Assembly: GCA_030539395.1 (NCBI GenBank)
Contig: JAUNSC010000006.1
Span: forward strand, 49,069 to 113,068
Direction of reading: 5' to 3'
From: Eubacteriales bacterium
GTDB taxonomy: Bacteria > Bacillota > Clostridia > Lachnospirales > Lachnospiraceae
DNA length: 64,000 bases
Below, piece by piece: positions 1-64,000 of the stretch. The stretch's first letter is position 1; each line of letters opens with the position of its first letter. The notes under the pieces were generated by a model. That model was not told where the DNA came from. It saw only the letters and a list, made by a program, of their open reading frames with translations, and did no database searches. Position numbers and translations under genes: made by a program.

Positions 1-1
1 C

Positions 2-547
2 AATGCCGATGAGATGGTTGGACGCCCATATCCGTACGATGACTATGAGAACAATGTATCCGGCAAAGAACAGGTAGATGGACGGGTATACTTCGTGACA
101 GGTGCAGATGAACTCCAGGCAGTTCTGGATGAGTATGGAATGGAAGCGGACCCGGCTGCAATTTATGAGACGATCGAAGCATATGACAGAGCGATCATGG
201 CTGGCGAACAGCCGGAAGACGTTGCAAAGAGTCAGGCAAGCCGGCTTATCGGTAATGCAGAGCTGGATGAGAAAGATAACTACAATGCAGATACTTATGA
301 ATTGGATGGTGTACTGCTTCGTGTAAGAATCATGGCTCCGTCTACACATCATACCATGGGTGGTCTGTCTACTGATGCACAGCGCCATGTACTGGATGAA
401 GAAGGCAATATTATTGAAGGACTGTATGCAGCTGGTGAAGTTACCGGCGGTATCCATGGCGGTAATCGTCTGGGTGGTAACGCGATCGTGGAAATTTTCG
501 TTTCCGGCCGTACAGCAGCAAATGCGATTCAGGAAGACAATAAATAG
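2..547 (+). CDS. FAD-dependent fumarate reductase-like flavoprotein, C-terminal part
   Basis: Only the last 181 residues are in the window; the reading frame is open to the left edge. The end of the protein has the FAD-binding finish of the fumarate reductase/succinate dehydrogenase flavoprotein family: STHHTMGGL, then [21 protein letters not shown] and a closing small-residue helix. Soluble relatives in gut Firmicutes reduce fumarate, urocanate or similar enoates and usually carry an N-terminal FMN-binding domain, which cannot be checked here. The substrate is therefore unknown. A strong hairpin terminator follows directly. Confidence 0.85.
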
Positions 548-562
548 GAAGTATTTCCGGAC

Positions 563-597
563 AAAAATAAAGAGCCGAATAACGGCTCTTTATTTTT
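563..597. terminator. Bidirectional intrinsic terminator
   Basis: A perfect 15-bp stem (563-577 with 583-597) around the loop AATAA. The core is GAGCCG/CGGCTC with an A-rich left flank and T-rich right flank, so it has a U-tract on either strand. It separates the converging flavoprotein gene and the minus-strand CorC-type gene and can serve both. Confidence 0.9.
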
Positions 598-606
598 GCA
601 GTTTTT

Positions 607-1869
607 TCATGATTCAGAAGCTTTTGGAAGATACATATGTATCTTATCGATTCTGTTTTTATCTACGGAATCGACCACCAGCTTAATTTCACCGGCAGCA
701 GTGACTGTTTCACCGGCAACAGGAAGATGATCAAGATATTCTATCATAAGACCGCCAAGGGAATCATAATCTTCCGAGTGGAGAGATAATCCCAGGGCAT
801 CATTGATATCATCCAGTTTCATAGAAGCTTCTATCACATACTCTTCATCGGAAATTTTCTTTATCAGCTCTTCTTCATCCTTGTCGTATTCATCACGGAT
901 TTCACCGACAATTTCTTCAAGAAGATCCTCCAGAGTAATCAGTCCGGCAGTTGCACCGTATTCGTCCAGAACGATCGTAAAATTAATAGAAGCCTGACGC
1001 ATTTCTTCCAGAAGCTCAGAGGTGTTTTTGTATTCATAGGTAAAATATGGTTCACGCATCAGACTGCGGATATTAAAGGAACCTGCATCACAGAAAAGAA
1101 GATCTTTAATGTTAAGGACACCAATCACATTATCTGTGCTTTCTTCATAGACCGGAAGCCGTGTGAATTTTTCTTCCCGGAATACATTCATTACGTTATC
1201 GTAGGAAGCATTTACATCAACAGAAACCATGTCTACACGGGGAACCATAATATCCCTGGCCTGTGTATCCCCAAAATCAAACACATTATAGATCATCTGC
1301 TTTTCTTCCTGCTCAATAACACCATCTTCATGACTGACATCCACATAGGTGCGCAGTTCTGTTTCTGTCATAGTACTGCCGCTGTTTTTCGTATCAATAT
1401 GCAGCAGGCTCAGAAAGAGGTGAGAAAGCTGGTTGGTGATAAAAATAAGCGGGGTCAGGATTTTCATTAATATCCATATTATCCGGGCATAGGCGAGGGC
1501 AAGTTTTTCGGCGTAAAAAGTAGCAAAGGTCTTAGGCGATATCTCACCGAAAATTAATACTAACAGAGTCAGGACGCCGGTACCGATACTGATTCCCAGA
1601 TTTCCAAACAGATTCATCATCAGGGAAGTGGTAAGGGAAGACGCTGTCAGATTAACAATGTTGTTCCCTATTAAAATAGCACCAAGCATTTTACCGGGAT
1701 CTTCTGTTACCTTCAGCAGCGTAGCAGCGCGGCGGTCTCCATCAGATGCCAATCCTTTGATCCTTATTTTGTTTACAGTAGTAAGTGCTGTTTCCGCAGA
1801 GGAAAAAAATGCGGATAATATCAGCAAGATTAGTATAACGCCAAGTTGTATGGTGTCATCTGAACCCAA
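607..1869 (-). CDS. Hemolysin-family CNNM/CorC membrane protein (DUF21-CBS-CorC)
   Basis: About 420 residues. The N-terminal DUF21 region has several membrane segments and the family's SAFFSSAETAL sequence. A CBS-domain pair occupies the middle and a CorC_HlyC domain the C-terminus (TAGLITLEDLLEEIVGEI leads into it). Proteins of this family are linked to magnesium or cobalt efflux; the old name hemolysin is not evidence of haemolysis. The chosen start is TTG at 1869, about 8 nt after an AAAGGAGATGATG ribosome site. A longer frame from TTG 1893 would place that site inside the gene. It is transcribed alone, away from its right neighbour. Confidence 0.88.
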   Translation of the reverse strand: MGSDDTIQLGVILILLILSAFFSSAETALTTVNKIRIKGLASDGDRRAATLLKVTEDPGKMLGAILIGNNIVNLTASSLTTSLMMNLFGNLGISIGTGVLTLLVLIFGEISPKTFATFYAEKLALAYARIIWILMKILTPLIFITNQLSHLFLSLLHIDTKNSGSTMTETELRTYVDVSHEDGVIEQEEKQMIYNVFDFGDTQARDIMVPRVDMVSVDVNASYDNVMNVFREEKFTRLPVYEESTDNVIGVLNIKDLLFCDAGSFNIRSLMREPYFTYEYKNTSELLEEMRQASINFTIVLDEYGATAGLITLEDLLEEIVGEIRDEYDKDEEELIKKISDEEYVIEASMKLDDINDALGLSLHSEDYDSLGGLMIEYLDHLPVAGETVTAAGEIKLVVDSVDKNRIDKIHMYLPKASES

Positions 1870-1918
1870 AACATCATCTCCTTTTTTGTACAAAAGTTCA
1901 GATTGTATTTATCAATAC

Positions 1919-1947
1919 ATAATACCTTATATCAGTAAAAAATTCAA
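1919..1947 (-). promoter_or_regulatory. Sigma-A type promoter for the CorC-type gene
   Basis: On the minus strand, TTGAAT (1947-1942), a 17-bp spacer and TATTAT (1924-1919) lie about 50 bp before the TTG start. Both hexamers are close to consensus. Confidence 0.6.
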
Positions 1948-2060
1948 TAAAACGCTTTAAATTTTATAGTTTTATAATATTTTCAGGTTGTCATATACAG
2001 GAGATATTACGCATATATTGAAACAAAGGTAAAAATAAGCGGATATGAGGGAGGAAGATG

Positions 2061-2423
2061 ATGAGAAGCAGTGCAAATATCAGGACAGTGCTGAAGGCCT
2101 TGATTTTTTCTTATATTATAACAGGAGCCATGTTACTGTTGACGGCTGTATTGCTGTATAAAATGGAACCTGAACAGAGTTTTGTGTCAGCGGGAATACT
2201 GGTGATATATGTGCTCAGCAGTTTTCTTGGAGGACTGGCAGCAGGAAAGAGCATTGGCAGCAGAAAATTTATATGGGGACTGATTACCGGTGCGGCTTAT
2301 TTTTTCTTTCTTCTGGCGGCTTCATGGATGTTCGGAGGAGGGACACATTCCGGTGCAAGCCAGATTATTACGACCATGCTGCTCTGTCTTGGGGGCGGTA
2401 CGCTGGGAGGTATGCTGGCGTGA
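2061..2423 (+). CDS. TIGR04086 family membrane protein
   Basis: A 120-residue, very hydrophobic protein with about four predicted membrane segments and glycine-rich turns (SSFLGGLAAGKSIGSR, then LGGGTLGGMLA at the end). It fits TIGR04086, a small clostridial integral membrane family of unknown function. Two ATGs are in tandem; 2061 is preferred because GGAGG (2050-2054) is 6 nt away, against 3 nt for 2058. It stands alone between the divergent CorC-type gene and rho. No function can be inferred from context. Confidence 0.75.
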   Translation: MRSSANIRTVLKALIFSYIITGAMLLLTAVLLYKMEPEQSFVSAGILVIYVLSSFLGGLAAGKSIGSRKFIWGLITGAAYFFFLLAASWMFGGGTHSGASQIITTMLLCLGGGTLGGMLA

Positions 2424-2602
2424 CAAAAAGAAAAATGTTGCTTTTTACTGTATTATGTGATATAGTGTGAATGTTTAAAGAGTATATTCTATTCATATCG
2501 TTTCAGGTCATATCAGACAAAGGTCCCGTATATACAAATAGAAAATTGTTGACGTAATGTGGAGTGGATAAATACAAAAGCGGGAAAGAAAGGATTTAAT
2601 TT

Positions 2603-4024
2603 ATGACAAGAGAGCAGTACGAGTCACTTTCAGCAGTGCAGTTAAAGGATATTGCAAAGGCGAGAGGTATAAAGGTTTCTGCCGGAATGCGTAAAGCAGA
2701 AGTGGTAGAATTGATGCTTGAAGAAGATTTAAAAAGGGAGCAGCAGGATCTTGCCGAAGGAAAAGAAAAGGCTGCGGCACCGGTCAGGGTTGAGACGGAA
2801 AAGCAGTTGAATTCAGATAAAGCGGAGACGGCTGCACAGAAAAATACTGCCGAAGGAACAAATTCGGACAAGCCGCCTATGGATATTGCACAGCTTGACA
2901 GCGGTGTGACTGCCAGGGGAATATTGGAAGTGCTGCCGGATGGGTATGGATTTATCCGCAGCAATAATTATCTTCCCGGAGAGAATGACGTTTATGTATC
3001 GCCTTCTCAGATTCGCCGTTTTGGTCTCAAAACAGGAGATATCCTTGCGGGAAATACAAGGATCAAGACGATGCAGGAGAAATTCAGCGCTTTGCTTTAT
3101 CTGACATCCATAAATGGAAAAACACCTTCTGAAGCAGCCAGAAGATATAATTTTGAGGATATGACGCCAATTTTCCCAAATGAGAGACTTAGGCTTGAGC
3201 GCAGCAGCAAAGAAGTTTCAATGCGCATCGTGGATTTGATTTCACCTGTCGGGAAGGGACAGCGAGGAATGATCGTATCTCAGCCCAAGGCAGGAAAAAC
3301 AACACTTTTAAAAGATGTGGCTAAATCAATTTTGAGGAATAATCCGGAAATTCATCTGATGATCCTTCTGATCGACGAGCGTCCGGAGGAAGTAACAGAT
3401 ATAAAAGAAGCAATCGTAGGAAAGAATGTGGAAGTCATATATTCTACTTTTGATGAGCTGCCGGAGCATCATAAAAGAGTTTCTGAGATGGTGATTGAGC
3501 GTGCAAAGCGTCTGGTGGAACATAAGCAGGATGTTGTCATTCTTCTGGATAGTATTACACGTCTTGCCAGAGCTTATAATCTGGTAGTTCCCCCAAGCGG
3601 ACGTACTCTGTCAGGAGGTCTTGATCCTGCGGCATTGCATATGCCGAAAAGATTTTTTGGTGCGGCCAGAAATATGCGTGAGGGAGGAAGCCTGACGGTA
3701 CTTGCGACTGCATTGGTGGATACCGGAAGCAAGATGGACGATGTCGTGTACGAGGAATTTAAAGGAACCGGTAATATGGAACTGGTACTTGACAGGAAGC
3801 TTTCTGAAAAACGGATATTTCCTGCTATTGATATTCAGAAATCCAGTACGCGCCGTGAAGATCTGCTGCTTGACAGAGATGAGCAGGAGGCTGTGGATAT
3901 AATGCGGAGAGCGTTAAATGGAATGAAATCTGATGAGGCGGTGGAAAATATTCTGAATCTGTTTGTCCGTACACGTGATAACAAAGAATTTGTACAGACT
4001 GTCAAAAAGCAGAAATATATTTAG
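2603..4024 (+). CDS. rho: Transcription termination factor Rho
   Basis: A 473-residue hexameric RNA-dependent ATPase/helicase that ends transcription. In order: Rho_N helical domain (about 1-45), a lysine/glutamate-rich linker (45-95), an RNA-binding cold-shock fold ([14 protein letters not shown], about 100-170) and the RecA-type motor with P-loop [12 protein letters not shown] near residue 226, [14 protein letters not shown] and the Walker B-like [16 protein letters not shown]. The inserted linker makes it longer than the roughly 420-residue E. coli protein, which is common in Firmicutes. GAAAGGA precedes the ATG. rpmE follows it, an arrangement often seen in Firmicutes. Confidence 0.97.
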
Positions 4025-4027
4025 TAC

Positions 4028-4056
4028 TTGCAAAACCAGAGAGAATATGCTATACT
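4028..4056 (+). promoter_or_regulatory. Sigma-A promoter for the rpmE operon
   Basis: TTGCAA (4028-4033), a 17-bp spacer and TATACT (4051-4056), starting three bases after the rho stop codon. The predicted transcript begins near 4063 and carries a leader of about 140 nt before rpmE. Confidence 0.75.
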
Positions 4057-4069
4057 TCCTGTGTTGTTT

Positions 4070-4172
4070 AACTGTATGGACTTACAGGGCTAGCCCGGGA
4101 TATCTTGTCGTGGAAACATGAGGAGCGGCATTGGCCGGGAATCGACCGGACGGATCTGTTCGGTAAGCAGTT
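4070..4172 (+). promoter_or_regulatory. Structured 5' leader of rpmE (candidate L31 autoregulatory leader)
   Basis: AACTG (4070-4074) and CTTAC (4081-4085), separated by a 6-nt bulge, pair perfectly with GTAAGCAGTT (4163-4172), giving a 10-bp helix that closes a domain of about 80 nt. Inside, CCCGG pairs with CCGGG and ACCGGAC can pair with GTTCGGT through one G-U. Ribosomal protein genes often have leaders that bind their own product, and L31 leaders are known in several bacterial groups. Assignment to such a family is inference; no covariance search was possible. Confidence 0.55.
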
Positions 4173-4201
4173 CACAAAAATGAGAATAAGAGGTGAAAAA
4201 A

Positions 4202-4405
4202 ATGAGAGAAGGAATCCATCCTGATTACCATCAGGCAACCGTAACATGCAACTGCGGCAATACATTTACAACAGGTTCTACAAAGAAAGATATCCATGTT
4301 GAAATCTGTTCTAAATGCCATTCATTCTACACAGGACAGCAGAAATCAGCAGCAGCTCGCGGTCGTATTGATAAATTCAATAAGAAATACGGTATTAAGG
4401 CATAA
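4202..4405 (+). CDS. rpmE: 50S ribosomal protein L31, zinc-binding form
   Basis: A 67-residue large-subunit protein beginning MREGIHPDY. Cysteines 16, 18, 36 and 39 (CNCG and CSKCH) make this the zinc-containing C+ type of L31. The frame can extend to a GTG at 4193, but the AGAGGTG that contains that codon is the ribosome site for ATG 4202. It heads the group rpmE, DUF1385, prmC, prfA, a common Firmicute order joining a ribosomal protein to translation termination. A hairpin terminator follows, so the downstream genes are read partly through it or from another promoter. Confidence 0.96.
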
Positions 4406-4421
4406 TAGAGATTGGAATGAT

Positions 4422-4453
4422 AAGGTTGGGGTTGAAAAATCTCAACCTTTTTT
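4422..4453 (+). terminator. Intrinsic terminator after rpmE
   Basis: AAGGTTGGGG (4422-4431) pairs with TCTCAACCTT (4440-4449) through eight Watson-Crick pairs and two G-U pairs, followed by a run of T to 4453. It lies 31 bp before the DUF1385 start. Confidence 0.8.
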
Positions 4454-4484
4454 ACACTGTGGGAAGCATATTTGGAGGCGAAAT

Positions 4485-5567
4485 ATGAATATGAAAGGTT
4501 CCGGAATCGGAGGCCAGGCGGTCATGGAAGGTGTTATGATGAAAAATGGTGACCGGTATGCGGTGGCGGTACGTAAACCGGATAAAGAAATTATTGTAAA
4601 GACATCAGAGTCACCGGCATTCATCAAAGGCAGGAAGGTGTTGTCACTTCCCTTTATAAGAGGAGTGTTCAGCTTTGTGGACTCTCTTGTGCTGGGAATG
4701 AAGACACTGACTTATTCTGCCGGATTCTTTGATGACGAAGAAGAGGAAGCTGAAAAAGAACCGTCTAAACTGGAGAAGAAGATAGACAGTTTTCTTAATA
4801 CAAAAAAGGGTATGGATATCCTGCTTGGGATTACGGTGGCAATATCTATGGTCCTTGCAGTAGGAATATTTATGATACTGCCCTATATGGCATCTACATT
4901 GCTGAAGAATATCGGAGCATCTCAGAATGTGATCGTTGTGGCAGAGGGTATTTTGAAAATAGTAATTTTTCTTCTGTATATTAAACTGATTTCTACGATG
5001 AAAGATATTCAGAGAGTATTTATGTATCACGGCGCCGAACATAAGTGCATCAACTGTATTGAACATGGGCTGGAGCTGAATGTGGAAAATGTTATGAAAA
5101 GTTCCAGAGAACATAAGCGCTGCGGTACAAGTTTTCTTCTGATCGTAATGATTGTCAGTGTGATTGCCCATATGTTTATCCGGGTGGATTCAAAGATTCT
5201 TGGTCTTGTGATCCGTGTCCTGCTTCTTCCTGTAATTGCGGGCATTTCTTATGAGTTTATCCGCCTGGCAGGCTGTTCGGAAAATAAACTGGTAAATCTT
5301 TTGAGCAAACCGGGAATGATGCTTCAGCGTCAGACAACAAGGGAACCTTCACCGGATATGGTAGAGGTGGCCATCGCCTCGGTGGAAGCGGTATTTGACT
5401 GGAAAAAATTTCTGAATGAAAATTTCGGAACAGATTATGAGATTGTGGAAAAAGAATATGTCTGCGGTGAAACGATCGTTCCGGGAACAGAGAAAGAACA
5501 TATGACCACAAATAAGGCAGATGCGGAAAATATTTCCGGCGGTGCGGCAGATGGTGCCGTTTCATGA
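4485..5567 (+). CDS. DUF1385 family membrane protein (YqhQ-like)
   Basis: A 360-residue protein starting with the family signature GGQAVMEGVMM within the first 20 residues. Four or so hydrophobic segments lie between about 105 and 270, with the conserved YHGAEHKCINCIE block in a loop between them. The tail is polar. The family is widespread in Firmicutes next to prmC and prfA, and its function is unknown. ATG 4485 has GGAGG (4474-4478) at 6 nt; the longer frame back to 4296 runs through rpmE and is not used. The stop overlaps the prmC start as ATGA, implying translational coupling. Confidence 0.9.
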   Translation: MNMKGSGIGGQAVMEGVMMKNGDRYAVAVRKPDKEIIVKTSESPAFIKGRKVLSLPFIRGVFSFVDSLVLGMKTLTYSAGFFDDEEEEAEKEPSKLEKKIDSFLNTKKGMDILLGITVAISMVLAVGIFMILPYMASTLLKNIGASQNVIVVAEGILKIVIFLLYIKLISTMKDIQRVFMYHGAEHKCINCIEHGLELNVENVMKSSREHKRCGTSFLLIVMIVSVIAHMFIRVDSKILGLVIRVLLLPVIAGISYEFIRLAGCSENKLVNLLSKPGMMLQRQTTREPSPDMVEVAIASVEAVFDWKKFLNENFGTDYEIVEKEYVCGETIVPGTEKEHMTTNKADAENISGGAADGAVS

Positions 5568-6400
5568 ATTGTCGGGAACTTTTACAAAATGGCAGGAATT
5601 ATCTGGAATCCTGTAATGTACCGGATTCGGACGTTGACGCATGGTTGTTATTTGAGTTCGTCACAGGAATAGACCGGACACATTATTTTTTAAGACAGAC
5701 GGAAGAATGCGATACTAAATGGCAGGAAAAATATGAGGAACTGATTGAAAAGCGTGGACAACACATACCGCTTCAGCATTTGACGGGACAGCAGGAATTT
5801 ATGGGATTTCCTTTCAGGGTGAATGAACATGTGCTGATACCAAGACAGGACACAGAGCTTCTGGTAACAGAGGCTTTGAAAAGGATAAAAGCAGGAAACA
5901 GCGTACTTGATATGTGTACCGGTTCCGGCTGCATTATTATCAGTCTGCAAAAATTATGCGGCAGTCCAAAGGGCAGGTATGTGGCAGTGGATATATCAGA
6001 AGAGGCGCTTTTGACGGCTGAGGAGAATGCAGCCGGTCTTGGAGCGGACGTGGAATTTGTCCGCAGTGATCTGTTTGAAAAAGTTGATGGAAGATATGAT
6101 TGCATTGTATCAAATCCGCCTTATATAAAAAGCGGTGAAATAGGGAAACTGATGCCGGAGGTAAAAGATCATGAGCCGGTCCTTGCACTGGATGGCCTGG
6201 AGGATGGGCTGTACTTTTACAGAAGGATAATAAAAGATGCAGCCAGGTATCTGAAAAGCGGCGGATGGCTGTTGTTCGAAATTGGATTTGATCAGGGAAA
6301 AGCTGTGTCAGAGTTGATGGAAGAGCAGGGATACACTGAGCTGGAAATAAAGAAAGATTTGGCCGGGCTTGACCGGGTTGTGATTGGAAAAAGCCGATAG
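5564..6400 (+). CDS. prmC: Release factor N5-glutamine methyltransferase PrmC
   Basis: A 278-residue SAM-dependent enzyme that methylates the glutamine of the GGQ motif in RF1 and RF2. The N-terminal helical substrate domain is followed by the Rossmann core with SAM motif [10 protein letters not shown] (about 115-125) and the catalytic NPPY at 184-187, which holds the amide of the target glutamine. The ATG overlaps the DUF1385 stop. One of its substrates, RF1, is encoded 11 bp downstream; the other, RF2, is at 40222-41347. Confidence 0.96.
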
Positions 6401-6411
6401 GAGGAAGAGAA

Positions 6412-7485
6412 ATGTTTGATAAACTGGAGGATTTGCTGGTTCGATTTGAAGAACTTCTCAATGAATTGAATGAGCCTGGGGTGGCAGCTGATGCCGCTCG
6501 TTTTCAGAAACTCATGAAGGAGCAGAGCAGCCTGCAGCCCATTGTAGATGCATATAAGGAGTATAAAGATTGTAAGCAGACGGTGGAAGACAGCCTTTCC
6601 ATGCTGGAGAGTGAGTCGGATGAAGAAATGCGGGAACTTTTAAAGGATGAGCTGAATACAGCAAAGGCCCGTATTACAGAGCTGGAGACAGAATTGAAAA
6701 TTCTTCTTCTTCCGAAGGACCCGAATGATGACAAAAACGTTATTGTGGAAATCCGCGCCGGAGCAGGCGGAGATGAAGCTGCGCTTTTTGCAGCGGAAAT
6801 GTATCGTCTGTATGTAAAATATGCGGAAAAACGCCGATGGAAAGTGGAAATGATGAATGCTGATGAAATTGGCATCGGAGGCATGAAGGAAGTCAATTTC
6901 ATGATAAGCGGAGTTGGTGCATATTCCAGATTAAAATATGAGAGCGGTGTTCACCGTGTACAGCGTGTTCCGGAAACAGAATCCGGCGGAAGAATTCATA
7001 CATCGACGATCACGGTGGCAGTGATGCCGGAAGTAGAAGATGTGGATGTCGTAATTGACGAGAAAGATATCCGCATAGACGTTATGCGTGCCTCCGGAAA
7101 CGGCGGCCAGTGTGTCAATACGACAGACTCCGCAGTCAGACTGACCCACTATCCCACAGGAATCGTGGTGTACAGCCAGACAGAAAAATCTCAGCTGCAG
7201 AATAAGGCGAAGGCATTTGCCCTGCTGCGTGCAAAACTTTATGATATTGAGCAACAGAAAGCTCATGATGCTGAGGCGGAACTCCGGAGAAGCCAGATTG
7301 GTACCGGTGACCGTTCAGAAAAGATCCGTACTTACAACTTCCCCCAGGGCCGCGTGACAGATCATAGAATCAAACTTACCTTGTATAAGCTGGATTCTGT
7401 CATGAACGGAGATATCGATGAGCTGCTGGACAGCCTGATCGCGGCAGACCAGGCGGCGAAGCTTGTTAAAATGAATGAGGAATAA
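6412..7485 (+). CDS. prfA: Peptide chain release factor 1
   Basis: A 357-residue class I release factor that reads UAA and UAG. The GGQ tripeptide at 231-233 sits in [16 protein letters not shown] and triggers peptidyl-tRNA hydrolysis. The PxT-type codon-recognition region lies upstream, and the coiled-coil N-terminal domain is as expected. An AGGAGG site precedes the ATG. It is the last gene of the rpmE-DUF1385-prmC-prfA group. Confidence 0.97.
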
Positions 7486-7518
7486 AGGATCGGGTTCAAT
7501 AATTCATAATGATGTAAG

Positions 7519-7557
7519 AGCCTTCTGTGAAAGTACAAATCACGGGAGGCTATTTTA
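7519..7557 (+). terminator. Intrinsic terminator after prfA
   Basis: A 12-bp stem (7519-7530 with 7540-7551, two G-U pairs, AGCC/GGCT at the base) and a 9-nt loop, followed by the T-rich ATTTTATT. It ends the rpmE-prfA group and opens a 311-bp gene-free stretch that also holds a promoter and a palindrome. Confidence 0.65.
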
Positions 7558-7677
7558 TTATGGATATTATGGAAAGAGAGAAAATTATCACTCAATTATG
7601 GCTGCGGGCAGACATTAAGTTTTGAAGATAACAGGACAATGTTGTTCAGTGCACGTCAAAATTTTTTCGAGAAACAC

Positions 7678-7706
7678 TTGCGTTTATGTGATTTATATGA
7701 TACAAT
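7678..7706 (+). promoter_or_regulatory. Sigma-A promoter for the DUF5688 gene
   Basis: TTGCGT (7678-7683), a 17-bp spacer and TACAAT (7701-7706). The start of transcription would be near 7713, about 85 nt before the chosen start codon. Confidence 0.65.
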
Positions 7707-7735
7707 TAGTGACACAAAACTTCTTGATTCAAATC

Positions 7736-7749
7736 TGTGCGATCGCACA
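7736..7749. promoter_or_regulatory. 14-bp perfect palindrome in the DUF5688 leader
   Basis: TGTGCGATCGCACA is perfectly self-complementary and lies about 25 nt after the predicted transcription start. Such a site could be an operator for a dimeric repressor. No cognate regulator is adjacent, so this is inference from symmetry and position. Confidence 0.35.
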
Positions 7750-7796
7750 AAATTTCCAAAAGTTTTATAAAATGAAGAGAAAGGGTGAATGTCTAT

Positions 7797-8675
7797 TTGA
7801 AGTATGAAGAGTTTATGGTATCTGTAAAGGCGGCAACGGAGGAAAGACTGGGAGAGGATGTGCAGGTACAGTTGCACAGAATCACAAAAAACAATTCGGT
7901 TGTTCTCGACGGGATGTCTATACGCAGAGAAGGAAATGGGATAGCTCCTACAATTTATCTGAATGACTTCTACCGGGATTATCAGGACGGGGCGGATATG
8001 TCGGAAATATTGGATGCGGTAGAAAAAATTTATGAGAAAAGTCTTGAAAATGCTTCCTTTGATGGGGACTTTTATATGGATTTTGAAAATGTCAGGAAAC
8101 ATCTTGCCTGCCGGATCATCAACAGAGAAAGAAACAGTGAGCTTTTGAAAAAGATACCGCACAGGGATTTCCTGGATCTTGCAGCAGTGGTTTATTATTA
8201 CTTTGAGAATGATCAAATGGGGACAGGCACAATCCTGGTACATGACAGCCATTTGAAGAACTGGCAGGTAGATGCGCAGGAACTGCTGGAAATTGCAAGG
8301 GAAAATACCAGAAAATTATTACCGGAGGAATTTGTGAGCATGCGGCAGCTTCTGGAGAAATATCATGTATTATCGGAAGAAGACACGCAGGAGAACAGTA
8401 TGTATGTTTTAACAAATAAGGGGAACTGGTTCGGGGCCGTATATATGATGTATGACTGCATTCTTGAGAAGATAGGAGAAAAGCTGGAGACAGATTTCTG
8501 GATACTTCCCAGCAGTATTCATGAATGCATTATTGTTCCTGTCAAAATCAGTATGACGAAACAGGGATTGGAGGAGATGGTCAGGGAAATCAACCGCAGT
8601 GAGGTGGATGAAGAAGAATTCCTTTCAGACCGGGTATACTTGTATCAGAGGGATGTTCACCGGCTTCGGATGTAA
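7797..8675 (+). CDS. DUF5688 family protein
   Basis: About 292 residues, acidic, with no signal peptide or membrane segment. The overall pattern (KYEEFMVSVKAATEERLG at the start; a middle NRERNSELLKKIPHRDFLDLA; a late ILPSSIHECIIVP) fits DUF5688, found in many copies in Lachnospiraceae and of unknown function. The start is probably TTG 7797, 8 nt after AAAGGGTGA. A GTG at 7785 is in frame but lies inside that site. The gene has its own promoter and terminator and is not in an operon. Confidence 0.7.
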   Translation: MKYEEFMVSVKAATEERLGEDVQVQLHRITKNNSVVLDGMSIRREGNGIAPTIYLNDFYRDYQDGADMSEILDAVEKIYEKSLENASFDGDFYMDFENVRKHLACRIINRERNSELLKKIPHRDFLDLAAVVYYYFENDQMGTGTILVHDSHLKNWQVDAQELLEIARENTRKLLPEEFVSMRQLLEKYHVLSEEDTQENSMYVLTNKGNWFGAVYMMYDCILEKIGEKLETDFWILPSSIHECIIVPVKISMTKQGLEEMVREINRSEVDEEEFLSDRVYLYQRDVHRLRM

Positions 8676-8687
8676 AAAGACTTCAGG

Positions 8688-8725
8688 GCACAAAAGTCAG
8701 GGAGCCATTCCTTGACTTTTTGTGC
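8688..8725 (+). terminator. Intrinsic terminator after the DUF5688 gene
   Basis: A long hairpin: GCACAAAA and GTCAGGGA on the left pair with TTCCTTGAC and TTTTTGTGC on the right with one bulge, loop GCCA. The T-run lies within the 3' arm. The same 3' arm supplies the -35 of the following tRNA promoter. Confidence 0.65.
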
Positions 8726-8740
8726 AATTTGTAGTATTGT
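8712..8740 (+). promoter_or_regulatory. Promoter of tRNA-Arg
   Basis: TTGACT (8712-8717), a 17-bp spacer and TATTGT (8735-8740), about 28 bp before the tRNA. The -35 is embedded in the 3' arm of the preceding terminator, so the two signals overlap. Confidence 0.6.
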
Positions 8741-8768
8741 ATTAAAGACGATGTACAGGATAGAGTAT

Positions 8769-8841
8769 GCACCTGTAGCTCAGGGGATAGAGCAGTGGTT
8801 TCCGGTACCACGTGTCGGGGGTTCGAATCCCTCCAGGTGTG
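8769..8841 (+). tRNA. tRNA-Arg (anticodon CCG)
   Basis: A complete 73-nt cloverleaf. The acceptor GCACCTG pairs with CAGGTGT (first pair G-U). The D stem is GCTC/GAGC, and the anticodon stem GTGGT/ACCAC encloses loop TTCCGGT with anticodon CCG, which reads CGG. The T arm is GGGGG-TTCGAAT-CCCTC. The 3' CCA is not encoded and must be added by the CCA enzyme. Confidence 0.95.
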
Positions 8842-8881
8842 CTGATGTGACAAATGAGAAAATAAGAACGGAGGAAAAGTA

Positions 8882-9928
8882 ATGGACAATATCAGAGAAT
8901 GGATTTCCGATAATCTGCGTTACATTTTGCTGGGTCTGGCACTTGTCCTTGTGCTGGCAGTTGCCATTCTTGGTATCAGGGCAATTACAAATATTGCAGG
9001 CGGCGGAATATCTTCTCAGCCCAAACAGACAGAAGCAGAGACGGAAACAGATGCTGCCGATGATACGATTGTAGAAACGAACAGTCAGAGTGACACGGCA
9101 GGAAGTTCACTTGTACAGAATGACGGCAAAGTACTTACGACTATGACATCCTACTATTCTGCAAGGACAAACGGCGATACGGAAACTTTAAAAAAGATTG
9201 ACCCGTCCATGGATGAGCAGGAGCAGACAAATCTTACCAACAGTTATGTGGAAAGTTACAGCAATATTAAGACCTACTCCAAAGAAGGACCGACATCCGG
9301 AAACTATGTGGTTTATGTATGTTATGACGGTAAGGTAAAAGACATTGATACGCTGGTTCCGAGCCTGACACAGTTTTATCTGAAAACGAACGAAGAAGGC
9401 AGTCTGTATATTGCGGATGTCTCGGGAGACGCACAGGCGGAACAGTTTGTGGAGGATACCAGAAAGAGCAGTGAAGTGCAGAATCTGATTGATGAGGTGG
9501 CTCAGAAATGTGAAGCGGCTGAGAATTCAGATCCGGCTTTAAAGGAATTTATGCAGCAGTACGGCAATTCTCAGAGCAGTTCTGATGAAACGCAGGAAAG
9601 TCAGAATACGGAAATGGTTGCTACTGATGAATGTAATGTCCGTGCAGAGGCAAATACAGACTGTGAAGTATATGACACATTGACAATCGGTCAGACAGTT
9701 ACGGTAATCGCTCAGAGAGATGACGGTTGGACAGAGATTGATTATAATGGTCAAAGTGCGTATGTAAGCAGCGAGTTCCTTGCAACACCTGAGGCAGCCC
9801 AGTCTGAGGCGGAAGCAGAGTATTTTGCTCCGGCAGCCAGTGATGACGGTTCCGGGACAGATGATGGTTCCTATGATGACGGAAGTTACAGCGATCAGGG
9901 AACATATGATGATGGAACAGCTTATTAA
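8882..9928 (+). CDS. Membrane-anchored SH3-domain protein
   Basis: A 348-residue protein with one N-terminal membrane segment (about 13-35) and a long extracytoplasmic part. Residues about 45-75 are a Thr/Asp-rich linker, about 80-200 an unassigned NTF2-like region, and about 240-302 a bacterial SH3 (SH3b) domain with the typical NVRAEAN and DDGWTEIDYNGQSAYV. SH3b domains usually bind peptidoglycan. The C-terminal 30 residues are Asp/Gly/Ser/Tyr repeats. A GGAGG site precedes the ATG. It lies behind the tRNA and may share its transcript. Role in the wall is inferred. Confidence 0.8.
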   Translation: MDNIREWISDNLRYILLGLALVLVLAVAILGIRAITNIAGGGISSQPKQTEAETETDAADDTIVETNSQSDTAGSSLVQNDGKVLTTMTSYYSARTNGDTETLKKIDPSMDEQEQTNLTNSYVESYSNIKTYSKEGPTSGNYVVYVCYDGKVKDIDTLVPSLTQFYLKTNEEGSLYIADVSGDAQAEQFVEDTRKSSEVQNLIDEVAQKCEAAENSDPALKEFMQQYGNSQSSSDETQESQNTEMVATDECNVRAEANTDCEVYDTLTIGQTVTVIAQRDDGWTEIDYNGQSAYVSSEFLATPEAAQSEAEAEYFAPAASDDGSGTDDGSYDDGSYSDQGTYDDGTAY

Positions 9929-9967
9929 TTATTAAAAAAATGAATCAGTACTATCTATATTATTCGC

Positions 9968-11420
<1,453 letters not shown>

Positions 11421-11453
11421 GATATCGCCTGAATAAGAGTGCAGCAGATGTAT

Positions 11454-11492
11454 AACCCCTGTGGATAGAAATCCATGGGGGTTGGTTTTTTT
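11454..11492 (+). terminator. Intrinsic terminator after gdhA
   Basis: A 13-bp stem (11454-11466 with 11471-11483, two G-U pairs) with a tetraloop AGAA, then GG and seven T. A strong rho-independent terminator. Confidence 0.9.
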
Positions 11493-11559
11493 AGAAAGTT
11501 TTCTGTTTTTTTCTTTGAAACAGGATATGTGAAACAGGGCGAAGCAACGATATTTTTTC

Positions 11560-11588
11560 TTGACAACAGGAACGAAAAGGACAATAAT
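11560..11588 (+). promoter_or_regulatory. Sigma-A promoter for ilvE
   Basis: Consensus TTGACA (11560-11565), 17 bp, AATAAT (11583-11588). The transcript would begin about 25 nt before the ilvE start codon, a short leader with no room for an attenuator. Confidence 0.7.
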
Positions 11589-11619
11589 TATCAGTAAGGT
11601 TAAACAGGAGGATGAAAAA

Positions 11620-12690
11620 ATGTTAGATATCAAAATCACAAAAACAACGAACCCCAAACCGCTTCCGACAGAGGACAATCCCCTGGTATTTGGAACTATC
11701 TTTACAGATCATATGTATGTAATGGAATACACAAAAGGTCAGGGATGGCATGATCCGGAAATTATGCCGTATCAGCCGATTGTGCTTGATCCGTCTGCAA
11801 TGGTATTCCACTATGGTCAGGAGATGTTCGAAGGACTGAAAGCATATAAGACAGAAGATGGCAGAATTTTGCTGTTCCGTCCGGACAAAAACATTGAACG
11901 TGCAAATAATTCTAATAAACGTCTGATGATTCCGGAGATTCCGGAAGACGATTTTCTGAACGGTGTAAAAACTCTGGTAAAACTGGACCAGGCATGGATT
12001 CCTACAAAGCCGGGTACTTCTCTTTATATCAGACCGTTTGTTATTGCTACAGACCCGTTCCTGGGTGTACGTCCGTCTGATACTTATAAATTTATCATTA
12101 TCCTTTCCCCGGTTGGCGCATATTATCCGGAAGGACTTGATCCGGTAAAAATCTGGATAGAGGATGAATATGTACGTGCGGTAAGAGGCGGTATCGGAGA
12201 AGCAAAGACAGGCGGAAATTATGTAGCATCCCTTGCAGCTCAGATTAAAGCTCATGAAGAGGGATATTCACAGGTTCTGTGGCTGGACGGCGTTGAAAGA
12301 AAATATATCGAAGAAGTCGGTGCCATGAATATCTTCTTTAAAATTAATGGTACTGTAGTTACCCCGAAGCTGAACGGAAGTATTCTTCCGGGTGTTACAA
12401 GGAATACCTGTGTGGCACTTTGCAAAGAATGGGGACTCCCCACAGAAGAACGCAGAATTTCTGTGGATGAGCTGGTGGAAGCTGCGAAGAACGGCACACT
12501 GGAAGAAGTATGGGGCAGCGGTACAGCGGCAGTTATTTCTCCGGTTGGTCATCTCCGTTATGAAAATGATGTATTCCAGATTAAAGATGGAGGAATCGGA
12601 CCGGTAAGCCAGAAGCTTTATGATACGGTAACAGGCATTCAGTTGGGTAAGATCGAAGATACCCACGGATGGACAGTTGAAGTAAAATAA
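11620..12690 (+). CDS. ilvE: Branched-chain amino acid aminotransferase
   Basis: 356 residues, fold-type IV PLP enzyme that makes leucine, isoleucine and valine from their keto acids using glutamate. Signs: HYGQEMFEGLKAYK near the N-terminus, the PLP lysine K196 in EAKTGGNYVAS, and the phosphate-binding GSGTAAVISPVG near the end. ATG 11620 is 8 nt after AGGAGG; the frame extending to 11560 contains the promoter and is not used. It follows gdhA, which supplies its amino donor, although each has its own promoter. Confidence 0.95.
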   Translation: MLDIKITKTTNPKPLPTEDNPLVFGTIFTDHMYVMEYTKGQGWHDPEIMPYQPIVLDPSAMVFHYGQEMFEGLKAYKTEDGRILLFRPDKNIERANNSNKRLMIPEIPEDDFLNGVKTLVKLDQAWIPTKPGTSLYIRPFVIATDPFLGVRPSDTYKFIIILSPVGAYYPEGLDPVKIWIEDEYVRAVRGGIGEAKTGGNYVASLAAQIKAHEEGYSQVLWLDGVERKYIEEVGAMNIFFKINGTVVTPKLNGSILPGVTRNTCVALCKEWGLPTEERRISVDELVEAAKNGTLEEVWGSGTAAVISPVGHLRYENDVFQIKDGGIGPVSQKLYDTVTGIQLGKIEDTHGWTVEVK

Positions 12691-12705
12691 AAAGAAAAGT
12701 ATTGA

Positions 12706-12743
12706 AACAGTCCTGTTTCTGATCCAGATACAGGGCTGTTTTT
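12706..12743 (+). terminator. Intrinsic terminator between ilvE and ispG
   Basis: AACAGTCCTGT (12706-12716) pairs with ACAGGGCTGTT (12730-12740) with one G-U pair, followed by a short T-run. It ends only 13 bp before the ispG start, so ispG must be read either by read-through or from a promoter within or before it. Confidence 0.75.
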
Positions 12744-12756
12744 CATAAGGAGTGTT

Positions 12757-13812
12757 ATGTACAGAGAACATACAAAGACAGTGAAAATTGGTGACAGGGT
12801 GATCGGCGGCGGAAATCCGATTTTAATCCAGTCTATGACAAACACAAAAACAGAGGATGTGGCTGCAACGGTAGCGCAGATCCGGAAACTGACTGCGGCG
12901 GGATGTGAGATTATAAGATGCACGGTTCCAACTGAAGAAGCAGCAAAAGCAATTGCTGAAATTAAAAAACAGATTTCTATTCCATTGGTGGCTGACATTC
13001 ATTTTGATTATAAAATGGCAATTGCAGCCATGGAAAATGGAGCCGATAAAATCCGCATCAATCCGGGTAACATTGGAAGTAAAGACAGGGTAAAAGCAGT
13101 TGTGGACGCTGCAAGAGAGCGTAATATTCCTATCCGTGTGGGGGTAAACAGCGGATCTCTGGAAAAAGAACTGGTAAAAAAGTATAATGGTGTAACAGCA
13201 GAGGGAATTGTGGAAAGCGCACTGGACAAAGTTCATATTATAGAAGATTTGGGATATGACAATCTGGTCATCAGTATAAAATCCTCTGATGTAATGATGT
13301 GTGTAAGAGCACATGAATTAATAGCGGAAAAGACAGCTTACCCCCTTCATGTGGGAATTACAGAAGCGGGAACACTGATGTCCGGCAATATAAAATCAGC
13401 CGTCGGTCTGGGGCTTATCCTGTCTCAGGGAATTGGCGATACAATCCGTGTATCTCTTACGGGTGATCCTGTGGAGGAAATCAAATCAGCAAAGCTGATC
13501 CTTCGTACGCTCGGACTTAGAAAAGGCGGAATAGAAGTGGTATCCTGCCCAACCTGCGGGCGTACCAGTATAGATCTTATCGGTCTTGCCAATAAGGTGG
13601 AAAATATGGTGGCAGATATTCCTCTGGATATCAAAGTGGCAGTTATGGGATGTGTAGTAAACGGACCGGGAGAGGCAAAAGAGGCAGATATTGGCATTGC
13701 CGGAGGAAAGGGCGAAGGGCTTTTGATTAAAAAGGGCGAGGTTGTAAAGAAACTTCCTGAAGATCAGCTTCTGGCAGCCCTGAGGGAAGAATTGCTGAAC
13801 TGGGAAAAATAA
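12757..13812 (+). CDS. ispG: 4-hydroxy-3-methylbut-2-enyl diphosphate synthase
   Basis: 351 residues. The enzyme reduces MEcPP to HMBPP in the non-mevalonate isoprenoid pathway using a [4Fe-4S] cluster. The N-terminal TIM barrel starts with GGGNPILIQSMTNT; the three cluster cysteines C264, C267 (SCPTCGR) and C299 (MGCVVNGPGE) are present in the C-terminal domain. Size matches the short bacterial form. AAGGAG precedes the ATG. It lies 14 bp upstream of polC and is probably co-transcribed with it, as in many Lachnospiraceae. Confidence 0.96.
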   Translation: MYREHTKTVKIGDRVIGGGNPILIQSMTNTKTEDVAATVAQIRKLTAAGCEIIRCTVPTEEAAKAIAEIKKQISIPLVADIHFDYKMAIAAMENGADKIRINPGNIGSKDRVKAVVDAARERNIPIRVGVNSGSLEKELVKKYNGVTAEGIVESALDKVHIIEDLGYDNLVISIKSSDVMMCVRAHELIAEKTAYPLHVGITEAGTLMSGNIKSAVGLGLILSQGIGDTIRVSLTGDPVEEIKSAKLILRTLGLRKGGIEVVSCPTCGRTSIDLIGLANKVENMVADIPLDIKVAVMGCVVNGPGEAKEADIGIAGGKGEGLLIKKGEVVKKLPEDQLLAALREELLNWEK

Positions 13813-13826
13813 AAGATGAGGTATGT

Positions 13827-16800
13827 ATGAGCAGACAATTTACAGACGTATTTCCACAATTAAAAGTCGATGAGGAAGCAGAGAAGCTGCTGGCAAGAGT
13901 AACGGTTGAAAGAGTGACGATTACTTCTGCCAGAGATTATCTGCGCCTTTTTATTGCCTGTGATACCTGGATTGAAAAACGTATTATTTACAATATAGAA
14001 AATGCCATCAAAGAGCAATATTTTCCGGAAGAGCCCATTCAGATAAAAATTATTGAGAAATTTCATTTGTCAGATCAGTATACGCCGGAAAACCTTTTTC
14101 CCCTTTATCGGGAAAGCATTCTTCTGGAACTGAAGAATTACAGCATTTTTGAATATAATCTGCTGAGAAAGGCCAGGTGCAGCTTCCCGGCATCGGATAC
14201 AATGGTGATGGAAATAGAGAAATCTGTGATTTCCAGAGGAAAGGCAGAGGAGGTTATCCGCATACTCGAGAAAGTTTTTTGTGAAAGATGCGGAATGTCC
14301 CTGAAGATAAATCTTCAGGAAAAACCGGCCCAGGTCAGCAGGGCCAGAAAAAACAGTGATATTAGAATTGAGCAGGAAGTAGCGGAAATCGTGCGCCGGG
14401 TGGAAGAAAATAAGAACCAGGATGACTCTTCGCGTGATGATACGCTTATGATAGATGAGGATGGCGCTGCCCGGGCAAATGGCGGTCAAAACGGAAAAAC
14501 AGGGAAAAAAGTATCTGTGGAAGATGCCGGAAACAAGAAAAATATTATTCAGGCCGGTGATAATGGAAGACAGAAAGGCGGTAATGGAGATGGCTTCCGA
14601 AAAGGCGGAGAATACCGGCGGCCGCTCAAACGCTCTGATAATCCGGATGTCCTTTATGGAAGAGACTTTGAGGAAGAGTGTATTGAAATAAGCAGTATAC
14701 AGAATGAAATGGGCGAGGTGGCAGTGCGCGGTCAGGTGCGCAGCCTTGATGTGAGGGAACTGCGCAATGAAAAACGTCTGTTTATCATGGAGATCACAGA
14801 TTTCACAGATACGATTACTGTAAAACTCTTTCTGCAGGCAGATCAGGCAGAAAAACTTGGAGAAGATATAAAAAAAGGCACTTTTTTGAAAATAAAGGGT
14901 GTTACGAATATCGACCGTTTTGACAGTCAGTTAGGTATCGGCTCTGTATCCGGTATTAAAAAAGCTGCCGATTTCCGGACAGGCCGTAAAGACACATATG
15001 CACAGAAGCGGGTAGAACTTCACTGCCACACAAAGATGAGTGATATGGACGGAGTCTCTGAGGTAAAGGACATTGTAAAACAGGCTTACAAATGGGGGCA
15101 TCCGGCTATTGCCATCACAGATCATGGCGCTGTTCAGGCTTTTCCGGATGCCAATCATGTGATTGAGGACATTGATCGTGCATACAGGGATGCATATAAG
15201 GCGGATCATCCGGATGTGTCCAAAGAAGAATTGAGTCGGATATCACATCCGTTTAAGGTGATTTATGGAGTGGAAGGTTATCTGGTAGACGATGAACGGC
15301 AGATCGTCACTAACTCGGAAAATCAGTCCACTAAAACCACATGTGTGGTATTTGACCTGGAGACAACAGGCTTTAGTCCTATTAATAACAGAATCATAGA
15401 GATCGGTGCAGTTAAAGTGGAAAACGGAATTGTCGTAGATAGATTCTCCACATTCGTAAATCCCCAGGTACCGATACCGTTTCGAATAGAAGAACTGACG
15501 GGGATTAATGACAATATGGTTATGGATGCACCCACAATTGAAATGATTCTCCCCCGGTTTATGGAATTTGTGGGTGATGCAGTCCTTGCAGCGCACAATG
15601 CTTCTTTTGATGTGAGTTTTATTGAAGAAAATTTGAAACGCCTTGGAATGGACCGCAGGTTTACATATCTGGACACAGTTGGCCTTGCCCGTGTTCTTCT
15701 GCCGCAGCTGAACAGGTTTAAGCTGGATACGGTGGCAAAAGCATTGCATGTGCCGCTGCAGACACATCACAGAGCGGTGGATGACGCAGAGTGTACAGCC
15801 GGTATCTATCTGAAGCTGATGGATATGCTGGCTGAGATGGATATTACTGATTTTGACGGCATTAACCGTCTTGGAAATTCTTCTATGGAACAGATAAGGA
15901 AAATGCCGACTTATCATGTGATCATCCTTGCCAAAAATGAGGTGGGCAGAATCAATTTGTACAGACTTGTTTCCTATGCGCATTTGAAATATTTTGCCAG
16001 ACGCCCCAGAATACCGAAAAGTGTGCTTAATCAGTACAGGGAGGGGCTGATCATTGGCTCGGCCTGCGAAGCAGGAGAATTGTTTCAGGCTGTGCTGGAA
16101 GGAAAGTCCCAGCAGGAGATATCCAGAATTGCCGGTTTTTATGATTATCTGGAAATACAGCCGATCGGAAATAATGAATTCCTTATGAGGGAAGGAAAAG
16201 ACGGGATCAACAGTATGAAAGACCTGCAGGACCTGAACAGAAAGATCGTAAAACTGGGAGAACAGTTCCATAAGCCTGTTGTGGCTACCTGTGACGTACA
16301 TTTCCTGAATCCGGAGGATGAAATATACCGCCGCATTATTATGGCAGGACAGAAATTCAAGGATGCGGATAATCAGGCACCGCTGTTTTTGCGGACCACG
16401 GAGGAGATGCTGAAGGAATTTGAGTATCTGGGTCATGAGAAGGCGGAAGAAGTAGTTATCACGAATACAAACATGATTGCAGATATGTGTGAGAAAATAT
16501 CTCCGGTGCGCCCGGATAAATGTCCGCCTGTTATCAAAGATTCAGATAAAGTACTTCGTGAAATCTGCTATGATCGTGCACATGAGATATATGGAGAAGA
16601 GCTTCCGCCGGTGGTTGAGGAGCGGCTGGAAAGGGAACTGAATTCCATTATTTCAAACGGTTTTGCGGTTATGTATATTATTGCTCAGAAACTGGTTTGG
16701 AAATCAAATGATGATGGATATCTGGTGGGATCGCGTGGTTCGGTAGGGTCTTCCTTTGTTGCTACAATGGCGGGGATTACGGAGGTAAATCCCTTAAGTC

Positions 16801-18416
16801 CGCATTATTACTGTGAGGACTGTCATTATTATGAATTTGACTCCGAAGATGTAAAAGCCTATGCCGGACGGGCGGGATGTGATATGCCGGATAAAATATG
16901 CCCGGTCTGCGGGGCGCCTCTTCGGAAAGAAGGATTTGATATACCTTTTGAAACTTTCCTTGGATTTAAAGGAAATAAGGAACCTGATATTGACCTTAAC
17001 TTTTCCGGTGACTATCAGGGAAATGCCCACCGTTACACAGAGGTACTTTTTGGAAAAGGCCATACCTTCAAGGCGGGAACCATAGGTACTCTGGCGGATA
17101 AGACAGCTTTCGGATATGTAAAAAACTACTATGAAGAGCGGGGACAGCGAAAGCGAATCTGTGAGATCAACCGGATCGTGGAAGGATGCGTGGGGGTGCG
17201 CAGAACAACAGGACAGCATCCGGGAGGCATTGTTGTTCTGCCCCATGGTGAAGAGATTTATTCCTTTACACCGGTGCAGCATCCGGCCAATGATATGGAG
17301 ACAGATATTATCACGACCCATTTTGACTATCACTCTATTGACCATAATCTTCTGAAACTGGACATTCTGGGCCATGATGACCCTACGATGATCCGAATGC
17401 TGGAAGATCTTACCGGGCTGAATGCAAGGGACATTCCTTTGGATGACAAGGCAGTCATGTCCCTGTTTAAAGGGACGGATATCCTGGGCGTGACACCGGA
17501 AGATTTGATGAATTGTCCACTGGGTTCCCTTGGAATACCGGAATTTGGTACGGAATTTGCCATGCAGATGCTTGTGGACACTCAGCCTAAGAGTTTTTCG
17601 GATCTTGTGCGTATTGCGGGGCTGGCTCACGGAACGGATGTGTGGTTGGGAAATGCCCAGACACTGATCCAGGAGGGAAAAGCAACGATTTCTACGGCAA
17701 TCTGCACCCGTGATGATATTATGACGTATCTGATCGGTATGGGAATGGACAGCGAGTTGTCTTTTACCATTATGGAGAGTGTGCGAAAAGGAAAGGGGCT
17801 GAAAGATGGATGGCCGGAGCAGATGACAAGTCACGGAGTACCGGACTGGTATATATGGTCCTGCCGGAAGATTAAATATATGTTCCCTAAAGCACATGCA
17901 GCGGCTTATGTCATGATGGCCTGGAGAATAGCGTATTGTAAAGTATATTATCCACTGGCTTATTATGCGGCTTATTTCAGCATCCGCGCAGATGATTTTA
18001 ATTATGAGCTGATGTGTCAGGGAAAAGAGCGGCTTATGAATTATATGAAAGATTATAAAAGGCGTTTTGATACGCTCTCTAAGAAAGAACAGGATACATA
18101 TAAAGATATGAAGAGTGTTCAGGAGTTTTATGCCAGGGGGTTTGAATTTGTGCCGATTGATCTGACGGTGGCACAGGCAAAAAAATTTCAGATCATTGAC
18201 GGGAAACTGATGGCATCATTTTCCACCATTGACGGAATGGGTGAGAAAGCGGCGGAAGCAGTGGTGGAGGCTGTAAAAGACGGGCCGTTTCTTTCGAAAG
18301 ATGATTTCTGGCAGAGAACGAAAGTATCTAAGAGTGTTATTGATACTATGGCGGATCTGGGACTTCTGGGCGACCTGCCGGAGACGAATCAGCTTTCTCT
18401 GTTTGATTTTTCATAA
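13827..18416 (+). CDS. polC: DNA polymerase III alpha subunit, PolC type
   Basis: 1529 residues, the replicative polymerase of low-GC Gram-positives. Order: N-terminal domain (1-200), a charged low-complexity linker (about 200-270), OB fold (about 275-390), PHP domain beginning RVELHCHTKMSDMDG near 394, interrupted by the 3'-5' exonuclease (VVFDLETTGF near 507 to about 680), then PHP remainder and the palm with PDIDLNFSGDYQ near 1052. A zinc-binding CEDC...CPVC pair lies near 995-1030. Helix-hairpin-helix motifs and the tail QLSLFDF, a likely beta-clamp binding site, end it. Confidence 0.97.
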   Translation: MSRQFTDVFPQLKVDEEAEKLLARVTVERVTITSARDYLRLFIACDTWIEKRIIYNIENAIKEQYFPEEPIQIKIIEKFHLSDQYTPENLFPLYRESILLELKNYSIFEYNLLRKARCSFPASDTMVMEIEKSVISRGKAEEVIRILEKVFCERCGMSLKINLQEKPAQVSRARKNSDIRIEQEVAEIVRRVEENKNQDDSSRDDTLMIDEDGAARANGGQNGKTGKKVSVEDAGNKKNIIQAGDNGRQKGGNGDGFRKGGEYRRPLKRSDNPDVLYGRDFEEECIEISSIQNEMGEVAVRGQVRSLDVRELRNEKRLFIMEITDFTDTITVKLFLQADQAEKLGEDIKKGTFLKIKGVTNIDRFDSQLGIGSVSGIKKAADFRTGRKDTYAQKRVELHCHTKMSDMDGVSEVKDIVKQAYKWGHPAIAITDHGAVQAFPDANHVIEDIDRAYRDAYKADHPDVSKEELSRISHPFKVIYGVEGYLVDDERQIVTNSENQSTKTTCVVFDLETTGFSPINNRIIEIGAVKVENGIVVDRFSTFVNPQVPIPFRIEELTGINDNMVMDAPTIEMILPRFMEFVGDAVLAAHNASFDVSFIEENLKRLGMDRRFTYLDTVGLARVLLPQLNRFKLDTVAKALHVPLQTHHRAVDDAECTAGIYLKLMDMLAEMDITDFDGINRLGNSSMEQIRKMPTYHVIILAKNEVGRINLYRLVSYAHLKYFARRPRIPKSVLNQYREGLIIGSACEAGELFQAVLEGKSQQEISRIAGFYDYLEIQPIGNNEFLMREGKDGINSMKDLQDLNRKIVKLGEQFHKPVVATCDVHFLNPEDEIYRRIIMAGQKFKDADNQAPLFLRTTEEMLKEFEYLGHEKAEEVVITNTNMIADMCEKISPVRPDKCPPVIKDSDKVLREICYDRAHEIYGEELPPVVEERLERELNSIISNGFAVMYIIAQKLVWKSNDDGYLVGSRGSVGSSFVATMAGITEVNPLSPHYYCEDCHYYEFDSEDVKAYAGRAGCDMPDKICPVCGAPLRKEGFDIPFETFLGFKGNKEPDIDLNFSGDYQGNAHRYTEVLFGKGHTFKAGTIGTLADKTAFGYVKNYYEERGQRKRICEINRIVEGCVGVRRTTGQHPGGIVVLPHGEEIYSFTPVQHPANDMETDIITTHFDYHSIDHNLLKLDILGHDDPTMIRMLEDLTGLNARDIPLDDKAVMSLFKGTDILGVTPEDLMNCPLGSLGIPEFGTEFAMQMLVDTQPKSFSDLVRIAGLAHGTDVWLGNAQTLIQEGKATISTAICTRDDIMTYLIGMGMDSELSFTIMESVRKGKGLKDGWPEQMTSHGVPDWYIWSCRKIKYMFPKAHAAAYVMMAWRIAYCKVYYPLAYYAAYFSIRADDFNYELMCQGKERLMNYMKDYKRRFDTLSKKEQDTYKDMKSVQEFYARGFEFVPIDLTVAQAKKFQIIDGKLMASFSTIDGMGEKAAEAVVEAVKDGPFLSKDDFWQRTKVSKSVIDTMADLGLLGDLPETNQLSLFDFS

Positions 18417-18431
18417 GTAAAGTGATATACT
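18403..18431 (+). promoter_or_regulatory. Sigma-A promoter for the aminotransferase-yqeG-aroK operon
   Basis: TTGATT (18403-18408) inside the last codons of polC, 17 bp, then TATACT (18426-18431). The transcript would start within the first unit of the 59-bp tandem repeat, placing nearly all of the repeat in the 5' leader. Confidence 0.6.
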
Positions 18432-18548
18432 ATACCTCATCGCGTAAGCGCCCATGCGGAGCATGTGAGTTACGGGATGCCCGGATGGGTATACCTCATC
18501 GCGTAAGCGCCCATGCGGAGCATGTAAGTTGTGGGATGCCCGGATGGG
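18431..18548. repeat. Two tandem 59-bp repeats in an intergenic leader
   Basis: Units 18431-18489 and 18490-18548 match at 56 of 59 positions. Each can fold: TATACC-T-CATC pairs with GATGGGTATA of the junction, CGTAA with TTACG, and CATGC with GCATG around a GGA loop. In the second unit two of the three changes turn TTACG into TTGTG, which still pairs with CGTAA through G-U pairs. This favours a folded RNA or DNA element rather than a random duplication. No known family was recognised. Confidence 0.8.
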
Positions 18549-18576
18549 TATGTAAAATAAAGGGAGGGTGGAAATT

Positions 18577-19794
18577 ATGAGAGAATTTTCAAAGTCAACA
18601 AAGCTTGACCATGTTTGCTATGATATAAGAGGACCTGTTTTGGATGAAGCCAACCGTCTGGAAGAAAATGGAGAAACAATTCTGAAGCTGAACATTGGAA
18701 ATCCTGCGCCTTTTGGATTTCGTGCACCGGATGAAGTAGTAAAGGACATGATGGCAAATCTGGCTCATACTCAGGGATATTCAGATTCAAGAGGTCTGTT
18801 TTCTGCAAGAAAAGCGATCATGCAGTATTGTCAGCTTAAACACATTCCAAATGTGGGAATGAATGACATTTATCTTGGAAACGGTGTCAGCGAGATGATC
18901 AGCATGTCTATGAATGCGCTGTTGGATGATGGGGATGAAATTCTTGTTCCGGCACCGGATTACCCCCTCTGGACGGGTGCAGTCACATTGTCAGGCGGAA
19001 AAGCTGTCCACTATATCTGCGATGAGCAGTCGGACTGGAATCCGGATATAGAGGATATGCGCAGTAAGATCACGGACAGGACAAAGGGGATTGTAGTCAT
19101 TAATCCGAACAATCCTACAGGCGCTGTGTATCCCAAAGAAGTCCTGGAAGAGATTGTGGAGCTTGCAAGAGAACATGAACTCATCATTTTTGCTGATGAG
19201 ATATACGACCGTCTGGTAATGGATGATGTGGAGCATGTTTCCATTGCGTCTCTGTGTCCGGATTTATTCTGTGTGACCATGAACGGACTTTCTAAATCTC
19301 ATCGTATTGCAGGATATCGTGTGGGCTGGATGTGCATGAGCGGCGATAAAAGTCATGTGAAGGGATATATGGAAGGCATAAATATGTTGTCAAATATGCG
19401 CCTTTGTTCCAATGTCCCGGCGCAGTCTATTGTGCAGACGGCACTTGGAGGATATCAAAGCTCACAGGAACTTCTTGTTCCGGGAGGACGGGTATATGAG
19501 CAGAGAGAGTTTATTTATAAGGCGTTGAACGATATACCGGGAGTTTCAGCAGTAAAACCAAAAGCTGCATTTTACATTTTTCCGAAGCTGGATGTGGAGC
19601 GCTTTAATATTACAAATGATGAACAATTCGCGCTGGATTTTCTGAGACAGCAGAAAGTGCTGATCAATCATGGAACGGCATTTAACTATCCGACACCGGA
19701 TCACTTCCGTGTGGTTTATCTGCCCCGCAGGGAAGTGTTGGAAGAAACTATGAATAAACTGGAACTGTTCCTGAGAAAATACCGGCAGAAATAG
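18577..19794 (+). CDS. Pyridoxal phosphate-dependent aminotransferase, AlaA (alanine transaminase)-like
   Basis: 405 residues, fold-type I class I/II aminotransferase. Visible are the N-terminal LKLNIGNPAPFGF, VINPNNPTGAVY, and the PLP lysine K240 in GLSKSHRIAGYRVGW. The sequence follows the AlaA/YfbQ branch, glutamate-pyruvate aminotransferases that make alanine. ATG 18577 has GGGAGGG 8 nt upstream; a GTG at 18568 overlaps that site. First gene of an operon with a YqeG-type phosphatase and shikimate kinase. Substrate assignment is by family resemblance only. Confidence 0.85.
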   Translation: MREFSKSTKLDHVCYDIRGPVLDEANRLEENGETILKLNIGNPAPFGFRAPDEVVKDMMANLAHTQGYSDSRGLFSARKAIMQYCQLKHIPNVGMNDIYLGNGVSEMISMSMNALLDDGDEILVPAPDYPLWTGAVTLSGGKAVHYICDEQSDWNPDIEDMRSKITDRTKGIVVINPNNPTGAVYPKEVLEEIVELAREHELIIFADEIYDRLVMDDVEHVSIASLCPDLFCVTMNGLSKSHRIAGYRVGWMCMSGDKSHVKGYMEGINMLSNMRLCSNVPAQSIVQTALGGYQSSQELLVPGGRVYEQREFIYKALNDIPGVSAVKPKAAFYIFPKLDVERFNITNDEQFALDFLRQQKVLINHGTAFNYPTPDHFRVVYLPRREVLEETMNKLELFLRKYRQK

Positions 19795-19829
19795 TAAACA
19801 GGGCAAAGGCTGTAATACAGGAGAAGTGC

Positions 19830-20339
19830 ATGCTGGAGAAGTTTTATCCGGATGAATATCTGGACTCGACCTATATGATAGATTTTGAAGAGTGGTACAA
19901 AAAAGGGTACCGGGCAGTGTTGTTTGATATTGATAATACTCTGGTGCCCCATGGGGCACCGGCGGATGACCGGGCGAGGGAGCTTTTTTCCCGGCTGAGA
20001 AGAATGGGCATGAAATATTGTCTCATTTCCAATAATCAGACACCCCGCGTCAAACCTTTTGCAGATGAAGTACAGGCATATTTTATTGAAGATGCTCATA
20101 AACCTTCCAGAAAAGGCTATCAAAAAGCCATGAAGAAGATGGGAACAGATACCGCCAATACTTTGTTTGTAGGTGATCAGCTTTTTACGGATGTGTATGG
20201 AGCAAAGCGCACAGGAATAAAAAGCATTCTTGTAAAGCCTGTTCATCCAAAAGAAGAGATTCAGATTGTATTGAAGCGTTATCTGGAAAGAATCGTGCTT
20301 TATTTTTACAAAAAGAAGAGAGGAAAGGTCCAGGTGTGA
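19830..20339 (+). CDS. YqeG family HAD-type phosphatase
   Basis: 169 residues, HAD superfamily subclass IIIA. Motif I FDIDNTLV carries the nucleophile D33 and acid/base D35, motif II is SNNQ, and GDQLFTDVYGAKRTG is motif IV. Homologues in Firmicutes are annotated as YqeG; in Bacillus the gene lies near aroE and ribosome-assembly genes. Here it precedes aroK, so a link to the aromatic pathway or a lipid phosphatidylglycerophosphatase-like role is possible but unproved. Its stop overlaps the upstream edge of aroK. Confidence 0.85.
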   Translation: MLEKFYPDEYLDSTYMIDFEEWYKKGYRAVLFDIDNTLVPHGAPADDRARELFSRLRRMGMKYCLISNNQTPRVKPFADEVQAYFIEDAHKPSRKGYQKAMKKMGTDTANTLFVGDQLFTDVYGAKRTGIKSILVKPVHPKEEIQIVLKRYLERIVLYFYKKKRGKVQV

Positions 20340-20344
20340 CGTTT

Positions 20345-20860
20345 ATGGATAATATTATTCTGATAGGTTTTATGGGGGCCGGTAAAAGCACGATCGGCAG
20401 AAAACTGGCCCGGGATGGAAGGTTTGTCTTTGTAGATACTGATGATAAAATAGAAGAGGAACAGCAGGAAAAGATCAGCCATATATTTGAGACAAAAGGA
20501 GAAGCATATTTTCGGGATCTGGAAACACAGGCACTGAAAGATCTGCTCAGTTGTAAAATGCGCATGGTGATAGCCGTGGGCGGCGGTCTGCCCATGAGAG
20601 AGGAAAATCGCAGGCTTTTGAAAGAACTGGGGACGGTAATCTATCTTAAAGCCGAAATCGATACACTGGTTAGCCGTCTTACAGGAGACACCAGCCGTCC
20701 AAAACTTCGGGGCGGCAGTCTGAGAGAGAAGATAGAGACTCTTATGCAGCAAAGGGAGGCTATTTATCTTGAGACGGCGGATGAGGAGATTTTTACAGAT
20801 GAAAAGGAGCCGGAAAAGATTGCAAAAGAAATAAAAGAGAGGTTTTTTCCAGATTTATGA
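20345..20860 (+). CDS. aroK: Shikimate kinase
   Basis: About 171 residues. Phosphorylates shikimate at O3 with ATP. P-loop GFMGAGKST at residues 8-16, shikimate-binding DTDD shortly after, and the GGGLPMREENR loop are all present, followed by the lid region RPKLRGG. ATG 20345 (MDNIILIGF) matches the usual N-terminus. GTG 20336 is an in-frame alternative that overlaps the YqeG stop by four bases. It is the only shikimate-pathway gene here. Confidence 0.93.
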   Translation: MDNIILIGFMGAGKSTIGRKLARDGRFVFVDTDDKIEEEQQEKISHIFETKGEAYFRDLETQALKDLLSCKMRMVIAVGGGLPMREENRRLLKELGTVIYLKAEIDTLVSRLTGDTSRPKLRGGSLREKIETLMQQREAIYLETADEEIFTDEKEPEKIAKEIKERFFPDL

Positions 20861-20879
20861 AAAACCATGTAAGAAAGCC

Positions 20880-20908
20880 TTGAAAAGGGAACAGTTTTAT
20901 TATACAAT
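20880..20908 (+). promoter_or_regulatory. Sigma-A promoter for efp
   Basis: TTGAAA (20880-20885), 17 bp and TACAAT (20903-20908), about 60 bp before the efp start codon. Confidence 0.7.
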
Positions 20909-20966
20909 ATGAATAATTATGGGAAGAAAAAGATTCCCCACTGATAGTCGAAGGAGGAAAATTTGA

Positions 20967-21524
20967 ATGATATCAGCAGGAGATTTTAGAAACGGCATTA
21001 CATTGGAAATTGAAGGAAATGTATATCAGATTATTGAGTTCCAGCATGTAAAACCGGGTAAAGGAGCTGCGTTTGTCAGAACAAAATTAAAAAATATCAT
21101 TAATGGTGGTGTAGTAGAAAAAACATTCCGCCCGACAGAAAAATTCCCGGCAGCACGTATTGAGCGTGTAGATATGCAGTATCTGTACAGCGATGGTGAT
21201 CTGTATAACTTCATGGATGTAAACACATATGATCAGATTGCCCTCAGCGAGAGCGATATCGGTGATGCACTGAAATTTGTAAAAGAAAATGAAATGGTAA
21301 AAGTATGTTCATACAACGGAAAGGTGTTTGCGGTAGAGCCGCCTCTGTTTGTTGAATTGGAAATTACTGATACAGAGCCGGGCTTTAAGGGTGATACAGC
21401 ACAGGGTGCTACAAAACCCGCGGTTGTTGAGACAGGTGCAACAGTTTACGTACCGCTGTTTGTAAATCAGGGAGATAAGATTAAAATTGATACCCGTACA
21501 GGAGAGTACCTGTCACGTGTATAA
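20967..21524 (+). CDS. efp: Translation elongation factor P
   Basis: 185 residues, three beta-barrel domains. EF-P binds between the P and E sites and rescues ribosomes stalled at polyproline. The tip loop [10 protein letters not shown] places lysine 32 at the site that is modified in Bacillus subtilis, which fits the Firmicute type rather than the EpmA-modified lysine 34 type. [17 protein letters not shown] is the typical end. A strong AAGGAGG site precedes the ATG. It has its own promoter and terminator. Confidence 0.97.
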
Positions 21525-21539
21525 ATTGTAACGAGTGAG

Positions 21540-21587
21540 CTGCCGTGGGGGAAGGGTTAGAGGACCGTATTCTCATGGCAGTTTTTT
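21540..21587 (+). terminator. Intrinsic terminator after efp
   Basis: CTGCCGTGGGG (21540-21550) pairs with TCTCATGGCAG (21571-21581), using three G-U pairs, followed by six T. The T-run and the right arm are also the start of the large palindrome at 21578, so terminator and repeat are merged. Confidence 0.7.
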
Positions 21588-21640
21588 ATTTCACAGGAAA
21601 ATGCGTCCTGTGAAATAAAAAACTGCGGGCAAACGATGCG
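21578..21640. repeat. Dispersed palindromic repeat, copy A
   Basis: A perfect 21-bp inverted repeat (21578-21598 with 21606-21626) around the 7-nt loop AAATGCG, followed at 21628-21640 by GGCAAACGATGCG. The inner 35 bp (14-bp arms plus loop) and the 13-bp block recur at 33107-33161. The outer arm of this copy is extended by fusion with the efp terminator. Confidence 0.85.
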
Positions 21641-21650
21641 CAGCTGCGCG

Positions 21651-21719
21651 CCCGGAACAAAAGCTGCGCTGTCAGGATTTTGGAACGCGAGAGTATGCGA
21701 AGCGCACTTTCGTTCCGGG
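21651..21719. other. Nested inverted repeats between efp and glmM
   Basis: CCCGGAAC (21651-21658) and GTTCCGGG (21712-21719) are perfect complements enclosing a region with a second pair, GGAACG (21682-21687) and CGTTCC (21711-21716), that would compete with the first. The area is rich in GCGC words and adjoins the dispersed palindrome. No start codon with a good ribosome site lies within it. It may be part of the same repeat element. Confidence 0.5.
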
Positions 21720-21776
21720 GCAGGAATCGCAGACGGGAATCTTTTTGAGGAATAAGAAGATGAAAAGGAGTTTATT

Positions 21777-23123
21777 ATGGGAAAATATTTCGGAACAGAT
21801 GGTTTTCGGGGAGAAGCAAATGTAAATCTTACTGTGGAACATGCGTATAAAGTCGGACGTTTTCTGGGATGGTATTTTGGAAGAGAACATAAAGCTAATA
21901 TTGTAATCGGAAAGGATACGAGAAGAAGCAGTTATATGTTTGAGTATTCCCTGGTAGCAGGACTTACTGCATCGGGAGCGGATGCTTTTCTCCTTCATGT
22001 GACGACAACACCGAGCGTGTCTTATGTGGTGCGCACAGAAGAATTTGATTGCGGTATCATGATATCTGCAAGCCATAATCCGTTTTATGATAACGGAATT
22101 AAGATCATAAATCGCAGCGGACACAAAATGGAAGCCGGTGTGGAGGAACTGATTGAGAAATATATAGATGGGGAGCTGGAAGAAATTCCGCTGGCCACAA
22201 AGGAAAATATAGGACGCACGGTGGATTATGTGGCGGGACGTAACCGTTATATTGGTTATCTGATCTCCCTTGCAACAAGATCCTTTAAGAAATATCGTAT
22301 CGGACTTGACTGTGCAAATGGAAGTGCTTCTTCTATCGCCAAAAGTGTATTTGATGCACTGGGTGCAAAAACATATGTTATCCACAATGAGCCGGATGGA
22401 ACAAATATCAATACTGGCTGCGGTTCCACTCATATTGAAGCATTGCAGGCGCTTGTCCGTGAAAAGAAGCTTGACGTGGGCTTCGCTTATGACGGAGATG
22501 CGGACCGGTGCATCGCAGTGGATGAAAACGGCAATGTAGTGGATGGAGATTTGATCTTATATATCTGTGGAAAATATCTGCAGGAAAATGGCAGATTGAA
22601 AAATGATACAGTGGTTACAACAGTTATGTCAAATCTTGGATTGTACAAAGCATTTGACCGTGCAGGAATTTCGTATGAAAAGACGGCTGTTGGAGATAAA
22701 TATGTATATGAGAATATGATGAAAAACGGACATTGCCTTGGAGGAGAACAGTCTGGTCATATTATTTTCAGCAAACATGCAACGACAGGGGACGGTATAC
22801 TGACATCTTTAATGGTAATGGAAGTATTGACGGAAAAGAAAATGTCTCTTGGTGCTCTTGCATCAGATGTTAAAATTTATCCCCAGTTATTAAAGAATGT
22901 GCGTGTTGCTGATAAACAGGAAGCAAGAGAAAATGCTGCTGTTGTGAAAATAATCAATGCAATAGAGGATAGCCTGGGAGATGAAGGAAGGATTCTCGTT
23001 CGTGAAAGCGGCACGGAGCCGGTGATCCGTGTAATGGTGGAAGCTTCGGAACAGGAGCTTTGTGAAAAGTATGTTGATCAGGTGATCGATGTACTTACAA
23101 GACAGGGACTTGTAGTAGAGTAG
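21777..23123 (+). CDS. glmM: Phosphoglucosamine mutase
   Basis: 448 residues. Converts glucosamine-6-phosphate to glucosamine-1-phosphate for peptidoglycan precursors. N-terminal GKYFGTDGFRG, the catalytic serine S99 in ISASHNP, the metal-binding DGDADRC and the phosphate-binding RESGTEPVIRVM are all present. AAAAGGAG precedes the ATG. It is separated from the next gene by a hairpin, so its membership in the following seven-gene run is uncertain. Confidence 0.96.
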   Translation: MGKYFGTDGFRGEANVNLTVEHAYKVGRFLGWYFGREHKANIVIGKDTRRSSYMFEYSLVAGLTASGADAFLLHVTTTPSVSYVVRTEEFDCGIMISASHNPFYDNGIKIINRSGHKMEAGVEELIEKYIDGELEEIPLATKENIGRTVDYVAGRNRYIGYLISLATRSFKKYRIGLDCANGSASSIAKSVFDALGAKTYVIHNEPDGTNINTGCGSTHIEALQALVREKKLDVGFAYDGDADRCIAVDENGNVVDGDLILYICGKYLQENGRLKNDTVVTTVMSNLGLYKAFDRAGISYEKTAVGDKYVYENMMKNGHCLGGEQSGHIIFSKHATTGDGILTSLMVMEVLTEKKMSLGALASDVKIYPQLLKNVRVADKQEARENAAVVKIINAIEDSLGDEGRILVRESGTEPVIRVMVEASEQELCEKYVDQVIDVLTRQGLVVE

Positions 23124-23134
23124 AGTACAATTCC

Positions 23135-23164
23135 AGGGGGCTGGCACAGAACTGCCATCCCCCT
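23135..23164 (+). terminator. Hairpin after glmM, weak terminator
   Basis: AGGGGG-C-TGGCA pairs with TGCCA-T-CCCCCT with one mismatch and a 6-nt loop. The stem is stable, but only CTTACTT follows, so termination is doubtful; it may instead mark a processing or pausing site. Confidence 0.4.
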
Positions 23165-23186
23165 GCTTACTTAAAGAGAGGATATA

Positions 23187-24086
23187 ATGAATATTAATTT
23201 TCGCAAAATTACATTGGAAGATCAGGACATGATAAAGAGCTATCTCGGGCTTCAGAAAACAAGAAGTTGTGAAATGACTTTTGCAAATATATATCTGTGG
23301 TCCAGATTTTATCGGCTGGATTATGCAATTGTAGAAGACACACTTGTTTTTCGGGGAAACGGTGAGAAAACGTTTTTTGATTTTCCGGTGGGAAAACCGG
23401 AAAATGTAAAAAGAGCTGTGGAAGTTTTGATGACATATTGTGATGAAATTGGACAGGATTTAACTCTGGCGGCAGTCACAAAGGAAAAATATGCGGCTCT
23501 GGAAGAAATGTACCCCGGAAAATTTGAGGTAGAATATGACCGCGATTATGCGGATTATGTATATGAAACAGAAAAGCTTGCAAATCTTTCCGGGAAAAAG
23601 TATCATGGAAAGAAAAATCATATTAATAAGTTTAAAAAGTTATATCCGGATTGGTCATATGAACCAATCACGGATGATAATGTGGAGGAGTGCTTCCAGA
23701 TGGCTCTGAGCTGGCGGCGGTTAAATGGGTGTGAAGAAGATGAAGAGAAAAATGCAGAAATGTGTGTGACCTTGAATTCTTTAAGGCTTTTTAAGGAATT
23801 GCATTTGCGGGGAGGCCTTTTGAGAGCGGCGGGAGAAGTGGTGGCATTTTCTATCGGAGAGCCGGTGTGCGAAGACACAATGGTAGTGCATATAGAAAAG
23901 GCATTTTCTGCTGTGGATGGGGCATATCCTATGATAAACCAGCAATTTATATTGCATGAAGCAAAAGAGTATACTTATGTAAATCGGGAAGAGGATCTGG
24001 GTGAAGAAGGGCTGCGCAGGGCAAAGCTTTCTTATCATCCGGTATTTATGGTAGACAAAGGAAGAGCAGTATTGAGGAAAGGATAA
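23187..24086 (+). CDS. DUF2156 (LPG synthase C-terminal-like) protein
   Basis: 299 residues, soluble. The pattern FRKITLEDQDMIKSYL at the start, then FANIYLWS, and GKKYHGKKNHINKFKKLYP in the middle, is that of DUF2156, the acyltransferase-like domain shared with phosphatidylglycerol lysyltransferases (MprF). It lacks the membrane part, so it is not a complete MprF; stand-alone members have no settled substrate, although transfer of an amino acid from a tRNA is a reasonable guess. First gene of a tight run to nadE. Confidence 0.8.
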   Translation: MNINFRKITLEDQDMIKSYLGLQKTRSCEMTFANIYLWSRFYRLDYAIVEDTLVFRGNGEKTFFDFPVGKPENVKRAVEVLMTYCDEIGQDLTLAAVTKEKYAALEEMYPGKFEVEYDRDYADYVYETEKLANLSGKKYHGKKNHINKFKKLYPDWSYEPITDDNVEECFQMALSWRRLNGCEEDEEKNAEMCVTLNSLRLFKELHLRGGLLRAAGEVVAFSIGEPVCEDTMVVHIEKAFSAVDGAYPMINQQFILHEAKEYTYVNREEDLGEEGLRRAKLSYHPVFMVDKGRAVLRKG

Positions 24087-24092
24087 GGACAG

Positions 24093-25280
24093 ATGATATC
24101 AGAGAAAATGATCAACCTGACAATGAACAGTTCAGCCATTCGCGCGATGTTCGAGGAAGGAAAAAATATGGCACAGAAGTATGGGGCAGAAAATGTATAT
24201 GATTTCAGCCTGGGAAATCCCAACGTGCCTGCACCGGAGGAAGTGAAAAAAGCAATCGAAGAAATCATAAATACGGAAGACTCTGTTATGGTGCATGGCT
24301 ATATGAGTAACGCAGGTTACGAAGATGTGCGCGGAGCGATTGCAGATTCACTGAATAAACGTTTTGGAACTTCATTTGGTGAAAAAAATATTCTGATGAC
24401 AGTAGGCGCGGCAGGCGGTCTGAATGTCATACTGAAGACACTCCTTAATCCGGGAGATGAAGTACTGACATTTGCACCATACTTCGGTGAGTACCGTTCC
24501 TATGTGGCAAATTATGACGGCATATTAAATGCAGTGCCGGCAAATACAGAGACCTTCCAGCCGAATCTGGAGGAACTGGAGAACATGCTGTCTCCCAAAA
24601 CAAAAGCTGTGATCGTAAATACACCGAATAATCCGACCGGCGTGGTATATTCCGAGGAAACGATCATCCGCATGGCAGAGATCTTGCGCGCAAAACAGAA
24701 AGAGTTTGACACAAGTATCTATCTTATTTCCGATGAGCCGTATCGCGAACTGGCTTATGATGGAGTAGAAGTTCCTTATCTGACAAAATATTATGAAAAT
24801 ACAATCGTAGGCTATTCCTACAGTAAATCTCTTTCCCTCCCGGGAGAGCGTATCGGATATCTGGTGATACCGGATGAAGCAGATGAGAGCGGGCTGATCA
24901 TTAATGCAGCCAATGTGGCAAACCGCATCCTTGGGTATGTAAATGCACCGTCCATGTTCCAGAGGGTGATTGCAAAGTGTCTGGATGCAAAAGTGAATGT
25001 GGAATATTATAACCGGAATCGGGAGACTCTTTATAACGGGCTTCTGGAAGCAGGATTTTCCTGTATCAAACCGGAAGGAGCTTTTTATTTGTTTGTGAAA
25101 TCTCCGGTGGAAGATGAAAAGGCGTTCTGTGACGCGGCAAAGAAATATCATCTGCTGATCGTTCCGGGGTCCTCTTTCGCCTGCCCCGGATATGTAAGGC
25201 TGGCATATTGTGTTGCATATGAAACAATTGTAAATGCACTGCCGAAGTTTAAAGAACTTGCAAAGGAATATGACCTGTAA
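24093..25280 (+). CDS. Pyridoxal phosphate-dependent aminotransferase (aspartate aminotransferase-like)
   Basis: 395 residues, fold-type I. NTPNNPTGVVYSEE and the PLP lysine K245 in SYSKSLSLPGERIGYL are visible, along with DEPYRELAYD carrying the PLP-pairing aspartate. The family is close to aspartate/aromatic aminotransferases, but the donor and acceptor cannot be read from sequence. It starts 6 bp after the DUF2156 gene and ends 15 bp before hisC, so two aminotransferases are made from one transcript. Confidence 0.85.
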   Translation: MISEKMINLTMNSSAIRAMFEEGKNMAQKYGAENVYDFSLGNPNVPAPEEVKKAIEEIINTEDSVMVHGYMSNAGYEDVRGAIADSLNKRFGTSFGEKNILMTVGAAGGLNVILKTLLNPGDEVLTFAPYFGEYRSYVANYDGILNAVPANTETFQPNLEELENMLSPKTKAVIVNTPNNPTGVVYSEETIIRMAEILRAKQKEFDTSIYLISDEPYRELAYDGVEVPYLTKYYENTIVGYSYSKSLSLPGERIGYLVIPDEADESGLIINAANVANRILGYVNAPSMFQRVIAKCLDAKVNVEYYNRNRETLYNGLLEAGFSCIKPEGAFYLFVKSPVEDEKAFCDAAKKYHLLIVPGSSFACPGYVRLAYCVAYETIVNALPKFKELAKEYDL

Positions 25281-25295
25281 GCAGGAGGAGCGGTT

Positions 25296-26354
25296 ATGAA
25301 GAAATGGGAAGAAAATGTTCGCAGAGTTGTTCCCTATACACCGGGGGAACAGCCGGATTTTGCAGATATGATCAAACTGAATACAAATGAAAATCCATAT
25401 CCGCCCGCACCGGGAGTTGAAAGAGCTATGAGAGCCATGCAGTCAGAACCTTTAAGGCTGTATCCGGCACCCGGGGCCGACAGCCTGGTGGAAGGACTGG
25501 CAAACTATTATAATCTGAAAAAGGATCAGGTCTTTGTGGGGGTCGGCTCGGATGATGTGCTGGCTATGGCATTTCTGACGTTTTTTAATTCGGATAGACC
25601 AATACTTTTTCCGGATATTACATATTCATTTTATGATGTCTGGGCGGATCTGTTCAGGATACCGTATGAATGTCAGCCGTTAAATGAGAGGTTTGAGATC
25701 ACAAAAGAAGACTATTTTAAAGAAAACGGCGGTATCGTGTTCCCCAATCCCAATGCTCCGACCGGAGAAGAATTGTCCCTTTCGGCGGTGGAAGAGATCA
25801 TTGCACATAATCAGGATGTGGTGGTGATCGTAGATGAAGCTTATGTGGACTTTGGCGCTCAGACGGCAGTGGGACTGATCGAAAAATATGATAATCTTCT
25901 TGTGGTGCAGACCTTTTCAAAATCAAGATCCCTTGCGGGTCTTCGCATAGGGTATGCTTTTGGCAGCAGCAGGCTGATCAAATATTTGAATGATGCAAAA
26001 TATTCCTTTAATTCTTATACAATGAACCGCCCAAGCCTGTCTATGGGAGCGGCGGCTCTTGAGGATGAAGCATATTTCAGAGAGACGGTGGATAAAATTG
26101 TTGCTACAAGAGAGCGTACAAAAAAAGAACTGGCTCAGATGGGATTTTTGTTCGGAGATTCCAAAGCAAATTTTTTGTTTGCCACACATCCGGACTATCC
26201 TGCAAAAAAATTATTTGAGGCTCTCAGAGAAAAACATATTTTTGTAAGATATTTTGCAAAACCGAGGATTGATAATTATCTTCGGATCACAATTGGAACG
26301 GATGCGCAGATGGATGCGCTGATCGAATTTTTAAAAGAGTATACTGGAAAATAA
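25296..26354 (+). CDS. hisC: Histidinol-phosphate aminotransferase
   Basis: 352 residues, fold-type I. The short N-terminus with IKLNTNENPYPPAPGV, PNPNAPTGEELS, DEAYVDFG and PLP lysine K209 in TFSKSRSLAGLRIGYA fit HisC, which makes histidinol phosphate from imidazole acetol phosphate. No other his gene is adjacent; hisA is 7 kb downstream in a separate unit. HisC-like enzymes can also act on aromatic substrates, so the assignment is probable rather than certain. AGGAGG precedes the ATG. Confidence 0.85.
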   Translation: MKKWEENVRRVVPYTPGEQPDFADMIKLNTNENPYPPAPGVERAMRAMQSEPLRLYPAPGADSLVEGLANYYNLKKDQVFVGVGSDDVLAMAFLTFFNSDRPILFPDITYSFYDVWADLFRIPYECQPLNERFEITKEDYFKENGGIVFPNPNAPTGEELSLSAVEEIIAHNQDVVVIVDEAYVDFGAQTAVGLIEKYDNLLVVQTFSKSRSLAGLRIGYAFGSSRLIKYLNDAKYSFNSYTMNRPSLSMGAAALEDEAYFRETVDKIVATRERTKKELAQMGFLFGDSKANFLFATHPDYPAKKLFEALREKHIFVRYFAKPRIDNYLRITIGTDAQMDALIEFLKEYTGK

Positions 26355-26364
26355 GGAGAGTCAT

Positions 26365-26862
26365 ATGAACGGTTTGTCAACTTGGATCATCAATACATTC
26401 GGAGGGGTACTTACAAAGGAGGCGCTTGTATTTGTAATCTCCATGACACCGATCCTGGAGCTGAGAGGAGGACTTCTTGCGGCATCCTGGCTGAATGTGG
26501 AAATGTGGAAGGCTATAGGCATTTGTGTTGTCGGGAATCTGATACCGGTGCCATTTATTCTGCTTCTTATTACACCGGTCTTTAACTGGCTCAAGAAGAC
26601 AAAAATATTCCGGCCTATGGTGGAAAAGCTGGAAAATAAAGCCATGAGCAAGAAGGACCAGATTGAAAAATATGAATTCTGGGGACTTGTATTGTTTGTA
26701 GGGATTCCGCTTCCGGGAACAGGAGCCTGGACGGGATCATTGATTGCGTCTATGCTTGGTATTGATTTTAAAAAGGCATTTCCGGCAGTCTGCGTGGGAG
26801 TTGCCATGGCAACGGTAATCGTAACGGTGATATCCTATGCGATCCTGGGACAGGTATGGTAG
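26365..26862 (+). CDS. Small multi-drug export protein (COG2426)
   Basis: 165 residues with about four membrane segments. The family features are MTPILELRGGLLAA in the first helix region and GIPLPGTGAWTGSLIA in the third. Members are called small multi-drug export proteins on limited evidence; the pair of re-entrant-looking loops with conserved Pro/Gly resembles DedA-type transporters. The gene lies in the middle of the operon with no clear functional link to its neighbours. Confidence 0.8.
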   Translation: MNGLSTWIINTFGGVLTKEALVFVISMTPILELRGGLLAASWLNVEMWKAIGICVVGNLIPVPFILLLITPVFNWLKKTKIFRPMVEKLENKAMSKKDQIEKYEFWGLVLFVGIPLPGTGAWTGSLIASMLGIDFKKAFPAVCVGVAMATVIVTVISYAILGQVW

Positions 26863-26893
26863 GAGATATCGTGATTACGGGCAGGAGGAAATG

Positions 26894-27685
26894 ATGGGAG
26901 AGGCATATACAGGTTTTGCGGATGTCTATGATCTTTTCATGGATGAAATTCCATATGGCGAATGGGCTGCGTATGTGACAGGTCTTTTAGAAAAATATGA
27001 CGTATCAGATGGCCTTGTTCTGGAACTGGGATGCGGAACGGGAACATTTACAGAGCTTCTGGCACAGGCAGGATATGATATGATCGGGGTAGATAATTCG
27101 GTAGAGATGCTGGAAGCGGCAGCATCTAAAAAAGAAGTGTCCGGGGCAGATATTTTGTATCTTGGCCAGGATATGAGAGAATTTGAACTTTATGGAACCG
27201 TGCGTGCTGTAGTCAGTGTGTGTGATTCGATGAATTATATTACGGAGGAACAGGATCTGAAGCAGGTGTTTTCTCTGGTCAATAATTATCTGGACCCCGG
27301 CGGGGTGTTTATTTTTGATATGAAGACGCCATACTATTTTAAAGAGATAATGGGAGACTGTGTCCTGGCGGAAAACCGTGATGAGGCAAGTTATATCTGG
27401 GAAAATACTTATTATGAAGAAGAAATGATGAATGAGTACGATCTGACACTTTTTATACGGCAGAAGGACGGATACTTTGAACGTTATCAGGAGACTCATC
27501 TCCAGAGAGCGTATGAACCGGAGACGGTTAAAAGAATTCTGGAAGAAGTGGGACTTCAGGTGGAAGCGATATACGGGGAACTTACGGGAAAAGTTCCGGC
27601 ACAGGACAGTCAGCGTATTTATTTTATTGCAAGAGAGTGTATGAAAGATGCCATGGAAAAAGAAGCAGTGGATATAAGTACATGA
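26894..27685 (+). CDS. Class I SAM-dependent methyltransferase
   Basis: 263 residues. The Rossmann fold shows motif I VLELGCGTGTFTELLA, motif II GVDNSVEMLEAA and a DMREF acidic turn. It starts AYTGFADVYDLFMDEIPY, typical of a common clostridial methyltransferase with unknown substrate. ATG 26894 is 5 nt after AGGAGG (26883-26888); upstream ATGs at 26837 (inside the membrane-protein gene) and 26891 have worse spacing. It lies immediately before hslO, an arrangement common in Lachnospiraceae. Confidence 0.83.
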   Translation: MGEAYTGFADVYDLFMDEIPYGEWAAYVTGLLEKYDVSDGLVLELGCGTGTFTELLAQAGYDMIGVDNSVEMLEAAASKKEVSGADILYLGQDMREFELYGTVRAVVSVCDSMNYITEEQDLKQVFSLVNNYLDPGGVFIFDMKTPYYFKEIMGDCVLAENRDEASYIWENTYYEEEMMNEYDLTLFIRQKDGYFERYQETHLQRAYEPETVKRILEEVGLQVEAIYGELTGKVPAQDSQRIYFIARECMKDAMEKEAVDIST

Positions 27686-27705
27686 TGCTGGAAAGGAACA
27701 GACAG

Positions 27706-28587
27706 ATGAAAGATTATATTGTGAGAGCAACAGCGGCAGACAGTCAGATCAGAGCGTTTGCAGCGACAACGAAAGAAATGGTGGAGACCGCAAGGGCTGC
27801 ACATAATACCAGCCCGGTGGCTACGGCTGCTTTGGGAAGACTTCTTACAGCGGGTGCGATGATGGGAAGTATGATGAAGGGAGACAGGGATATGCTGACT
27901 CTTCAGATTAAATCCGGAGGGCCAATTGCCGGAATTACGGTCACAGCCGATTCTCACGGTAATGTAAAAGGATATGTGGGAAATCCTGATGTAGTGATAC
28001 CGGCCAACAGCAAAGGAAAACTTGACGTTGCCGGTGCGGTAGGACCGGGATTTTTAAATGTAATTAAGGATATGGGACTCAAAGAACCATATAGTGGACA
28101 GACAATGCTGCAGACCTGCGAGATTGCGGAGGATCTGACCTATTATTTTGCTGTTTCCGAGCAGGTTCCATCTGCCGTTGGTCTGGGAGTATTGATGAAC
28201 AGAGAAAATACGGTGCGCCAGGCAGGAGGGTTTATTATTCAGCTGATGCCATTTGCCAGGGAAGAGGTTATTGCCGGTCTGGAAAAGAAACTGGCAGATG
28301 TTACATCAGTAACTGCGATGCTGGAACAGGGTAATACGCCGGAGCAGATACTGGAAATACTGTTGGGAGATTTTGGGCTGGAAATTACGGATACTATGGG
28401 GACTCAGTTTGCATGTAACTGTTCTAAGGAGCGGGTAGCAAAAGCTGTGGTCAGTATTGGAAAGAAAGATTTGAAGGAAATGATAGCAGACGGAGAGCCT
28501 GTCGAGGTAAACTGCCATTTCTGCAACAGACACTATAAGTTTTCTGTGGAAGAATTAAAAGAGTTTCTTAAAGCGGCGACAAGATAA
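27706..28587 (+). CDS. hslO: Redox-regulated chaperone Hsp33
   Basis: 293 residues. Hsp33 is activated by oxidative unfolding when its zinc-holding cysteines form disulfides. The C-terminal CNC and CHFC motifs are both present. The N-terminal domain begins MKDYIVRATAADSQIRA. ATG 27706 is 8 nt after AAAGGA. An in-frame ATG at 27682 overlaps the methyltransferase stop as ATGA but lacks a good site, so the later start is preferred. Confidence 0.95.
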   Translation: MKDYIVRATAADSQIRAFAATTKEMVETARAAHNTSPVATAALGRLLTAGAMMGSMMKGDRDMLTLQIKSGGPIAGITVTADSHGNVKGYVGNPDVVIPANSKGKLDVAGAVGPGFLNVIKDMGLKEPYSGQTMLQTCEIAEDLTYYFAVSEQVPSAVGLGVLMNRENTVRQAGGFIIQLMPFAREEVIAGLEKKLADVTSVTAMLEQGNTPEQILEILLGDFGLEITDTMGTQFACNCSKERVAKAVVSIGKKDLKEMIADGEPVEVNCHFCNRHYKFSVEELKEFLKAATR

Positions 28588-28612
28588 AAGAACAGGAAAA
28601 AGGAGGAGATTC

Positions 28613-30526
28613 ATGAGACACGGATTTGTGAAGGTGGCAGCGGTTACACCGGATTTGAAAGTGGCGGATTGTATTTTTAATGCAGCGCAGACCTGCGTAA
28701 AAATGAAAGAGGCAGCAGATGCAGGTGCAAAGATTATTGTATTTCCGGAACTTGGACTTACAGGATATACTTGCAGTGATCTGTTCTGGCAGGAACACCT
28801 TCTGACATCGGCAAAACATGAACTTCATCAGATTATTTTTGCCTCGAAGGATGTAGATGCTCTTGTTTTTGTAGGATTGCCGTGGGAGAAAGAAGGAAAA
28901 CTGTACAATGTGGCTGCAGCTATAAGCCGCGGAAGACTTTTGGGGTTGATTCCGAAACATTTTCTTCCTAATTATGCAGAATTCTATGAAGCACGCCATT
29001 TTACACCGGGAGAGCGCACAGTTACCTGGGTGGAATTCGAGGGTACTCCTGTTCCTTTCGGCATGAACCAGTTGTTTTGCTGTAAAGAAATGGAGGGATT
29101 GGCTGTTGCAGCGGAAGTATGTGAAGATTTGTGGGTGCCTGATCCGCCAAGCACAGAACATGCTCTTGCCGGTGCTACAGTAATTGTTAATTTATCGGCC
29201 AGCGATGAAAATACGGGAAAGAGCCGTTATCGGGAAGCCCTGGTGGCAAATCAGTCAGCAAGACTGGTCAGCGGTTATATCTATGCCAGTGCGGGGGACG
29301 GGGAGTCTACGACAGATCTTGTGTTCGGAGGCCATAATCTGATTGCGGAAAATGGCAGCATTCTGAATCAGTCTCCGCGTTTTCAGAAAGGGATCACATA
29401 CAGCGAACTGGATATTCATAAACTCCGCAGTGAGCGCAGGAGGATGACGACCTTCCATGCCGGCGGTACGGAAGTTTACGAAAAAATCGCATTTCATCTG
29501 GAGAAAGAGGAAACACAGTTAACACGCCATATGGCCCCGATGCCTTTTGTTCCGTCAGGAAAGACTGACAGAGACCGCAGATGCGAGGAAATTCTCACCA
29601 TTCAGGCGCTGGGACTGAAAAAGAGGATTGAGCATACAGGCTGCAAGTCTTTTGTTGTAGGAATTTCAGGCGGATTGGATTCTACGCTGGCACTGCTGGT
29701 TATCTCAAAAGCAGTAGATATGCTTGGCATGGACCGGAAAAATATTCTTTCTGTTACAATGCCGTGTTTCGGAACGACGGACAGAACATACCGGAATGCC
29801 TGTGAACTTACAGAAAAACTGGGCGCCTGTCTTTGTGAAATCAATATAAAAGAGGCGGTAAATGTTCATTTTAAGGACATTGGTCATGATCCGGAAAATC
29901 ATGATGTCACATATGAAAATTCTCAGGCGAGAGAGCGGACACAGATTCTGATGGATCTGGCTAACCAGAGCGGCGGTATGGTAATCGGAACAGGCGACTT
30001 GTCTGAACTTGCTCTTGGATGGGCCACATATAATGGGGACCATATGTCTATGTATGCGGTAAACGCATCAATTCCCAAGACTCTGGTACGCCATCTTGTA
30101 AAATATTATGCAGATACCTGCGGAGATGAAAAATTATGTCAGGTGCTGCTGGATGTTCTGGATACACCGGTAAGCCCCGAGCTTCTGCCGCCCGAGGATG
30201 GCGTGATATCGCAGAAGACCGAGGATTTGGTGGGACCATATGAACTTCATGATTTCTTCCTGTATCATATGATGCGTTATGGAGAAGAACCGTCAAAGGT
30301 TTACCGTCTTGCAAAATATGCATTTGGTGACGCATATACACCGGAAACCATTTTGAAATGGCTGAAAACATTTTACCGGAGATTTTTTTCGCAGCAGTTT
30401 AAACGGTCCTGTCTTCCGGACGGACCGAAAGTGGGAAGCGTTGCCGTATCGCCCAGAGGAGATCTGCGCATGCCAAGTGATGCATGCGTGCGAATATGGA
30501 GCATGGAACTGGAACAATTATCATAG
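28613..30526 (+). CDS. nadE: Glutamine-dependent NAD(+) synthase
   Basis: 637 residues with two domains. The N-terminal nitrilase-type glutaminase has E45 in FPELGLTGYT, a lysine in GLIPKHFLPNY and the cysteine in AEVCEDLW, which form the Glu-Lys-Cys triad and release ammonia. The C-terminal synthetase has the ATP-pyrophosphatase P-loop GISGGLDST near 345 and GTGDLSELALGW. It amidates nicotinate adenine dinucleotide. AAGGAGGAG precedes the ATG. Last gene of the seven-gene run. Confidence 0.96.
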   Translation: MRHGFVKVAAVTPDLKVADCIFNAAQTCVKMKEAADAGAKIIVFPELGLTGYTCSDLFWQEHLLTSAKHELHQIIFASKDVDALVFVGLPWEKEGKLYNVAAAISRGRLLGLIPKHFLPNYAEFYEARHFTPGERTVTWVEFEGTPVPFGMNQLFCCKEMEGLAVAAEVCEDLWVPDPPSTEHALAGATVIVNLSASDENTGKSRYREALVANQSARLVSGYIYASAGDGESTTDLVFGGHNLIAENGSILNQSPRFQKGITYSELDIHKLRSERRRMTTFHAGGTEVYEKIAFHLEKEETQLTRHMAPMPFVPSGKTDRDRRCEEILTIQALGLKKRIEHTGCKSFVVGISGGLDSTLALLVISKAVDMLGMDRKNILSVTMPCFGTTDRTYRNACELTEKLGACLCEINIKEAVNVHFKDIGHDPENHDVTYENSQARERTQILMDLANQSGGMVIGTGDLSELALGWATYNGDHMSMYAVNASIPKTLVRHLVKYYADTCGDEKLCQVLLDVLDTPVSPELLPPEDGVISQKTEDLVGPYELHDFFLYHMMRYGEEPSKVYRLAKYAFGDAYTPETILKWLKTFYRRFFSQQFKRSCLPDGPKVGSVAVSPRGDLRMPSDACVRIWSMELEQLS

Positions 30527-30532
30527 GCAATA

Positions 30533-30973
30533 TCAGGATGCTTTGGAAGCGGCTGTTTCCAAAGCATCATTTATTGCTTCAAGAAGCATCTGAGAGGTGT
30601 ACTGGGAAGATGCTTCATAGTAGATGTCATCTGTGGACTGGGACTGACAGATTTGTGCTTCCAGATTATCCAGCGTAGGCTGCATCAGCGGAAACATGGC
30701 AGAAGCAGATTCACTTAAGTACACCAGATCAATACTGTTGATGTGAGATTCATCTACCCGGACTTCCAGATTCATCGCATTGTTATTAAGAGTGATCTGG
30801 GTCGTGTATACACCGGGTGTGTACAGATTTTTTCGGGATCCGGAGACCTTTTCTGCTGACGGCCGGAACATCATGAACAGCAGGATGATGAAGATGATGG
30901 CAAATGCAGCGAAAATGCCGGTATAGATGACGTCTTTTTTCTTCATGACCAGGATTTTTGTTTTTGAACTCAT
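30533..30973 (-). CDS. Membrane-anchored FMN-binding-like protein
   Basis: 146 residues. A lysine-rich N-terminus leads into one membrane segment (about 15-36), then an outside domain. TPGVYTTQITLNNNAMNLEVRVDE, with the late YEASSQYTSQMLLEAI, has the shape of the small FMN-binding domain, but the usual SGAT threonine that carries FMN is replaced by SSQYTS, so cofactor attachment is doubtful. AAAGGAG lies 7 nt before the ATG. It is divergent from the germination gene and its 3' end overlaps a shared hairpin. Confidence 0.65.
   Translation of the reverse strand: MSSKTKILVMKKKDVIYTGIFAAFAIIFIILLFMMFRPSAEKVSGSRKNLYTPGVYTTQITLNNNAMNLEVRVDESHINSIDLVYLSESASAMFPLMQPTLDNLEAQICQSQSTDDIYYEASSQYTSQMLLEAINDALETAASKAS
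30537..30568. terminator. Hairpin between nadE and the convergent gene
   Basis: A perfect 12-bp stem GATGCTTTGGAA / TTCCAAAGCATC with an 8-nt loop, 10 bp after the nadE stop and inside the last codons of the minus-strand gene. A weak T-rich stretch follows on the + strand. Probably a shared terminator. Confidence 0.55.
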
Positions 30974-31048
30974 GGTAAACTCCTTTAGATATGTATTTGT
31001 ACATTCTATGCCGGATGGATGTTTAAGTGAACCGGAAAAGAAAATAAA

Positions 31049-31076
31049 TTGGCATTAAAAGTGCATGGAATAAGAT
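31049..31076 (+). promoter_or_regulatory. Candidate promoter of the germination gene
   Basis: TTGGCA (31049-31054), 16 bp, TAAGAT (31071-31076). If used, transcription would begin inside the left arm of the following hairpin and weaken it. A forespore sigma-factor site was looked for and not found convincingly. Confidence 0.35.
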
Positions 31077-31125
31077 AAACTCCTTTGGGGACACTAAATG
31101 TGAAGAATCCTCAAAGGAGTTTTTT
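31077..31125 (+). promoter_or_regulatory. Terminator-like hairpin containing the ribosome site of the germination gene
   Basis: A 15-bp stem (31077-31091 with 31108-31122, one G-U pair) with a 16-nt loop and six T reaching the ATG at 31126. The right arm contains AAAGGAG, the only ribosome site for the gene. The structure would end transcripts from upstream and also hide the site in any RNA that includes both arms. Confidence 0.65.
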
Positions 31126-32529
31126 ATGGAAGAAAAAATTGGAACAAATCTTTATGAGAATATGGAATATTTTCATAGTGTACTGCAGGTGCAGAAAAAC
31201 TTTGATATTATTTACCGCATGCTGAGTGTGGGAGATAAAAATGCCTGTATTTATTTTATTGATGGGTTTATCAAAGACGATATTATGGAAAAACTCCTGG
31301 AGTTTTTCTATTCACTTACACCGGAAGATCTCCCGGAGACCAGCCATGATCTGACACACAACTATATTCCATATGTGGAAGTGGATATGCTGGAAGACAG
31401 GCAGGATATCATCACCAATATTTTATCGGGAGTAGTATGCCTTCTCATTGATGGTTACGAGAAATGTTTTGCCATTGACTGCAGGACCTATCCGATGCGC
31501 AGTGTGGAGGAACCGGAAAAAGATAAATCTCTGCGGGGATCGAGAGATGGGTTTGTGGAGACGGTAGTATTTAATACAGCACTGATCAGAAGAAGGATCA
31601 GAAGTCCCAAACTTACGATGGAAATGCTTAATGCCGGGACAAGTTCCAAAAGCGATATTGTCCTGTGTTATATGAGCGATCGTGTTGATGAGGAACTGTT
31701 GTCCAATCTGCGCTCTAAAATCGAGTCACTGCAGATAGAGGCTCTGCCCATGAATCAGGAGAGTCTGGCAGAGGCCATCTACAGAAGAAAGTGGTACAAT
31801 CCTTTTCCTAAATTTAAGTATACCGAAAGACCGGATTCGACAGCAGCAAGTGTTCTTGACGGGAAAATAGCGATGCTTGTAGATAATGCTCCCACTGCGA
31901 TTTTATTGCCGGTAACTTTATTTGACATTATGGATGAGGCGGATGATTACTATTTTCCGCCCATAACGGGAAGTTATCTGCGCCTGACCAGACTGGTAAT
32001 TGCAATTTTATCCCTGATACTGACACCGCTCTGGCTGCTGCTTGTACAAAATCCACAATGGATTCCTGACTGGCTTGACTTCATCAAGGTGGCAGATGAG
32101 GTGCATGTGCCTGTTCTTCTTCAACTGTTGATTCTGGAATTTTCCATAGACGGTCTGAAACTTGCAGCAGTAAATTCTCCTCAGACATTATCTACACCCT
32201 TAAGTGTGATAGCCGGTATTGTAGTAGGAGAGTTCGCGGTAAAATCCGGCTGGTTTAACAGTGAGGCCATGCTTTACATGGCGTTTGTTGCCATTGCAAA
32301 CTATACCCAGTCAAATTTTGAACTGGGATATGCACTTAAATTCATGAGAATTATTCTTTTGATACTGACCGGAATCTGGAATGGATGGGGATTTGCGGCA
32401 GGATTATTTCTTTCTTTCTGCCTGATCTGTTTTAACCGTACCATTTCAGGAGACAGTTATCTCTATCCTTTGATACCGCTTAAACCGCGGGTGTTATTAA
32501 ATCGAATTTTTAGAAAAAGAACTGAATAA
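31126..32529 (+). CDS. GerA/SpoVAF-family spore germination membrane protein
   Basis: 467 residues. The N-terminal soluble domain (about 1-240) has NFDIIYRMLSVG and IYFIDGFIKDD, followed by LVDNAPTAILLPVTLFD, and about five membrane segments between 285 and 440. This is the GerA (A-subunit) family that senses germinants in the spore inner membrane. No B or C subunit lies next to it, so a stand-alone SpoVAF-like member is more likely than a full GerA receptor. The hairpin at the ribosome site suggests tight control. Confidence 0.88.
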   Translation: MEEKIGTNLYENMEYFHSVLQVQKNFDIIYRMLSVGDKNACIYFIDGFIKDDIMEKLLEFFYSLTPEDLPETSHDLTHNYIPYVEVDMLEDRQDIITNILSGVVCLLIDGYEKCFAIDCRTYPMRSVEEPEKDKSLRGSRDGFVETVVFNTALIRRRIRSPKLTMEMLNAGTSSKSDIVLCYMSDRVDEELLSNLRSKIESLQIEALPMNQESLAEAIYRRKWYNPFPKFKYTERPDSTAASVLDGKIAMLVDNAPTAILLPVTLFDIMDEADDYYFPPITGSYLRLTRLVIAILSLILTPLWLLLVQNPQWIPDWLDFIKVADEVHVPVLLQLLILEFSIDGLKLAAVNSPQTLSTPLSVIAGIVVGEFAVKSGWFNSEAMLYMAFVAIANYTQSNFELGYALKFMRIILLILTGIWNGWGFAAGLFLSFCLICFNRTISGDSYLYPLIPLKPRVLLNRIFRKRTE

Positions 32530-32604
32530 TATATGAAAAACAAGAGATATTATTATCGAGGATAATCTTATATTCCAGCATAATGAAAAAGGAGGCTTTA
32601 TTTT

Positions 32605-33069
32605 ATGAGGCGCTTAAAAAAAGAAATAGCAGTTCTTACGGTTTTGATCTGCCTTGGGGCAGGTCTGACAGGATGTGGTGACAACAATGATAATACGTCA
32701 GCAACCGAGACCGGCACTATGACGGAAACAACGACAGGCACGAATGGAAATGGTACAAATGATAACAATGACAGGAACAACAATTCAGATGATAAAGACA
32801 ATAATGGCAGCGATGAGAATGGAGTTAATAACGGCGGTATCGTAAATGATGCCACCGACAATACAGGAAACAATGCAAACAATACGGATAACAACAACGT
32901 AAATGATAATAATAACGAGGGCGGTCTGAGTGAAGTCGGCGAAGGAATCGGTGAAGTCGGAGACGGTATCATCGACGGAGCAGAAGATATTGTAGATGAT
33001 GTGACAGGAGACGGACCGGCGGAAAACAGGAATGTAAATACGAATGACGGAAATACGGATAATCCGTAA
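32605..33069 (+). CDS. Asn/Asp/Gly-rich putative lipoprotein
   Basis: 154 residues. The N-terminal signal has a basic start (MRRLKKE), a hydrophobic core and a lipobox LTGC at about residues 21-24, so it should be lipid-anchored. The rest, about 130 residues, is low-complexity Asn, Asp, Thr and Gly with few hydrophobic residues, except for a short glycine-rich EVGEGIGEVGDGI segment. AAGGAGG precedes the ATG. Its position after the germination gene hints at a spore-related role, but nothing more supports that. Confidence 0.7.
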   Translation: MRRLKKEIAVLTVLICLGAGLTGCGDNNDNTSATETGTMTETTTGTNGNGTNDNNDRNNNSDDKDNNGSDENGVNNGGIVNDATDNTGNNANNTDNNNVNDNNNEGGLSEVGEGIGEVGDGIIDGAEDIVDDVTGDGPAENRNVNTNDGNTDNP

Positions 33070-33080
33070 ATTTCAGGAAG

Positions 33081-33110
33081 TGAGCGCTGGGTGCCAGCGC
33101 TCATATTTTA
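33081..33110 (+). terminator. Intrinsic terminator after the lipoprotein gene
   Basis: A perfect 10-bp stem TGAGCGCTGG / CCAGCGCTCA with loop GTG, then TATTTTA. The T-rich tail runs into copy B of the dispersed palindrome. Confidence 0.85.
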
Positions 33111-33161
33111 TTTCACAGGAAAATGCGTCCTGTGAAATAAAGACCTATGGCAAACGATGCG
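33107..33161. repeat. Dispersed palindromic repeat, copy B
   Basis: 14-bp perfect arms (33107-33120 with 33128-33141) around loop AAATGCG, identical to the core of copy A at 21585-21619, followed by GGCAAACGATGCG at 33149-33161. The distance from core to block is one base shorter than in copy A. Like copy A it lies directly after a gene terminator. Confidence 0.85.
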
Positions 33162-33185
33162 AAGCGGATTGATCCACAATCGTGC

Positions 33186-33214
33186 TTGCGCTGGCATATG
33201 CAACGGGGTATACT
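33186..33214 (+). promoter_or_regulatory. Promoter of the hisA-type gene
   Basis: TTGCGC (33186-33191), 17 bp, TATACT (33209-33214), about 30 bp before the start codon and 25 bp after the end of the dispersed repeat. Confidence 0.6.
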
Positions 33215-33244
33215 GTGTATATGAGAAAGAAAAGGAGTGACGGT

Positions 33245-34036
33245 ATGCAGTTCAGACCGTGTATTGATATACATAATGGAAAGGTAAAACAGATTGTAGG
33301 AGGATCTTTAAGGGATGCCGGAGATCAGGCTTTTGAAAATTTTGTTTCAGAGCAGGACGGAGCCTTCTATGCCGGGTTCTATAAAAAAGATCATATAAGG
33401 GGAGGGCATATCATATTGCTTAATCCCGAGACTTCGGAATATTATGAGGAAACGAAAAAACAGGCTCTTGCCGCACTTTCTGCTTATCCGGGAGGCCTTC
33501 AGGTGGGAGGCGGTATCAGAGATGATAACGCAAAAGAGTGGATAGATCAGGGTGCATCCCATGTGATCGTTACCAGTTTTGTGTTCCGGGACGGGCAGTT
33601 AAATTATAATAATCTTGACAGGATGGTCCGGGCGGTTGGAAAAGACCATCTGGTACTGGACTTAAGCTGTCGCAAAAAAGATGGACAATATTATATAGTG
33701 ACGGATCGCTGGCAGAAATTTACGGATGTGGTGCTGACACCGGAGATATTGGATAAACTTTCAGCATACTGTGATGAGTTCCTGATCCATGCAGTGGATG
33801 TAGAGGGAAAAGCTTCAGGTATTGAGACAGACCTGGTCAGGATGCTGGGAGAGTGGAATGGCATTTCGGTGACATATGCAGGCGGTGTGGGAAATTTTGA
33901 TGACCTGGAGAAGCTTAAAAAATATGGCAGGGGAAAGGTAAATGTTACGATCGGAAGTGCCCTGGATCTGTTTGGCGGCAAAATGTCATATGAAAAAGTG
34001 TTGGAAATGTGTGGGGAGATAACGTCTGAATGCTGA
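33245..34036 (+). CDS. hisA: ProFAR isomerase HisA, eukaryotic-type
   Basis: 263 residues, TIM barrel. It isomerises ProFAR to PRFAR in histidine synthesis. The start MQFRPCIDIHNGKVKQIVGG, the middle LQVGGGIRDDNAKEWI and the late VTYAGGVGNFDDLEKL follow the eukaryotic-type HisA branch (as in plants and fungi) rather than the usual bacterial one, and its length is slightly larger. ATG 33245 is 7 nt after AAAGGAG; a longer frame from 33182 contains the promoter. No other his gene adjoins it; hisC is at 25296-26354. Confidence 0.85.
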   Translation: MQFRPCIDIHNGKVKQIVGGSLRDAGDQAFENFVSEQDGAFYAGFYKKDHIRGGHIILLNPETSEYYEETKKQALAALSAYPGGLQVGGGIRDDNAKEWIDQGASHVIVTSFVFRDGQLNYNNLDRMVRAVGKDHLVLDLSCRKKDGQYYIVTDRWQKFTDVVLTPEILDKLSAYCDEFLIHAVDVEGKASGIETDLVRMLGEWNGISVTYAGGVGNFDDLEKLKKYGRGKVNVTIGSALDLFGGKMSYEKVLEMCGEITSEC

Positions 34037-34073
34037 TTGCAGACGGAAAATGGCAGTTGTTCCAAATTTTGCG

Positions 34074-34102
34074 TTGAGAATCAAAGAAATAAATGATATG
34101 AT
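34074..34102 (+). promoter_or_regulatory. Sigma-A promoter for the HTH-kinase pair
   Basis: TTGAGA (34074-34079), 17 bp, TATGAT (34097-34102), about 45 bp before the GTG start of the HTH gene. Confidence 0.65.
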
Positions 34103-34147
34103 TAGAAAAAATTTTGTGAGATAAAGAAAAAGGGGAGGGGGATAAAC

Positions 34148-34606
34148 GTGATATTTGACAGCAGAAACGGGACAGAAAAAGATGATTTAAGCAGGGTCTC
34201 TACAGATCAGATCATCAATCAGATAAAAGAGGCACCGGTTCAGTTCTCACAGGAAAAGCTTGATATGATTCAAAGCAAACGCTTTGAAGATTATCTGAGA
34301 GAGTTGATGGAAAAATATCATTGCACACCCGGACAGATGATCATCCGCACATGCTTAAGTAAGCCATTTGTTTACCAGATCCTCAAAGGGGAAAGAGTTC
34401 CGGGAAGAGATGTGATCCTGCGCATCTGTTTTGCACTGAAGGCAGATTTGGACGAGACGCAGCGTCTTCTGACACTGGCGGAAAAGGGCGTGCTTTACCC
34501 AAAGGTAAAACGTGATGCGGCAATTCTGTGTTGTATAGAGTCTGGAAAATCACTGGAATATACAAATATGTTTCTGGAGGAGCACGGAGAAAAGAAATTA
34601 TTGTAG
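34148..34606 (+). CDS. Helix-turn-helix (XRE-like) protein
   Basis: 152 residues starting at GTG, with GGGGAGGGGGA about 7 nt upstream. A helix-turn-helix of the phage-repressor type is seen in LSKPFVYQILKGERVPGRD at about residues 70-88, after a long N-terminal helix. The C-terminal third looks like a short helical dimerisation region (RLLTLAEKGVLYPKVKR). It precedes the membrane kinase by 9 bp, so the two are probably one system. It could be a DNA-binding regulator or a kinase substrate. Confidence 0.7.
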   Translation: MIFDSRNGTEKDDLSRVSTDQIINQIKEAPVQFSQEKLDMIQSKRFEDYLRELMEKYHCTPGQMIIRTCLSKPFVYQILKGERVPGRDVILRICFALKADLDETQRLLTLAEKGVLYPKVKRDAAILCCIESGKSLEYTNMFLEEHGEKKLL

Positions 34607-34615
34607 GGAATACAT

Positions 34616-36616
34616 ATGGGCAGAGAGAAAAAGAAACATGCTGCAATGAAATACAAAGAGGAAGAACAGCGCTTCCGGGAGCTTTATGCGCAGGGCACAG
34701 AACTTCCGAAGGGAATGAAAGACAGACTCCGTATTGCATCCTGTCTCTCATATCAGGAGGAACAACAGGTCTATCTGGCAGAAGATGAAAATGGTCATTA
34801 TTCTGTGCTGAAAAGAGCAACAGGCAGCCGGCTGGCACTTCTCAAAAAAGAGGCGGAAAATTTACAGAATGTTCGTTTTTCTTTTTTTCCGCGATTTCAG
34901 GATTGGGCTGAAGAAAATGGTGAAGGCTGGCTTCAGAGAGAATATATATCAGGTGATACGCTGTGGGAGCAGGTAGAAAAAAACGGGCCATTTACTCCGC
35001 AAAAAGCAGATGAACTGGCAACACGTATATGCGTGATGGCACAGAGCCTTCATTTTTGTACTCCGCCGGTGATACACCGGGACATCAAGCCTCAGAACAT
35101 AGTAATGACACCGGAAGGAAATCTGTTCTTTATCGATGTGGGCACTGCCCGCCAGTACAGGGAGGATGCGGGACGTGATACGGTGCTTGTGGGAACACGG
35201 CTGACAGCGGCGCCGGAGCAGTATGGATACCGTCAGACAGATTGCCGGACGGATATCTATGCCCTGGGCGTGCTGTACCTGTATCTGCTTACAGGGTATC
35301 TGGATATACAAAAAGCCGGAGCATTGAATCTGATTTCACCGGCTCGCCGCCAGGTGATTGAAAAATGCACGAGATTAGATCCTGGGGAACGTTATCAGAA
35401 TTGTGGGGAACTGATGGAGGCGCTGAAAGCAGCCGACAATAATACTGCTCCAGGTACAGTCAGGAAGAAGCTTTTTGCAAAGGCCATGATACTGGCAGCG
35501 GCGTTTTTCAGTTTGATTGCAGGGATCAGTGTCTGGCGTATCGGGCAGGCGGATAACTCGCCTTACCAGTTCCGGTCAGAGATTATCGGGCAGGCGGTGC
35601 GGGAACAGCTTGGAAAAGAAGAAGGAGACGTCACCAGGAAAGAACTGCTGCAGATAGATACTTTGCGGATATGCGGAAACCATATCTTAAAGGATGGGGA
35701 AATACATTCGCAGTATGGTACGAATCATACTGTGGCAGATGGAAGCGGGTACAGCTGTGATATAAGTGATGAAACCGGCTCAATTGAAAATATCAGTGAC
35801 TGTGCCTATATGAAAAACCTTCGTAAGCTGGTTTTAGATAACCAGCAGATCATAGACATTTCGCCATTAAAGGAACTGCCTCTTGAAAGTGTCAGTCTTT
35901 GCGGAAACCCGATTTTAGATCTGGCACCGCTTAAAGGGAAAGAAACGCTGGAAGAACTGAGGATAGAAGATACAAATGTTAAAAGTCTGACGGAGGTTTC
36001 CGGGTGCAAAAGCCTCAGGAAACTTGGGATTGCGTGCACAGTGATAGAAGATTTAAATCCGATCACCCATCTTCAGCTGGAAGAAGTTACGATGCTGGTC
36101 CCCGGGGAGGGAGCTATGGAAATCCTGGCGGAGCTTCCTTTAAAAAAATTGATCATACATTCATGGGACGGGGAAATTGATGAGGCGGCAGGGCAGATCA
36201 CTTCGCTGGAATCACTGACAATATATAGTTACTGGCACAGTACGCTGGAACCGCTTTTAGGGCTGACAAACCTGAAAGAACTGAATCTGTATGGCAGCGG
36301 ACTGTCAAGCCTGGAGGGAATAGGGAATTTTAAAGAACTGGATTCATTGGGAGTGGGCAATACAAGGATAAGCGATCTGACACCGCTGGAAGAAGCGGAA
36401 AAGATCAGCAATCTGTATGTAGAAAACACAGCGGTCATGGATTTTTCTGTTCTGAAAGATCTGCAGGAACTGCACAGAATAAAATGTGATGACATTCAAT
36501 TGGAAGAAATCAGGAAAATTATATCGGACCCATGGTTTGTGATAGACAGCCAACCCAGGACGGCAGAGGATCAGGAGGTTTCGGAGGCGAAATCGCTTCC
36601 GGAACTATTTGCGTAA
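34616..36616 (+). CDS. Transmembrane Ser/Thr protein kinase with leucine-rich repeats
   Basis: 666 residues. A kinase domain (about 45-275) carries K66 in SVLKRA, catalytic HRDIKPQN at 154-161 and AAPEQYG near 198; the usual DFG is DVG (174-176), and the glycine-rich loop is not recognisable. One membrane segment (about 287-307) puts the C-terminal part outside, where at least nine SDS22-like leucine-rich repeats of 21-22 residues occupy about 400-640 (for example ISPLKELPLESVSLCGNPI). Likely a receptor-type kinase that senses an extracellular partner. It begins 9 bp after the HTH gene. Confidence 0.85.
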   Translation: MGREKKKHAAMKYKEEEQRFRELYAQGTELPKGMKDRLRIASCLSYQEEQQVYLAEDENGHYSVLKRATGSRLALLKKEAENLQNVRFSFFPRFQDWAEENGEGWLQREYISGDTLWEQVEKNGPFTPQKADELATRICVMAQSLHFCTPPVIHRDIKPQNIVMTPEGNLFFIDVGTARQYREDAGRDTVLVGTRLTAAPEQYGYRQTDCRTDIYALGVLYLYLLTGYLDIQKAGALNLISPARRQVIEKCTRLDPGERYQNCGELMEALKAADNNTAPGTVRKKLFAKAMILAAAFFSLIAGISVWRIGQADNSPYQFRSEIIGQAVREQLGKEEGDVTRKELLQIDTLRICGNHILKDGEIHSQYGTNHTVADGSGYSCDISDETGSIENISDCAYMKNLRKLVLDNQQIIDISPLKELPLESVSLCGNPILDLAPLKGKETLEELRIEDTNVKSLTEVSGCKSLRKLGIACTVIEDLNPITHLQLEEVTMLVPGEGAMEILAELPLKKLIIHSWDGEIDEAAGQITSLESLTIYSYWHSTLEPLLGLTNLKELNLYGSGLSSLEGIGNFKELDSLGVGNTRISDLTPLEEAEKISNLYVENTAVMDFSVLKDLQELHRIKCDDIQLEEIRKIISDPWFVIDSQPRTAEDQEVSEAKSLPELFA

Positions 36617-36622
36617 AGGTCT

Positions 36623-36664
36623 GCTGCCAGTATACTAAAATCTGGAAGAGCAGCTATTTTCTTT
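36623..36664 (+). terminator. Weak hairpin after the kinase gene
   Basis: GCTGC-CAG and CTGG-GCAGC can form a stem with an internal loop, followed by TATTTTCTTTT. The stem is interrupted, so this is a weak candidate only. Confidence 0.35.
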
Positions 36665-36699
36665 TAACAGGAAATCTGAGTATACAGGAGCCGGGGGAT

Positions 36700-36843
36700 A
36701 TGGAGAGAGTCCCTCAGCCGGTGCAGCAGATAAATTCAGTTGGGAAAAATGTTTTGCGGTATGCGTTAGACATACCAGAAAAGATACGCAGAAAGAGTGA
36801 GACCGGATTTAAAGGACTGATTGAAAAAAGGACATGGTTATGA
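36700..36843 (+). CDS. Possible small protein of 47 residues
   Basis: ATG 36700 has CAGGAG 9 nt upstream and runs to TGA at 36841-36843, inside the spacer of the hpf promoter. The product is basic at its end (KIRRKSETGFKGL) and has no recognised family. It occupies a 281-bp stretch that otherwise holds only the weak hairpin and the hpf promoter. Codon use cannot settle it; it may be chance. Confidence 0.2.
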   Translation: MERVPQPVQQINSVGKNVLRYALDIPEKIRRKSETGFKGLIEKRTWL

Positions 36844-36849
36844 TATAAT
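36821..36849 (+). promoter_or_regulatory. Strong sigma-A promoter for hpf
   Basis: TTGAAA (36821-36826), 17 bp and consensus TATAAT (36844-36849), about 49 bp before the hpf start. Confidence 0.8.
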
Positions 36850-36897
36850 ATCTGCATGGGAAGGATTCTCATAAATCCATCGAAAAGGAGTGATAGC

Positions 36898-37428
36898 ATG
36901 AAGTTTATCATCAGCGGAAAAAACATTGAGATAACGGATGGCCTTCGTACGGCAGTTATCGACAAACTCAGCAAATTGGAAAGATATTTTACTCCTGACA
37001 CAGAAATCATTGTAACTATGAGTGTGGAAAAAGAAAGACAGAAAATAGAGGTGACGATTCCGGTAAAAGGAAATGTTATCCGTTCCGAGCAGGTCAGCAG
37101 CGATATGTATGTATCTCTTGATCTGGTGGAAGAAGTCATTGAGCGTCAGTTAAGGAAGTACAAGACAAAACTGATTGCAAGACATCAGGAAGGGACAAAC
37201 TTCCGCAGGGAATTCATTGAGAAAGAAGATACATCCGAACCGGAAGAAGTACAGATCGTGCGGACAAAACATTTTGGAATAAAGCCGATGTACCCGGAAG
37301 ATGCATGTGTGCAGATGGAGCTTTTGGGGCATAACTTCTTTGTATTCTGCAACGCAGAGACGGAAGAGGTGAATGTAGTATACAAACGAAAAGGAAACAC
37401 ATACGGATTGATAGAACCTGAGTTTTAG
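36898..37428 (+). CDS. hpf: Ribosome hibernation-promoting factor, long form
   Basis: 176 residues. The N-terminal domain (about 1-100) binds the small subunit and the C-terminal tail (about 120-176, IVRTKHFGIKPMYPEDA onward) pairs two ribosomes into 100S dimers. This two-domain form is the Gram-positive type. ATG 36898 follows AAAAGGAG; a longer frame from 36856 lies between promoter and ribosome site and is not used. It sits upstream of secA, a frequent Firmicute order, but each has its own promoter. Confidence 0.96.
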   Translation: MKFIISGKNIEITDGLRTAVIDKLSKLERYFTPDTEIIVTMSVEKERQKIEVTIPVKGNVIRSEQVSSDMYVSLDLVEEVIERQLRKYKTKLIARHQEGTNFRREFIEKEDTSEPEEVQIVRTKHFGIKPMYPEDACVQMELLGHNFFVFCNAETEEVNVVYKRKGNTYGLIEPEF

Positions 37429-37442
37429 AAAACAGAATAATT

Positions 37443-37473
37443 GCTGCCGGTTTTCGGACCGGCAGCTTTTTTT
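37443..37473 (+). terminator. Intrinsic terminator after hpf
   Basis: A perfect 9-bp GC-rich stem GCTGCCGGT / ACCGGCAGC with loop TTTCGG and seven T. Confidence 0.95.
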
Positions 37474-37485
37474 ACAAAGTTTTTA

Positions 37486-37514
37486 TTGTGTTACAGGCTC
37501 AAAGGTGGTAAAAT
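37486..37514 (+). promoter_or_regulatory. Promoter of secA
   Basis: TTGTGT (37486-37491), 17 bp, TAAAAT (37509-37514), about 45 bp before the secA start. Confidence 0.6.
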
Positions 37515-37559
37515 CATTGATAGTATGTGTAATTATGCAATTTCGAAGGAGTAATAATA

Positions 37560-40130
37560 ATGAGTCTTTTTTCTAAAGTATTTGGAACACACAGTGAGCG
37601 TGAATTAAAAAGAATCATGCCGCTGGTTGATAAAGTTGAAGCATTAAGACCGGATATGCAGGCACTGTCAGATGAACAGCTCCGCGGCAAGACAGATGAA
37701 TTTAAAAAACGTCTGGCAGGCGGTGAAACTCTGGACGATCTTCTTCCGGAGGCATTTGCAGCAGTGAGAGAGGCAGCAAAACGTGCTATTGGTCTGGAAC
37801 ACTACCGGGTGCAGATCATCGGTGGTATTATCCTTCATCAGGGACGTATTTCCGAGATGCGTACCGGTGAAGGTAAGACATTGGTTTCCACGCTTCCGGC
37901 ATATTTAAATGCGCTGGAAGGAAAGGGCGTTCATATAGTAACGGTCAATGACTATCTGGCACACCGTGATGCTGAGTGGATGGGAAAAGTACATGAGTTT
38001 CTGGGCCTTAAGGTCGGATGTGTCTTAAATGACATGGATAACGATGTGCGCCGTGAGATGTACAATTGCGACATCACTTACGTTACCAATAATGAACTTG
38101 GTTTTGATTATCTTCGTGATAATATGGTCATCTATAAAGAGCAGCTTGTGCAGCGCGATCTGCATTATGCGATCATCGATGAGGTGGACTCGGTTCTGAT
38201 TGATGAAGCCCGTACACCGCTGATCATTTCCGGACAAAGCGGCAAATCCACAAAACTGTATGAAGTAGCGGATATCATTGCACGTCAGCTTCAGCGCGGT
38301 GAAGCCAGCGGTGAAGTTACCAAAATGACAGCCATTATGGGAGAAGAGATTACCGAGACAGGCGATTTTATTGTCAATGAAAAGGACAAGATTGTTACGC
38401 TTACGCAGGAAGGTGTCGCAAAAGTAGAAAAATTCTTCCAGATTGAGAATCTGGCAGATGCGGAAAATCTTGAAATCCAGCACAATGTGGACCTGGCGCT
38501 GAGAGCAAATTATCTGATGTTCCGTGACCAGGATTATGTTGTAAAAGATGATCAGGTTATGATCGTAGATGAGTTTACAGGACGTATCATGCCGGGAAGA
38601 CGTTATTCTGACGGCCTCCATCAGGCGATTGAGGCAAAAGAACATGTGAAGGTAAAACGTGAGAGCAAGACCCTTGCAACGATTACTTTCCAGAACTTCT
38701 TTAACAAGTATAAAAAGAAAGCAGGCATGACAGGTACTGCACTTACAGAAGAAAAAGAATTCCGTGATATTTACGGCATGGATGTTATTGAGATTCCTAC
38801 TAACCGCCCGATTGCGCGTAAGGATCTGGATGATGCTGTATATATGACGAAAAAAGAAAAATACCATGCGGTTGTGGAAGAAATTGAAAAAGCCCATGCT
38901 AAAGGACAGCCGGTACTGGTAGGTACCATAACGATTGATATTTCCGAACTGCTTTCCGGTATGCTGAAAAAGAGAGGGATTCCGCATAAAGTTCTGAATG
39001 CGAAATTCCACGAACTGGAAGCAGAAATCGTTGCAGATGCAGGACAGCACGGTGCAGTCACAATCGCCACCAACATGGCCGGCCGTGGTACCGATATTAA
39101 GCTGGACGATATTTCAAAAGAGCTGGGCGGACTGAAGATCATCGGCACAGAGCGCCATGAGTCAAGACGTATCGACAATCAGCTCCGCGGACGTTCCGGA
39201 CGACAGGGCGATCCGGGAGAATCCAGATTTTATATTTCTCTTGAGGATGATCTGATGCGACTGTTTGGATCAGAGCGTCTTATGGGAATGTTCCGTTCTC
39301 TCGGTGTTGAGGAAAATGAGCAGATTGAGCACAAGATGCTCTCATCTGCGATTGAGAAAGCCCAGGAGAAGATTGAAGGAAATAACTACGGAATCCGTAA
39401 GAACCTGTTGGAATACGATCAGGTGAACAATGAACAGCGTGAGATTATTTATGCGGAAAGACGCCGTGTTCTGGATGGAGAGAATATGGAAAATGCCATT
39501 CAGAAAATGATCAGAGAAGTGGTGGAACGCAATGTAAATATGTGCATCGGCGAAGGAAACGATACAGGCGAATGGGATTTAAATGAATTGAATTCTCTGC
39601 TGCTGCCGGTTATTCCGCTGAAACCGATTACTCATGAAAGTATTGCTGATGTCAGGAACAAGAATGACTTGACGGAAGAACTTATCAGACGGGCTCAGGA
39701 GCTTTATAAGGAAAAAGAAAAACAGTTCCCGACACCGGAAGAGATGCGTGAACTGGAGCGTGTCATTATTCTGAAAGTAATTGACCGCAAATGGATGGAT
39801 CATATTGATGATATGGACCAGCTTCGTCAGGGCATTGGCCTGCAGGCATATGGACAGCGTGATCCGCTGGTTGAATATAAGACGATTGGTTTTGAAATGT
39901 TTGGCGAAATGACAGAAAACATTCAGGCTGATACATTGCGTCTGCTTTATCATGTTCGCGTAGAAGAAAAAGTAGAGCGTGAGGAAGTGGCAAAAGTAAC
40001 GGGAACAAATAAAGATGAAAGTCTGGCGAAAGCACCTAAAAAGCGTGCTGCAGAAAAGGTTTATCCGAATGACCCGTGTCCGTGCGGAAGCGGTAAGAAA
40101 TATAAGCAGTGCTGCGGGCGGAAGAAATAG
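37560..40130 (+). CDS. secA: Preprotein translocase ATPase SecA
   Basis: 856 residues, the motor of the Sec export pathway at the membrane. NBD1 has the P-loop in [12 protein letters not shown] near residue 99 and [15 protein letters not shown]; the preprotein cross-linking domain lies at about 225-370; NBD2 carries [12 protein letters not shown] and [11 protein letters not shown]. The C-terminal zinc site [13 protein letters not shown], which can bind lipid or SecB-like partners, is complete. GAAGGAG precedes the ATG. Confidence 0.97.
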
Positions 40131-40148
40131 AGATAATATAAAAAGATA

Positions 40149-40173
40149 AGAAAAGGTCCGGTGGACCTTTTCT
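40149..40173 (+). terminator. Intrinsic terminator after secA
   Basis: A perfect 11-bp stem AGAAAAGGTCC / GGACCTTTTCT with loop GGT. The T-run is within the 3' arm, so strength is moderate. Confidence 0.6.
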
Positions 40174-40221
40174 AAGTTAAAGAATAAGAATATGTCAGTT
40201 GACAGGAAAGAAGGTGACAGT

Positions 40222-41347
40222 GTGGTCGAATTAGATCAGTTCCGATATACCATCGGATCCTACGAAAAACCATTGCTGGAAGTGAGGGATTCACTTTGAC
40301 CTGGCTAATAAGGAAAAACGGATCCAGGAATTAGAGCGGAAAATGGAAGAACCGGATTTTTGGGACAAACCGGAAAGTTCCCAGGAATCAATGAAAACAT
40401 TAAGTGCACTGAAAGATGATGTGGCTGTGTACCGCACTCTTAAGGAGCAGTATGAGGAAATAGAAACTTTGATAGAAATGGCGGATGAGGAGAACGACGC
40501 TTCTCTGATCCCGGAGATACAGGAAACTCTTGATTCTTTTATCAGCACATTTGAAAATATCCGTATTAAGACACTTTTGTCTGGTGAATATGACCGTTCA
40601 GACGCTATCCTGGCACTTCATGCGGGAGCCGGCGGAACCGAGTCCTGTGACTGGGCTTCCATGCTTTACCGTATGTATACGAGATGGGCGGATAAAAAGG
40701 GATTTCAGGTTGAAGTGCTGGATTATCTGGATGGAGACGAGGCTGGTATCAAATCTGTTACTTTTGAAGTGCGGGGAGAAAATGCCTACGGTTATCTGAA
40801 AGCGGAAAAGGGTGTTCATCGTCTGGTACGTATTTCTCCGTTTAATGCGGCAGGAAAACGTCAGACTTCCTTTGTACAGTGTGATGTCATGCCGGATATT
40901 GAGGAAGATGTAGATGTGGAAATCCGTGATGAGGATCTTCGGATTGATACCTACCGTTCCAGCGGAGCCGGCGGTCAGCATATTAATAAGACATCTTCGG
41001 CAATCCGTATCACCCATCTGCCGACAGGAATTGTGGTTCAGTGCCAGAATGAGCGCTCACAATTCCAGAATAAAGACAAAGCCATGCAGATGCTGAAAGC
41101 AAAACTGTATCTGTTAAAACAGCAGGAAAATGCAGAAAAAGCTTCGGGGATCCGCGGTGAGAAGAAAGAGATGGGCTGGGGAAATCAGATACGTTCTTAT
41201 GTGATGCAGCCATATACCATGGTTAAAGATCATCGTACTAATGCGGAAACCGGAAATGTTGACAGCGTGATGGATGGAAACATTGATCTTTTTATTAACT
41301 CATATTTGAAATGGGTTGCACTGGGGGCTTCCGAACAGGAAGAATAG
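40222..41347 (+). CDS. prfB: Peptide chain release factor 2, with programmed +1 frameshift
   Basis: RF2 reads UGA and UAA. The first 25 codons (GTG 40222, MVELDQFRYTIGSYEKPLLEV then RDSL) end at CTT TGA (40294-40299). Shifting +1 continues as DLANKEKRIQELERKM in the frame that ends at 41347, giving about 374 residues, the normal length. The GGQ motif is in SSGAGGQHINKTSSAI. The feature therefore joins 40222-40296 and 40298-41347. A plain reading in one frame would miss the N-terminus. Confidence 0.96.
40284..40300 (+). other. Programmed +1 frameshift site of prfB
   Basis: A Shine-Dalgarno-like GAGGGA lies 4 nt before CTT TGA C, the conserved slip site at which low RF2 lets the ribosome move forward by one base. 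The in-frame stop is UGA, read by RF2 itself, so the gene is autoregulated. Confidence 0.9.
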
Positions 41348-41383
41348 AATAATTCGAATATCAGATGAAAAGGAGAAGAGATT

Positions 41384-42571
41384 ATGGGAATCATAAAAAC
41401 AGCAATTGATACGGTGATGGGCACAGTAAATTCAGCTTTGAATGATCAGTTTCTGGAAGTGATAGAACCGGGAGAGATGGGCGAAGGAACTGTTTTTGTG
41501 AAAGGTGTGAAGGCCGGAAAAGGCTCCAATAAAAGAGGCACATCGGATACGATTTCAGATGGTTCCACGATACATGTATATGATAATCAGTTTATGATTC
41601 TGACAGATGGCGGAAAAATAATCGACTATACGGCAGAACCGGGATATTATACTGTGAAAAACTCTTCTTTGCCGTCTATGTTTAACGGCCAGTTTGACGA
41701 TGCTCTGGAGGAGTCTTATGCGAGATTGAAATATGGCGGAATGACACCGGTGCAGCAGAAAGTATATTATATTAATTTACAGGAGATCAAGGGAATAAAA
41801 TTCGGCACACGAAATCCTGTTAATTATTTTGATAATTTTTATAATGCAGAACTTTTCCTGCGGGCACATGGAACGTATTCTATCAAGATTACGGACCCGC
41901 TGAAATTTTATGCGGAAGTTGTGCCGGGAAATGCAGAGAGGGTTCAGATAGAAGATATTAATGGGCAGTATTTGTCAGAGTTTTTGGAAGCTCTCCAGAC
42001 AGCGATCAATAAAATGTCTGCAGATGGATTAAGGATATCTTATGTTTCTTCCAGGGCATCGGAACTTGGAAAGTATATGGCAGATGTTTTGGATGAAGAA
42101 TGGACTAAAACAAGAGGAATACAGATCCAGTCCGTGGGTATCGCAAGTATTTCTTATGATGAGGAATCCCAGAAACTGATCAACATGCGCAATCAGGGAG
42201 CAATGATGGGGGATCCGAATATCAGAGAAGGATATGTGCAGTCTGCAATTGCTCAGGGATTTCAAAATGCGGGTTCCAACCCGGGCGGTGCTATGGCAGG
42301 TTTTATGGGCATGGGAATGGGAATGAATGCGGCCGGCGGATTTATGGGCCAGGCATCCCGGACGAATATGCAGCAGATGAATCAGCAGACACAGATGCAA
42401 GGCCATGCACAGGCTGCGCCGGGACAGTGGACGTGTGGATGCGGTGCGGTAAACAGCGGAAAGTTTTGCTCCAACTGCGGAAAACCGGCGCCGTCAGGAC
42501 AGTGGACATGCGGATGCGGTGCAGTGAACAATGGAAATTTCTGTTCTAACTGCGGTAAACCGAGAGCATAA
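41384..42571 (+). CDS. SPFH-domain protein with tandem C-terminal zinc ribbons (YdjI-like)
   Basis: 395 residues. The SPFH-like domain fills about 25-260 (FLEVIEPGEMGEGTVFVKG onward). A Gly/Met/Gln-rich linker (about 275-345) follows, then two copies of a zinc ribbon, each with GQWTCGCGAVN and FCSNCGKP, about 23 residues apart and nearly identical also at the DNA level. In Bacillus subtilis, the related YdjI recruits a PspA-type protein to the membrane. No PspA gene adjoins it here. AAGGAG precedes the ATG. Confidence 0.85.
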   Translation: MGIIKTAIDTVMGTVNSALNDQFLEVIEPGEMGEGTVFVKGVKAGKGSNKRGTSDTISDGSTIHVYDNQFMILTDGGKIIDYTAEPGYYTVKNSSLPSMFNGQFDDALEESYARLKYGGMTPVQQKVYYINLQEIKGIKFGTRNPVNYFDNFYNAELFLRAHGTYSIKITDPLKFYAEVVPGNAERVQIEDINGQYLSEFLEALQTAINKMSADGLRISYVSSRASELGKYMADVLDEEWTKTRGIQIQSVGIASISYDEESQKLINMRNQGAMMGDPNIREGYVQSAIAQGFQNAGSNPGGAMAGFMGMGMGMNAAGGFMGQASRTNMQQMNQQTQMQGHAQAAPGQWTCGCGAVNSGKFCSNCGKPAPSGQWTCGCGAVNNGNFCSNCGKPRA

Positions 42572-42605
42572 TATAGGAAGTATATGAAAGGAATCGGGTG
42601 GACGG

Positions 42606-43679
42606 ATGGCGGCTGTTACATTTAAATGCCCAAATTGCGGCGGAGATATAAAATTTGATCCTGCATCCCAGAAATATAAATGTGAATATTGTACTTCTTT
42701 GTTCACACAGGAAGAACTGGAAGCTTCCAATCCCCAAACCCGAAAAAAGGAAGAGGACACCAGCGGAAGCGAACCGGGTGTTTCGGGAGAGCGGGACGCG
42801 CACGGCACCGCAGTAGTATACTCCTGTCCTGACTGTGGTGCAGAAATTGTGACAGATGAAACAACAGCAGCGACGTTTTGTTACTATTGTCATAATCCGG
42901 TTGTGCTTCAGGGAAAACTTTCCGGAGAGTATAAGCCGGATCTGGTGATACCATTTGCGGTGGATAAAAAAGAGGCCGTGGACAGTTTTCTTAAATATGT
43001 CAGAAGTAAAAAATTCGTGCCCGCAGATTTTTTCTGTAAAGAGCAGATTGAAAAGATAAGTGGAATATATTTCCCGTTTTGGATGTATTCCTGCCAGGCT
43101 GACGGAACATGGAAGGGAACCGGAAATCAAATCCGGGTTTACAGAATGGGAGATATTGAATATACTGAGACAAAAGTATTTGATATACAGAGAAGTGCTG
43201 ATCTGACTTTTAAAAATCTGATGCGGGATGCTCTGGATAAAGAAAACCGTCAGCTTGTTGAAGCTGTACAGCCTTTCAGGGTTGAGGGGGCAAAAAATTT
43301 TTCCATGGGCTATTTATCAGGTTTTCAGGCGGAAAAACGTAATATCGAAAAGCAGGATCTGATAGCAGGATTAAAGCAGGAAATACAGGAACATGCAGCT
43401 CAGATGATGAAAGCAAGCGTTAATGGATACGCGTCTGCCAGCACACTTTCACAGGATGTGTGGATGCATGAGGAGGATTGGAAATATCTTCTTCTTCCGG
43501 TATGGGTCCTGACATATAAAGGAATGGATGGCAGGATGTACTACTATGCCATGAATGGACAGACAAAAAAGATATGCGGAGTTCTGCCGGTAGATAAAAA
43601 GCGGGTGGTGACATTGTTTTTCGGCATTTTTGTACCGGTGCTTGTATTGCTGCTTTTGGGAGGATACTTTTTATGGTAG
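42606..43679 (+). CDS. TFIIB-type zinc-ribbon membrane protein (YdjG/H-like)
   Basis: 357 residues. Two zinc ribbons, CPNCGGDIKFD...CEYC (8-29) and CPDCGAEIV...CYYC (about 75-95), are joined by a low-complexity linker. The middle has a KEQIEKISGIYFPFWMYSC pattern, and one membrane segment ends the protein (about 335-357). Proteins of this kind accompany SPFH and TPM genes in Firmicute envelope-stress clusters. Its stop overlaps the next start by 7 bp, which implies coupling. Confidence 0.82.
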   Translation: MAAVTFKCPNCGGDIKFDPASQKYKCEYCTSLFTQEELEASNPQTRKKEEDTSGSEPGVSGERDAHGTAVVYSCPDCGAEIVTDETTAATFCYYCHNPVVLQGKLSGEYKPDLVIPFAVDKKEAVDSFLKYVRSKKFVPADFFCKEQIEKISGIYFPFWMYSCQADGTWKGTGNQIRVYRMGDIEYTETKVFDIQRSADLTFKNLMRDALDKENRQLVEAVQPFRVEGAKNFSMGYLSGFQAEKRNIEKQDLIAGLKQEIQEHAAQMMKASVNGYASASTLSQDVWMHEEDWKYLLLPVWVLTYKGMDGRMYYYAMNGQTKKICGVLPVDKKRVVTLFFGIFVPVLVLLLLGGYFLW

Positions 43680-44524
43680 GCCGGCGTAAATCTACATACA
43701 AGATAAAATTGATGTTTGTTTTTTGGACGGCGGCTCTGTGGATGTTCGTAATGCCGCTGGCTGCCGGGGCAGAGAGCATTGTTTTTGATGAAGCGGAATT
43801 ATTTTCTTCCGAAGAGAAAACAGAGCTGGAAGAATTGGGACAGAAGCTTGAAAAAGAGTATAAGATGAATTTTCTGATGCTTACGATCGATGATGCACAC
43901 GGAATGTCATCTGCACAGTTTGCAGAAGAGTTTTACGAAAAAGAAGGATATGATACGAACGGAAGGAGCGGGGGAATTGTGCTGATCATTGATATGGATA
44001 ACCGGCAGATGAACCTGATAACCACCGGGAGTATGATATATTACATCACTGATGCCCGGGAAGAACGTATTTATGATGCCGGAGAAGATTATGTCCGGGA
44101 GAAGGAATACGCAGATGCAATGTATGCCATGTTGAGACAGGTACAAACATACATGGAAAAGGGGATTCCGGATAATCAATATACGTATGATACAGAAACA
44201 GGAAAGATCGTATATCACAGGAGCCTTACATCCATGGATGTGCTGATGGCATTTGCAGCAGCTTTTCTATGTGCAGGCGGGGCATGTTTTGTTCTGTACC
44301 GGAAGTACAGTGTCGTAAAAGAATATGAGTATCAGATTAATCAGAATGCGGAAATAAATCTGACCGGAAGAGAGGACAGGCTTGTCCGACAGTTTGTGAC
44401 ACAGAGGAAAATTCCGAGAAATCCGCCTCCGGACAGCGGAGGAATTGGTGGAGGAGGAAGAACCTCTACACACACATCATCCGGTGGAAGAACTTACGGT
44501 GGAGGACATGGACGCGGATTTTAA
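43673..44524 (+). CDS. TPM-domain membrane protein (YgcG-like)
   Basis: 283 residues. Signal or first membrane segment at about 12-32, then a TPM domain (about 35-150; VFDEAELFSSEEK, then SGGIVLIIDMDNRQMNL), a membrane segment near 187-205, and a Gly/Ser/Thr-rich cytoplasmic or exposed tail that ends GGGHGRGF. TPM domains occur in thylakoid protein TLP18.3-like phosphatases and in envelope-stress modules. Third gene of the SPFH cluster, overlapping the zinc-ribbon gene. Confidence 0.83.
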   Translation: MVGRRKSTYKIKLMFVFWTAALWMFVMPLAAGAESIVFDEAELFSSEEKTELEELGQKLEKEYKMNFLMLTIDDAHGMSSAQFAEEFYEKEGYDTNGRSGGIVLIIDMDNRQMNLITTGSMIYYITDAREERIYDAGEDYVREKEYADAMYAMLRQVQTYMEKGIPDNQYTYDTETGKIVYHRSLTSMDVLMAFAAAFLCAGGACFVLYRKYSVVKEYEYQINQNAEINLTGREDRLVRQFVTQRKIPRNPPPDSGGIGGGGRTSTHTSSGGRTYGGGHGRGF

Positions 44525-44551
44525 TCCGGTGTGCAGGACGAAGGAGAAGAG

Positions 44552-44995
44552 ATGAAGGCAAAAACACAATATTATGTGGTAAAAGAGAAAGCGGTTCCGG
44601 AGGTGCTTCTGAAAGTGGTAGAAGCAAAACGGCTGATTGAGTCAGAACGGGTATCTACCGTGCAGGATGCCGCAGAAGCAGTTGGGATCAGCCGCAGTTC
44701 TTTTTACAAATATAAGGATGACATTTTTCCCTTTCATGAAAATACAAAGGGAAAAAATATTACGTTTATCATGCAAATGGATGATGAGCCGGGACTTTTA
44801 TCGGAAGTTCTTCGCGTGATCGCAGAATATCAGGCAAATATTCTCACAATACATCAGACAATGCCTATAAACGGGATAGCATCCCTGACACTTAGCGTGG
44901 ATATTCTTCCCTCTACGGGAGATACCATGACCATGTTGTCGGATCTTGAAAATTTGAAGGGAATTCATTATCTGAAGATATTAGGACGCGAATAG
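44552..44995 (+). CDS. ACT-domain protein (PheB/UPF0735 type)
   Basis: 147 residues. A short HTH-like N-terminal part (STVQDAAEAVGISRSSFYKYKDD) is followed by an ACT domain (about 75-145; NITFIMQMDDEPGLLSEVLRV), which usually binds an amino acid. Homologues are annotated PheB or UPF0735. It lies 18 bp before hom, so it may sense threonine-family amino acids and regulate the operon. ATG 44552 follows AAGGAG; the earlier ATG at 44531 has no site. Confidence 0.85.
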   Translation: MKAKTQYYVVKEKAVPEVLLKVVEAKRLIESERVSTVQDAAEAVGISRSSFYKYKDDIFPFHENTKGKNITFIMQMDDEPGLLSEVLRVIAEYQANILTIHQTMPINGIASLTLSVDILPSTGDTMTMLSDLENLKGIHYLKILGRE

Positions 44996-45013
44996 AAGCA
45001 GGAGGAAAAGATT

Positions 45014-46234
45014 ATGATTAATATTGCAGTTCTGGGGTATGGAACGGTTGGTTCCGGTGTGGTTGAGGTAATTAACACCAATCACAAAAGTATTAATAAG
45101 AAAGCCGGAGATGAGATTAATATCAAATATGTGCTGGATCTCAGAGATTTTCCGGATGACCCGGTACAGGAGAAGATTGTTCATGACTTTAACATTATTT
45201 TGAATGATCCGGAGATTAAAATTATTGCGGAAGTAATGGGTGGGGTAGAACCGGCGTATACCTTTACGAAAAATGCACTTCTTGCAGGAAAGAGTGTCTG
45301 CACTTCTAACAAAGAACTGGTGGCTAAGCATGGCGCTGAACTGCTGCAGATTGCAAGAGATAAAAATGTGAATTATCTTTTTGAAGCAAGCTGCGGAGGC
45401 GGAATTCCGATCATCCGTCCGTTGAATTCTTCTTTGACAGCTGATGAAATTGATGAGATTGCCGGTATACTCAATGGGACAACAAATTATATGCTGACCA
45501 AGATGGCAGAAGAAGGAAGTGAATACAGCGATGTGCTGAAAGAGGCTCAGGAGAAGGGATATGCGGAGCGCAATCCGGAAGCAGATGTGGAGGGGCATGA
45601 TGCCTGCCGCAAAATAGCGATTCTGTCCTCCCTGGCTTTTGGACGCCATGTGGATTTTGAAGATATTTACACAGAGGGAATTACAAAGATTTCCGCAGCA
45701 GATTTTAAATATGCAAAAGTGATGAACCGTGCGATTAAATTGCTTGGCTTCAGTAAGAAAGTGGGGACAAGTTTCTATGCCATGGTGGCACCTATGATGG
45801 TAAGTCCTTCTGATCCGCTGTACAGTGTAAATGATGTATTCAATGCAATTTTTGTGCACGGCAACGTGCTGGGAGATGCCATGTTTTATGGACGCGGCGC
45901 AGGAAAACTTCCTACAGCCAGTGCAGTCGTAGCTGATATTGTGGATGAAGCAAAACATTTGAACAGAAATATTATGTCCTTCTGGAGCAGCAAAAAGCTT
46001 GAACTGGCAGATGTGGGAGAATCACACCGCCGATTCTTTGTGCGCGTCAAAGGAAACATTGAGGAAGAAAAGGCTCATGTAGAAGATGTGTTTGGCGGCG
46101 TAAAATATGTGCAGGTTCCCGGACTTGACGGAGAATTCGGTTTTATAACGGGAATCATAACAGAAGGGGAATATAAAGAAAAAGCAGATAAACTGGGGTC
46201 TGTGATCAGCATGATCCGTATGAGAAATCTGTAA
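45014..46234 (+). CDS. hom: Homoserine dehydrogenase
   Basis: 406 residues. Reduces aspartate semialdehyde to homoserine with NAD(P)H. The Rossmann start AVLGYGTVGSGVVEV, the catalytic-domain GGGIPIIRPL, GILNGTTNYML and NPEADVEGHDACRKIAIL are visible. A C-terminal ACT domain (about 325-400) would allow feedback by threonine. AGGAGG precedes the ATG. It lies between the ACT protein and a phosphoglycerate-mutase-like kinase candidate. Confidence 0.95.
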   Translation: MINIAVLGYGTVGSGVVEVINTNHKSINKKAGDEINIKYVLDLRDFPDDPVQEKIVHDFNIILNDPEIKIIAEVMGGVEPAYTFTKNALLAGKSVCTSNKELVAKHGAELLQIARDKNVNYLFEASCGGGIPIIRPLNSSLTADEIDEIAGILNGTTNYMLTKMAEEGSEYSDVLKEAQEKGYAERNPEADVEGHDACRKIAILSSLAFGRHVDFEDIYTEGITKISAADFKYAKVMNRAIKLLGFSKKVGTSFYAMVAPMMVSPSDPLYSVNDVFNAIFVHGNVLGDAMFYGRGAGKLPTASAVVADIVDEAKHLNRNIMSFWSSKKLELADVGESHRRFFVRVKGNIEEEKAHVEDVFGGVKYVQVPGLDGEFGFITGIITEGEYKEKADKLGSVISMIRMRNL

Positions 46235-46260
46235 AAGCGACTGAAAATGAGGAGATAATT

Positions 46261-47463
46261 ATGAAATATATAGTGGTATTAGGTGATGGAATGGCAGATG
46301 AGCCGATCGCATCTCTGGGAGGAAAGACGCCTCTGGAATATGCTAAGACACCAGTTATGGACAGGTTGTCAAAGCTTTCGGAAATCGGTCTGTTACATAC
46401 CATTCCGAAGGGAATGAAACCCGGAAGTGATACGGCGAATCTTTCTGTGCTTGGTTATGATCCGGCAGTATATTATTCCGGCAGATCACCCCTTGAAGCG
46501 CTCAGTATAGGAGTACCTGTGAAAGATTCAGATGTGGCTTTGCGCTGTAATCTTGTGACATTGTCAGAAGATGAGCCGTATGAGAAAAAAATCATGATCG
46601 ATCACAGTTCCGGAGAAATATCTACCGGGGATGCAGCTGTTCTTCTGGAAGCAGTAAAAACAGGACTTCAAAAAGAAGGTTATCACTTTTATGCAGGCAC
46701 AAGCTACCGCCATTGTCTGATCTGGGAAAATGGCCGTGTAGTGCCGCTTTCCCAGCCCCATGATATACTGACGCAGTGCATTGAAAAATATTTGCCGGAA
46801 GATGAAGTTTTGAGAGAAATGCAAAAGCGCAGTTATGAAATTCTGGCAGATCATCCGATTAATATAGAGCGAAAGAAAAACGGACTGAATCCTGCAAACA
46901 GCTGCTGGTTCTGGGGTGCAGGCACGAAACCGGCCCTCTCCTCATTTGAGGAGAAGAATCACAAAAAGGGTGTGATGATTTCTGCTGTAGATCTTTTGAA
47001 AGGAATTGCAGTAGGGGCGGGAATGAAGAATATTCATGTGGATGACGCCAACGGAGGTTTACATACAAATTATGAGGGAAAAGCCCAGGCTGCTGTAGAT
47101 GCCCTTTTAAAAGATGGTTATGACTTTGCATATATTCATGTGGAGGCTCCGGATGAGATGGGTCATCAGGGAAGCGTGGAAAGGAAAGTACAGTCAATCG
47201 AATACCTTGATGAAAGAGTGATCAGGATTGTTGCAGATCAGATGGATGCTTCGGGTGAAGAGTATCGTTTGCTGGTTCTTCCGGATCACCCCACACCGAT
47301 CCGCGTCCGGACTCATACAGCAGATCCGGTGCCGTATCTGCTGTATGACAGTACAGACGTGAAACAAAGGGACTGGAGATATTGCGAGCGGGATGCGAAG
47401 ATGAGCGGAAATTATATTGCCGAAGGGCATAAAATGATGGATTATTTGTTTCAAAAGCAGTAA
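46261..47463 (+). CDS. Cofactor-independent phosphoglycerate mutase family; proposed homoserine kinase
   Basis: 400 residues in the alkaline-phosphatase-like metalloenzyme superfamily. The N-terminal VVLGDGMADEP binds metal, PGSDTANLSVLGYD has the nucleophile serine, and VEAPDEMGHQG and LPDHPTPI are metal sites. Annotated as apgM-type, but a subgroup is proposed as an unusual homoserine kinase. The position directly after hom supports that role, since no thrB of the usual type is in the window. Choice between glycolysis and threonine synthesis is inferred from context. Confidence 0.8.
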   Translation: MKYIVVLGDGMADEPIASLGGKTPLEYAKTPVMDRLSKLSEIGLLHTIPKGMKPGSDTANLSVLGYDPAVYYSGRSPLEALSIGVPVKDSDVALRCNLVTLSEDEPYEKKIMIDHSSGEISTGDAAVLLEAVKTGLQKEGYHFYAGTSYRHCLIWENGRVVPLSQPHDILTQCIEKYLPEDEVLREMQKRSYEILADHPINIERKKNGLNPANSCWFWGAGTKPALSSFEEKNHKKGVMISAVDLLKGIAVGAGMKNIHVDDANGGLHTNYEGKAQAAVDALLKDGYDFAYIHVEAPDEMGHQGSVERKVQSIEYLDERVIRIVADQMDASGEEYRLLVLPDHPTPIRVRTHTADPVPYLLYDSTDVKQRDWRYCERDAKMSGNYIAEGHKMMDYLFQKQ

Positions 47464-47483
47464 TACGGGAGAGGTTATTTTAG

Positions 47484-49634
47484 ATGGATATTATAAAGAG
47501 ACTGGCATCAGAACTTGGTGTGGCCGTATGGCAGGTAGAAGCTGCGGTTAAATTGATTGATGAGGGAAATACGATCCCGTTTATTGCCAGATACCGTAAA
47601 GAGGTCACAGGTTCTCTGAATGATGAACAGCTTAGAAATCTTTTTGAGAGATTGACTTATCTCAGAAATCTGGAGGAAAAGAAGCAGCAGGTTTTGTCCG
47701 GCATTGAAGAACAGGGAAAACTTACGGAAGAACTGAAAAAGCAGATTCTTGCGGCCCAAACACTGGTAGTAGTGGATGATCTGTACCGTCCATATCGTCC
47801 AAAGCGGCGTACAAGAGCTACTATTGCGAAGGAAAAGGGGCTGGAAGGCCTTGCTGACATTATTTTGCTTCAGCGCACAAATAGAACTCTTGAACAGGAG
47901 GCAGGTGCGTTTATTGATCCGGAAAAAGGGGTATCATCAGCAGAAGAGGCTATTCAGGGAGCAATGGATATCATTGCCGAGAATATTTCTGATGAGGCTG
48001 ACTATCGTATCCGCATTCGTGAGATGACGGAAAAAGAAGGCATGGTGGTTTCTGCAGCAAAAGATGAAAAGACGGAATCTGTCTATGAGATGTATTATCA
48101 GTTCGCAGAGCCGGTATCTAAAATTGCGGGACACCGGATTCTTGCGGTCAACCGCGGTGAAAAAGAGAAGATTCTGACTGTTAAAATTGAAGCACCGGAA
48201 GAAAAAATCCTCCGATATCTGGAGAAAAAAGTAGTCACCAGAGAAAATCCGGCAACAACACCGGTGCTGCGGGCGGCTGTAGCAGACAGTTATCAGAGAC
48301 TGATCGCACCGGCAATTGAGCGTGAAGTGAGAAGCGCATTGACGGAAAAAGCAGAAGATGGCGCAATCCGTGTGTTTGGAAAAAATCTGGAACAGCTTTT
48401 AATGCAGCCGCCTGTCGCAGGACGTGTAGTTCTGGGATGGGATCCGGCATTTCGAACAGGCTGTAAACTTGCGGTGGTAGACGCGACGGGAAAAGTATTG
48501 GATACTACAGTAATTTATCCCACTGCACCTACGAATGAACAGAAGATCCGTGCCGCAAAAGATACACTGAAACGTTTGATAAGCAAATATCAGATTTCTT
48601 TGATTTCCCTGGGAAATGGTACGGCATCCAGAGAATCGGAACAGATTATTGTAGATTTATTAAAAGAGATACCTGTACCGGTGCAGTATGTGATTACAAA
48701 CGAAGCGGGAGCATCTGTATATTCGGCCAGCAAACTGGCTACAGAAGAATTTCCCGGATTTGATGTGGGACAGAGAAGTGCAGCATCCATTGCAAGACGT
48801 GTCCAGGATCCTCTGGCAGAGCTGGTAAAGATTGATCCTAAATCCATCGGTGTAGGGCAATATCAGCATGATATGAATCAGAAAAAGCTGGGTGAGACTC
48901 TGGGAGGCGTGGTAGAAGACTGTGTAAATAAAGTTGGTGTTGATTTAAATACCGCTTCAGCTTCTCTTCTTGAGTATATATCCGGTATCAGTAAGGCGAT
49001 TTCGAAAAATATTGTCTCTTATCGCGAGGAAAATGGCCGTTTCACAGACCGCAGACAGCTTTTAAAAGTGGCAAAGCTTGGACCGAAGGCATATGAGCAG
49101 TGCGCAGGATTTATGAGAATTTCAGGCGGTAAAAATCCGCTGGATGCCACCAGCGTGCACCCGGAAAGCTACGATGCAGCAGAGAAACTTCTGAAAAAGC
49201 TGGGGTTTGTTCCTGAAGATATTGCGGCCGGCAGACTTCAGGGCGTTTCAAAGAAAATAAAGGATTACAAGGCGCTTTCCCGGGAACTTGAAGTAGGAGA
49301 GCCTACTCTTAGAGATATTGTAAAGGAATTGGAAAAGCCCGGACGTGACCCCAGGGATGAGATGCCCAAACCCATCCTCCGTACAGACGTACTTGACATG
49401 AAAGACTTAAAACCTGGTATGATTTTAAAGGGAACAGTCCGGAATGTTATTGATTTCGGCGCGTTTGTGGATATCGGCGTTCATCAGGACGGACTTGTGC
49501 ATATTTCACAGATAACCGACAAAAAGTTTATTAAGCATCCTTTGGAAGCGGTAAGTGTCGGTGACATTGTGGAAGTGAAAGTTATGAGTGTTGATCCGGC
49601 GAAAAAGAGAATCCAGCTGACAATGAAAATATAA
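47484..49634 (+). CDS. tex: RNA-binding transcription accessory protein Tex
   Basis: 716 residues. Tex N-terminal helical domain, YqgF/RNase H-like core (VVLGWDPAFRTGCKLAVVD at about 313), helix-hairpin-helix repeats, and a C-terminal S1 RNA-binding domain (about 645-715, LKPGMILKGTVRNVIDFGAF). It is thought to act in transcription or RNA handling; its exact role is not settled. 20 bp after the preceding gene, so it is likely the end of the long unit that starts at 41384. Confidence 0.95.
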   Translation: MDIIKRLASELGVAVWQVEAAVKLIDEGNTIPFIARYRKEVTGSLNDEQLRNLFERLTYLRNLEEKKQQVLSGIEEQGKLTEELKKQILAAQTLVVVDDLYRPYRPKRRTRATIAKEKGLEGLADIILLQRTNRTLEQEAGAFIDPEKGVSSAEEAIQGAMDIIAENISDEADYRIRIREMTEKEGMVVSAAKDEKTESVYEMYYQFAEPVSKIAGHRILAVNRGEKEKILTVKIEAPEEKILRYLEKKVVTRENPATTPVLRAAVADSYQRLIAPAIEREVRSALTEKAEDGAIRVFGKNLEQLLMQPPVAGRVVLGWDPAFRTGCKLAVVDATGKVLDTTVIYPTAPTNEQKIRAAKDTLKRLISKYQISLISLGNGTASRESEQIIVDLLKEIPVPVQYVITNEAGASVYSASKLATEEFPGFDVGQRSAASIARRVQDPLAELVKIDPKSIGVGQYQHDMNQKKLGETLGGVVEDCVNKVGVDLNTASASLLEYISGISKAISKNIVSYREENGRFTDRRQLLKVAKLGPKAYEQCAGFMRISGGKNPLDATSVHPESYDAAEKLLKKLGFVPEDIAAGRLQGVSKKIKDYKALSRELEVGEPTLRDIVKELEKPGRDPRDEMPKPILRTDVLDMKDLKPGMILKGTVRNVIDFGAFVDIGVHQDGLVHISQITDKKFIKHPLEAVSVGDIVEVKVMSVDPAKKRIQLTMKI

Positions 49635-49688
49635 AGATGCATCTTCACATACTGCTGCTGCGGTATGCAAAGGGGATGCTTTGTAAAG

Positions 49689-49714
49689 ATACTCCTGTCA
49701 CCGGGAGTATTTTT
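49689..49714 (+). terminator. Intrinsic terminator after tex
   Basis: ATACTCCTG (49689-49697) pairs with CGGGAGTAT (49702-49710) with one G-U pair and loop TCAC, then five T. It separates the long operon from the two-component system. Confidence 0.8.
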
Positions 49715-49733
49715 ATTTGAGCCTGCATTTTTC

Positions 49734-49762
49734 AGGCAGATTTCAGCTTCCCGTGTTATAAT
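49734..49762 (+). promoter_or_regulatory. Promoter of the two-component operon
   Basis: An extended -10, TG-T-TATAAT (49754-49762), and, 23 bp before its hexamer, AGGCAG followed by ATTTCAG. That block resembles AGGTAC-ATTTCAG at the same distance in the promoter at 51838, so the regulator may control its own gene. An ordinary -35 is missing. Confidence 0.55.
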
Positions 49763-49802
49763 CATAAAAACTGTAGATCAGGCAGAAGAAGGAGTAAGGT
49801 TT

Positions 49803-50480
49803 ATGCGTGTATTAATCGCAGAGGATGAAGTGGAAATTGCAAAAGCACTGAAAATTTTGCTGGAGAAAAATAAGTTTTCTGTGGATATTGTTCATAGTGG
49901 AAATGATGCATGGGATTATATTCAGCAGATAGAGTATAATGTGATCGTGCTGGATATCATGATGCCTGGACTGGATGGTCTGGAAGTACTTCGGAGAATA
50001 AGAGCGCAAAAAATGGCCGTTCCGGTTCTGCTGCTTACTGCAAAGGCCGAAATTGAAGACAGGGTAACAGGTTTGAATGCCGGCGCAGATGATTATCTGC
50101 CGAAACCATTCGCATCCAGCGAGCTGATTGCCAGAGTAAAGGCATTGTCCAGACGCAGTATGAATTATTCCGGCAATGTACTGACAGTTGGAAATGTCAG
50201 TCTGGACTGTAATTGTTATGAATTATCGGCTGGAAATCGGACAGTCCGGCTTAATAACAAAGAATACCAGGTAATGGAACTGTTTATGAATCATCCAAGA
50301 CATGTATTTTCAACAGAGCATCTGATGGAAAAGATATGGGGAGCAAATAGTGATGCGGGTATGGATGTAGTCTGGACTTATATCGGTTTCCTGAGAAAAA
50401 AATTGAGGGAACTTGATGCAGATGTGGAAATACGGACAGTGAGAGGAGCCGGGTATTCGTTGGAGGAAAATGTATGTTAA
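49803..50480 (+). CDS. OmpR/PhoB-family response regulator
   Basis: 225 residues. Receiver domain with acidic pair E7/D8, phospho-acceptor D51 (VLDIMMPGLDG), threonine at LLTAK and lysine K101 in PKPF; then a winged-helix Trans_reg_C domain (about 128-222, VRLNNKEYQVMELFMNHP). ATG 49803 is 8 nt after AAGGAG; the frame from 49665 crosses the terminator and promoter. Its stop overlaps the kinase start by 7 bp. Likely the activator of the ABC operons downstream. Confidence 0.95.
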   Translation: MRVLIAEDEVEIAKALKILLEKNKFSVDIVHSGNDAWDYIQQIEYNVIVLDIMMPGLDGLEVLRRIRAQKMAVPVLLLTAKAEIEDRVTGLNAGADDYLPKPFASSELIARVKALSRRSMNYSGNVLTVGNVSLDCNCYELSAGNRTVRLNNKEYQVMELFMNHPRHVFSTEHLMEKIWGANSDAGMDVVWTYIGFLRKKLRELDADVEIRTVRGAGYSLEENVC

Positions 50481-51703
50481 GGAAAATGCAGTGGCGTTTT
50501 ATCTGGGCGGCAATGACTGCTTTTTTTACCGTAATGATGGTTTTGGCTGTTATTATCAATATTGGAAATTTTCATGTAACAACAAGGCGTCAGGATCAGA
50601 TCATAGAAGGGATTTTCCGGTATGAGCAAAGCGAAGAAAAGGCAGTGCCGGATGAACCGCAGTTCCCGGATTTTGAGTACCCGGGAATGCAGCAGCCGGA
50701 ATTTGAATATACCACGCGATTTTTTATTGTCCGGTGTGATCTGAACGGAAATGTAAAAGATGTCTCAAAAGATTTTATTGCATCCATTACGGAGGAAAAG
50801 GCCGGAGAATATGCGGAAACACTCCTTGGAGAAGGCAGAATATCCGGATATTACAATCATTACAGATATCATGCTTATGAAACGGATACAGAAAAAATCG
50901 TGATATTTCTGAATTCGGATGCCGAATATCAGTTCATGAGGACTTTGCTGATTATTTCCGGAATGGTAGCAGCAAGCAGTCTTATGATTGTATTCTTTCT
51001 GATTTTTCTATTATCAAGAAAAGCAATTTCTCCCTACGCCAGGAATATTGAAAGACAAAAACGATTTATTACAGATGCCGGACATGAAATAAAGACACCG
51101 CTTACCTCTATTGCCACCAGCGCTGATGTTTTGGCGATGATCCATGGGGAGGATGAGTGGACAGAAAATATCCGGAAGCAGACGGGGCGGCTTACAAAAC
51201 TGGTGGGAGACCTGATTACACTGTCGAGACTGGATGAGGAAATGCCCTTTCCGGAAAAAGAGGAATTTTCTCTCAGTGATGCGGCATGGGAGAGCGCGCA
51301 GCCTTTTGCTGCACTTGCAGATGTTCAGGGAAAACAGTATATCCAGAATATTGCGGAAGGATTAAAACTGTATGGTGACCGGCCATCTGTACAGCAGATG
51401 ATCTCCATTCTTCTGGATAATGCCGTGAAATATTCAGATGAAAAAGGTGAAATCCGATTTGATGTTTATGAGAAGCATGGGAAACGATATATCGAAGTGT
51501 TTAATACATGCCAAATAGAGGATGTATCAGATATCAGTCATTTATTTGACCGTTTTTACCGTCCTGATTCTTCCAGATCAAGAAATACAGGAGGAACAGG
51601 GATCGGGCTTTCTATTGCGCAGGCAGTTGCAGAGGCCCATGGAGGAAGGATTTATGCAGAGAGCGCTGATGGAAGATGGATCCGGTTTAAGGCAATGCTG
51701 TAA
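50474..51703 (+). CDS. Sensor histidine kinase
   Basis: 409 residues. Membrane segments at about 10-32 and 155-180 flank an outside sensor region of about 120 residues rich in acidic and aromatic residues, with no recognised domain. The H-box FITDAGHEIKTPLTS holds H204; the N-box ILLDNAVKYSDEKG and the G-box GGTGIGLSIAQAVAEAHGG complete the kinase. It partners the response regulator and lies 224 bp before the first ABC operon. The short sensor gives no clue to its signal. Confidence 0.93.
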   Translation: MLRKMQWRFIWAAMTAFFTVMMVLAVIINIGNFHVTTRRQDQIIEGIFRYEQSEEKAVPDEPQFPDFEYPGMQQPEFEYTTRFFIVRCDLNGNVKDVSKDFIASITEEKAGEYAETLLGEGRISGYYNHYRYHAYETDTEKIVIFLNSDAEYQFMRTLLIISGMVAASSLMIVFFLIFLLSRKAISPYARNIERQKRFITDAGHEIKTPLTSIATSADVLAMIHGEDEWTENIRKQTGRLTKLVGDLITLSRLDEEMPFPEKEEFSLSDAAWESAQPFAALADVQGKQYIQNIAEGLKLYGDRPSVQQMISILLDNAVKYSDEKGEIRFDVYEKHGKRYIEVFNTCQIEDVSDISHLFDRFYRPDSSRSRNTGGTGIGLSIAQAVAEAHGGRIYAESADGRWIRFKAML

Positions 51704-51717
51704 ATTATAAAGAAGTA

Positions 51718-51751
51718 ACACCCTGGATTAGATTTTATCCGGGGTGTTTTT
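51718..51751 (+). terminator. Intrinsic terminator after the histidine kinase
   Basis: An 11-bp stem ACACCCTGGAT / ATCCGGGGTGT with one T-G pair, loop TAGATTTT, then five T. Confidence 0.9.
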
Positions 51752-51837
51752 GTGCAGCAGGGAATTCTTTGAATTTCCATTGCATAAAAAGTTCTCCATC
51801 GGCCATCAACATCTGCATATGGCGAATTCGCAAAACG

Positions 51838-51881
51838 TTCACATTATTTTTTAGGTACATTTCAGGATATGATCATACAAT
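51838..51881 (+). promoter_or_regulatory. Candidate regulated promoter of the first ABC operon
   Basis: TTCACA (51838-51843), 9 bp, AGGTAC (51853-51858) at the -35 position, 17 bp, TACAAT (51876-51881). There is no consensus -35, which suggests an activator. The same order and spacing is seen at 56467-56510. The start codon is at 51928. Confidence 0.6.
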
Positions 51882-51927
51882 ATACAGGCACATTCATCGA
51901 AAATGAATCACTGATTGGAGGAACTGT

Positions 51928-52986
51928 ATGATTGAGGTAAAAAATCTGACGAAAAAATATGGCTCAAATACAGCCGTAAGCGATTTGTCTTTTACGGTGG
52001 AAAAGGGACAGATTTATGGTTTTTTGGGTCCGAATGGGGCTGGAAAATCTACAACAATGAATATTATGACAGGATATATTGCTCCCACATCCGGACAGGT
52101 ATTGATTAATGGTCATGATATTGTAGAGGATGGACAGGCGGCGAGGAAATGTATCGGGTATCTGCCGGAGATTCCACCGGTCTATCCGGAAATGACAGTG
52201 GAAGAGTATTTAACATTTGCGGCAGGACTAAAGAAAATTCAGGAGAAAGAGATGGACCGGATGATTGCAGAAGCCATGGATATGACCGGAATCCTGGAAG
52301 TGAAGAAACGTCTTATCCGCAATCTTTCAAAGGGCTTCCGTCAAAGGGTGGGACTTGCACAGGCGATTTTGGGCTATCCGGACATTATTATTCTTGACGA
52401 ACCTATGGTGGGGCTTGATCCCAAGCAGATTATTGAAATCCGTGAGCTGATCAAAGAATTAAGCAAACGGCATACGGTGATTTTGAGTTCCCACATTCTT
52501 TCAGAAGTCAGTGCCATCTGCGATCATATTATGATTATTGCCCATGGAAAGCTGGTGGCCAGCGATACGCCGGAGAATCTGACTGGCCTGATGAAAGGAT
52601 CATCTTCTTTGGAATTGACGCTAGAAGGCCATAAGGAAGAAATCCGCCTTGCCATGAGAGAAATAAGCCGGATCAGTGAATATATGATAAAAGAGTCTGT
52701 AGATGAGAATGCAGTGGATATAGAGCTCAGAACAAAGGATGGGGAAGATATCCGCAGAGAGATTTTCTTTTTGTGTGCCCAAAGACGTATTCCGATTCTT
52801 CGCATGCAGCGCACCCATGTGTCTTTGGAAGATATTTTCCTGGAATTGACAGAAGAGGATGAGGCAGAAAAATCGGATCAGGAAGATAAGAAAAAACATT
52901 TGAATTTATTCCGAAAGAAAGAAAAAAATGCAGCAGTCCTGGCAGATAGGGTGAAGGAGGGCAAAAATAATGACAGCAGTTTATAA
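51928..52986 (+). CDS. ABC transporter ATP-binding protein (GldA-like)
   Basis: 352 residues. Walker A GFLGPNGAGKSTTMN, signature LSKGFRQRVGLAQA and Walker B IIILDEPMVGLDP are complete. A lysine-rich C-terminal tail (about 305-352, KKKHLNLFRKKEKN) is longer than normal. It overlaps the permease start by 17 bp and pairs with the Gld-type permease, forming a class seen in gliding-type and unknown-substrate exporters. GGAGG precedes the ATG. Confidence 0.9.
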   Translation: MIEVKNLTKKYGSNTAVSDLSFTVEKGQIYGFLGPNGAGKSTTMNIMTGYIAPTSGQVLINGHDIVEDGQAARKCIGYLPEIPPVYPEMTVEEYLTFAAGLKKIQEKEMDRMIAEAMDMTGILEVKKRLIRNLSKGFRQRVGLAQAILGYPDIIILDEPMVGLDPKQIIEIRELIKELSKRHTVILSSHILSEVSAICDHIMIIAHGKLVASDTPENLTGLMKGSSSLELTLEGHKEEIRLAMREISRISEYMIKESVDENAVDIELRTKDGEDIRREIFFLCAQRRIPILRMQRTHVSLEDIFLELTEEDEAEKSDQEDKKKHLNLFRKKEKNAAVLADRVKEGKNNDSSL

Positions 52987-55435
52987 AAAAGAAGTAAAAG
53001 GTTTTCTCACCTCCATGACAGGGTATGTATTTATTGCATTTTTACTGGCACTTACAGGCATTTACTTTACCGCATATCATCTGCAGGCCATGTATCCTAA
53101 ATTTGCATATACATTGCAGGCAGTGTTATTTATATTTTTGATTTTGGTTCCTGTTCTAACCATGCGTATTCTGGCAGAAGAACGCAGACAGAAAACGGAC
53201 CAGCTTTTGCTCACTTCTCCGGTATCTGTGACTGGGATTGTGGCAGGAAAGTTTCTGGCGCTGGTCAGTGTGTTTGCCATACCGGTATTGATTCTGGCTG
53301 TGTATCCGCTGATCTTGTCACAGTTTGGAAGCATTGCTTATCTGGAAAGTTACAGCGCGCTGTTTGGATTTTTTCTGCTTGGAGTATCTTATTTGGCAAT
53401 TGGTCTGTTTCTTTCATCTGTGACAGAGAGTCAGGTCATTGCGGCGGTACTTACTTTTTTTACTTTATTTGTCAGCTACATGATGGAAGGAATTTCCTCT
53501 CTTTTTCCGGATACGGCCTCCGGTTCCTTCTTTACGATGGCCGCTTTGGCAGCTGCATTGGCATTTGTAATACATCATATGCTTGGGAAAACGGTGATCA
53601 CCGCCGCAGCTGCCGCTGTTATGGAGGGCATTCTGGCAGCAGTTTATATTATAAAGCCGGCAGTTTATGAGGGACTGATTCAGAATATACTGGAAATCTT
53701 TAATGTAACGGCCCATTTCGAAGAATTTGCAGGAGGCATGTTTGATATTGCAGGAGTTATTTATTATTTGTCTGTCACTGCATTATTTCTGTTCCTGACA
53801 GTGGAATCCATCCAGAAAAGACGATGGGGAGCGGGAGTTGGCCGGTTAAAGAACGGTTCTTATAGTATGGCAATGACAGCTATTGTTATAGCGGCATCGG
53901 TCGCTGTGAATCTGATAGCATCAGAATTGCCGTCCGGTTATATGCAGATCGATGTGACAGATCAGAAATTGTCGGTTCTGACGGATCAGACAAAAGAAAT
54001 GGCAGCAAAGCTTACGGAAGATGTGACTCTTTATTATATTGTACAGGACAGCAACAGGGACACAAATGTATCACGTCTGCTTGAGCGTTACAATGATTTG
54101 TCTTCTCATATTAAAGTAGAAGAGAAGGATCCGGTCAGATATCCGAATTTTACTTCTCAGTATACATCAGAGGGACTGACTGAAAACAGTGTTATTGTTA
54201 CCTGCGGTGAACTGAGCAGAGTTGTGGATTATAATGATATGTATGAGTATGAAATGGATTATACGTATTATTCGTACACAACTTCCGGTTTTGATGCAGA
54301 AGGACAGATTACCAGTGCCATAGCAGCGGTAAGTTCTGATAATCTTCCCAAAATATATACTTTGACGGGACATGGCGAACAGACACTGGATACAAATATG
54401 ACATCAGCAATTGAAAAAGAAAATATTACCACGGAAGAGTTAAATCTGATCAGTGCAGAGCGGGTGCCTGAGGATGCGGATGGCCTGTTAATTCTTTCTC
54501 CGGCTTCTGACTTGACCCAGGCCGAGAGTAATAAAATCAGGGCTTATCTGATGACGGGAGGCAGCGCTGTTATTATTCTGGACTATACCAATGTGGAAAT
54601 GCCCAATCTGGAGTCCATTCTGGAGTATTATGGAATGAACACAGCAGAGGGTGTTGTAATGGAAGGTGATCCGCAGAATTATGTACAGATCCCGTACTAT
54701 CTTGTGCCGGTCATAAATAATACAGAGGTTTCTGCGGATATGGCAGATGGAAATGGCTATGTAATTATGGCAGGAGCCCGGGGACTGACCGTTTCTGACG
54801 ATATCAGAGAGGAAACAGCAGTGTCGGAAGTATTGTCTACATCCTCCAGTGCTTACTCAAAAACGGATGTGGAGAATATGACTGCCTATGAAAAAGAATC
54901 AGGTGATATTGATGGCCCATTTGCTCTTGGTATGCTTGCATCGGAAGAGATAGAATTGACGGAAGAAGTGAAACAGGAGGCAGAGGCGCTTCTGGAAGAA
55001 AATGATGTTTCAGCCCGGGGACTTGCGCAGACATTGGAACTGGCAGAGGAAGAAACGGAAGCAGAATCTGAGATACAGGAGAAAGAAACGGAGACAGAAC
55101 CTGAGACAGCAGAGGAGCTGGCAGCGGATGAGACGGAAAATGAAAGTACAGACACAGTTACAACAAAGCTGGCGGTTTATACATCGTCTGCAATTGTGGA
55201 TTCTTCCATGAGCCAGATGGTATCCGGCGGTAATCAGAAGCTGTTTACGAATACCTTAAGCTGGATGTGTGGACAGGAAACAAGTGTTTCTGTTCCGGTT
55301 AAGAGCATGTCAACCGAGTACCTTACGCTCACAGCTGCCAGCAGTAACTTCTGGAGTGTTATTGTGGTTGGAATTATTCCGGGAGCATTTCTCCTGTATG
55401 GATTTTGTATCTGGCTGAGGCGGAGGAAACAGTAG
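52970..55435 (+). CDS. ABC-2 permease fused to a GldG-like extracytoplasmic domain
   Basis: 821 residues. Six or so membrane helices in the first 290 residues are an ABC-2 permease (GldF-like, RILAEERRQKTDQLLLTSP). A linker helix (about 305-322) leads to an outside domain (about 330-600) of the GldG type with IYTLTGHGEQTL and LILSPASDLTQAE. Residues about 670-720 are a Glu/Thr-rich low-complexity stretch, and one last membrane helix (about 793-815) closes the protein. In Bacteroidetes the two parts are separate genes. Confidence 0.88.
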   Translation: MTAVYKKEVKGFLTSMTGYVFIAFLLALTGIYFTAYHLQAMYPKFAYTLQAVLFIFLILVPVLTMRILAEERRQKTDQLLLTSPVSVTGIVAGKFLALVSVFAIPVLILAVYPLILSQFGSIAYLESYSALFGFFLLGVSYLAIGLFLSSVTESQVIAAVLTFFTLFVSYMMEGISSLFPDTASGSFFTMAALAAALAFVIHHMLGKTVITAAAAAVMEGILAAVYIIKPAVYEGLIQNILEIFNVTAHFEEFAGGMFDIAGVIYYLSVTALFLFLTVESIQKRRWGAGVGRLKNGSYSMAMTAIVIAASVAVNLIASELPSGYMQIDVTDQKLSVLTDQTKEMAAKLTEDVTLYYIVQDSNRDTNVSRLLERYNDLSSHIKVEEKDPVRYPNFTSQYTSEGLTENSVIVTCGELSRVVDYNDMYEYEMDYTYYSYTTSGFDAEGQITSAIAAVSSDNLPKIYTLTGHGEQTLDTNMTSAIEKENITTEELNLISAERVPEDADGLLILSPASDLTQAESNKIRAYLMTGGSAVIILDYTNVEMPNLESILEYYGMNTAEGVVMEGDPQNYVQIPYYLVPVINNTEVSADMADGNGYVIMAGARGLTVSDDIREETAVSEVLSTSSSAYSKTDVENMTAYEKESGDIDGPFALGMLASEEIELTEEVKQEAEALLEENDVSARGLAQTLELAEEETEAESEIQEKETETEPETAEELAADETENESTDTVTTKLAVYTSSAIVDSSMSQMVSGGNQKLFTNTLSWMCGQETSVSVPVKSMSTEYLTLTAASSNFWSVIVVGIIPGAFLLYGFCIWLRRRKQ

Positions 55436-55454
55436 ACCTGGAGGTGATATTAAA

Positions 55455-56447
55455 ATGGCGAACAAATTTGCTGCTTTGGGTGCAGGCACAGTCACAATAT
55501 GCCTGTTGTTCGGAGCCTGGTATATGATAAAAACAAACAATGAAAAAGCGCAGCTTCGTGCATCAGAAGAAAGTGCAGGGGATACGATTGTTGATATCAG
55601 TCAGACGGATGTCTCTTCACTCACATTTAATATCGGAGAGGATGCAGTGACTTTTGTTACAGAAGAGGATGGCTGGTATATGGAGAGTGATGAAGACTTT
55701 CCGGTAAACAGTACGGAAATCAGTTCACTGTTATCTTATTTTGGACCGCTTAAAGCAGTGCGGACTCTGGAAGATGTGAATGAAATCTCAGAATTTGGTC
55801 TTGATGCTCCTGCAAACGTCTTTTTGCTGAAAAATTCTGAAGGAAATGAAACTACGATTACAATCGGCGATAACAACGAAGGAACCGGTGATGATTATGT
55901 TATGAAAGATGATGAGACAGATGTTATATACACCATATCATCTTCTTTAAGAAATGCTGTCGGTGATGATATTTATGATTATGCAGTGAGCGAAGAGATA
56001 CCATCCTTTTCTTCAGATAATATTGTGGGAGTTATTGTAAAGCGTGATGGAGATACTTACGAACTGCAAAAAGGAAATGAAGAGTGGACGGTTCTGGGCA
56101 ATGATACAGAACTGGACCAGGATGATATGGAAATGGCAGTTTCCAATCTGGGATATTTAAGTTACACAGGTTATGCAGATTATCATTGTACAGATGAAAA
56201 GACTTATGGATTTGACTCTGGAAAAGAGATTACCATCATCTATGAGGTGATTGTTGCAAACTCCGCTGCAGACGGAGAAGATGGAACTGAGGATTTATCC
56301 AGTGTGGAACAACATACTCTGACGTTCAGGATTGGGGATACAGATCCGGAAGGAAATTATTATGTACAGCAGGAAGATTCAGAAGAAGTGCATACATTGT
56401 CTGACTCTGTGCTGGACAATTTCCTGAACCTTAAGCTCGGGGAATAA
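55455..56447 (+). CDS. DUF4340 domain protein
   Basis: 330 residues. One N-terminal membrane anchor (about 5-25), then an acidic outside domain with VTFVTEEDGWYMES, and the family motif FGLDAPANVFLLKN. DUF4340 proteins accompany GldG-type ABC transporters and are of unknown function. It starts 19 bp after the permease and is the last gene of the first ABC operon. The following region has a new promoter of the same type as the one that starts this operon. Confidence 0.85.
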   Translation: MANKFAALGAGTVTICLLFGAWYMIKTNNEKAQLRASEESAGDTIVDISQTDVSSLTFNIGEDAVTFVTEEDGWYMESDEDFPVNSTEISSLLSYFGPLKAVRTLEDVNEISEFGLDAPANVFLLKNSEGNETTITIGDNNEGTGDDYVMKDDETDVIYTISSSLRNAVGDDIYDYAVSEEIPSFSSDNIVGVIVKRDGDTYELQKGNEEWTVLGNDTELDQDDMEMAVSNLGYLSYTGYADYHCTDEKTYGFDSGKEITIIYEVIVANSAADGEDGTEDLSSVEQHTLTFRIGDTDPEGNYYVQQEDSEEVHTLSDSVLDNFLNLKLGE

Positions 56448-56466
56448 GTATATAATTCGAAAAATC

Positions 56467-56510
56467 TTCACAATTTTTTTCAGGTACGTTTTAAGTGTGT
56501 CTTCTATACT
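56467..56510 (+). promoter_or_regulatory. Candidate regulated promoter of the NEW3 operon
   Basis: TTCACA (56467-56472), 9 bp, AGGTAC (56482-56487) at the -35 position, 17 bp, TATACT (56505-56510). The first 25 bases match the block at 51838 at 21 positions, and all spacings are identical. Predicted start near 56517 gives a leader of about 115 nt. Confidence 0.6.
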
Positions 56511-56530
56511 TTCTATCACAATATAAGTTA

Positions 56531-56588
56531 CAGGAAGTTCATTTGCCTGCAAGGCTGGACTTCTTAACCTGGCGGGCAGCCGGGCTGC
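56531..56588 (+). other. Structured leader before the NEW3 gene
   Basis: AGGAAGT pairs with ACTTCTT (one G-U), GCCTGC with GCGGGC (one G-U), and GCAGC (56576-56580) with GCTGC (56584-56588) around a CGG loop. Some pairings exclude others. It lacks a T-run, so it is not a simple terminator. Function unknown. Confidence 0.35.
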
Positions 56589-56631
56589 GAGTAATAAAAA
56601 ATGTGGGAACAGGAAAGGAGTTCACGAAAAC

Positions 56632-57849
56632 ATGGAAAAAGTAAAAGCACAAAATCTGGACGGATGGATGGTACTTAGAAGAGCAGGGCTGATAACGGCG
56701 TTGTCGGCTTCCGTGCTTTTAGCTGGCAAAACAAGAGTATTTGCGTCAGAAACAGCATTTGAGATGAGTACGGATTATCCGGGAATTACGGCAAAGGCAG
56801 GAGAAAGCGTAAGTTTTTCTCTGGACTTTTCAGGAGCCACAGGAGAAAGCTGTGATGCGGCATTGAGTGTCACAGAGATACCGGATGGCTGGGAAGGCAC
56901 TTTTAAAGGAAGCACAAATAATCAGATCAGCAGAGTACATATTAATACGGCAAATGATATGGTGGCAGAAGATATGGCGACTTTCAGCCTGAATATTCCG
57001 GAAGAAACACAAGACGGCGCTTACACGGTGGAACTTCAGGCAAAAGCAGACAACGGAGATTATGATACACTGGAATTGGAGATCAATGTAAGTGAGCTGG
57101 AAACCGGAAGCAGCAGTTTTACTTCAGAATATCCTTCCCAGCAAGCAGCGGCAGGCACCAGCTTCAGTTTCGATATGACACTGATCAATAACCGGGCATC
57201 TGCTCAGTCTTACAGCTTGTCAGCGGAAGCACCTGCAGGATGGCAGGTATCTTTTGTACCGTCAGGGGAAAGCAGTCAGGTGGCCAGCATTAATGTGGAA
57301 GCTGGAGCGAGTCAGGGGATGACAGCGACCATCGTTCCTCCGGAAGGCCTGAAAGAAGGAGAGTATACGATTCCATGTACAGCTATTTCGACGGATGAAA
57401 CACTTTCCACAGAACTGTCGATCACAATCACCGGATCTTATGAAGTTGCATTGTCTACGCCCGGCGGTATGCTCAGTTTTGATGCATATGCAAATGATGA
57501 AAAGGCAGTAACATTAAGCGTAACAAATAATGGAAACGTAGATCTTAAGAATCTGAATCTGACATCTTCCGCACCATCCGGATGGGAAGTAAGCTTTGAT
57601 GAATCTACGATTGAACTGCTGGAGGCAGGAAGTACAAAAGAAATTACGGCACGTGTAACACCGGGCGAAGATGCAATGACCGGGGATTATGTGACAACCA
57701 TTACAGTGAGTACAGACGAAACGACAGACAGCGCAGAATTCAGGGTATCGGTCAAGACAAGAACGACCTGGGGGATTATGGCAGTTGGTATTATTATACT
57801 TTTGCTGGCTTTTCTTGCCGGTATTTTTAAGAAGTACGGAAGAAGGTAG
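56632..57849 (+). CDS. NEW3-domain surface protein with C-terminal membrane anchor
   Basis: 405 residues. A signal peptide (about 15-38, ending VFASE), then three Ig-like NEW3 repeats (about 45-150, 157-265, 270-370), each with an AGES/AAGTS-type start and a GWEGTF/GWQVSF/GWEVSF core, and one C-terminal membrane helix (about 380-400) with a basic end. This matches COG1470-type proteins, which sit next to ABC-2 transporters. It probably works outside as a partner or cargo anchor for the ABC pair that follows. AAAGGAG is 11 nt before the ATG. Confidence 0.82.
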   Translation: MEKVKAQNLDGWMVLRRAGLITALSASVLLAGKTRVFASETAFEMSTDYPGITAKAGESVSFSLDFSGATGESCDAALSVTEIPDGWEGTFKGSTNNQISRVHINTANDMVAEDMATFSLNIPEETQDGAYTVELQAKADNGDYDTLELEINVSELETGSSSFTSEYPSQQAAAGTSFSFDMTLINNRASAQSYSLSAEAPAGWQVSFVPSGESSQVASINVEAGASQGMTATIVPPEGLKEGEYTIPCTAISTDETLSTELSITITGSYEVALSTPGGMLSFDAYANDEKAVTLSVTNNGNVDLKNLNLTSSAPSGWEVSFDESTIELLEAGSTKEITARVTPGEDAMTGDYVTTITVSTDETTDSAEFRVSVKTRTTWGIMAVGIIILLLAFLAGIFKKYGRR

Positions 57850-57852
57850 TTT

Positions 57853-58854
57853 ATGGGACAGAATAATGACATAGTAATACGAACGAAGAATCTGTCAAAG
57901 ATTTATGGGACAAAGGCGGCTGTAAATCATCTGGATCTGGAAATCAGAAAAGGTGAGGTGTTTGGCCTGCTAGGACCGAATGGTGCAGGTAAGACAACCA
58001 CAATAATGATGCTGCTCGGACTGACAGAACCAACAGTCGGCCAGGCATCTATTTATGGCATAGACTGTACCAGAAATGCTATTGATATCAAACGTGTGGC
58101 AGGTTATCTGCCGGATAATCCGGGATTTTATCCTGATATGACAGGCAGACAGAACCTGCGCTTTACTGCCTGTATGAACGGGCTGCAGGGAGAAGAGACA
58201 GAAAAGCGGATCACACAGCTTCTGGAAAGAACAGGTATGACAGAGGCAGCAGACAAAAAGACGGGTACCTATTCCAAAGGTATGAAACAGCGGCTTGGCA
58301 TTGCAGATGTGCTGATCAAGGATCCGCAGATTATCATTATGGATGAGCCGACACTGGGACTCGATCCGGAGGGGATGAGAGAACTGCTGGAGTTAATAAG
58401 ACAGCTTTCCAAAGAAGACGGAAGGACTCTGATGATATCGTCTCACCAGCTCTATCAGGTCCAGCAGATTTGTGACAGGGTAGGGATATTTGTAGAAGGC
58501 CAGTTGGTTGCCTGCGGAAAAATTGAAGAACTGGGAAATCAGGTTCAGCAGGAAAACCACTATTCCATGGAACTTCAGGTAGAACCATGTGATGACCGGC
58601 TGCTTGGTGCGATTGCAGGACAGGACGGCGTACAGTCTATTGAAAAAGAAGGGAATATGTTTATCGTTCAGTCAACCAAAGATATGAGAAAATCGTTATC
58701 TGCTTTTCTGGGGAAGGGAAATTATACGATTCTTCATATGCACCAGCGAGGCGGTGATCTGGACGAAATCTATCGATTATATTTTGAAAAGGCAGGGCAG
58801 AAGGATGAGAGCAACAGTAAGAAGCAAAACCACAGAGAATACCGTCATCTTTGA
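57853..58854 (+). CDS. ABC transporter ATP-binding protein (NosF/COG1131-like)
   Basis: 333 residues. Walker A GLLGPNGAGKTTTIMM, signature YSKGMKQRLGIADV, Walker B IIIMDEPTLGLDPEG. Residues after about 225 form the usual C-terminal accessory domain. It begins 3 bp after the NEW3 gene and its last 50 bp overlap the start of the permease in another frame. Probably forms the transporter with the next protein and the NEW3 protein. Confidence 0.9.
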   Translation: MGQNNDIVIRTKNLSKIYGTKAAVNHLDLEIRKGEVFGLLGPNGAGKTTTIMMLLGLTEPTVGQASIYGIDCTRNAIDIKRVAGYLPDNPGFYPDMTGRQNLRFTACMNGLQGEETEKRITQLLERTGMTEAADKKTGTYSKGMKQRLGIADVLIKDPQIIIMDEPTLGLDPEGMRELLELIRQLSKEDGRTLMISSHQLYQVQQICDRVGIFVEGQLVACGKIEELGNQVQQENHYSMELQVEPCDDRLLGAIAGQDGVQSIEKEGNMFIVQSTKDMRKSLSAFLGKGNYTILHMHQRGGDLDEIYRLYFEKAGQKDESNSKKQNHREYRHL

Positions 58855-59803
58855 GGTAAGGACCAGAACCGGACTTAGTGCATTGTACCGCAAGGAACTG
58901 GCGGACCACCTTCGCAGCAGGCGTTTCCTGATTATTCTGATTTTGATTTATGCCACCAGTTTTGCCGGTTTATACGGCGCTTTGTCCGGAATCAGTTCTG
59001 CGGCGGAAAGTGACAGCACATTTCTTTTTCTGAAATTATATACAACCAGCGGGAATTCAATTCCGTCTTTTATGAGTTTCATTGCGCTTCTGGGACCTTT
59101 TGTTGGGCTGACGCTGGGATTTGATGCAATAAACAGTGAACGCAGCAGCGGAACATTAAACCGTCTGGTGGCGCAGCCGATCTACAGAGATTCTGTTATT
59201 ATTGGGAAATTTCTGGCCGGAGCAGCTATCATAGCAATTATGGTATTTTCCATGGGAATTGCCATAGGCAGTATCGGGGTTTTAGTTACCGGACTGGTGC
59301 CTGGAGCGGAGGAGGTATGCCGCATTATCGTATTTTTAATATTCACCTGCATTTACATTGCTTTCTGGCTGGGATTATCCATACTTTTTTCAGTAATATG
59401 CAAGCATTCAGCGACGTCCGCCATGGCAGTAATCGCCCTGTGGATTTTCTTCACAATCTTTATGAGCCTGCTGGCCAATATCATAGCGAATGTAATTTAT
59501 CCTGTAGATACACAATGGAATGCTATGATGAATTCTTATGACAATTATTCATTGGAATTGAATCTGAACCGGATTTCACCGTATTATCTGTACAGCGAAG
59601 CAGTATCAACCATCATGAATCCGTCTGTAAGATCCGTAAATGTGGTGACGATGCAGCAATTGGAAGGCGCGATCACAGGATATTTGTCTTTTGGACAAAG
59701 CCTGCTTCTTGTCTGGCCGCATCTGGTAGGACTGATGGCTTTAATGCTGATAGCGTTTGCGGGATCTTATGTTGGATTTATGAGGCAGGAAATACGATCA
59801 TAA
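58805..59803 (+). CDS. ABC-2 type permease (NosY-like)
   Basis: 332 residues, six membrane helices (about 37-330). An N-terminal soluble stretch carries LYRKELADHLRSRRF, and DAINSERSSGTLNRLVAQPIYRD is the conserved loop of ABC-2 permeases. ATG 58805 overlaps the ATPase gene by 50 bp and its ribosome site is poor, so translation is probably coupled. The frame is open further upstream to 58754, but a shorter product fits relatives better. The substrate is unknown. Confidence 0.85.
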   Translation: MRATVRSKTTENTVIFEVRTRTGLSALYRKELADHLRSRRFLIILILIYATSFAGLYGALSGISSAAESDSTFLFLKLYTTSGNSIPSFMSFIALLGPFVGLTLGFDAINSERSSGTLNRLVAQPIYRDSVIIGKFLAGAAIIAIMVFSMGIAIGSIGVLVTGLVPGAEEVCRIIVFLIFTCIYIAFWLGLSILFSVICKHSATSAMAVIALWIFFTIFMSLLANIIANVIYPVDTQWNAMMNSYDNYSLELNLNRISPYYLYSEAVSTIMNPSVRSVNVVTMQQLEGAITGYLSFGQSLLLVWPHLVGLMALMLIAFAGSYVGFMRQEIRS

Positions 59804-59812
59804 TGGAAAGGT

Positions 59813-60412
59813 ATGCAAAGGATTATGACAGATACAGAATATTATAATCTTATTCAACCCTACAGGGATGCAATGAAATTGTTGCTGACCCGGTTGGAAG
59901 TCTTGAATCATACAATATATGAGACGGCAGAGAGTAAGTCTATCCATATGGTCCAGAACCGCATCAAAAAGAAAACAAGCATAGAGAACAAATTAATAAC
60001 CCGGGGTGAAAAACCTACAAAAGATAATGCAAAAAATATGCTGATGGACATAGCCGGGATCCGGGTGGTATGTTATTTTATTGAAGACATAGACCAGTTG
60101 ATTCATATGCTGAAAAATCAGTCCGATCTGATACTGATCCGTGAAAGTGATTATATTTCCAACCCGAAACCAAACGGGTACAGGAGCCATCATTTAATTG
60201 TAGGAGTAAACGTATTCTGCCTGGATGCAAGTGAGTATTATCCGGTTGAGATTCAGTTCCGGACAATATCTATGGACTTTTGGGCAGCGCTGGAGCACAG
60301 GATATCTTATAAGAAACAGTATGACAACAAAGAGCAGCGAGTGGCTGAGCTTCTGCGGTACTCCAACATTCTGAGAGATATGGAGAAGGAATTTGAAAAA
60401 TATAAGGACTGA
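59813..60412 (+). CDS. Small alarmone synthetase (RelA/SpoT synthetase domain)
   Basis: About 199 residues. A single ppGpp synthetase domain of the YjbM/YwaC type: DIAGIRVVCYFIEDI, KPNGYRSHHLIV and VEIQFRTISMDFWAALEHRI are visible. No hydrolase, TGS or ACT domain is present, so it only makes (p)ppGpp. It starts 9 bp after the ABC permease, suggesting co-expression with the ABC operon. ATG 59825 is an in-frame alternative; neither start has ideal spacing to its GGAAAGG. Confidence 0.93.
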   Translation: MQRIMTDTEYYNLIQPYRDAMKLLLTRLEVLNHTIYETAESKSIHMVQNRIKKKTSIENKLITRGEKPTKDNAKNMLMDIAGIRVVCYFIEDIDQLIHMLKNQSDLILIRESDYISNPKPNGYRSHHLIVGVNVFCLDASEYYPVEIQFRTISMDFWAALEHRISYKKQYDNKEQRVAELLRYSNILRDMEKEFEKYKD

Positions 60413-60417
60413 CAGCT

Positions 60418-60464
60418 TTGGGCCAGAATCCTGTAAGATTGCGGGATTATGGCTCAATTGTTTT
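60418..60464 (+). terminator. Intrinsic terminator after the alarmone synthetase
   Basis: TTGGGCCAGAATCC (60418-60431) pairs with the segment 60443-60457, which includes GGGATT-A-TGGCTCAA, with one mismatch and two G-U pairs, then TTGTTTTA. It ends the unit that begins at 56467. Confidence 0.7.
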
Positions 60465-60485
60465 ATCGGAGATCAGAATTAAACC

Positions 60486-60514
60486 TTGACATGATGCAAA
60501 ATGTGCAATAAGTT
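60486..60514 (+). promoter_or_regulatory. Candidate promoter of the aminopeptidase operon
   Basis: Consensus TTGACA (60486-60491), 17 bp, TAAGTT (60509-60514). The -10 is weak. Confidence 0.45.
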
Positions 60515-60609
60515 ATAAATAGCGCGGAGATTCCTCCGGAATAAGAGCGCAGAAAGCGGGAAACGAAATGTTTTTGTCCCGGTATTATCATGAACAGAGG
60601 AAAAGAAAT

Positions 60610-61920
60610 ATGAGCGAAAAACTGGCAGGAGAATTGTTTGCCTTTATAAAAAACAGTCCAAGCAGTTTTCATGCGGCAGAAACGATGAGAAAAGAGCTTG
60701 AAAGCTGTGGCTATGAACAGCTTTTGGAGAGCAGGGACTGGAACCTGAAAGCAGGCGGAAAATATTATGTGATCCGAAATGCTTCTGCATTGATCGCATT
60801 TCGGATTCCCAATAAAAACTTTGCGGGATTTCAGATTATGGCCAGCCACAGTGATTCTCCTACTTTTAAAATAAAAGAGAATCCTGAGATAGAAGCAGAG
60901 GGCCATTATGTAAAATTGAATGTGGAAAAATATGGCGGTATGTTGTGCGCACCATGGTTTGACCGCCCGCTGTCGGTGGCGGGGCGGTTGATGGTAAAAG
61001 AAGGAAACCACATTGTGTCTAAACTGGTGAATATTGACAGAGACCTTCTGATGATTCCCAATCTGGCGATCCACATGAACCGGGAGGCCAATGACGGAAT
61101 AAAATATCATGCACAGAAGGATATGCTTCCACTGTATGGGGATGAGACGGCAAAGGGCAGTTTTATGGAGCAGATAGCGGAAGCGGCTGGTGTAGATCGG
61201 CAGAATATCATAGGAAAGGATCTGTTTTTGTACAATCGGATGCCGGGAAGTATCTGGGGTGCCAATAATGAATATATGTCTGTCGGAAAACTGGATGATC
61301 TGCAGTGCGCCTTTGCTTCTCTGAAAGGCTTCCTTCAGGCAGAGGAAGGCGAAAGCATTCCGGTTCACTGTGTGTTGGATAACGAAGAAGTGGGCAGCGG
61401 TACAAGGCAGGGAGCAGCTTCTACTTTTTTGTATGATACGTTAGCCGGCATTTGCGAGTGTATGGGAAAAACTCAGCAGCAGTACCGCAGATTGATCGCT
61501 TCAAGTCTCATGCTTTCTGCAGATAACGGGCATGGGGTACATCCAAATTACAGTGAAAAAGCCTGCCCGACCAACCGGCCTTATTTAAACGGCGGTATTA
61601 TGATAAAATACAGTGCCAACCAGAAATATACGACAGATGGTCTGGCTGCGGCAATGTTTAAGGAAATTTGCAGCCAGGCGGAAGTACCATATCAAATCTA
61701 TCTGAATCATTCAGATGTTTTAGGAGGCTCGACTCTTGGCAACATTTCGGGAACGCAGGTGGCACTTAATACGGTTGATATCGGTACGGCGCTTCTTGCC
61801 ATGCATTCACCTTATGAAACAGGCGGTGTGAAGGATACAGAGTATCTTGTGCGTGCGGCACGCAAATTTTTTGAAGTATCAGTTACAGAAGAGAGTTATG
61901 GTGTTTATACCGTTAAATAG
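60610..61920 (+). CDS. M18 family aminopeptidase
   Basis: 436 residues, cytosolic zinc metallopeptidase that removes N-terminal acidic or other residues. The metal site is visible in ASHSDSPTFK, DNEEVGSGTRQGA and the late LNHSDVLGGSTLGN, with HGVHPNY in between. Length fits the bacterial M18 (ApeB-like) group. ATG 60610 has GAGGAAAA upstream; the ATG at 60568 gives an extra 14 residues without a site. First gene of a set with a glyoxalase-like protein and DUF3877. Confidence 0.92.
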   Translation: MSEKLAGELFAFIKNSPSSFHAAETMRKELESCGYEQLLESRDWNLKAGGKYYVIRNASALIAFRIPNKNFAGFQIMASHSDSPTFKIKENPEIEAEGHYVKLNVEKYGGMLCAPWFDRPLSVAGRLMVKEGNHIVSKLVNIDRDLLMIPNLAIHMNREANDGIKYHAQKDMLPLYGDETAKGSFMEQIAEAAGVDRQNIIGKDLFLYNRMPGSIWGANNEYMSVGKLDDLQCAFASLKGFLQAEEGESIPVHCVLDNEEVGSGTRQGAASTFLYDTLAGICECMGKTQQQYRRLIASSLMLSADNGHGVHPNYSEKACPTNRPYLNGGIMIKYSANQKYTTDGLAAAMFKEICSQAEVPYQIYLNHSDVLGGSTLGNISGTQVALNTVDIGTALLAMHSPYETGGVKDTEYLVRAARKFFEVSVTEESYGVYTVK

Positions 61921-61935
61921 AAGGAGGAATATCAA

Positions 61936-62301
61936 ATGAAATTTAAAATGATTCATGAAAATTATAATGTAGCAAACCTGGAAGTATCGGAGGCTTTTTA
62001 CCAAAAGGCTCTGGGGCTTACAGAAAAAAGACGCATAAATGGGGAAGGATTTGTGATTGCATATCTGGCAAATGATGAATCCGATTTTGAACTGGAACTT
62101 ACCTGTCTGGAGGAACATCCGCAGCCGTATAATCTGGGAGAATGCGAGTTTCATCTTGCGTTCCGGGCAGATGATTATGAGGCAGCCTATAAATTGCATA
62201 AAGAAATGGGCTGCATCTGCTACGAAAATCCGGCTATGGGTATTTACTTTATTGCAGATCCCGATGGTTATTGGATTGAAATTGTTCCTGTAAGAAAATA
62301 A
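61936..62301 (+). CDS. VOC-family glyoxalase I-like protein
   Basis: 121 residues with one vicinal-oxygen-chelate domain. MIHENYNVANLEVSEAFYQKALG, LGECEFHLAFRADDYEAA and PDGYWIEIVP are the usual strands. The order suggests lactoylglutathione lyase (GloA-like), although many family members have other substrates; Firmicutes mostly lack glutathione. AAGGAGGAAT precedes the ATG. It starts 15 bp after the peptidase. Confidence 0.8.
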   Translation: MKFKMIHENYNVANLEVSEAFYQKALGLTEKRRINGEGFVIAYLANDESDFELELTCLEEHPQPYNLGECEFHLAFRADDYEAAYKLHKEMGCICYENPAMGIYFIADPDGYWIEIVPVRK

Positions 62302-62314
62302 AAGGTGACAATAC

Positions 62315-62866
62315 ATGAAATGTGAGATATTAAGAAAACATATATTTGATACAGTAAAAGAGTGGCAGATGAAAATTGGATATATGGATGAAGATATGAG
62401 ACTGTATTATCCGCAGACTTCATTGAACACTATGCTGGGACTGAAGAAAAATGCTCCGAAGGAAATTCTTGATACAAAACTGGCAGAGTTTGCATCAGAG
62501 ATGGCTGCACAGCTTGGAGAAATACGTATTTCAGAGAAAGACGGGCGATATTGTCTGGATATTTCTCCACAGGGGTGTGCATATATAAACAGAGAAATAC
62601 CGGATCCGGAGTTTTTGAAGGGACTTTTGAATGTGATAACTTTCGGTGATGGAACTCTGGAGAAGGCGCGTGAGTGCTTTGCTGCTTATGCAAAGCAGAG
62701 CGGCTGCGGATTTACTGAAAAAAATGAATCTGAAGACGGCATGGGGCATGTGTTTTACTTTGAAGATCCGTCAGTGGATGAGTATGTATATTGTGTAGAG
62801 GAAAATGAATTCGGATTGACGTATCACCGTTTTAGCAGGGACGAATATGAAAATTCGCTAATTTAA
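62315..62866 (+). CDS. DUF3877 family protein
   Basis: 183 residues, acidic, soluble. The N-terminal part has VKEWQMKIGYMDEDMRLYYP with SLNTMLGL, typical of DUF3877, a family found mainly in Clostridia and of unknown function. It follows the glyoxalase-like gene by 13 bp and is in the same transcription unit. No catalytic motif is recognised. A long hairpin terminator follows. Confidence 0.72.
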   Translation: MKCEILRKHIFDTVKEWQMKIGYMDEDMRLYYPQTSLNTMLGLKKNAPKEILDTKLAEFASEMAAQLGEIRISEKDGRYCLDISPQGCAYINREIPDPEFLKGLLNVITFGDGTLEKARECFAAYAKQSGCGFTEKNESEDGMGHVFYFEDPSVDEYVYCVEENEFGLTYHRFSRDEYENSLI

Positions 62867-62919
62867 TCTGCAGGCGGTCTGTTTCACCCCAGAGACACAA
62901 AAGTAAATAAAATTTCAGG

Positions 62920-62976
62920 CAGAGCCTGTTCCGGGTATTTGAAAATCAAATACATTGGGATCGGCTCTGTTTTTTT
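62920..62976 (+). terminator. Intrinsic terminator after the DUF3877 gene
   Basis: CAGAGCC (62920-62926) pairs with GGCTCTG (62963-62969), an inner GTATTTG/CAAATAC stem strengthens it, and seven T follow. Confidence 0.85.
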
Positions 62977-63073
62977 GCAACAGGAAATTCCTTGAGTCTC
63001 TTTGGGTATACTAAAGGATAATAAGATAATATCTGAAACAATTTTTGGAAGATTATGGAGGAAGGAAAACAGG

Positions 63074-63916
63074 ATGGGACATTTACTGGACAAAACAATG
63101 CTGAAGACATTTCGGGAAGGACTGGAGGAAGAAGAAAAGGCGAAGACAACGATTGAAAAGTATATGCATGATGTTGAAATGTTTTTCCGCTATGCAGAAA
63201 GAACAGAAGAGATCAATAAATATACGGTGATTGCTTATAAAGGGTTTTTAACAGATAATTATGCAGCATCCAGTGTGAATTCCATGCTGGCTGCCGTGAA
63301 TGTTTTCCTGAAGAAAATGGGCTGGTATGACTGTGTGGTAAAATCTTTGAAGATACAAAAAGAAGCGTTTCGGACACGGGAAAAAGATCTGACGAAGGAG
63401 GAATATTATCGCCTTCTGGATGCTGCGAAGAAAAAGAACAATATCCGGCTATACTGGATCATGCAGGTGCTGTGCGCCACGGGAATAAGAGTCAGTGAAT
63501 TGAAATATGTCACTGTGGAATCCCTGAACACAGGATGTGCAAAGGTAAGCTCGAAGGGGAAGAGGAGAACGGTGCTGCTGCCATCGGTACTCTGTAAAAA
63601 ACTGCGGAAATATGTCAGAGAACAGCAGATCAGAAATGGGAGTATCTTTGTAACCAGAAGCGGAAAGCCGGTGGACCGGAGCAATATCTGCCATGATATG
63701 AAAAAACTCTGTGCAGAAACAGGGATCTTCCGGGGAAAGGTATTCCCTCATAATCTGCGTCATCTTTTTGCGCTGACATATTATAAGGCCAAAAAAGACC
63801 TGTCTCATCTGGCAGACCTGCTGGGACACTCTAACGTGAACACAACACGGATATATACACTGGTCAGCAGTGAAGAACAGGAAAGACAGATTGGAGTACT
63901 CGGCCTTGTGGTCTGA
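63074..63916 (+). CDS. Tyrosine-type site-specific recombinase
   Basis: 280 residues. N-terminal SAM-like core-binding domain (about 5-90) and catalytic domain (about 105-270). Catalytic residues are complete: R139 (ATGIRVSEL), K161 (SSKGKRRT), H226 and R229 (HNLRH), H252 (LGHSN) and Y261 (TRIYT). Its size and lack of an arm-binding domain place it with XerC/D-like or invertase-type enzymes. ATG 63074 follows GGAGGAAGG; the longer frame from 63002 is rejected. No prophage genes adjoin it. A palindrome lies 70 bp downstream. Confidence 0.93.
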   Translation: MGHLLDKTMLKTFREGLEEEEKAKTTIEKYMHDVEMFFRYAERTEEINKYTVIAYKGFLTDNYAASSVNSMLAAVNVFLKKMGWYDCVVKSLKIQKEAFRTREKDLTKEEYYRLLDAAKKKNNIRLYWIMQVLCATGIRVSELKYVTVESLNTGCAKVSSKGKRRTVLLPSVLCKKLRKYVREQQIRNGSIFVTRSGKPVDRSNICHDMKKLCAETGIFRGKVFPHNLRHLFALTYYKAKKDLSHLADLLGHSNVNTTRIYTLVSSEEQERQIGVLGLVV

Positions 63917-63984
63917 AGCATTGCAATAGAGAGGGGGGAGGGATATAAAAAGTTTCAACAGCAGATGAAGGCATAAAAATACCA

Positions 63985-64000
63985 CATAATGTTTATTATG
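63985..64000. repeat. Inverted repeat at the window edge
   Basis: CATAAT-GTTT-ATTATG, a 6-bp perfect inverted repeat that stops at the last base. Preceding ACCA would lengthen the arms if TGGT follows. It may be a recombination site for the adjacent enzyme, a terminator without T-run, or chance; the sequence beyond is not available. Confidence 0.4.

Follow-up and report, generated by a model that had tools for sequence, protein, structure and literature searches.

The promoters of a two-component system and of two adjacent ABC transporter operons in the window (the 64,000-nucleotide stretch of contig JAUNSC010000006.1 analysed here) share an operator-like direct repeat, TTYARG-N5-TTYARG, immediately upstream of the -10 hexamer. 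Directly observed are the sites, the spacing within them, and their recurrence in related genera next to the orthologous response regulator (RR). Very likely, they define a regulon in which the RR would bind and activate at sites C, A and B, with a second box at A and B.

Promoters of the two-component genes and the transporter operons

The relevant features, all on the forward strand, are the following.

49689..49710 (+), terminator hairpin 3' of tex, then TTTTT (ATACTCC..GGAGTAT read in the sequence; no entry in the terminator scan)
49731..49747 (+), site C, operator TTCAGG-N5-TTCAGC 5' of the two-component genes (11/12 to TTYARG-N5-TTYARG)
49757..49762 (+), -10 TATAAT, two-component promoter
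49803..50480 (+), OmpR-family RR (Pfam Response_reg and Trans_reg_C)
50474..51703 (+), sensor histidine kinase, HK (Pfam HisKA and HATPase_c)
51718..51747 (+), terminator 3' of the kinase gene (ACACCC..GGGTGT, then TTTTT; no entry in the terminator scan)
51827..51843 (+), upstream box A1, TTCGCA-N5-TTCACA (11/12 to TTCACA-N5-TTCACA)
51850..51866 (+), site A, operator TTTAGG-N5-TTCAGG (12/12; same 17-mer in locus L287)
51876..51881 (+), -10 TACAAT, ABC1 operon
51928..52986 (+), ABC1, GldA-like ABC ATPase (Pfam ABC_tran)
52970..55435 (+), GldF-like permease fused to a GldG-like ABC_transp_aux protein (both Gld models below cut-off)
55455..56447 (+), DUF4340 protein
56456..56472 (+), upstream box B1, TTCGAA-N5-TTCACA (10/12 to TTCACA-N5-TTCACA)
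56479..56495 (+), site B, operator TTCAGG-N5-TTTAAG (12/12 to TTYARG-N5-TTYARG)
56505..56510 (+), -10 TATACT, NEW3 operon
56632..57849 (+), NEW3-domain surface protein (Pfam NPCBM_assoc)
57853..58854 (+), ABC2, second ABC ATPase
58802..59803 (+), ABC-2 permease
59813..60412 (+), small alarmone synthetase-like gene (Pfam RelA_SpoT)

The Pfam assignment of the RR, a receiver domain with a winged-helix Trans_reg_C domain as in OmpR/PhoB-family regulators, bears out the initial annotation, which had placed an OmpR-type regulator between the tex terminator and the operons. Its best NCBIfam match is RppA (237.5 bits; cut-off 250), and no named orthologue was found in the NCBIfam or PDB comparisons. 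In an NCBIfam-type model search, ABC1 scored 315.6 bits with the GldA model against a curated cut-off of 402.6, while the GldF and GldG models gave 108.6 bits (cut-off 288.5) and 35.3 bits (cut-off 389.85). From the 9-bp gap that precedes it, the alarmone synthetase-like gene (59813) is probably co-transcribed as the last gene of the NEW3 operon; genes of this type also lie 5' of RR-HK homologues in L091, L097, L117, L232, L233 and L235. Rfam gave no match in 44000-62000.

The sequence agrees with the initial description of TTCACA, 9 bp, AGGTAC, 17 bp and a -10 hexamer at 51838 (TACAAT, 51876) and 56467 (TATACT, 56505); the 21 matches claimed for the first 25 bases were found again on recounting, as was, on re-reading, AGGCAG followed by ATTTCAG in the 49734 block, 23 bp before TATAAT (49757). 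All three promoters have a pair of TTYARG half-sites whose starts lie 11 bp from each other (A, 51850/51861; B, 56479/56490; C, 49731/49742), the second starting 15 bp before the start of the -10. The likeness between A and B begins 11 bp further upstream, with TTCGCA at 51827 and TTCGAA at 56456, and this box, TTCRNA-N5-TTCACA, ends 6 bp 5' of the operator; TTCACA is absent at -12 from site C. Two 11-bp direct repeats, and not TTCACA plus AGGTAC, form the natural unit at A and B. AGGTAC does occupy the place of a -35, as proposed, and is unlike TTGACA, but it comprises the end of a half-site and part of the spacer. It was rejected as a conserved element because the spacer part varies among genomes (GGTTC, AGTAC) while the half-sites stay. 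TTCACA-AGGTAC as a single operator was dropped as the leading reading and retained as a rival.

Exact copies of TTCACANNNTTTTTNAGGTAC in the 3.37-Mb genome are confined to 51838 and 56467; with up to three mismatches, 32 genome sites compare with 31 for the reversed control. This genome-wide pattern is narrower than TTCACA-N9-AGGTAC, which has two occurrences in the window. When the 185-bp region 5' of the NEW3 gene was shuffled 2000 times, no match to the first 25-mer exceeded 18/25. The 17-mer TTYAGGYANRTTTYARS is found without mismatch only at A, B and C, a uniqueness that is partly circular in that TTYAGGYANRTTTYARS was written from these sites. Allowing up to two mismatches gave no excess (115 sites against 160 for the reversed control), and a -10 accompanies none of the seven one-mismatch sites in the same genome. 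Site C matches A or B at 14/17 positions, a value that 23 of 5000 shuffles of its region reach at some position. By itself, site C would be modest evidence; the relatives decide.

The operator in genomes with the orthologous regulator

A first set of relatives seemed to oppose the regulon. Besides the window, G002 and G006, two sister genomes carrying a divergent, different system, had ABC1 promoters that scored at least 11, and none of 19 others did; three ABC1 genomes left out at first and scored later (L023, L024, L026) had neither box. In all, an operator score of 11 was reached by 0 of 22 promoters of Gld-like operons near which no two-component system was seen. The set seemed adverse because none of these relatives had this two-component system beside ABC1, and the impression was overturned by a search with the regulator itself. 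A kinase search of genome contigs gave only two distant loci.

Twelve loci (L280-L291; 184,377 bp) carry an orthologous RR, 56-71% identical. The box definition was fixed from the window sites before these loci were fetched, and a site was required to score at least 11/12 to TTYARG-N5-TTYARG and to have a -10, at a spacing of 14-16 bp. The operator lies beside the orthologous RR in nine of the 12 loci, with ten sites in total against 1.3 expected from control loci (Poisson P 1.5e-6); it is absent from L281, L288 and L291. The control loci (413,964 bp) yielded three sites, all scoring 11/12 and all at a spacing other than 15 bp. L068 and L069, which have a two-component system at ABC1, were kept outside the control, and each has one operator site, at ABC1. 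At all 13 sites (ten in orthologous loci, three in the window) the spacing is 15 bp, an ORF start follows the end of the -10 after 23-121 bp, and the layout is of the OmpR/PhoB type: direct repeats with a period of about 11 bp overlap or adjoin the -35. In the place of the -35 these sites have AGGTAC, AGGCAG, AAGTAC, AGGTTC or AGGTTT, unlike TTGACA. The recognition helix is VVWT(Y/H)IGF or a close variant in all 11 orthologous loci read (L280 left out).

Six of the ten sites precede a VTC-DUF4956-CotH operon, two the Gld-like ABC1 operon (G172, G284), one the NEW3-ABC operon (G004) and one the RR gene itself (G228). The gene order is RR-HK-ABC1 in G172, RR-ABC1 in G284 and RR-NEW3 in G004; in the latter two the operon lies directly 3' of RR with no kinase between, and the G284 17-mer, TTTAGGTACATTTCAGG, is window site A letter for letter. 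Conservation in relatives, the test set by the initial annotation itself, thus went in its favour where the orthologous RR adjoins the operons (G172, G284, G004). Its idea of one autoregulated regulon stands as regards the shared operator; autoregulation is seen in two of 13 loci (the window and G228), the other 11 having no site that scores at least 10 within 170 bp 5' of RR. In G009, an RR orthologue is present, yet the unlinked ABC1 promoter has no operator. The NEW3 operons of G002, G006, G090, G022 and G395 are also without it, with 8/12 at best (143 bp only for G006); the G023 neighbourhood was outside the fetched set. Among distant homologues (20 of 31 kinase/RR loci kept, 11 left out for low identity or short match), seven of 20 RR promoters score at least 10, compared with five of 172 other upstream regions (P 2.6e-5). 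A later addition of six RR loci brought no site; one of them repeats the L085 gene and three lie behind an alarmone synthetase gene.

The upstream TTCACA box and competing readings

Of 25 genomes, 14 have an 11-bp TTCACA repeat 5' of the Gld-like operon and 11 do not. It occurs in 14 of 22 ABC1 promoters, leaving eight without it, versus 4/153 controls, two of these four being NEW3 genes. The repeat is also present 5' of htrA, ftsH and CIRCE-hsp20 genes. Sites like xTCACA-N5-xACACA, chosen by eye, precede 14 of the 28 htrA-like loci read (L198 and L200 were left out of 30), and a matrix built on 14 htrA sites tells ABC1 promoters apart from controls (P 3e-7). Among CIRCE-hsp20 upstream regions, 11/17 carry the box 6-8 bp before CIRCE; the Hsp20 gene of the window's own genome has neither TTCACA box nor CIRCE. 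TTCACA thus probably marks a separate box of greater age, for another regulator, and looks like the CssR box of Bacillus. A literature search found no paper on TTCACA in Lachnospiraceae or on a TTTCAGG direct repeat of a response regulator.

A single regulator could instead read TTCRNA, TTCACA, TTYARG and TTYARG as two tandem dimers, with no second regulator. The steps of 11, 12 and 11 bp, fixed at A, B and six further loci (L280, L283, L286, L287, L289, L290), and the 8/13 sites with at least 4/6 matches to TTCACA at exactly -12 fit this arrangement, which we consider unlikely though worth serious attention: the TTCACA repeat also precedes ABC1 operons with neither a TTYARG operator nor such a regulator nearby, as well as htrA and CIRCE-hsp20 genes, and both RR promoters (C, L285) are without TTCACA. 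Repression of A, B and C by the RR is improbable. An operator adjoining the -10 could block polymerase, but the -35 position of the 13 sites is unlike TTGACA, and similar placement goes with activation in CiaR promoters, according to the excerpt of PMC3091779. Control of A and B solely by a stress regulator, CssR-like or other, acting at TTCACA, with the TTYARG likeness as a secondary matter, is highly improbable. The TTCACA repeats are indeed the older, wider feature, and the canonical Bacillus CssR sequence is given as TTTTCACA in the portion of PMC6749698 seen; against this, the operons that carry the TTYARG operator differ from locus to locus but accompany the RR gene, the spacing stays exact, and L282, L284 and L285 have the operator without TTCACA. 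Finally, that the blocks are promoter-duplication remnants or chance AT-rich likeness without regulatory meaning is scarcely credible: C alone is only moderately similar and the motifs are not enriched genome-wide at two to three mismatches, but the conserved sites in nine other loci are not expected on such grounds, and a recent whole-operon duplication is unlikely because the ABC1 and ABC2 ATPases are only 36% identical.

A candidate circuit and its known counterparts

In the preferred reading, an RR regulon with a second box at A and B, the kinase (50474) would phosphorylate the RR (49803), and the phosphorylated RR would bind TTYARG-N5-TTYARG head-to-tail as a dimer at C, A and B; the phosphorylation dependence, binding, activation and signal we infer from sequence. 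Since the operator covers the missing -35 and its second half-site lies 15 bp before the -10, the bound dimer would most likely recruit RNA polymerase. Site C would provide positive autoregulation, and sites A and B joint activation of the Gld-like ABC and NEW3-ABC-alarmone synthetase operons. The second box would stem from an older circuit common to htrA, ftsH and hsp20 genes and probably adds heat or secretion-stress input through a putative second regulator. Tentatively, A and B may be two-input gates: a movable two-component system would have placed its predicted operator exactly 12 bp 3' of an older heat/secretion-stress box, and the Gld-like and NEW3 ABC operons, ancestrally in an htrA-ftsH-hsp20 stress regulon, would thereby also answer a local surface signal. 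In other genera the system would have taken over VTC-DUF4956-CotH operons, where three of the six sites adjoin a TTCACA-like half-site.

A two-component system for which no named orthologue was found thereby gains a list of targets and a candidate operator, TTYARGTWCATTTCAGG-N9-TAnnnT. Three surface operons that are poorly understood (Gld-like ABC/DUF4340, NEW3-ABC and VTC-DUF4956-CotH) would be tied to one regulator. The upstream box suggests that the Gld-like ABC operon takes part in a response to envelope or secretion stress. This is a concrete lead to the function of a transporter for which we found, in the open-access literature, no described role outside gliding bacteria.

The system appears to add to the OmpR/CiaR-like group of autoregulated regulons a new member whose promoter, with its paired boxes, is unusual. 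It resembles CiaRH of streptococci (TTTAAG-N5-TTTAAG) in its 6-bp direct half-sites, 5-bp spacer and position just before the -10; the distance from repeat to -10 is nine here, and was set to ten in the csRNA prediction for CiaR (excerpt of PMC3091779). The RR homologue L099 has exactly TTTAAG-N5-TTTAAG. The half-sites here are mostly TTYAGG, however, and the window has TTTAGG/TTCAGG, TTCAGG/TTTAAG and TTCAGG/TTCAGC in place of the CiaRH operator NTTAAG-N5-TTTAAG, the architecture being alike; the recognition helix is VVWTYIGFLRKKL in the window RR versus VVEVYVSKVRKKL in CiaR (same excerpt). For CiaRH, feedback on ciaRH and a link to htrA are reported (PMC8317062, in the part seen), whereas the targets here are Gld-like ABC, NEW3-ABC and VTC-CotH operons and htrA carries the TTCACA box. 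In the CiaRH-like BAS0540-BAS0541 system of Bacillus anthracis, the regulator binds TTTAAG-N5-TTTAAG 5' of its own gene (PMC4938410, in the part seen), a direct repeat placed as at site C, although half-site and target operons differ. The TTCACA-type repeats 5' of htrA genes may correspond to those of CssRS of Bacillus subtilis, compared by boxes alone; here they are 11 bp apart and also lie 5' of the Gld-like operon and hsp20. As for GldA-GldFG of gliding Bacteroidota, the GldA, GldF and (weakly) GldG models match, but all below curated cut-offs, and the window operon differs in fusing the permease to the GldG-like part and in adding a DUF4340 protein.

Direct repeats in three promoters

The initial annotation had placed similar promoter blocks at 51838, 56467 and 49734 in one autoregulated regulon, and the letters and spacing claimed for them were confirmed on reading the sequence. 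The genes concerned are as follows (limits of the two ABC operons drawn from intergenic gaps; tex is the annotation's label).

to 49634: tex
49689-49710: terminator after tex
49803-50480: OmpR-family response regulator (RR)
50474-51703: its sensor kinase (HK)
51718-51747: terminator after the kinase gene
51928-56447: operon of ABC1 (GldA-like ATPase), a fused permease/ABC_transp_aux gene and DUF4340
56632-60412: operon of a NEW3 protein, an ABC ATPase (ABC2), an ABC-2 permease and a small alarmone synthetase-like gene

The TTCACANNNTTTTTNAGGTAC block has only two mismatch-free places in this 3.37-Mb genome. The 25-mers before the ABC1 and NEW3 operons agree at 21 positions, as against 18/25 for the best match in shuffles of one upstream region compared with the other. 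Read base by base, the sites fall most naturally into direct repeats of 11-bp period, TTYARG-N5-TTYARG (the putative operator, scored out of 12). OmpR/PhoB-family regulators bind direct repeats of this period.

Site A, before ABC1: TTTAGG (51850)-N5-TTCAGG (51861)
Site B, before NEW3: TTCAGG (56479)-N5-TTTAAG (56490)
Site C, before the two-component genes: TTCAGG (49731)-N5-TTCAGC (49742)

At all three, the second half-site starts 15 bp before the start of the -10. A further 11-bp repeat, TTCGCA/TTCGAA-N5-TTCACA, lies upstream at A and B, its TTCACA beginning 12 bp before the operator; site C has none.

A palindromic element (51741-51793, approximately TTTTTATGCA..GGAAATTC-NNN-GAATTTCC.ATTGCATAAAAA) lies 3' of the kinase terminator. 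The window stretch scanned gave no Rfam match, and six further genome copies (L002-L007) each stand, by eye, just 3' of a terminator-like hairpin.

Occurrence of the operator in relatives

Thirteen orthologues of RR besides that of the window (56-71% identity) were found in 397 genomes of the family (probably Lachnospiraceae, to judge from one named distant hit), and 12 neighbourhoods were fetched. The gene order is RR-HK-ABC1-GldF-GldG-DUF4340 in G172; no kinase lies between regulator and operon in G284 (RR-ABC1-GldF-GldG-DUF4340) or G004 (RR-NEW3-ABC2). The promoter separating regulator, or regulator/kinase, from operon reads TTCACA-N6-TTTAAGTACATTTTAAG in G172, TTCACA-N6-TTTAGGTACATTTCAGG in G284, with a 17-mer identical to site A, and TTCATA-N6-TTCAGGTTCATTTCAAA in G004; all three have TACAAT 9 bp further on. 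In G312, G392, G379, G228, G337 and G130 the repeat precedes an operon starting with a VTC-like gene, identified by Pfam in L282 (VTC, DUF4956, CotH) and L284 (VTC, CotH) and elsewhere assigned by likeness of the first residues; G228 has it upstream of the regulator gene as well. The conservation that the initial annotation had named as a check was thus observed: 10 sites in 9 of 12 orthologous loci, all with the 15-bp spacing, against 1.3 expected in their 184,377 bp (Poisson P 1.5e-6). Control loci gave three sites in 413,964 bp, each 11/12 and spaced 14 or 16 bp; L281, L288 and L291 had no operator site. At these ten sites and the window's three the -35 position is unlike TTGACA.

G009 carries RR, and the operator is absent from both its RR neighbourhood and its ABC1 promoter. 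Within the fetched stretches (3 to 20 kb) of 21 other ABC1 genomes, the window's two-component system never adjoins ABC1. Although a different, divergent system (regulator 32-34% identical) lies there in the same-genus sister genomes G002 and G006, their ABC1 promoters hold an operator-like 11/12 repeat 15 bp before a -10. None of the 19 others reaches 11/12 (best 10, G013), nor do three genomes omitted at first and scored later, and NEW3 operons in five genomes lacking an adjoining RR score at best 8/12, with no operator. Among distant RR homologues such a repeat precedes a -10 in 7/20 against 5/172 control upstream regions; six loci added later had none. Control upstream regions in these comparisons were picked by a simple ORF rule, some of the genomes are incomplete, and related ones do not count as independent. 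A small alarmone synthetase gene lies 5' of RR-HK homologues in six loci (L091, L097, L117, L232, L233, L235) and a like gene (59813-60412) probably ends the NEW3 operon, which further links that operon to regulators of this family.

The TTCACA box

Upstream of ABC1, TTCACA-N5-TTCACA (at least 10/12) occurs in 14 of 22 genomes, the window included, against 4/153 other upstream regions (P 5e-12, a guide only, the genomes being related), or in 14/25 once the three omitted genomes are counted. Two of the four control matches are NEW3 genes (window, G090) and a third is a gene close to NEW3 in G090, on the opposite strand. Sixteen genomes hold 36 copies of the exact repeat (reversed control, 9), with a CIRCE-like sequence directly 3' in 11 of 30 loci read by eye. 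A search for Hsp20 gave the CIRCE arm TAGCACTC in 17/27 upstream regions; in 11 of the 17 (L242-L246, L248, L249, L254, L256, L258, L260) TTCACA-N5-TTCACA or GACACA-N5-TTCACA lies 6-8 bp before CIRCE, which suggests a second regulator besides HrcA. The Hsp20 gene of the window's own genome has neither element upstream.

Genes resembling htrA, with hits that fall short of the curated cut-off for the family used, have GTCACA-N5-AACACA and similar sequences upstream (28 loci read). Scored with a matrix built from 14 of these, selected by eye, ABC1 upstream regions exceeded controls (Mann-Whitney P 3e-7), 12/22 lying beyond the controls' 95% value. The three highest controls were htrA beside ABC1 (G006), ftsH then htrA in the same place (G002) and a NEW3 gene (G022). 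These htrA (L068 13430-14683) and ftsH-htrA genes (L069 4676-7772) lie directly 3' of the ABC1 operon, and the same 17-bp ATGACAGAGTGAACACA stands upstream of G006 htrA and G002 ftsH. We infer that the TTCACA box is a heat/secretion-stress box; its regulator was not found in these genomes. The canonical CssR sequence of B. subtilis is TTTTCACA according to PMC6749698. By eye, promoters of RR homologues in G002 and G005 (L096, L098) hold two repeats, one of TTCACA and one of TTCAA, about 17-18 bp apart.

Proposed regulation and comparison with CiaR

Most likely, to judge from sequence, a phosphorylated RR dimer would bind each TTYARG repeat, taking the place of the -35 contact, and activate the promoter, while the adjoining stress box probably adds a second input at A and B. 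Because the step between TTCACA box and operator is constant, a single protein may read all four half-sites there. CiaR has a comparable repeat, TTTAAG-N5-TTTAAG, which lies ten bases before the -10 (PMC3091779, PMC8317062). What the two share, with or without orthology, is operator architecture, a direct repeat before the -10, whereas half-site and recognition helix differ.
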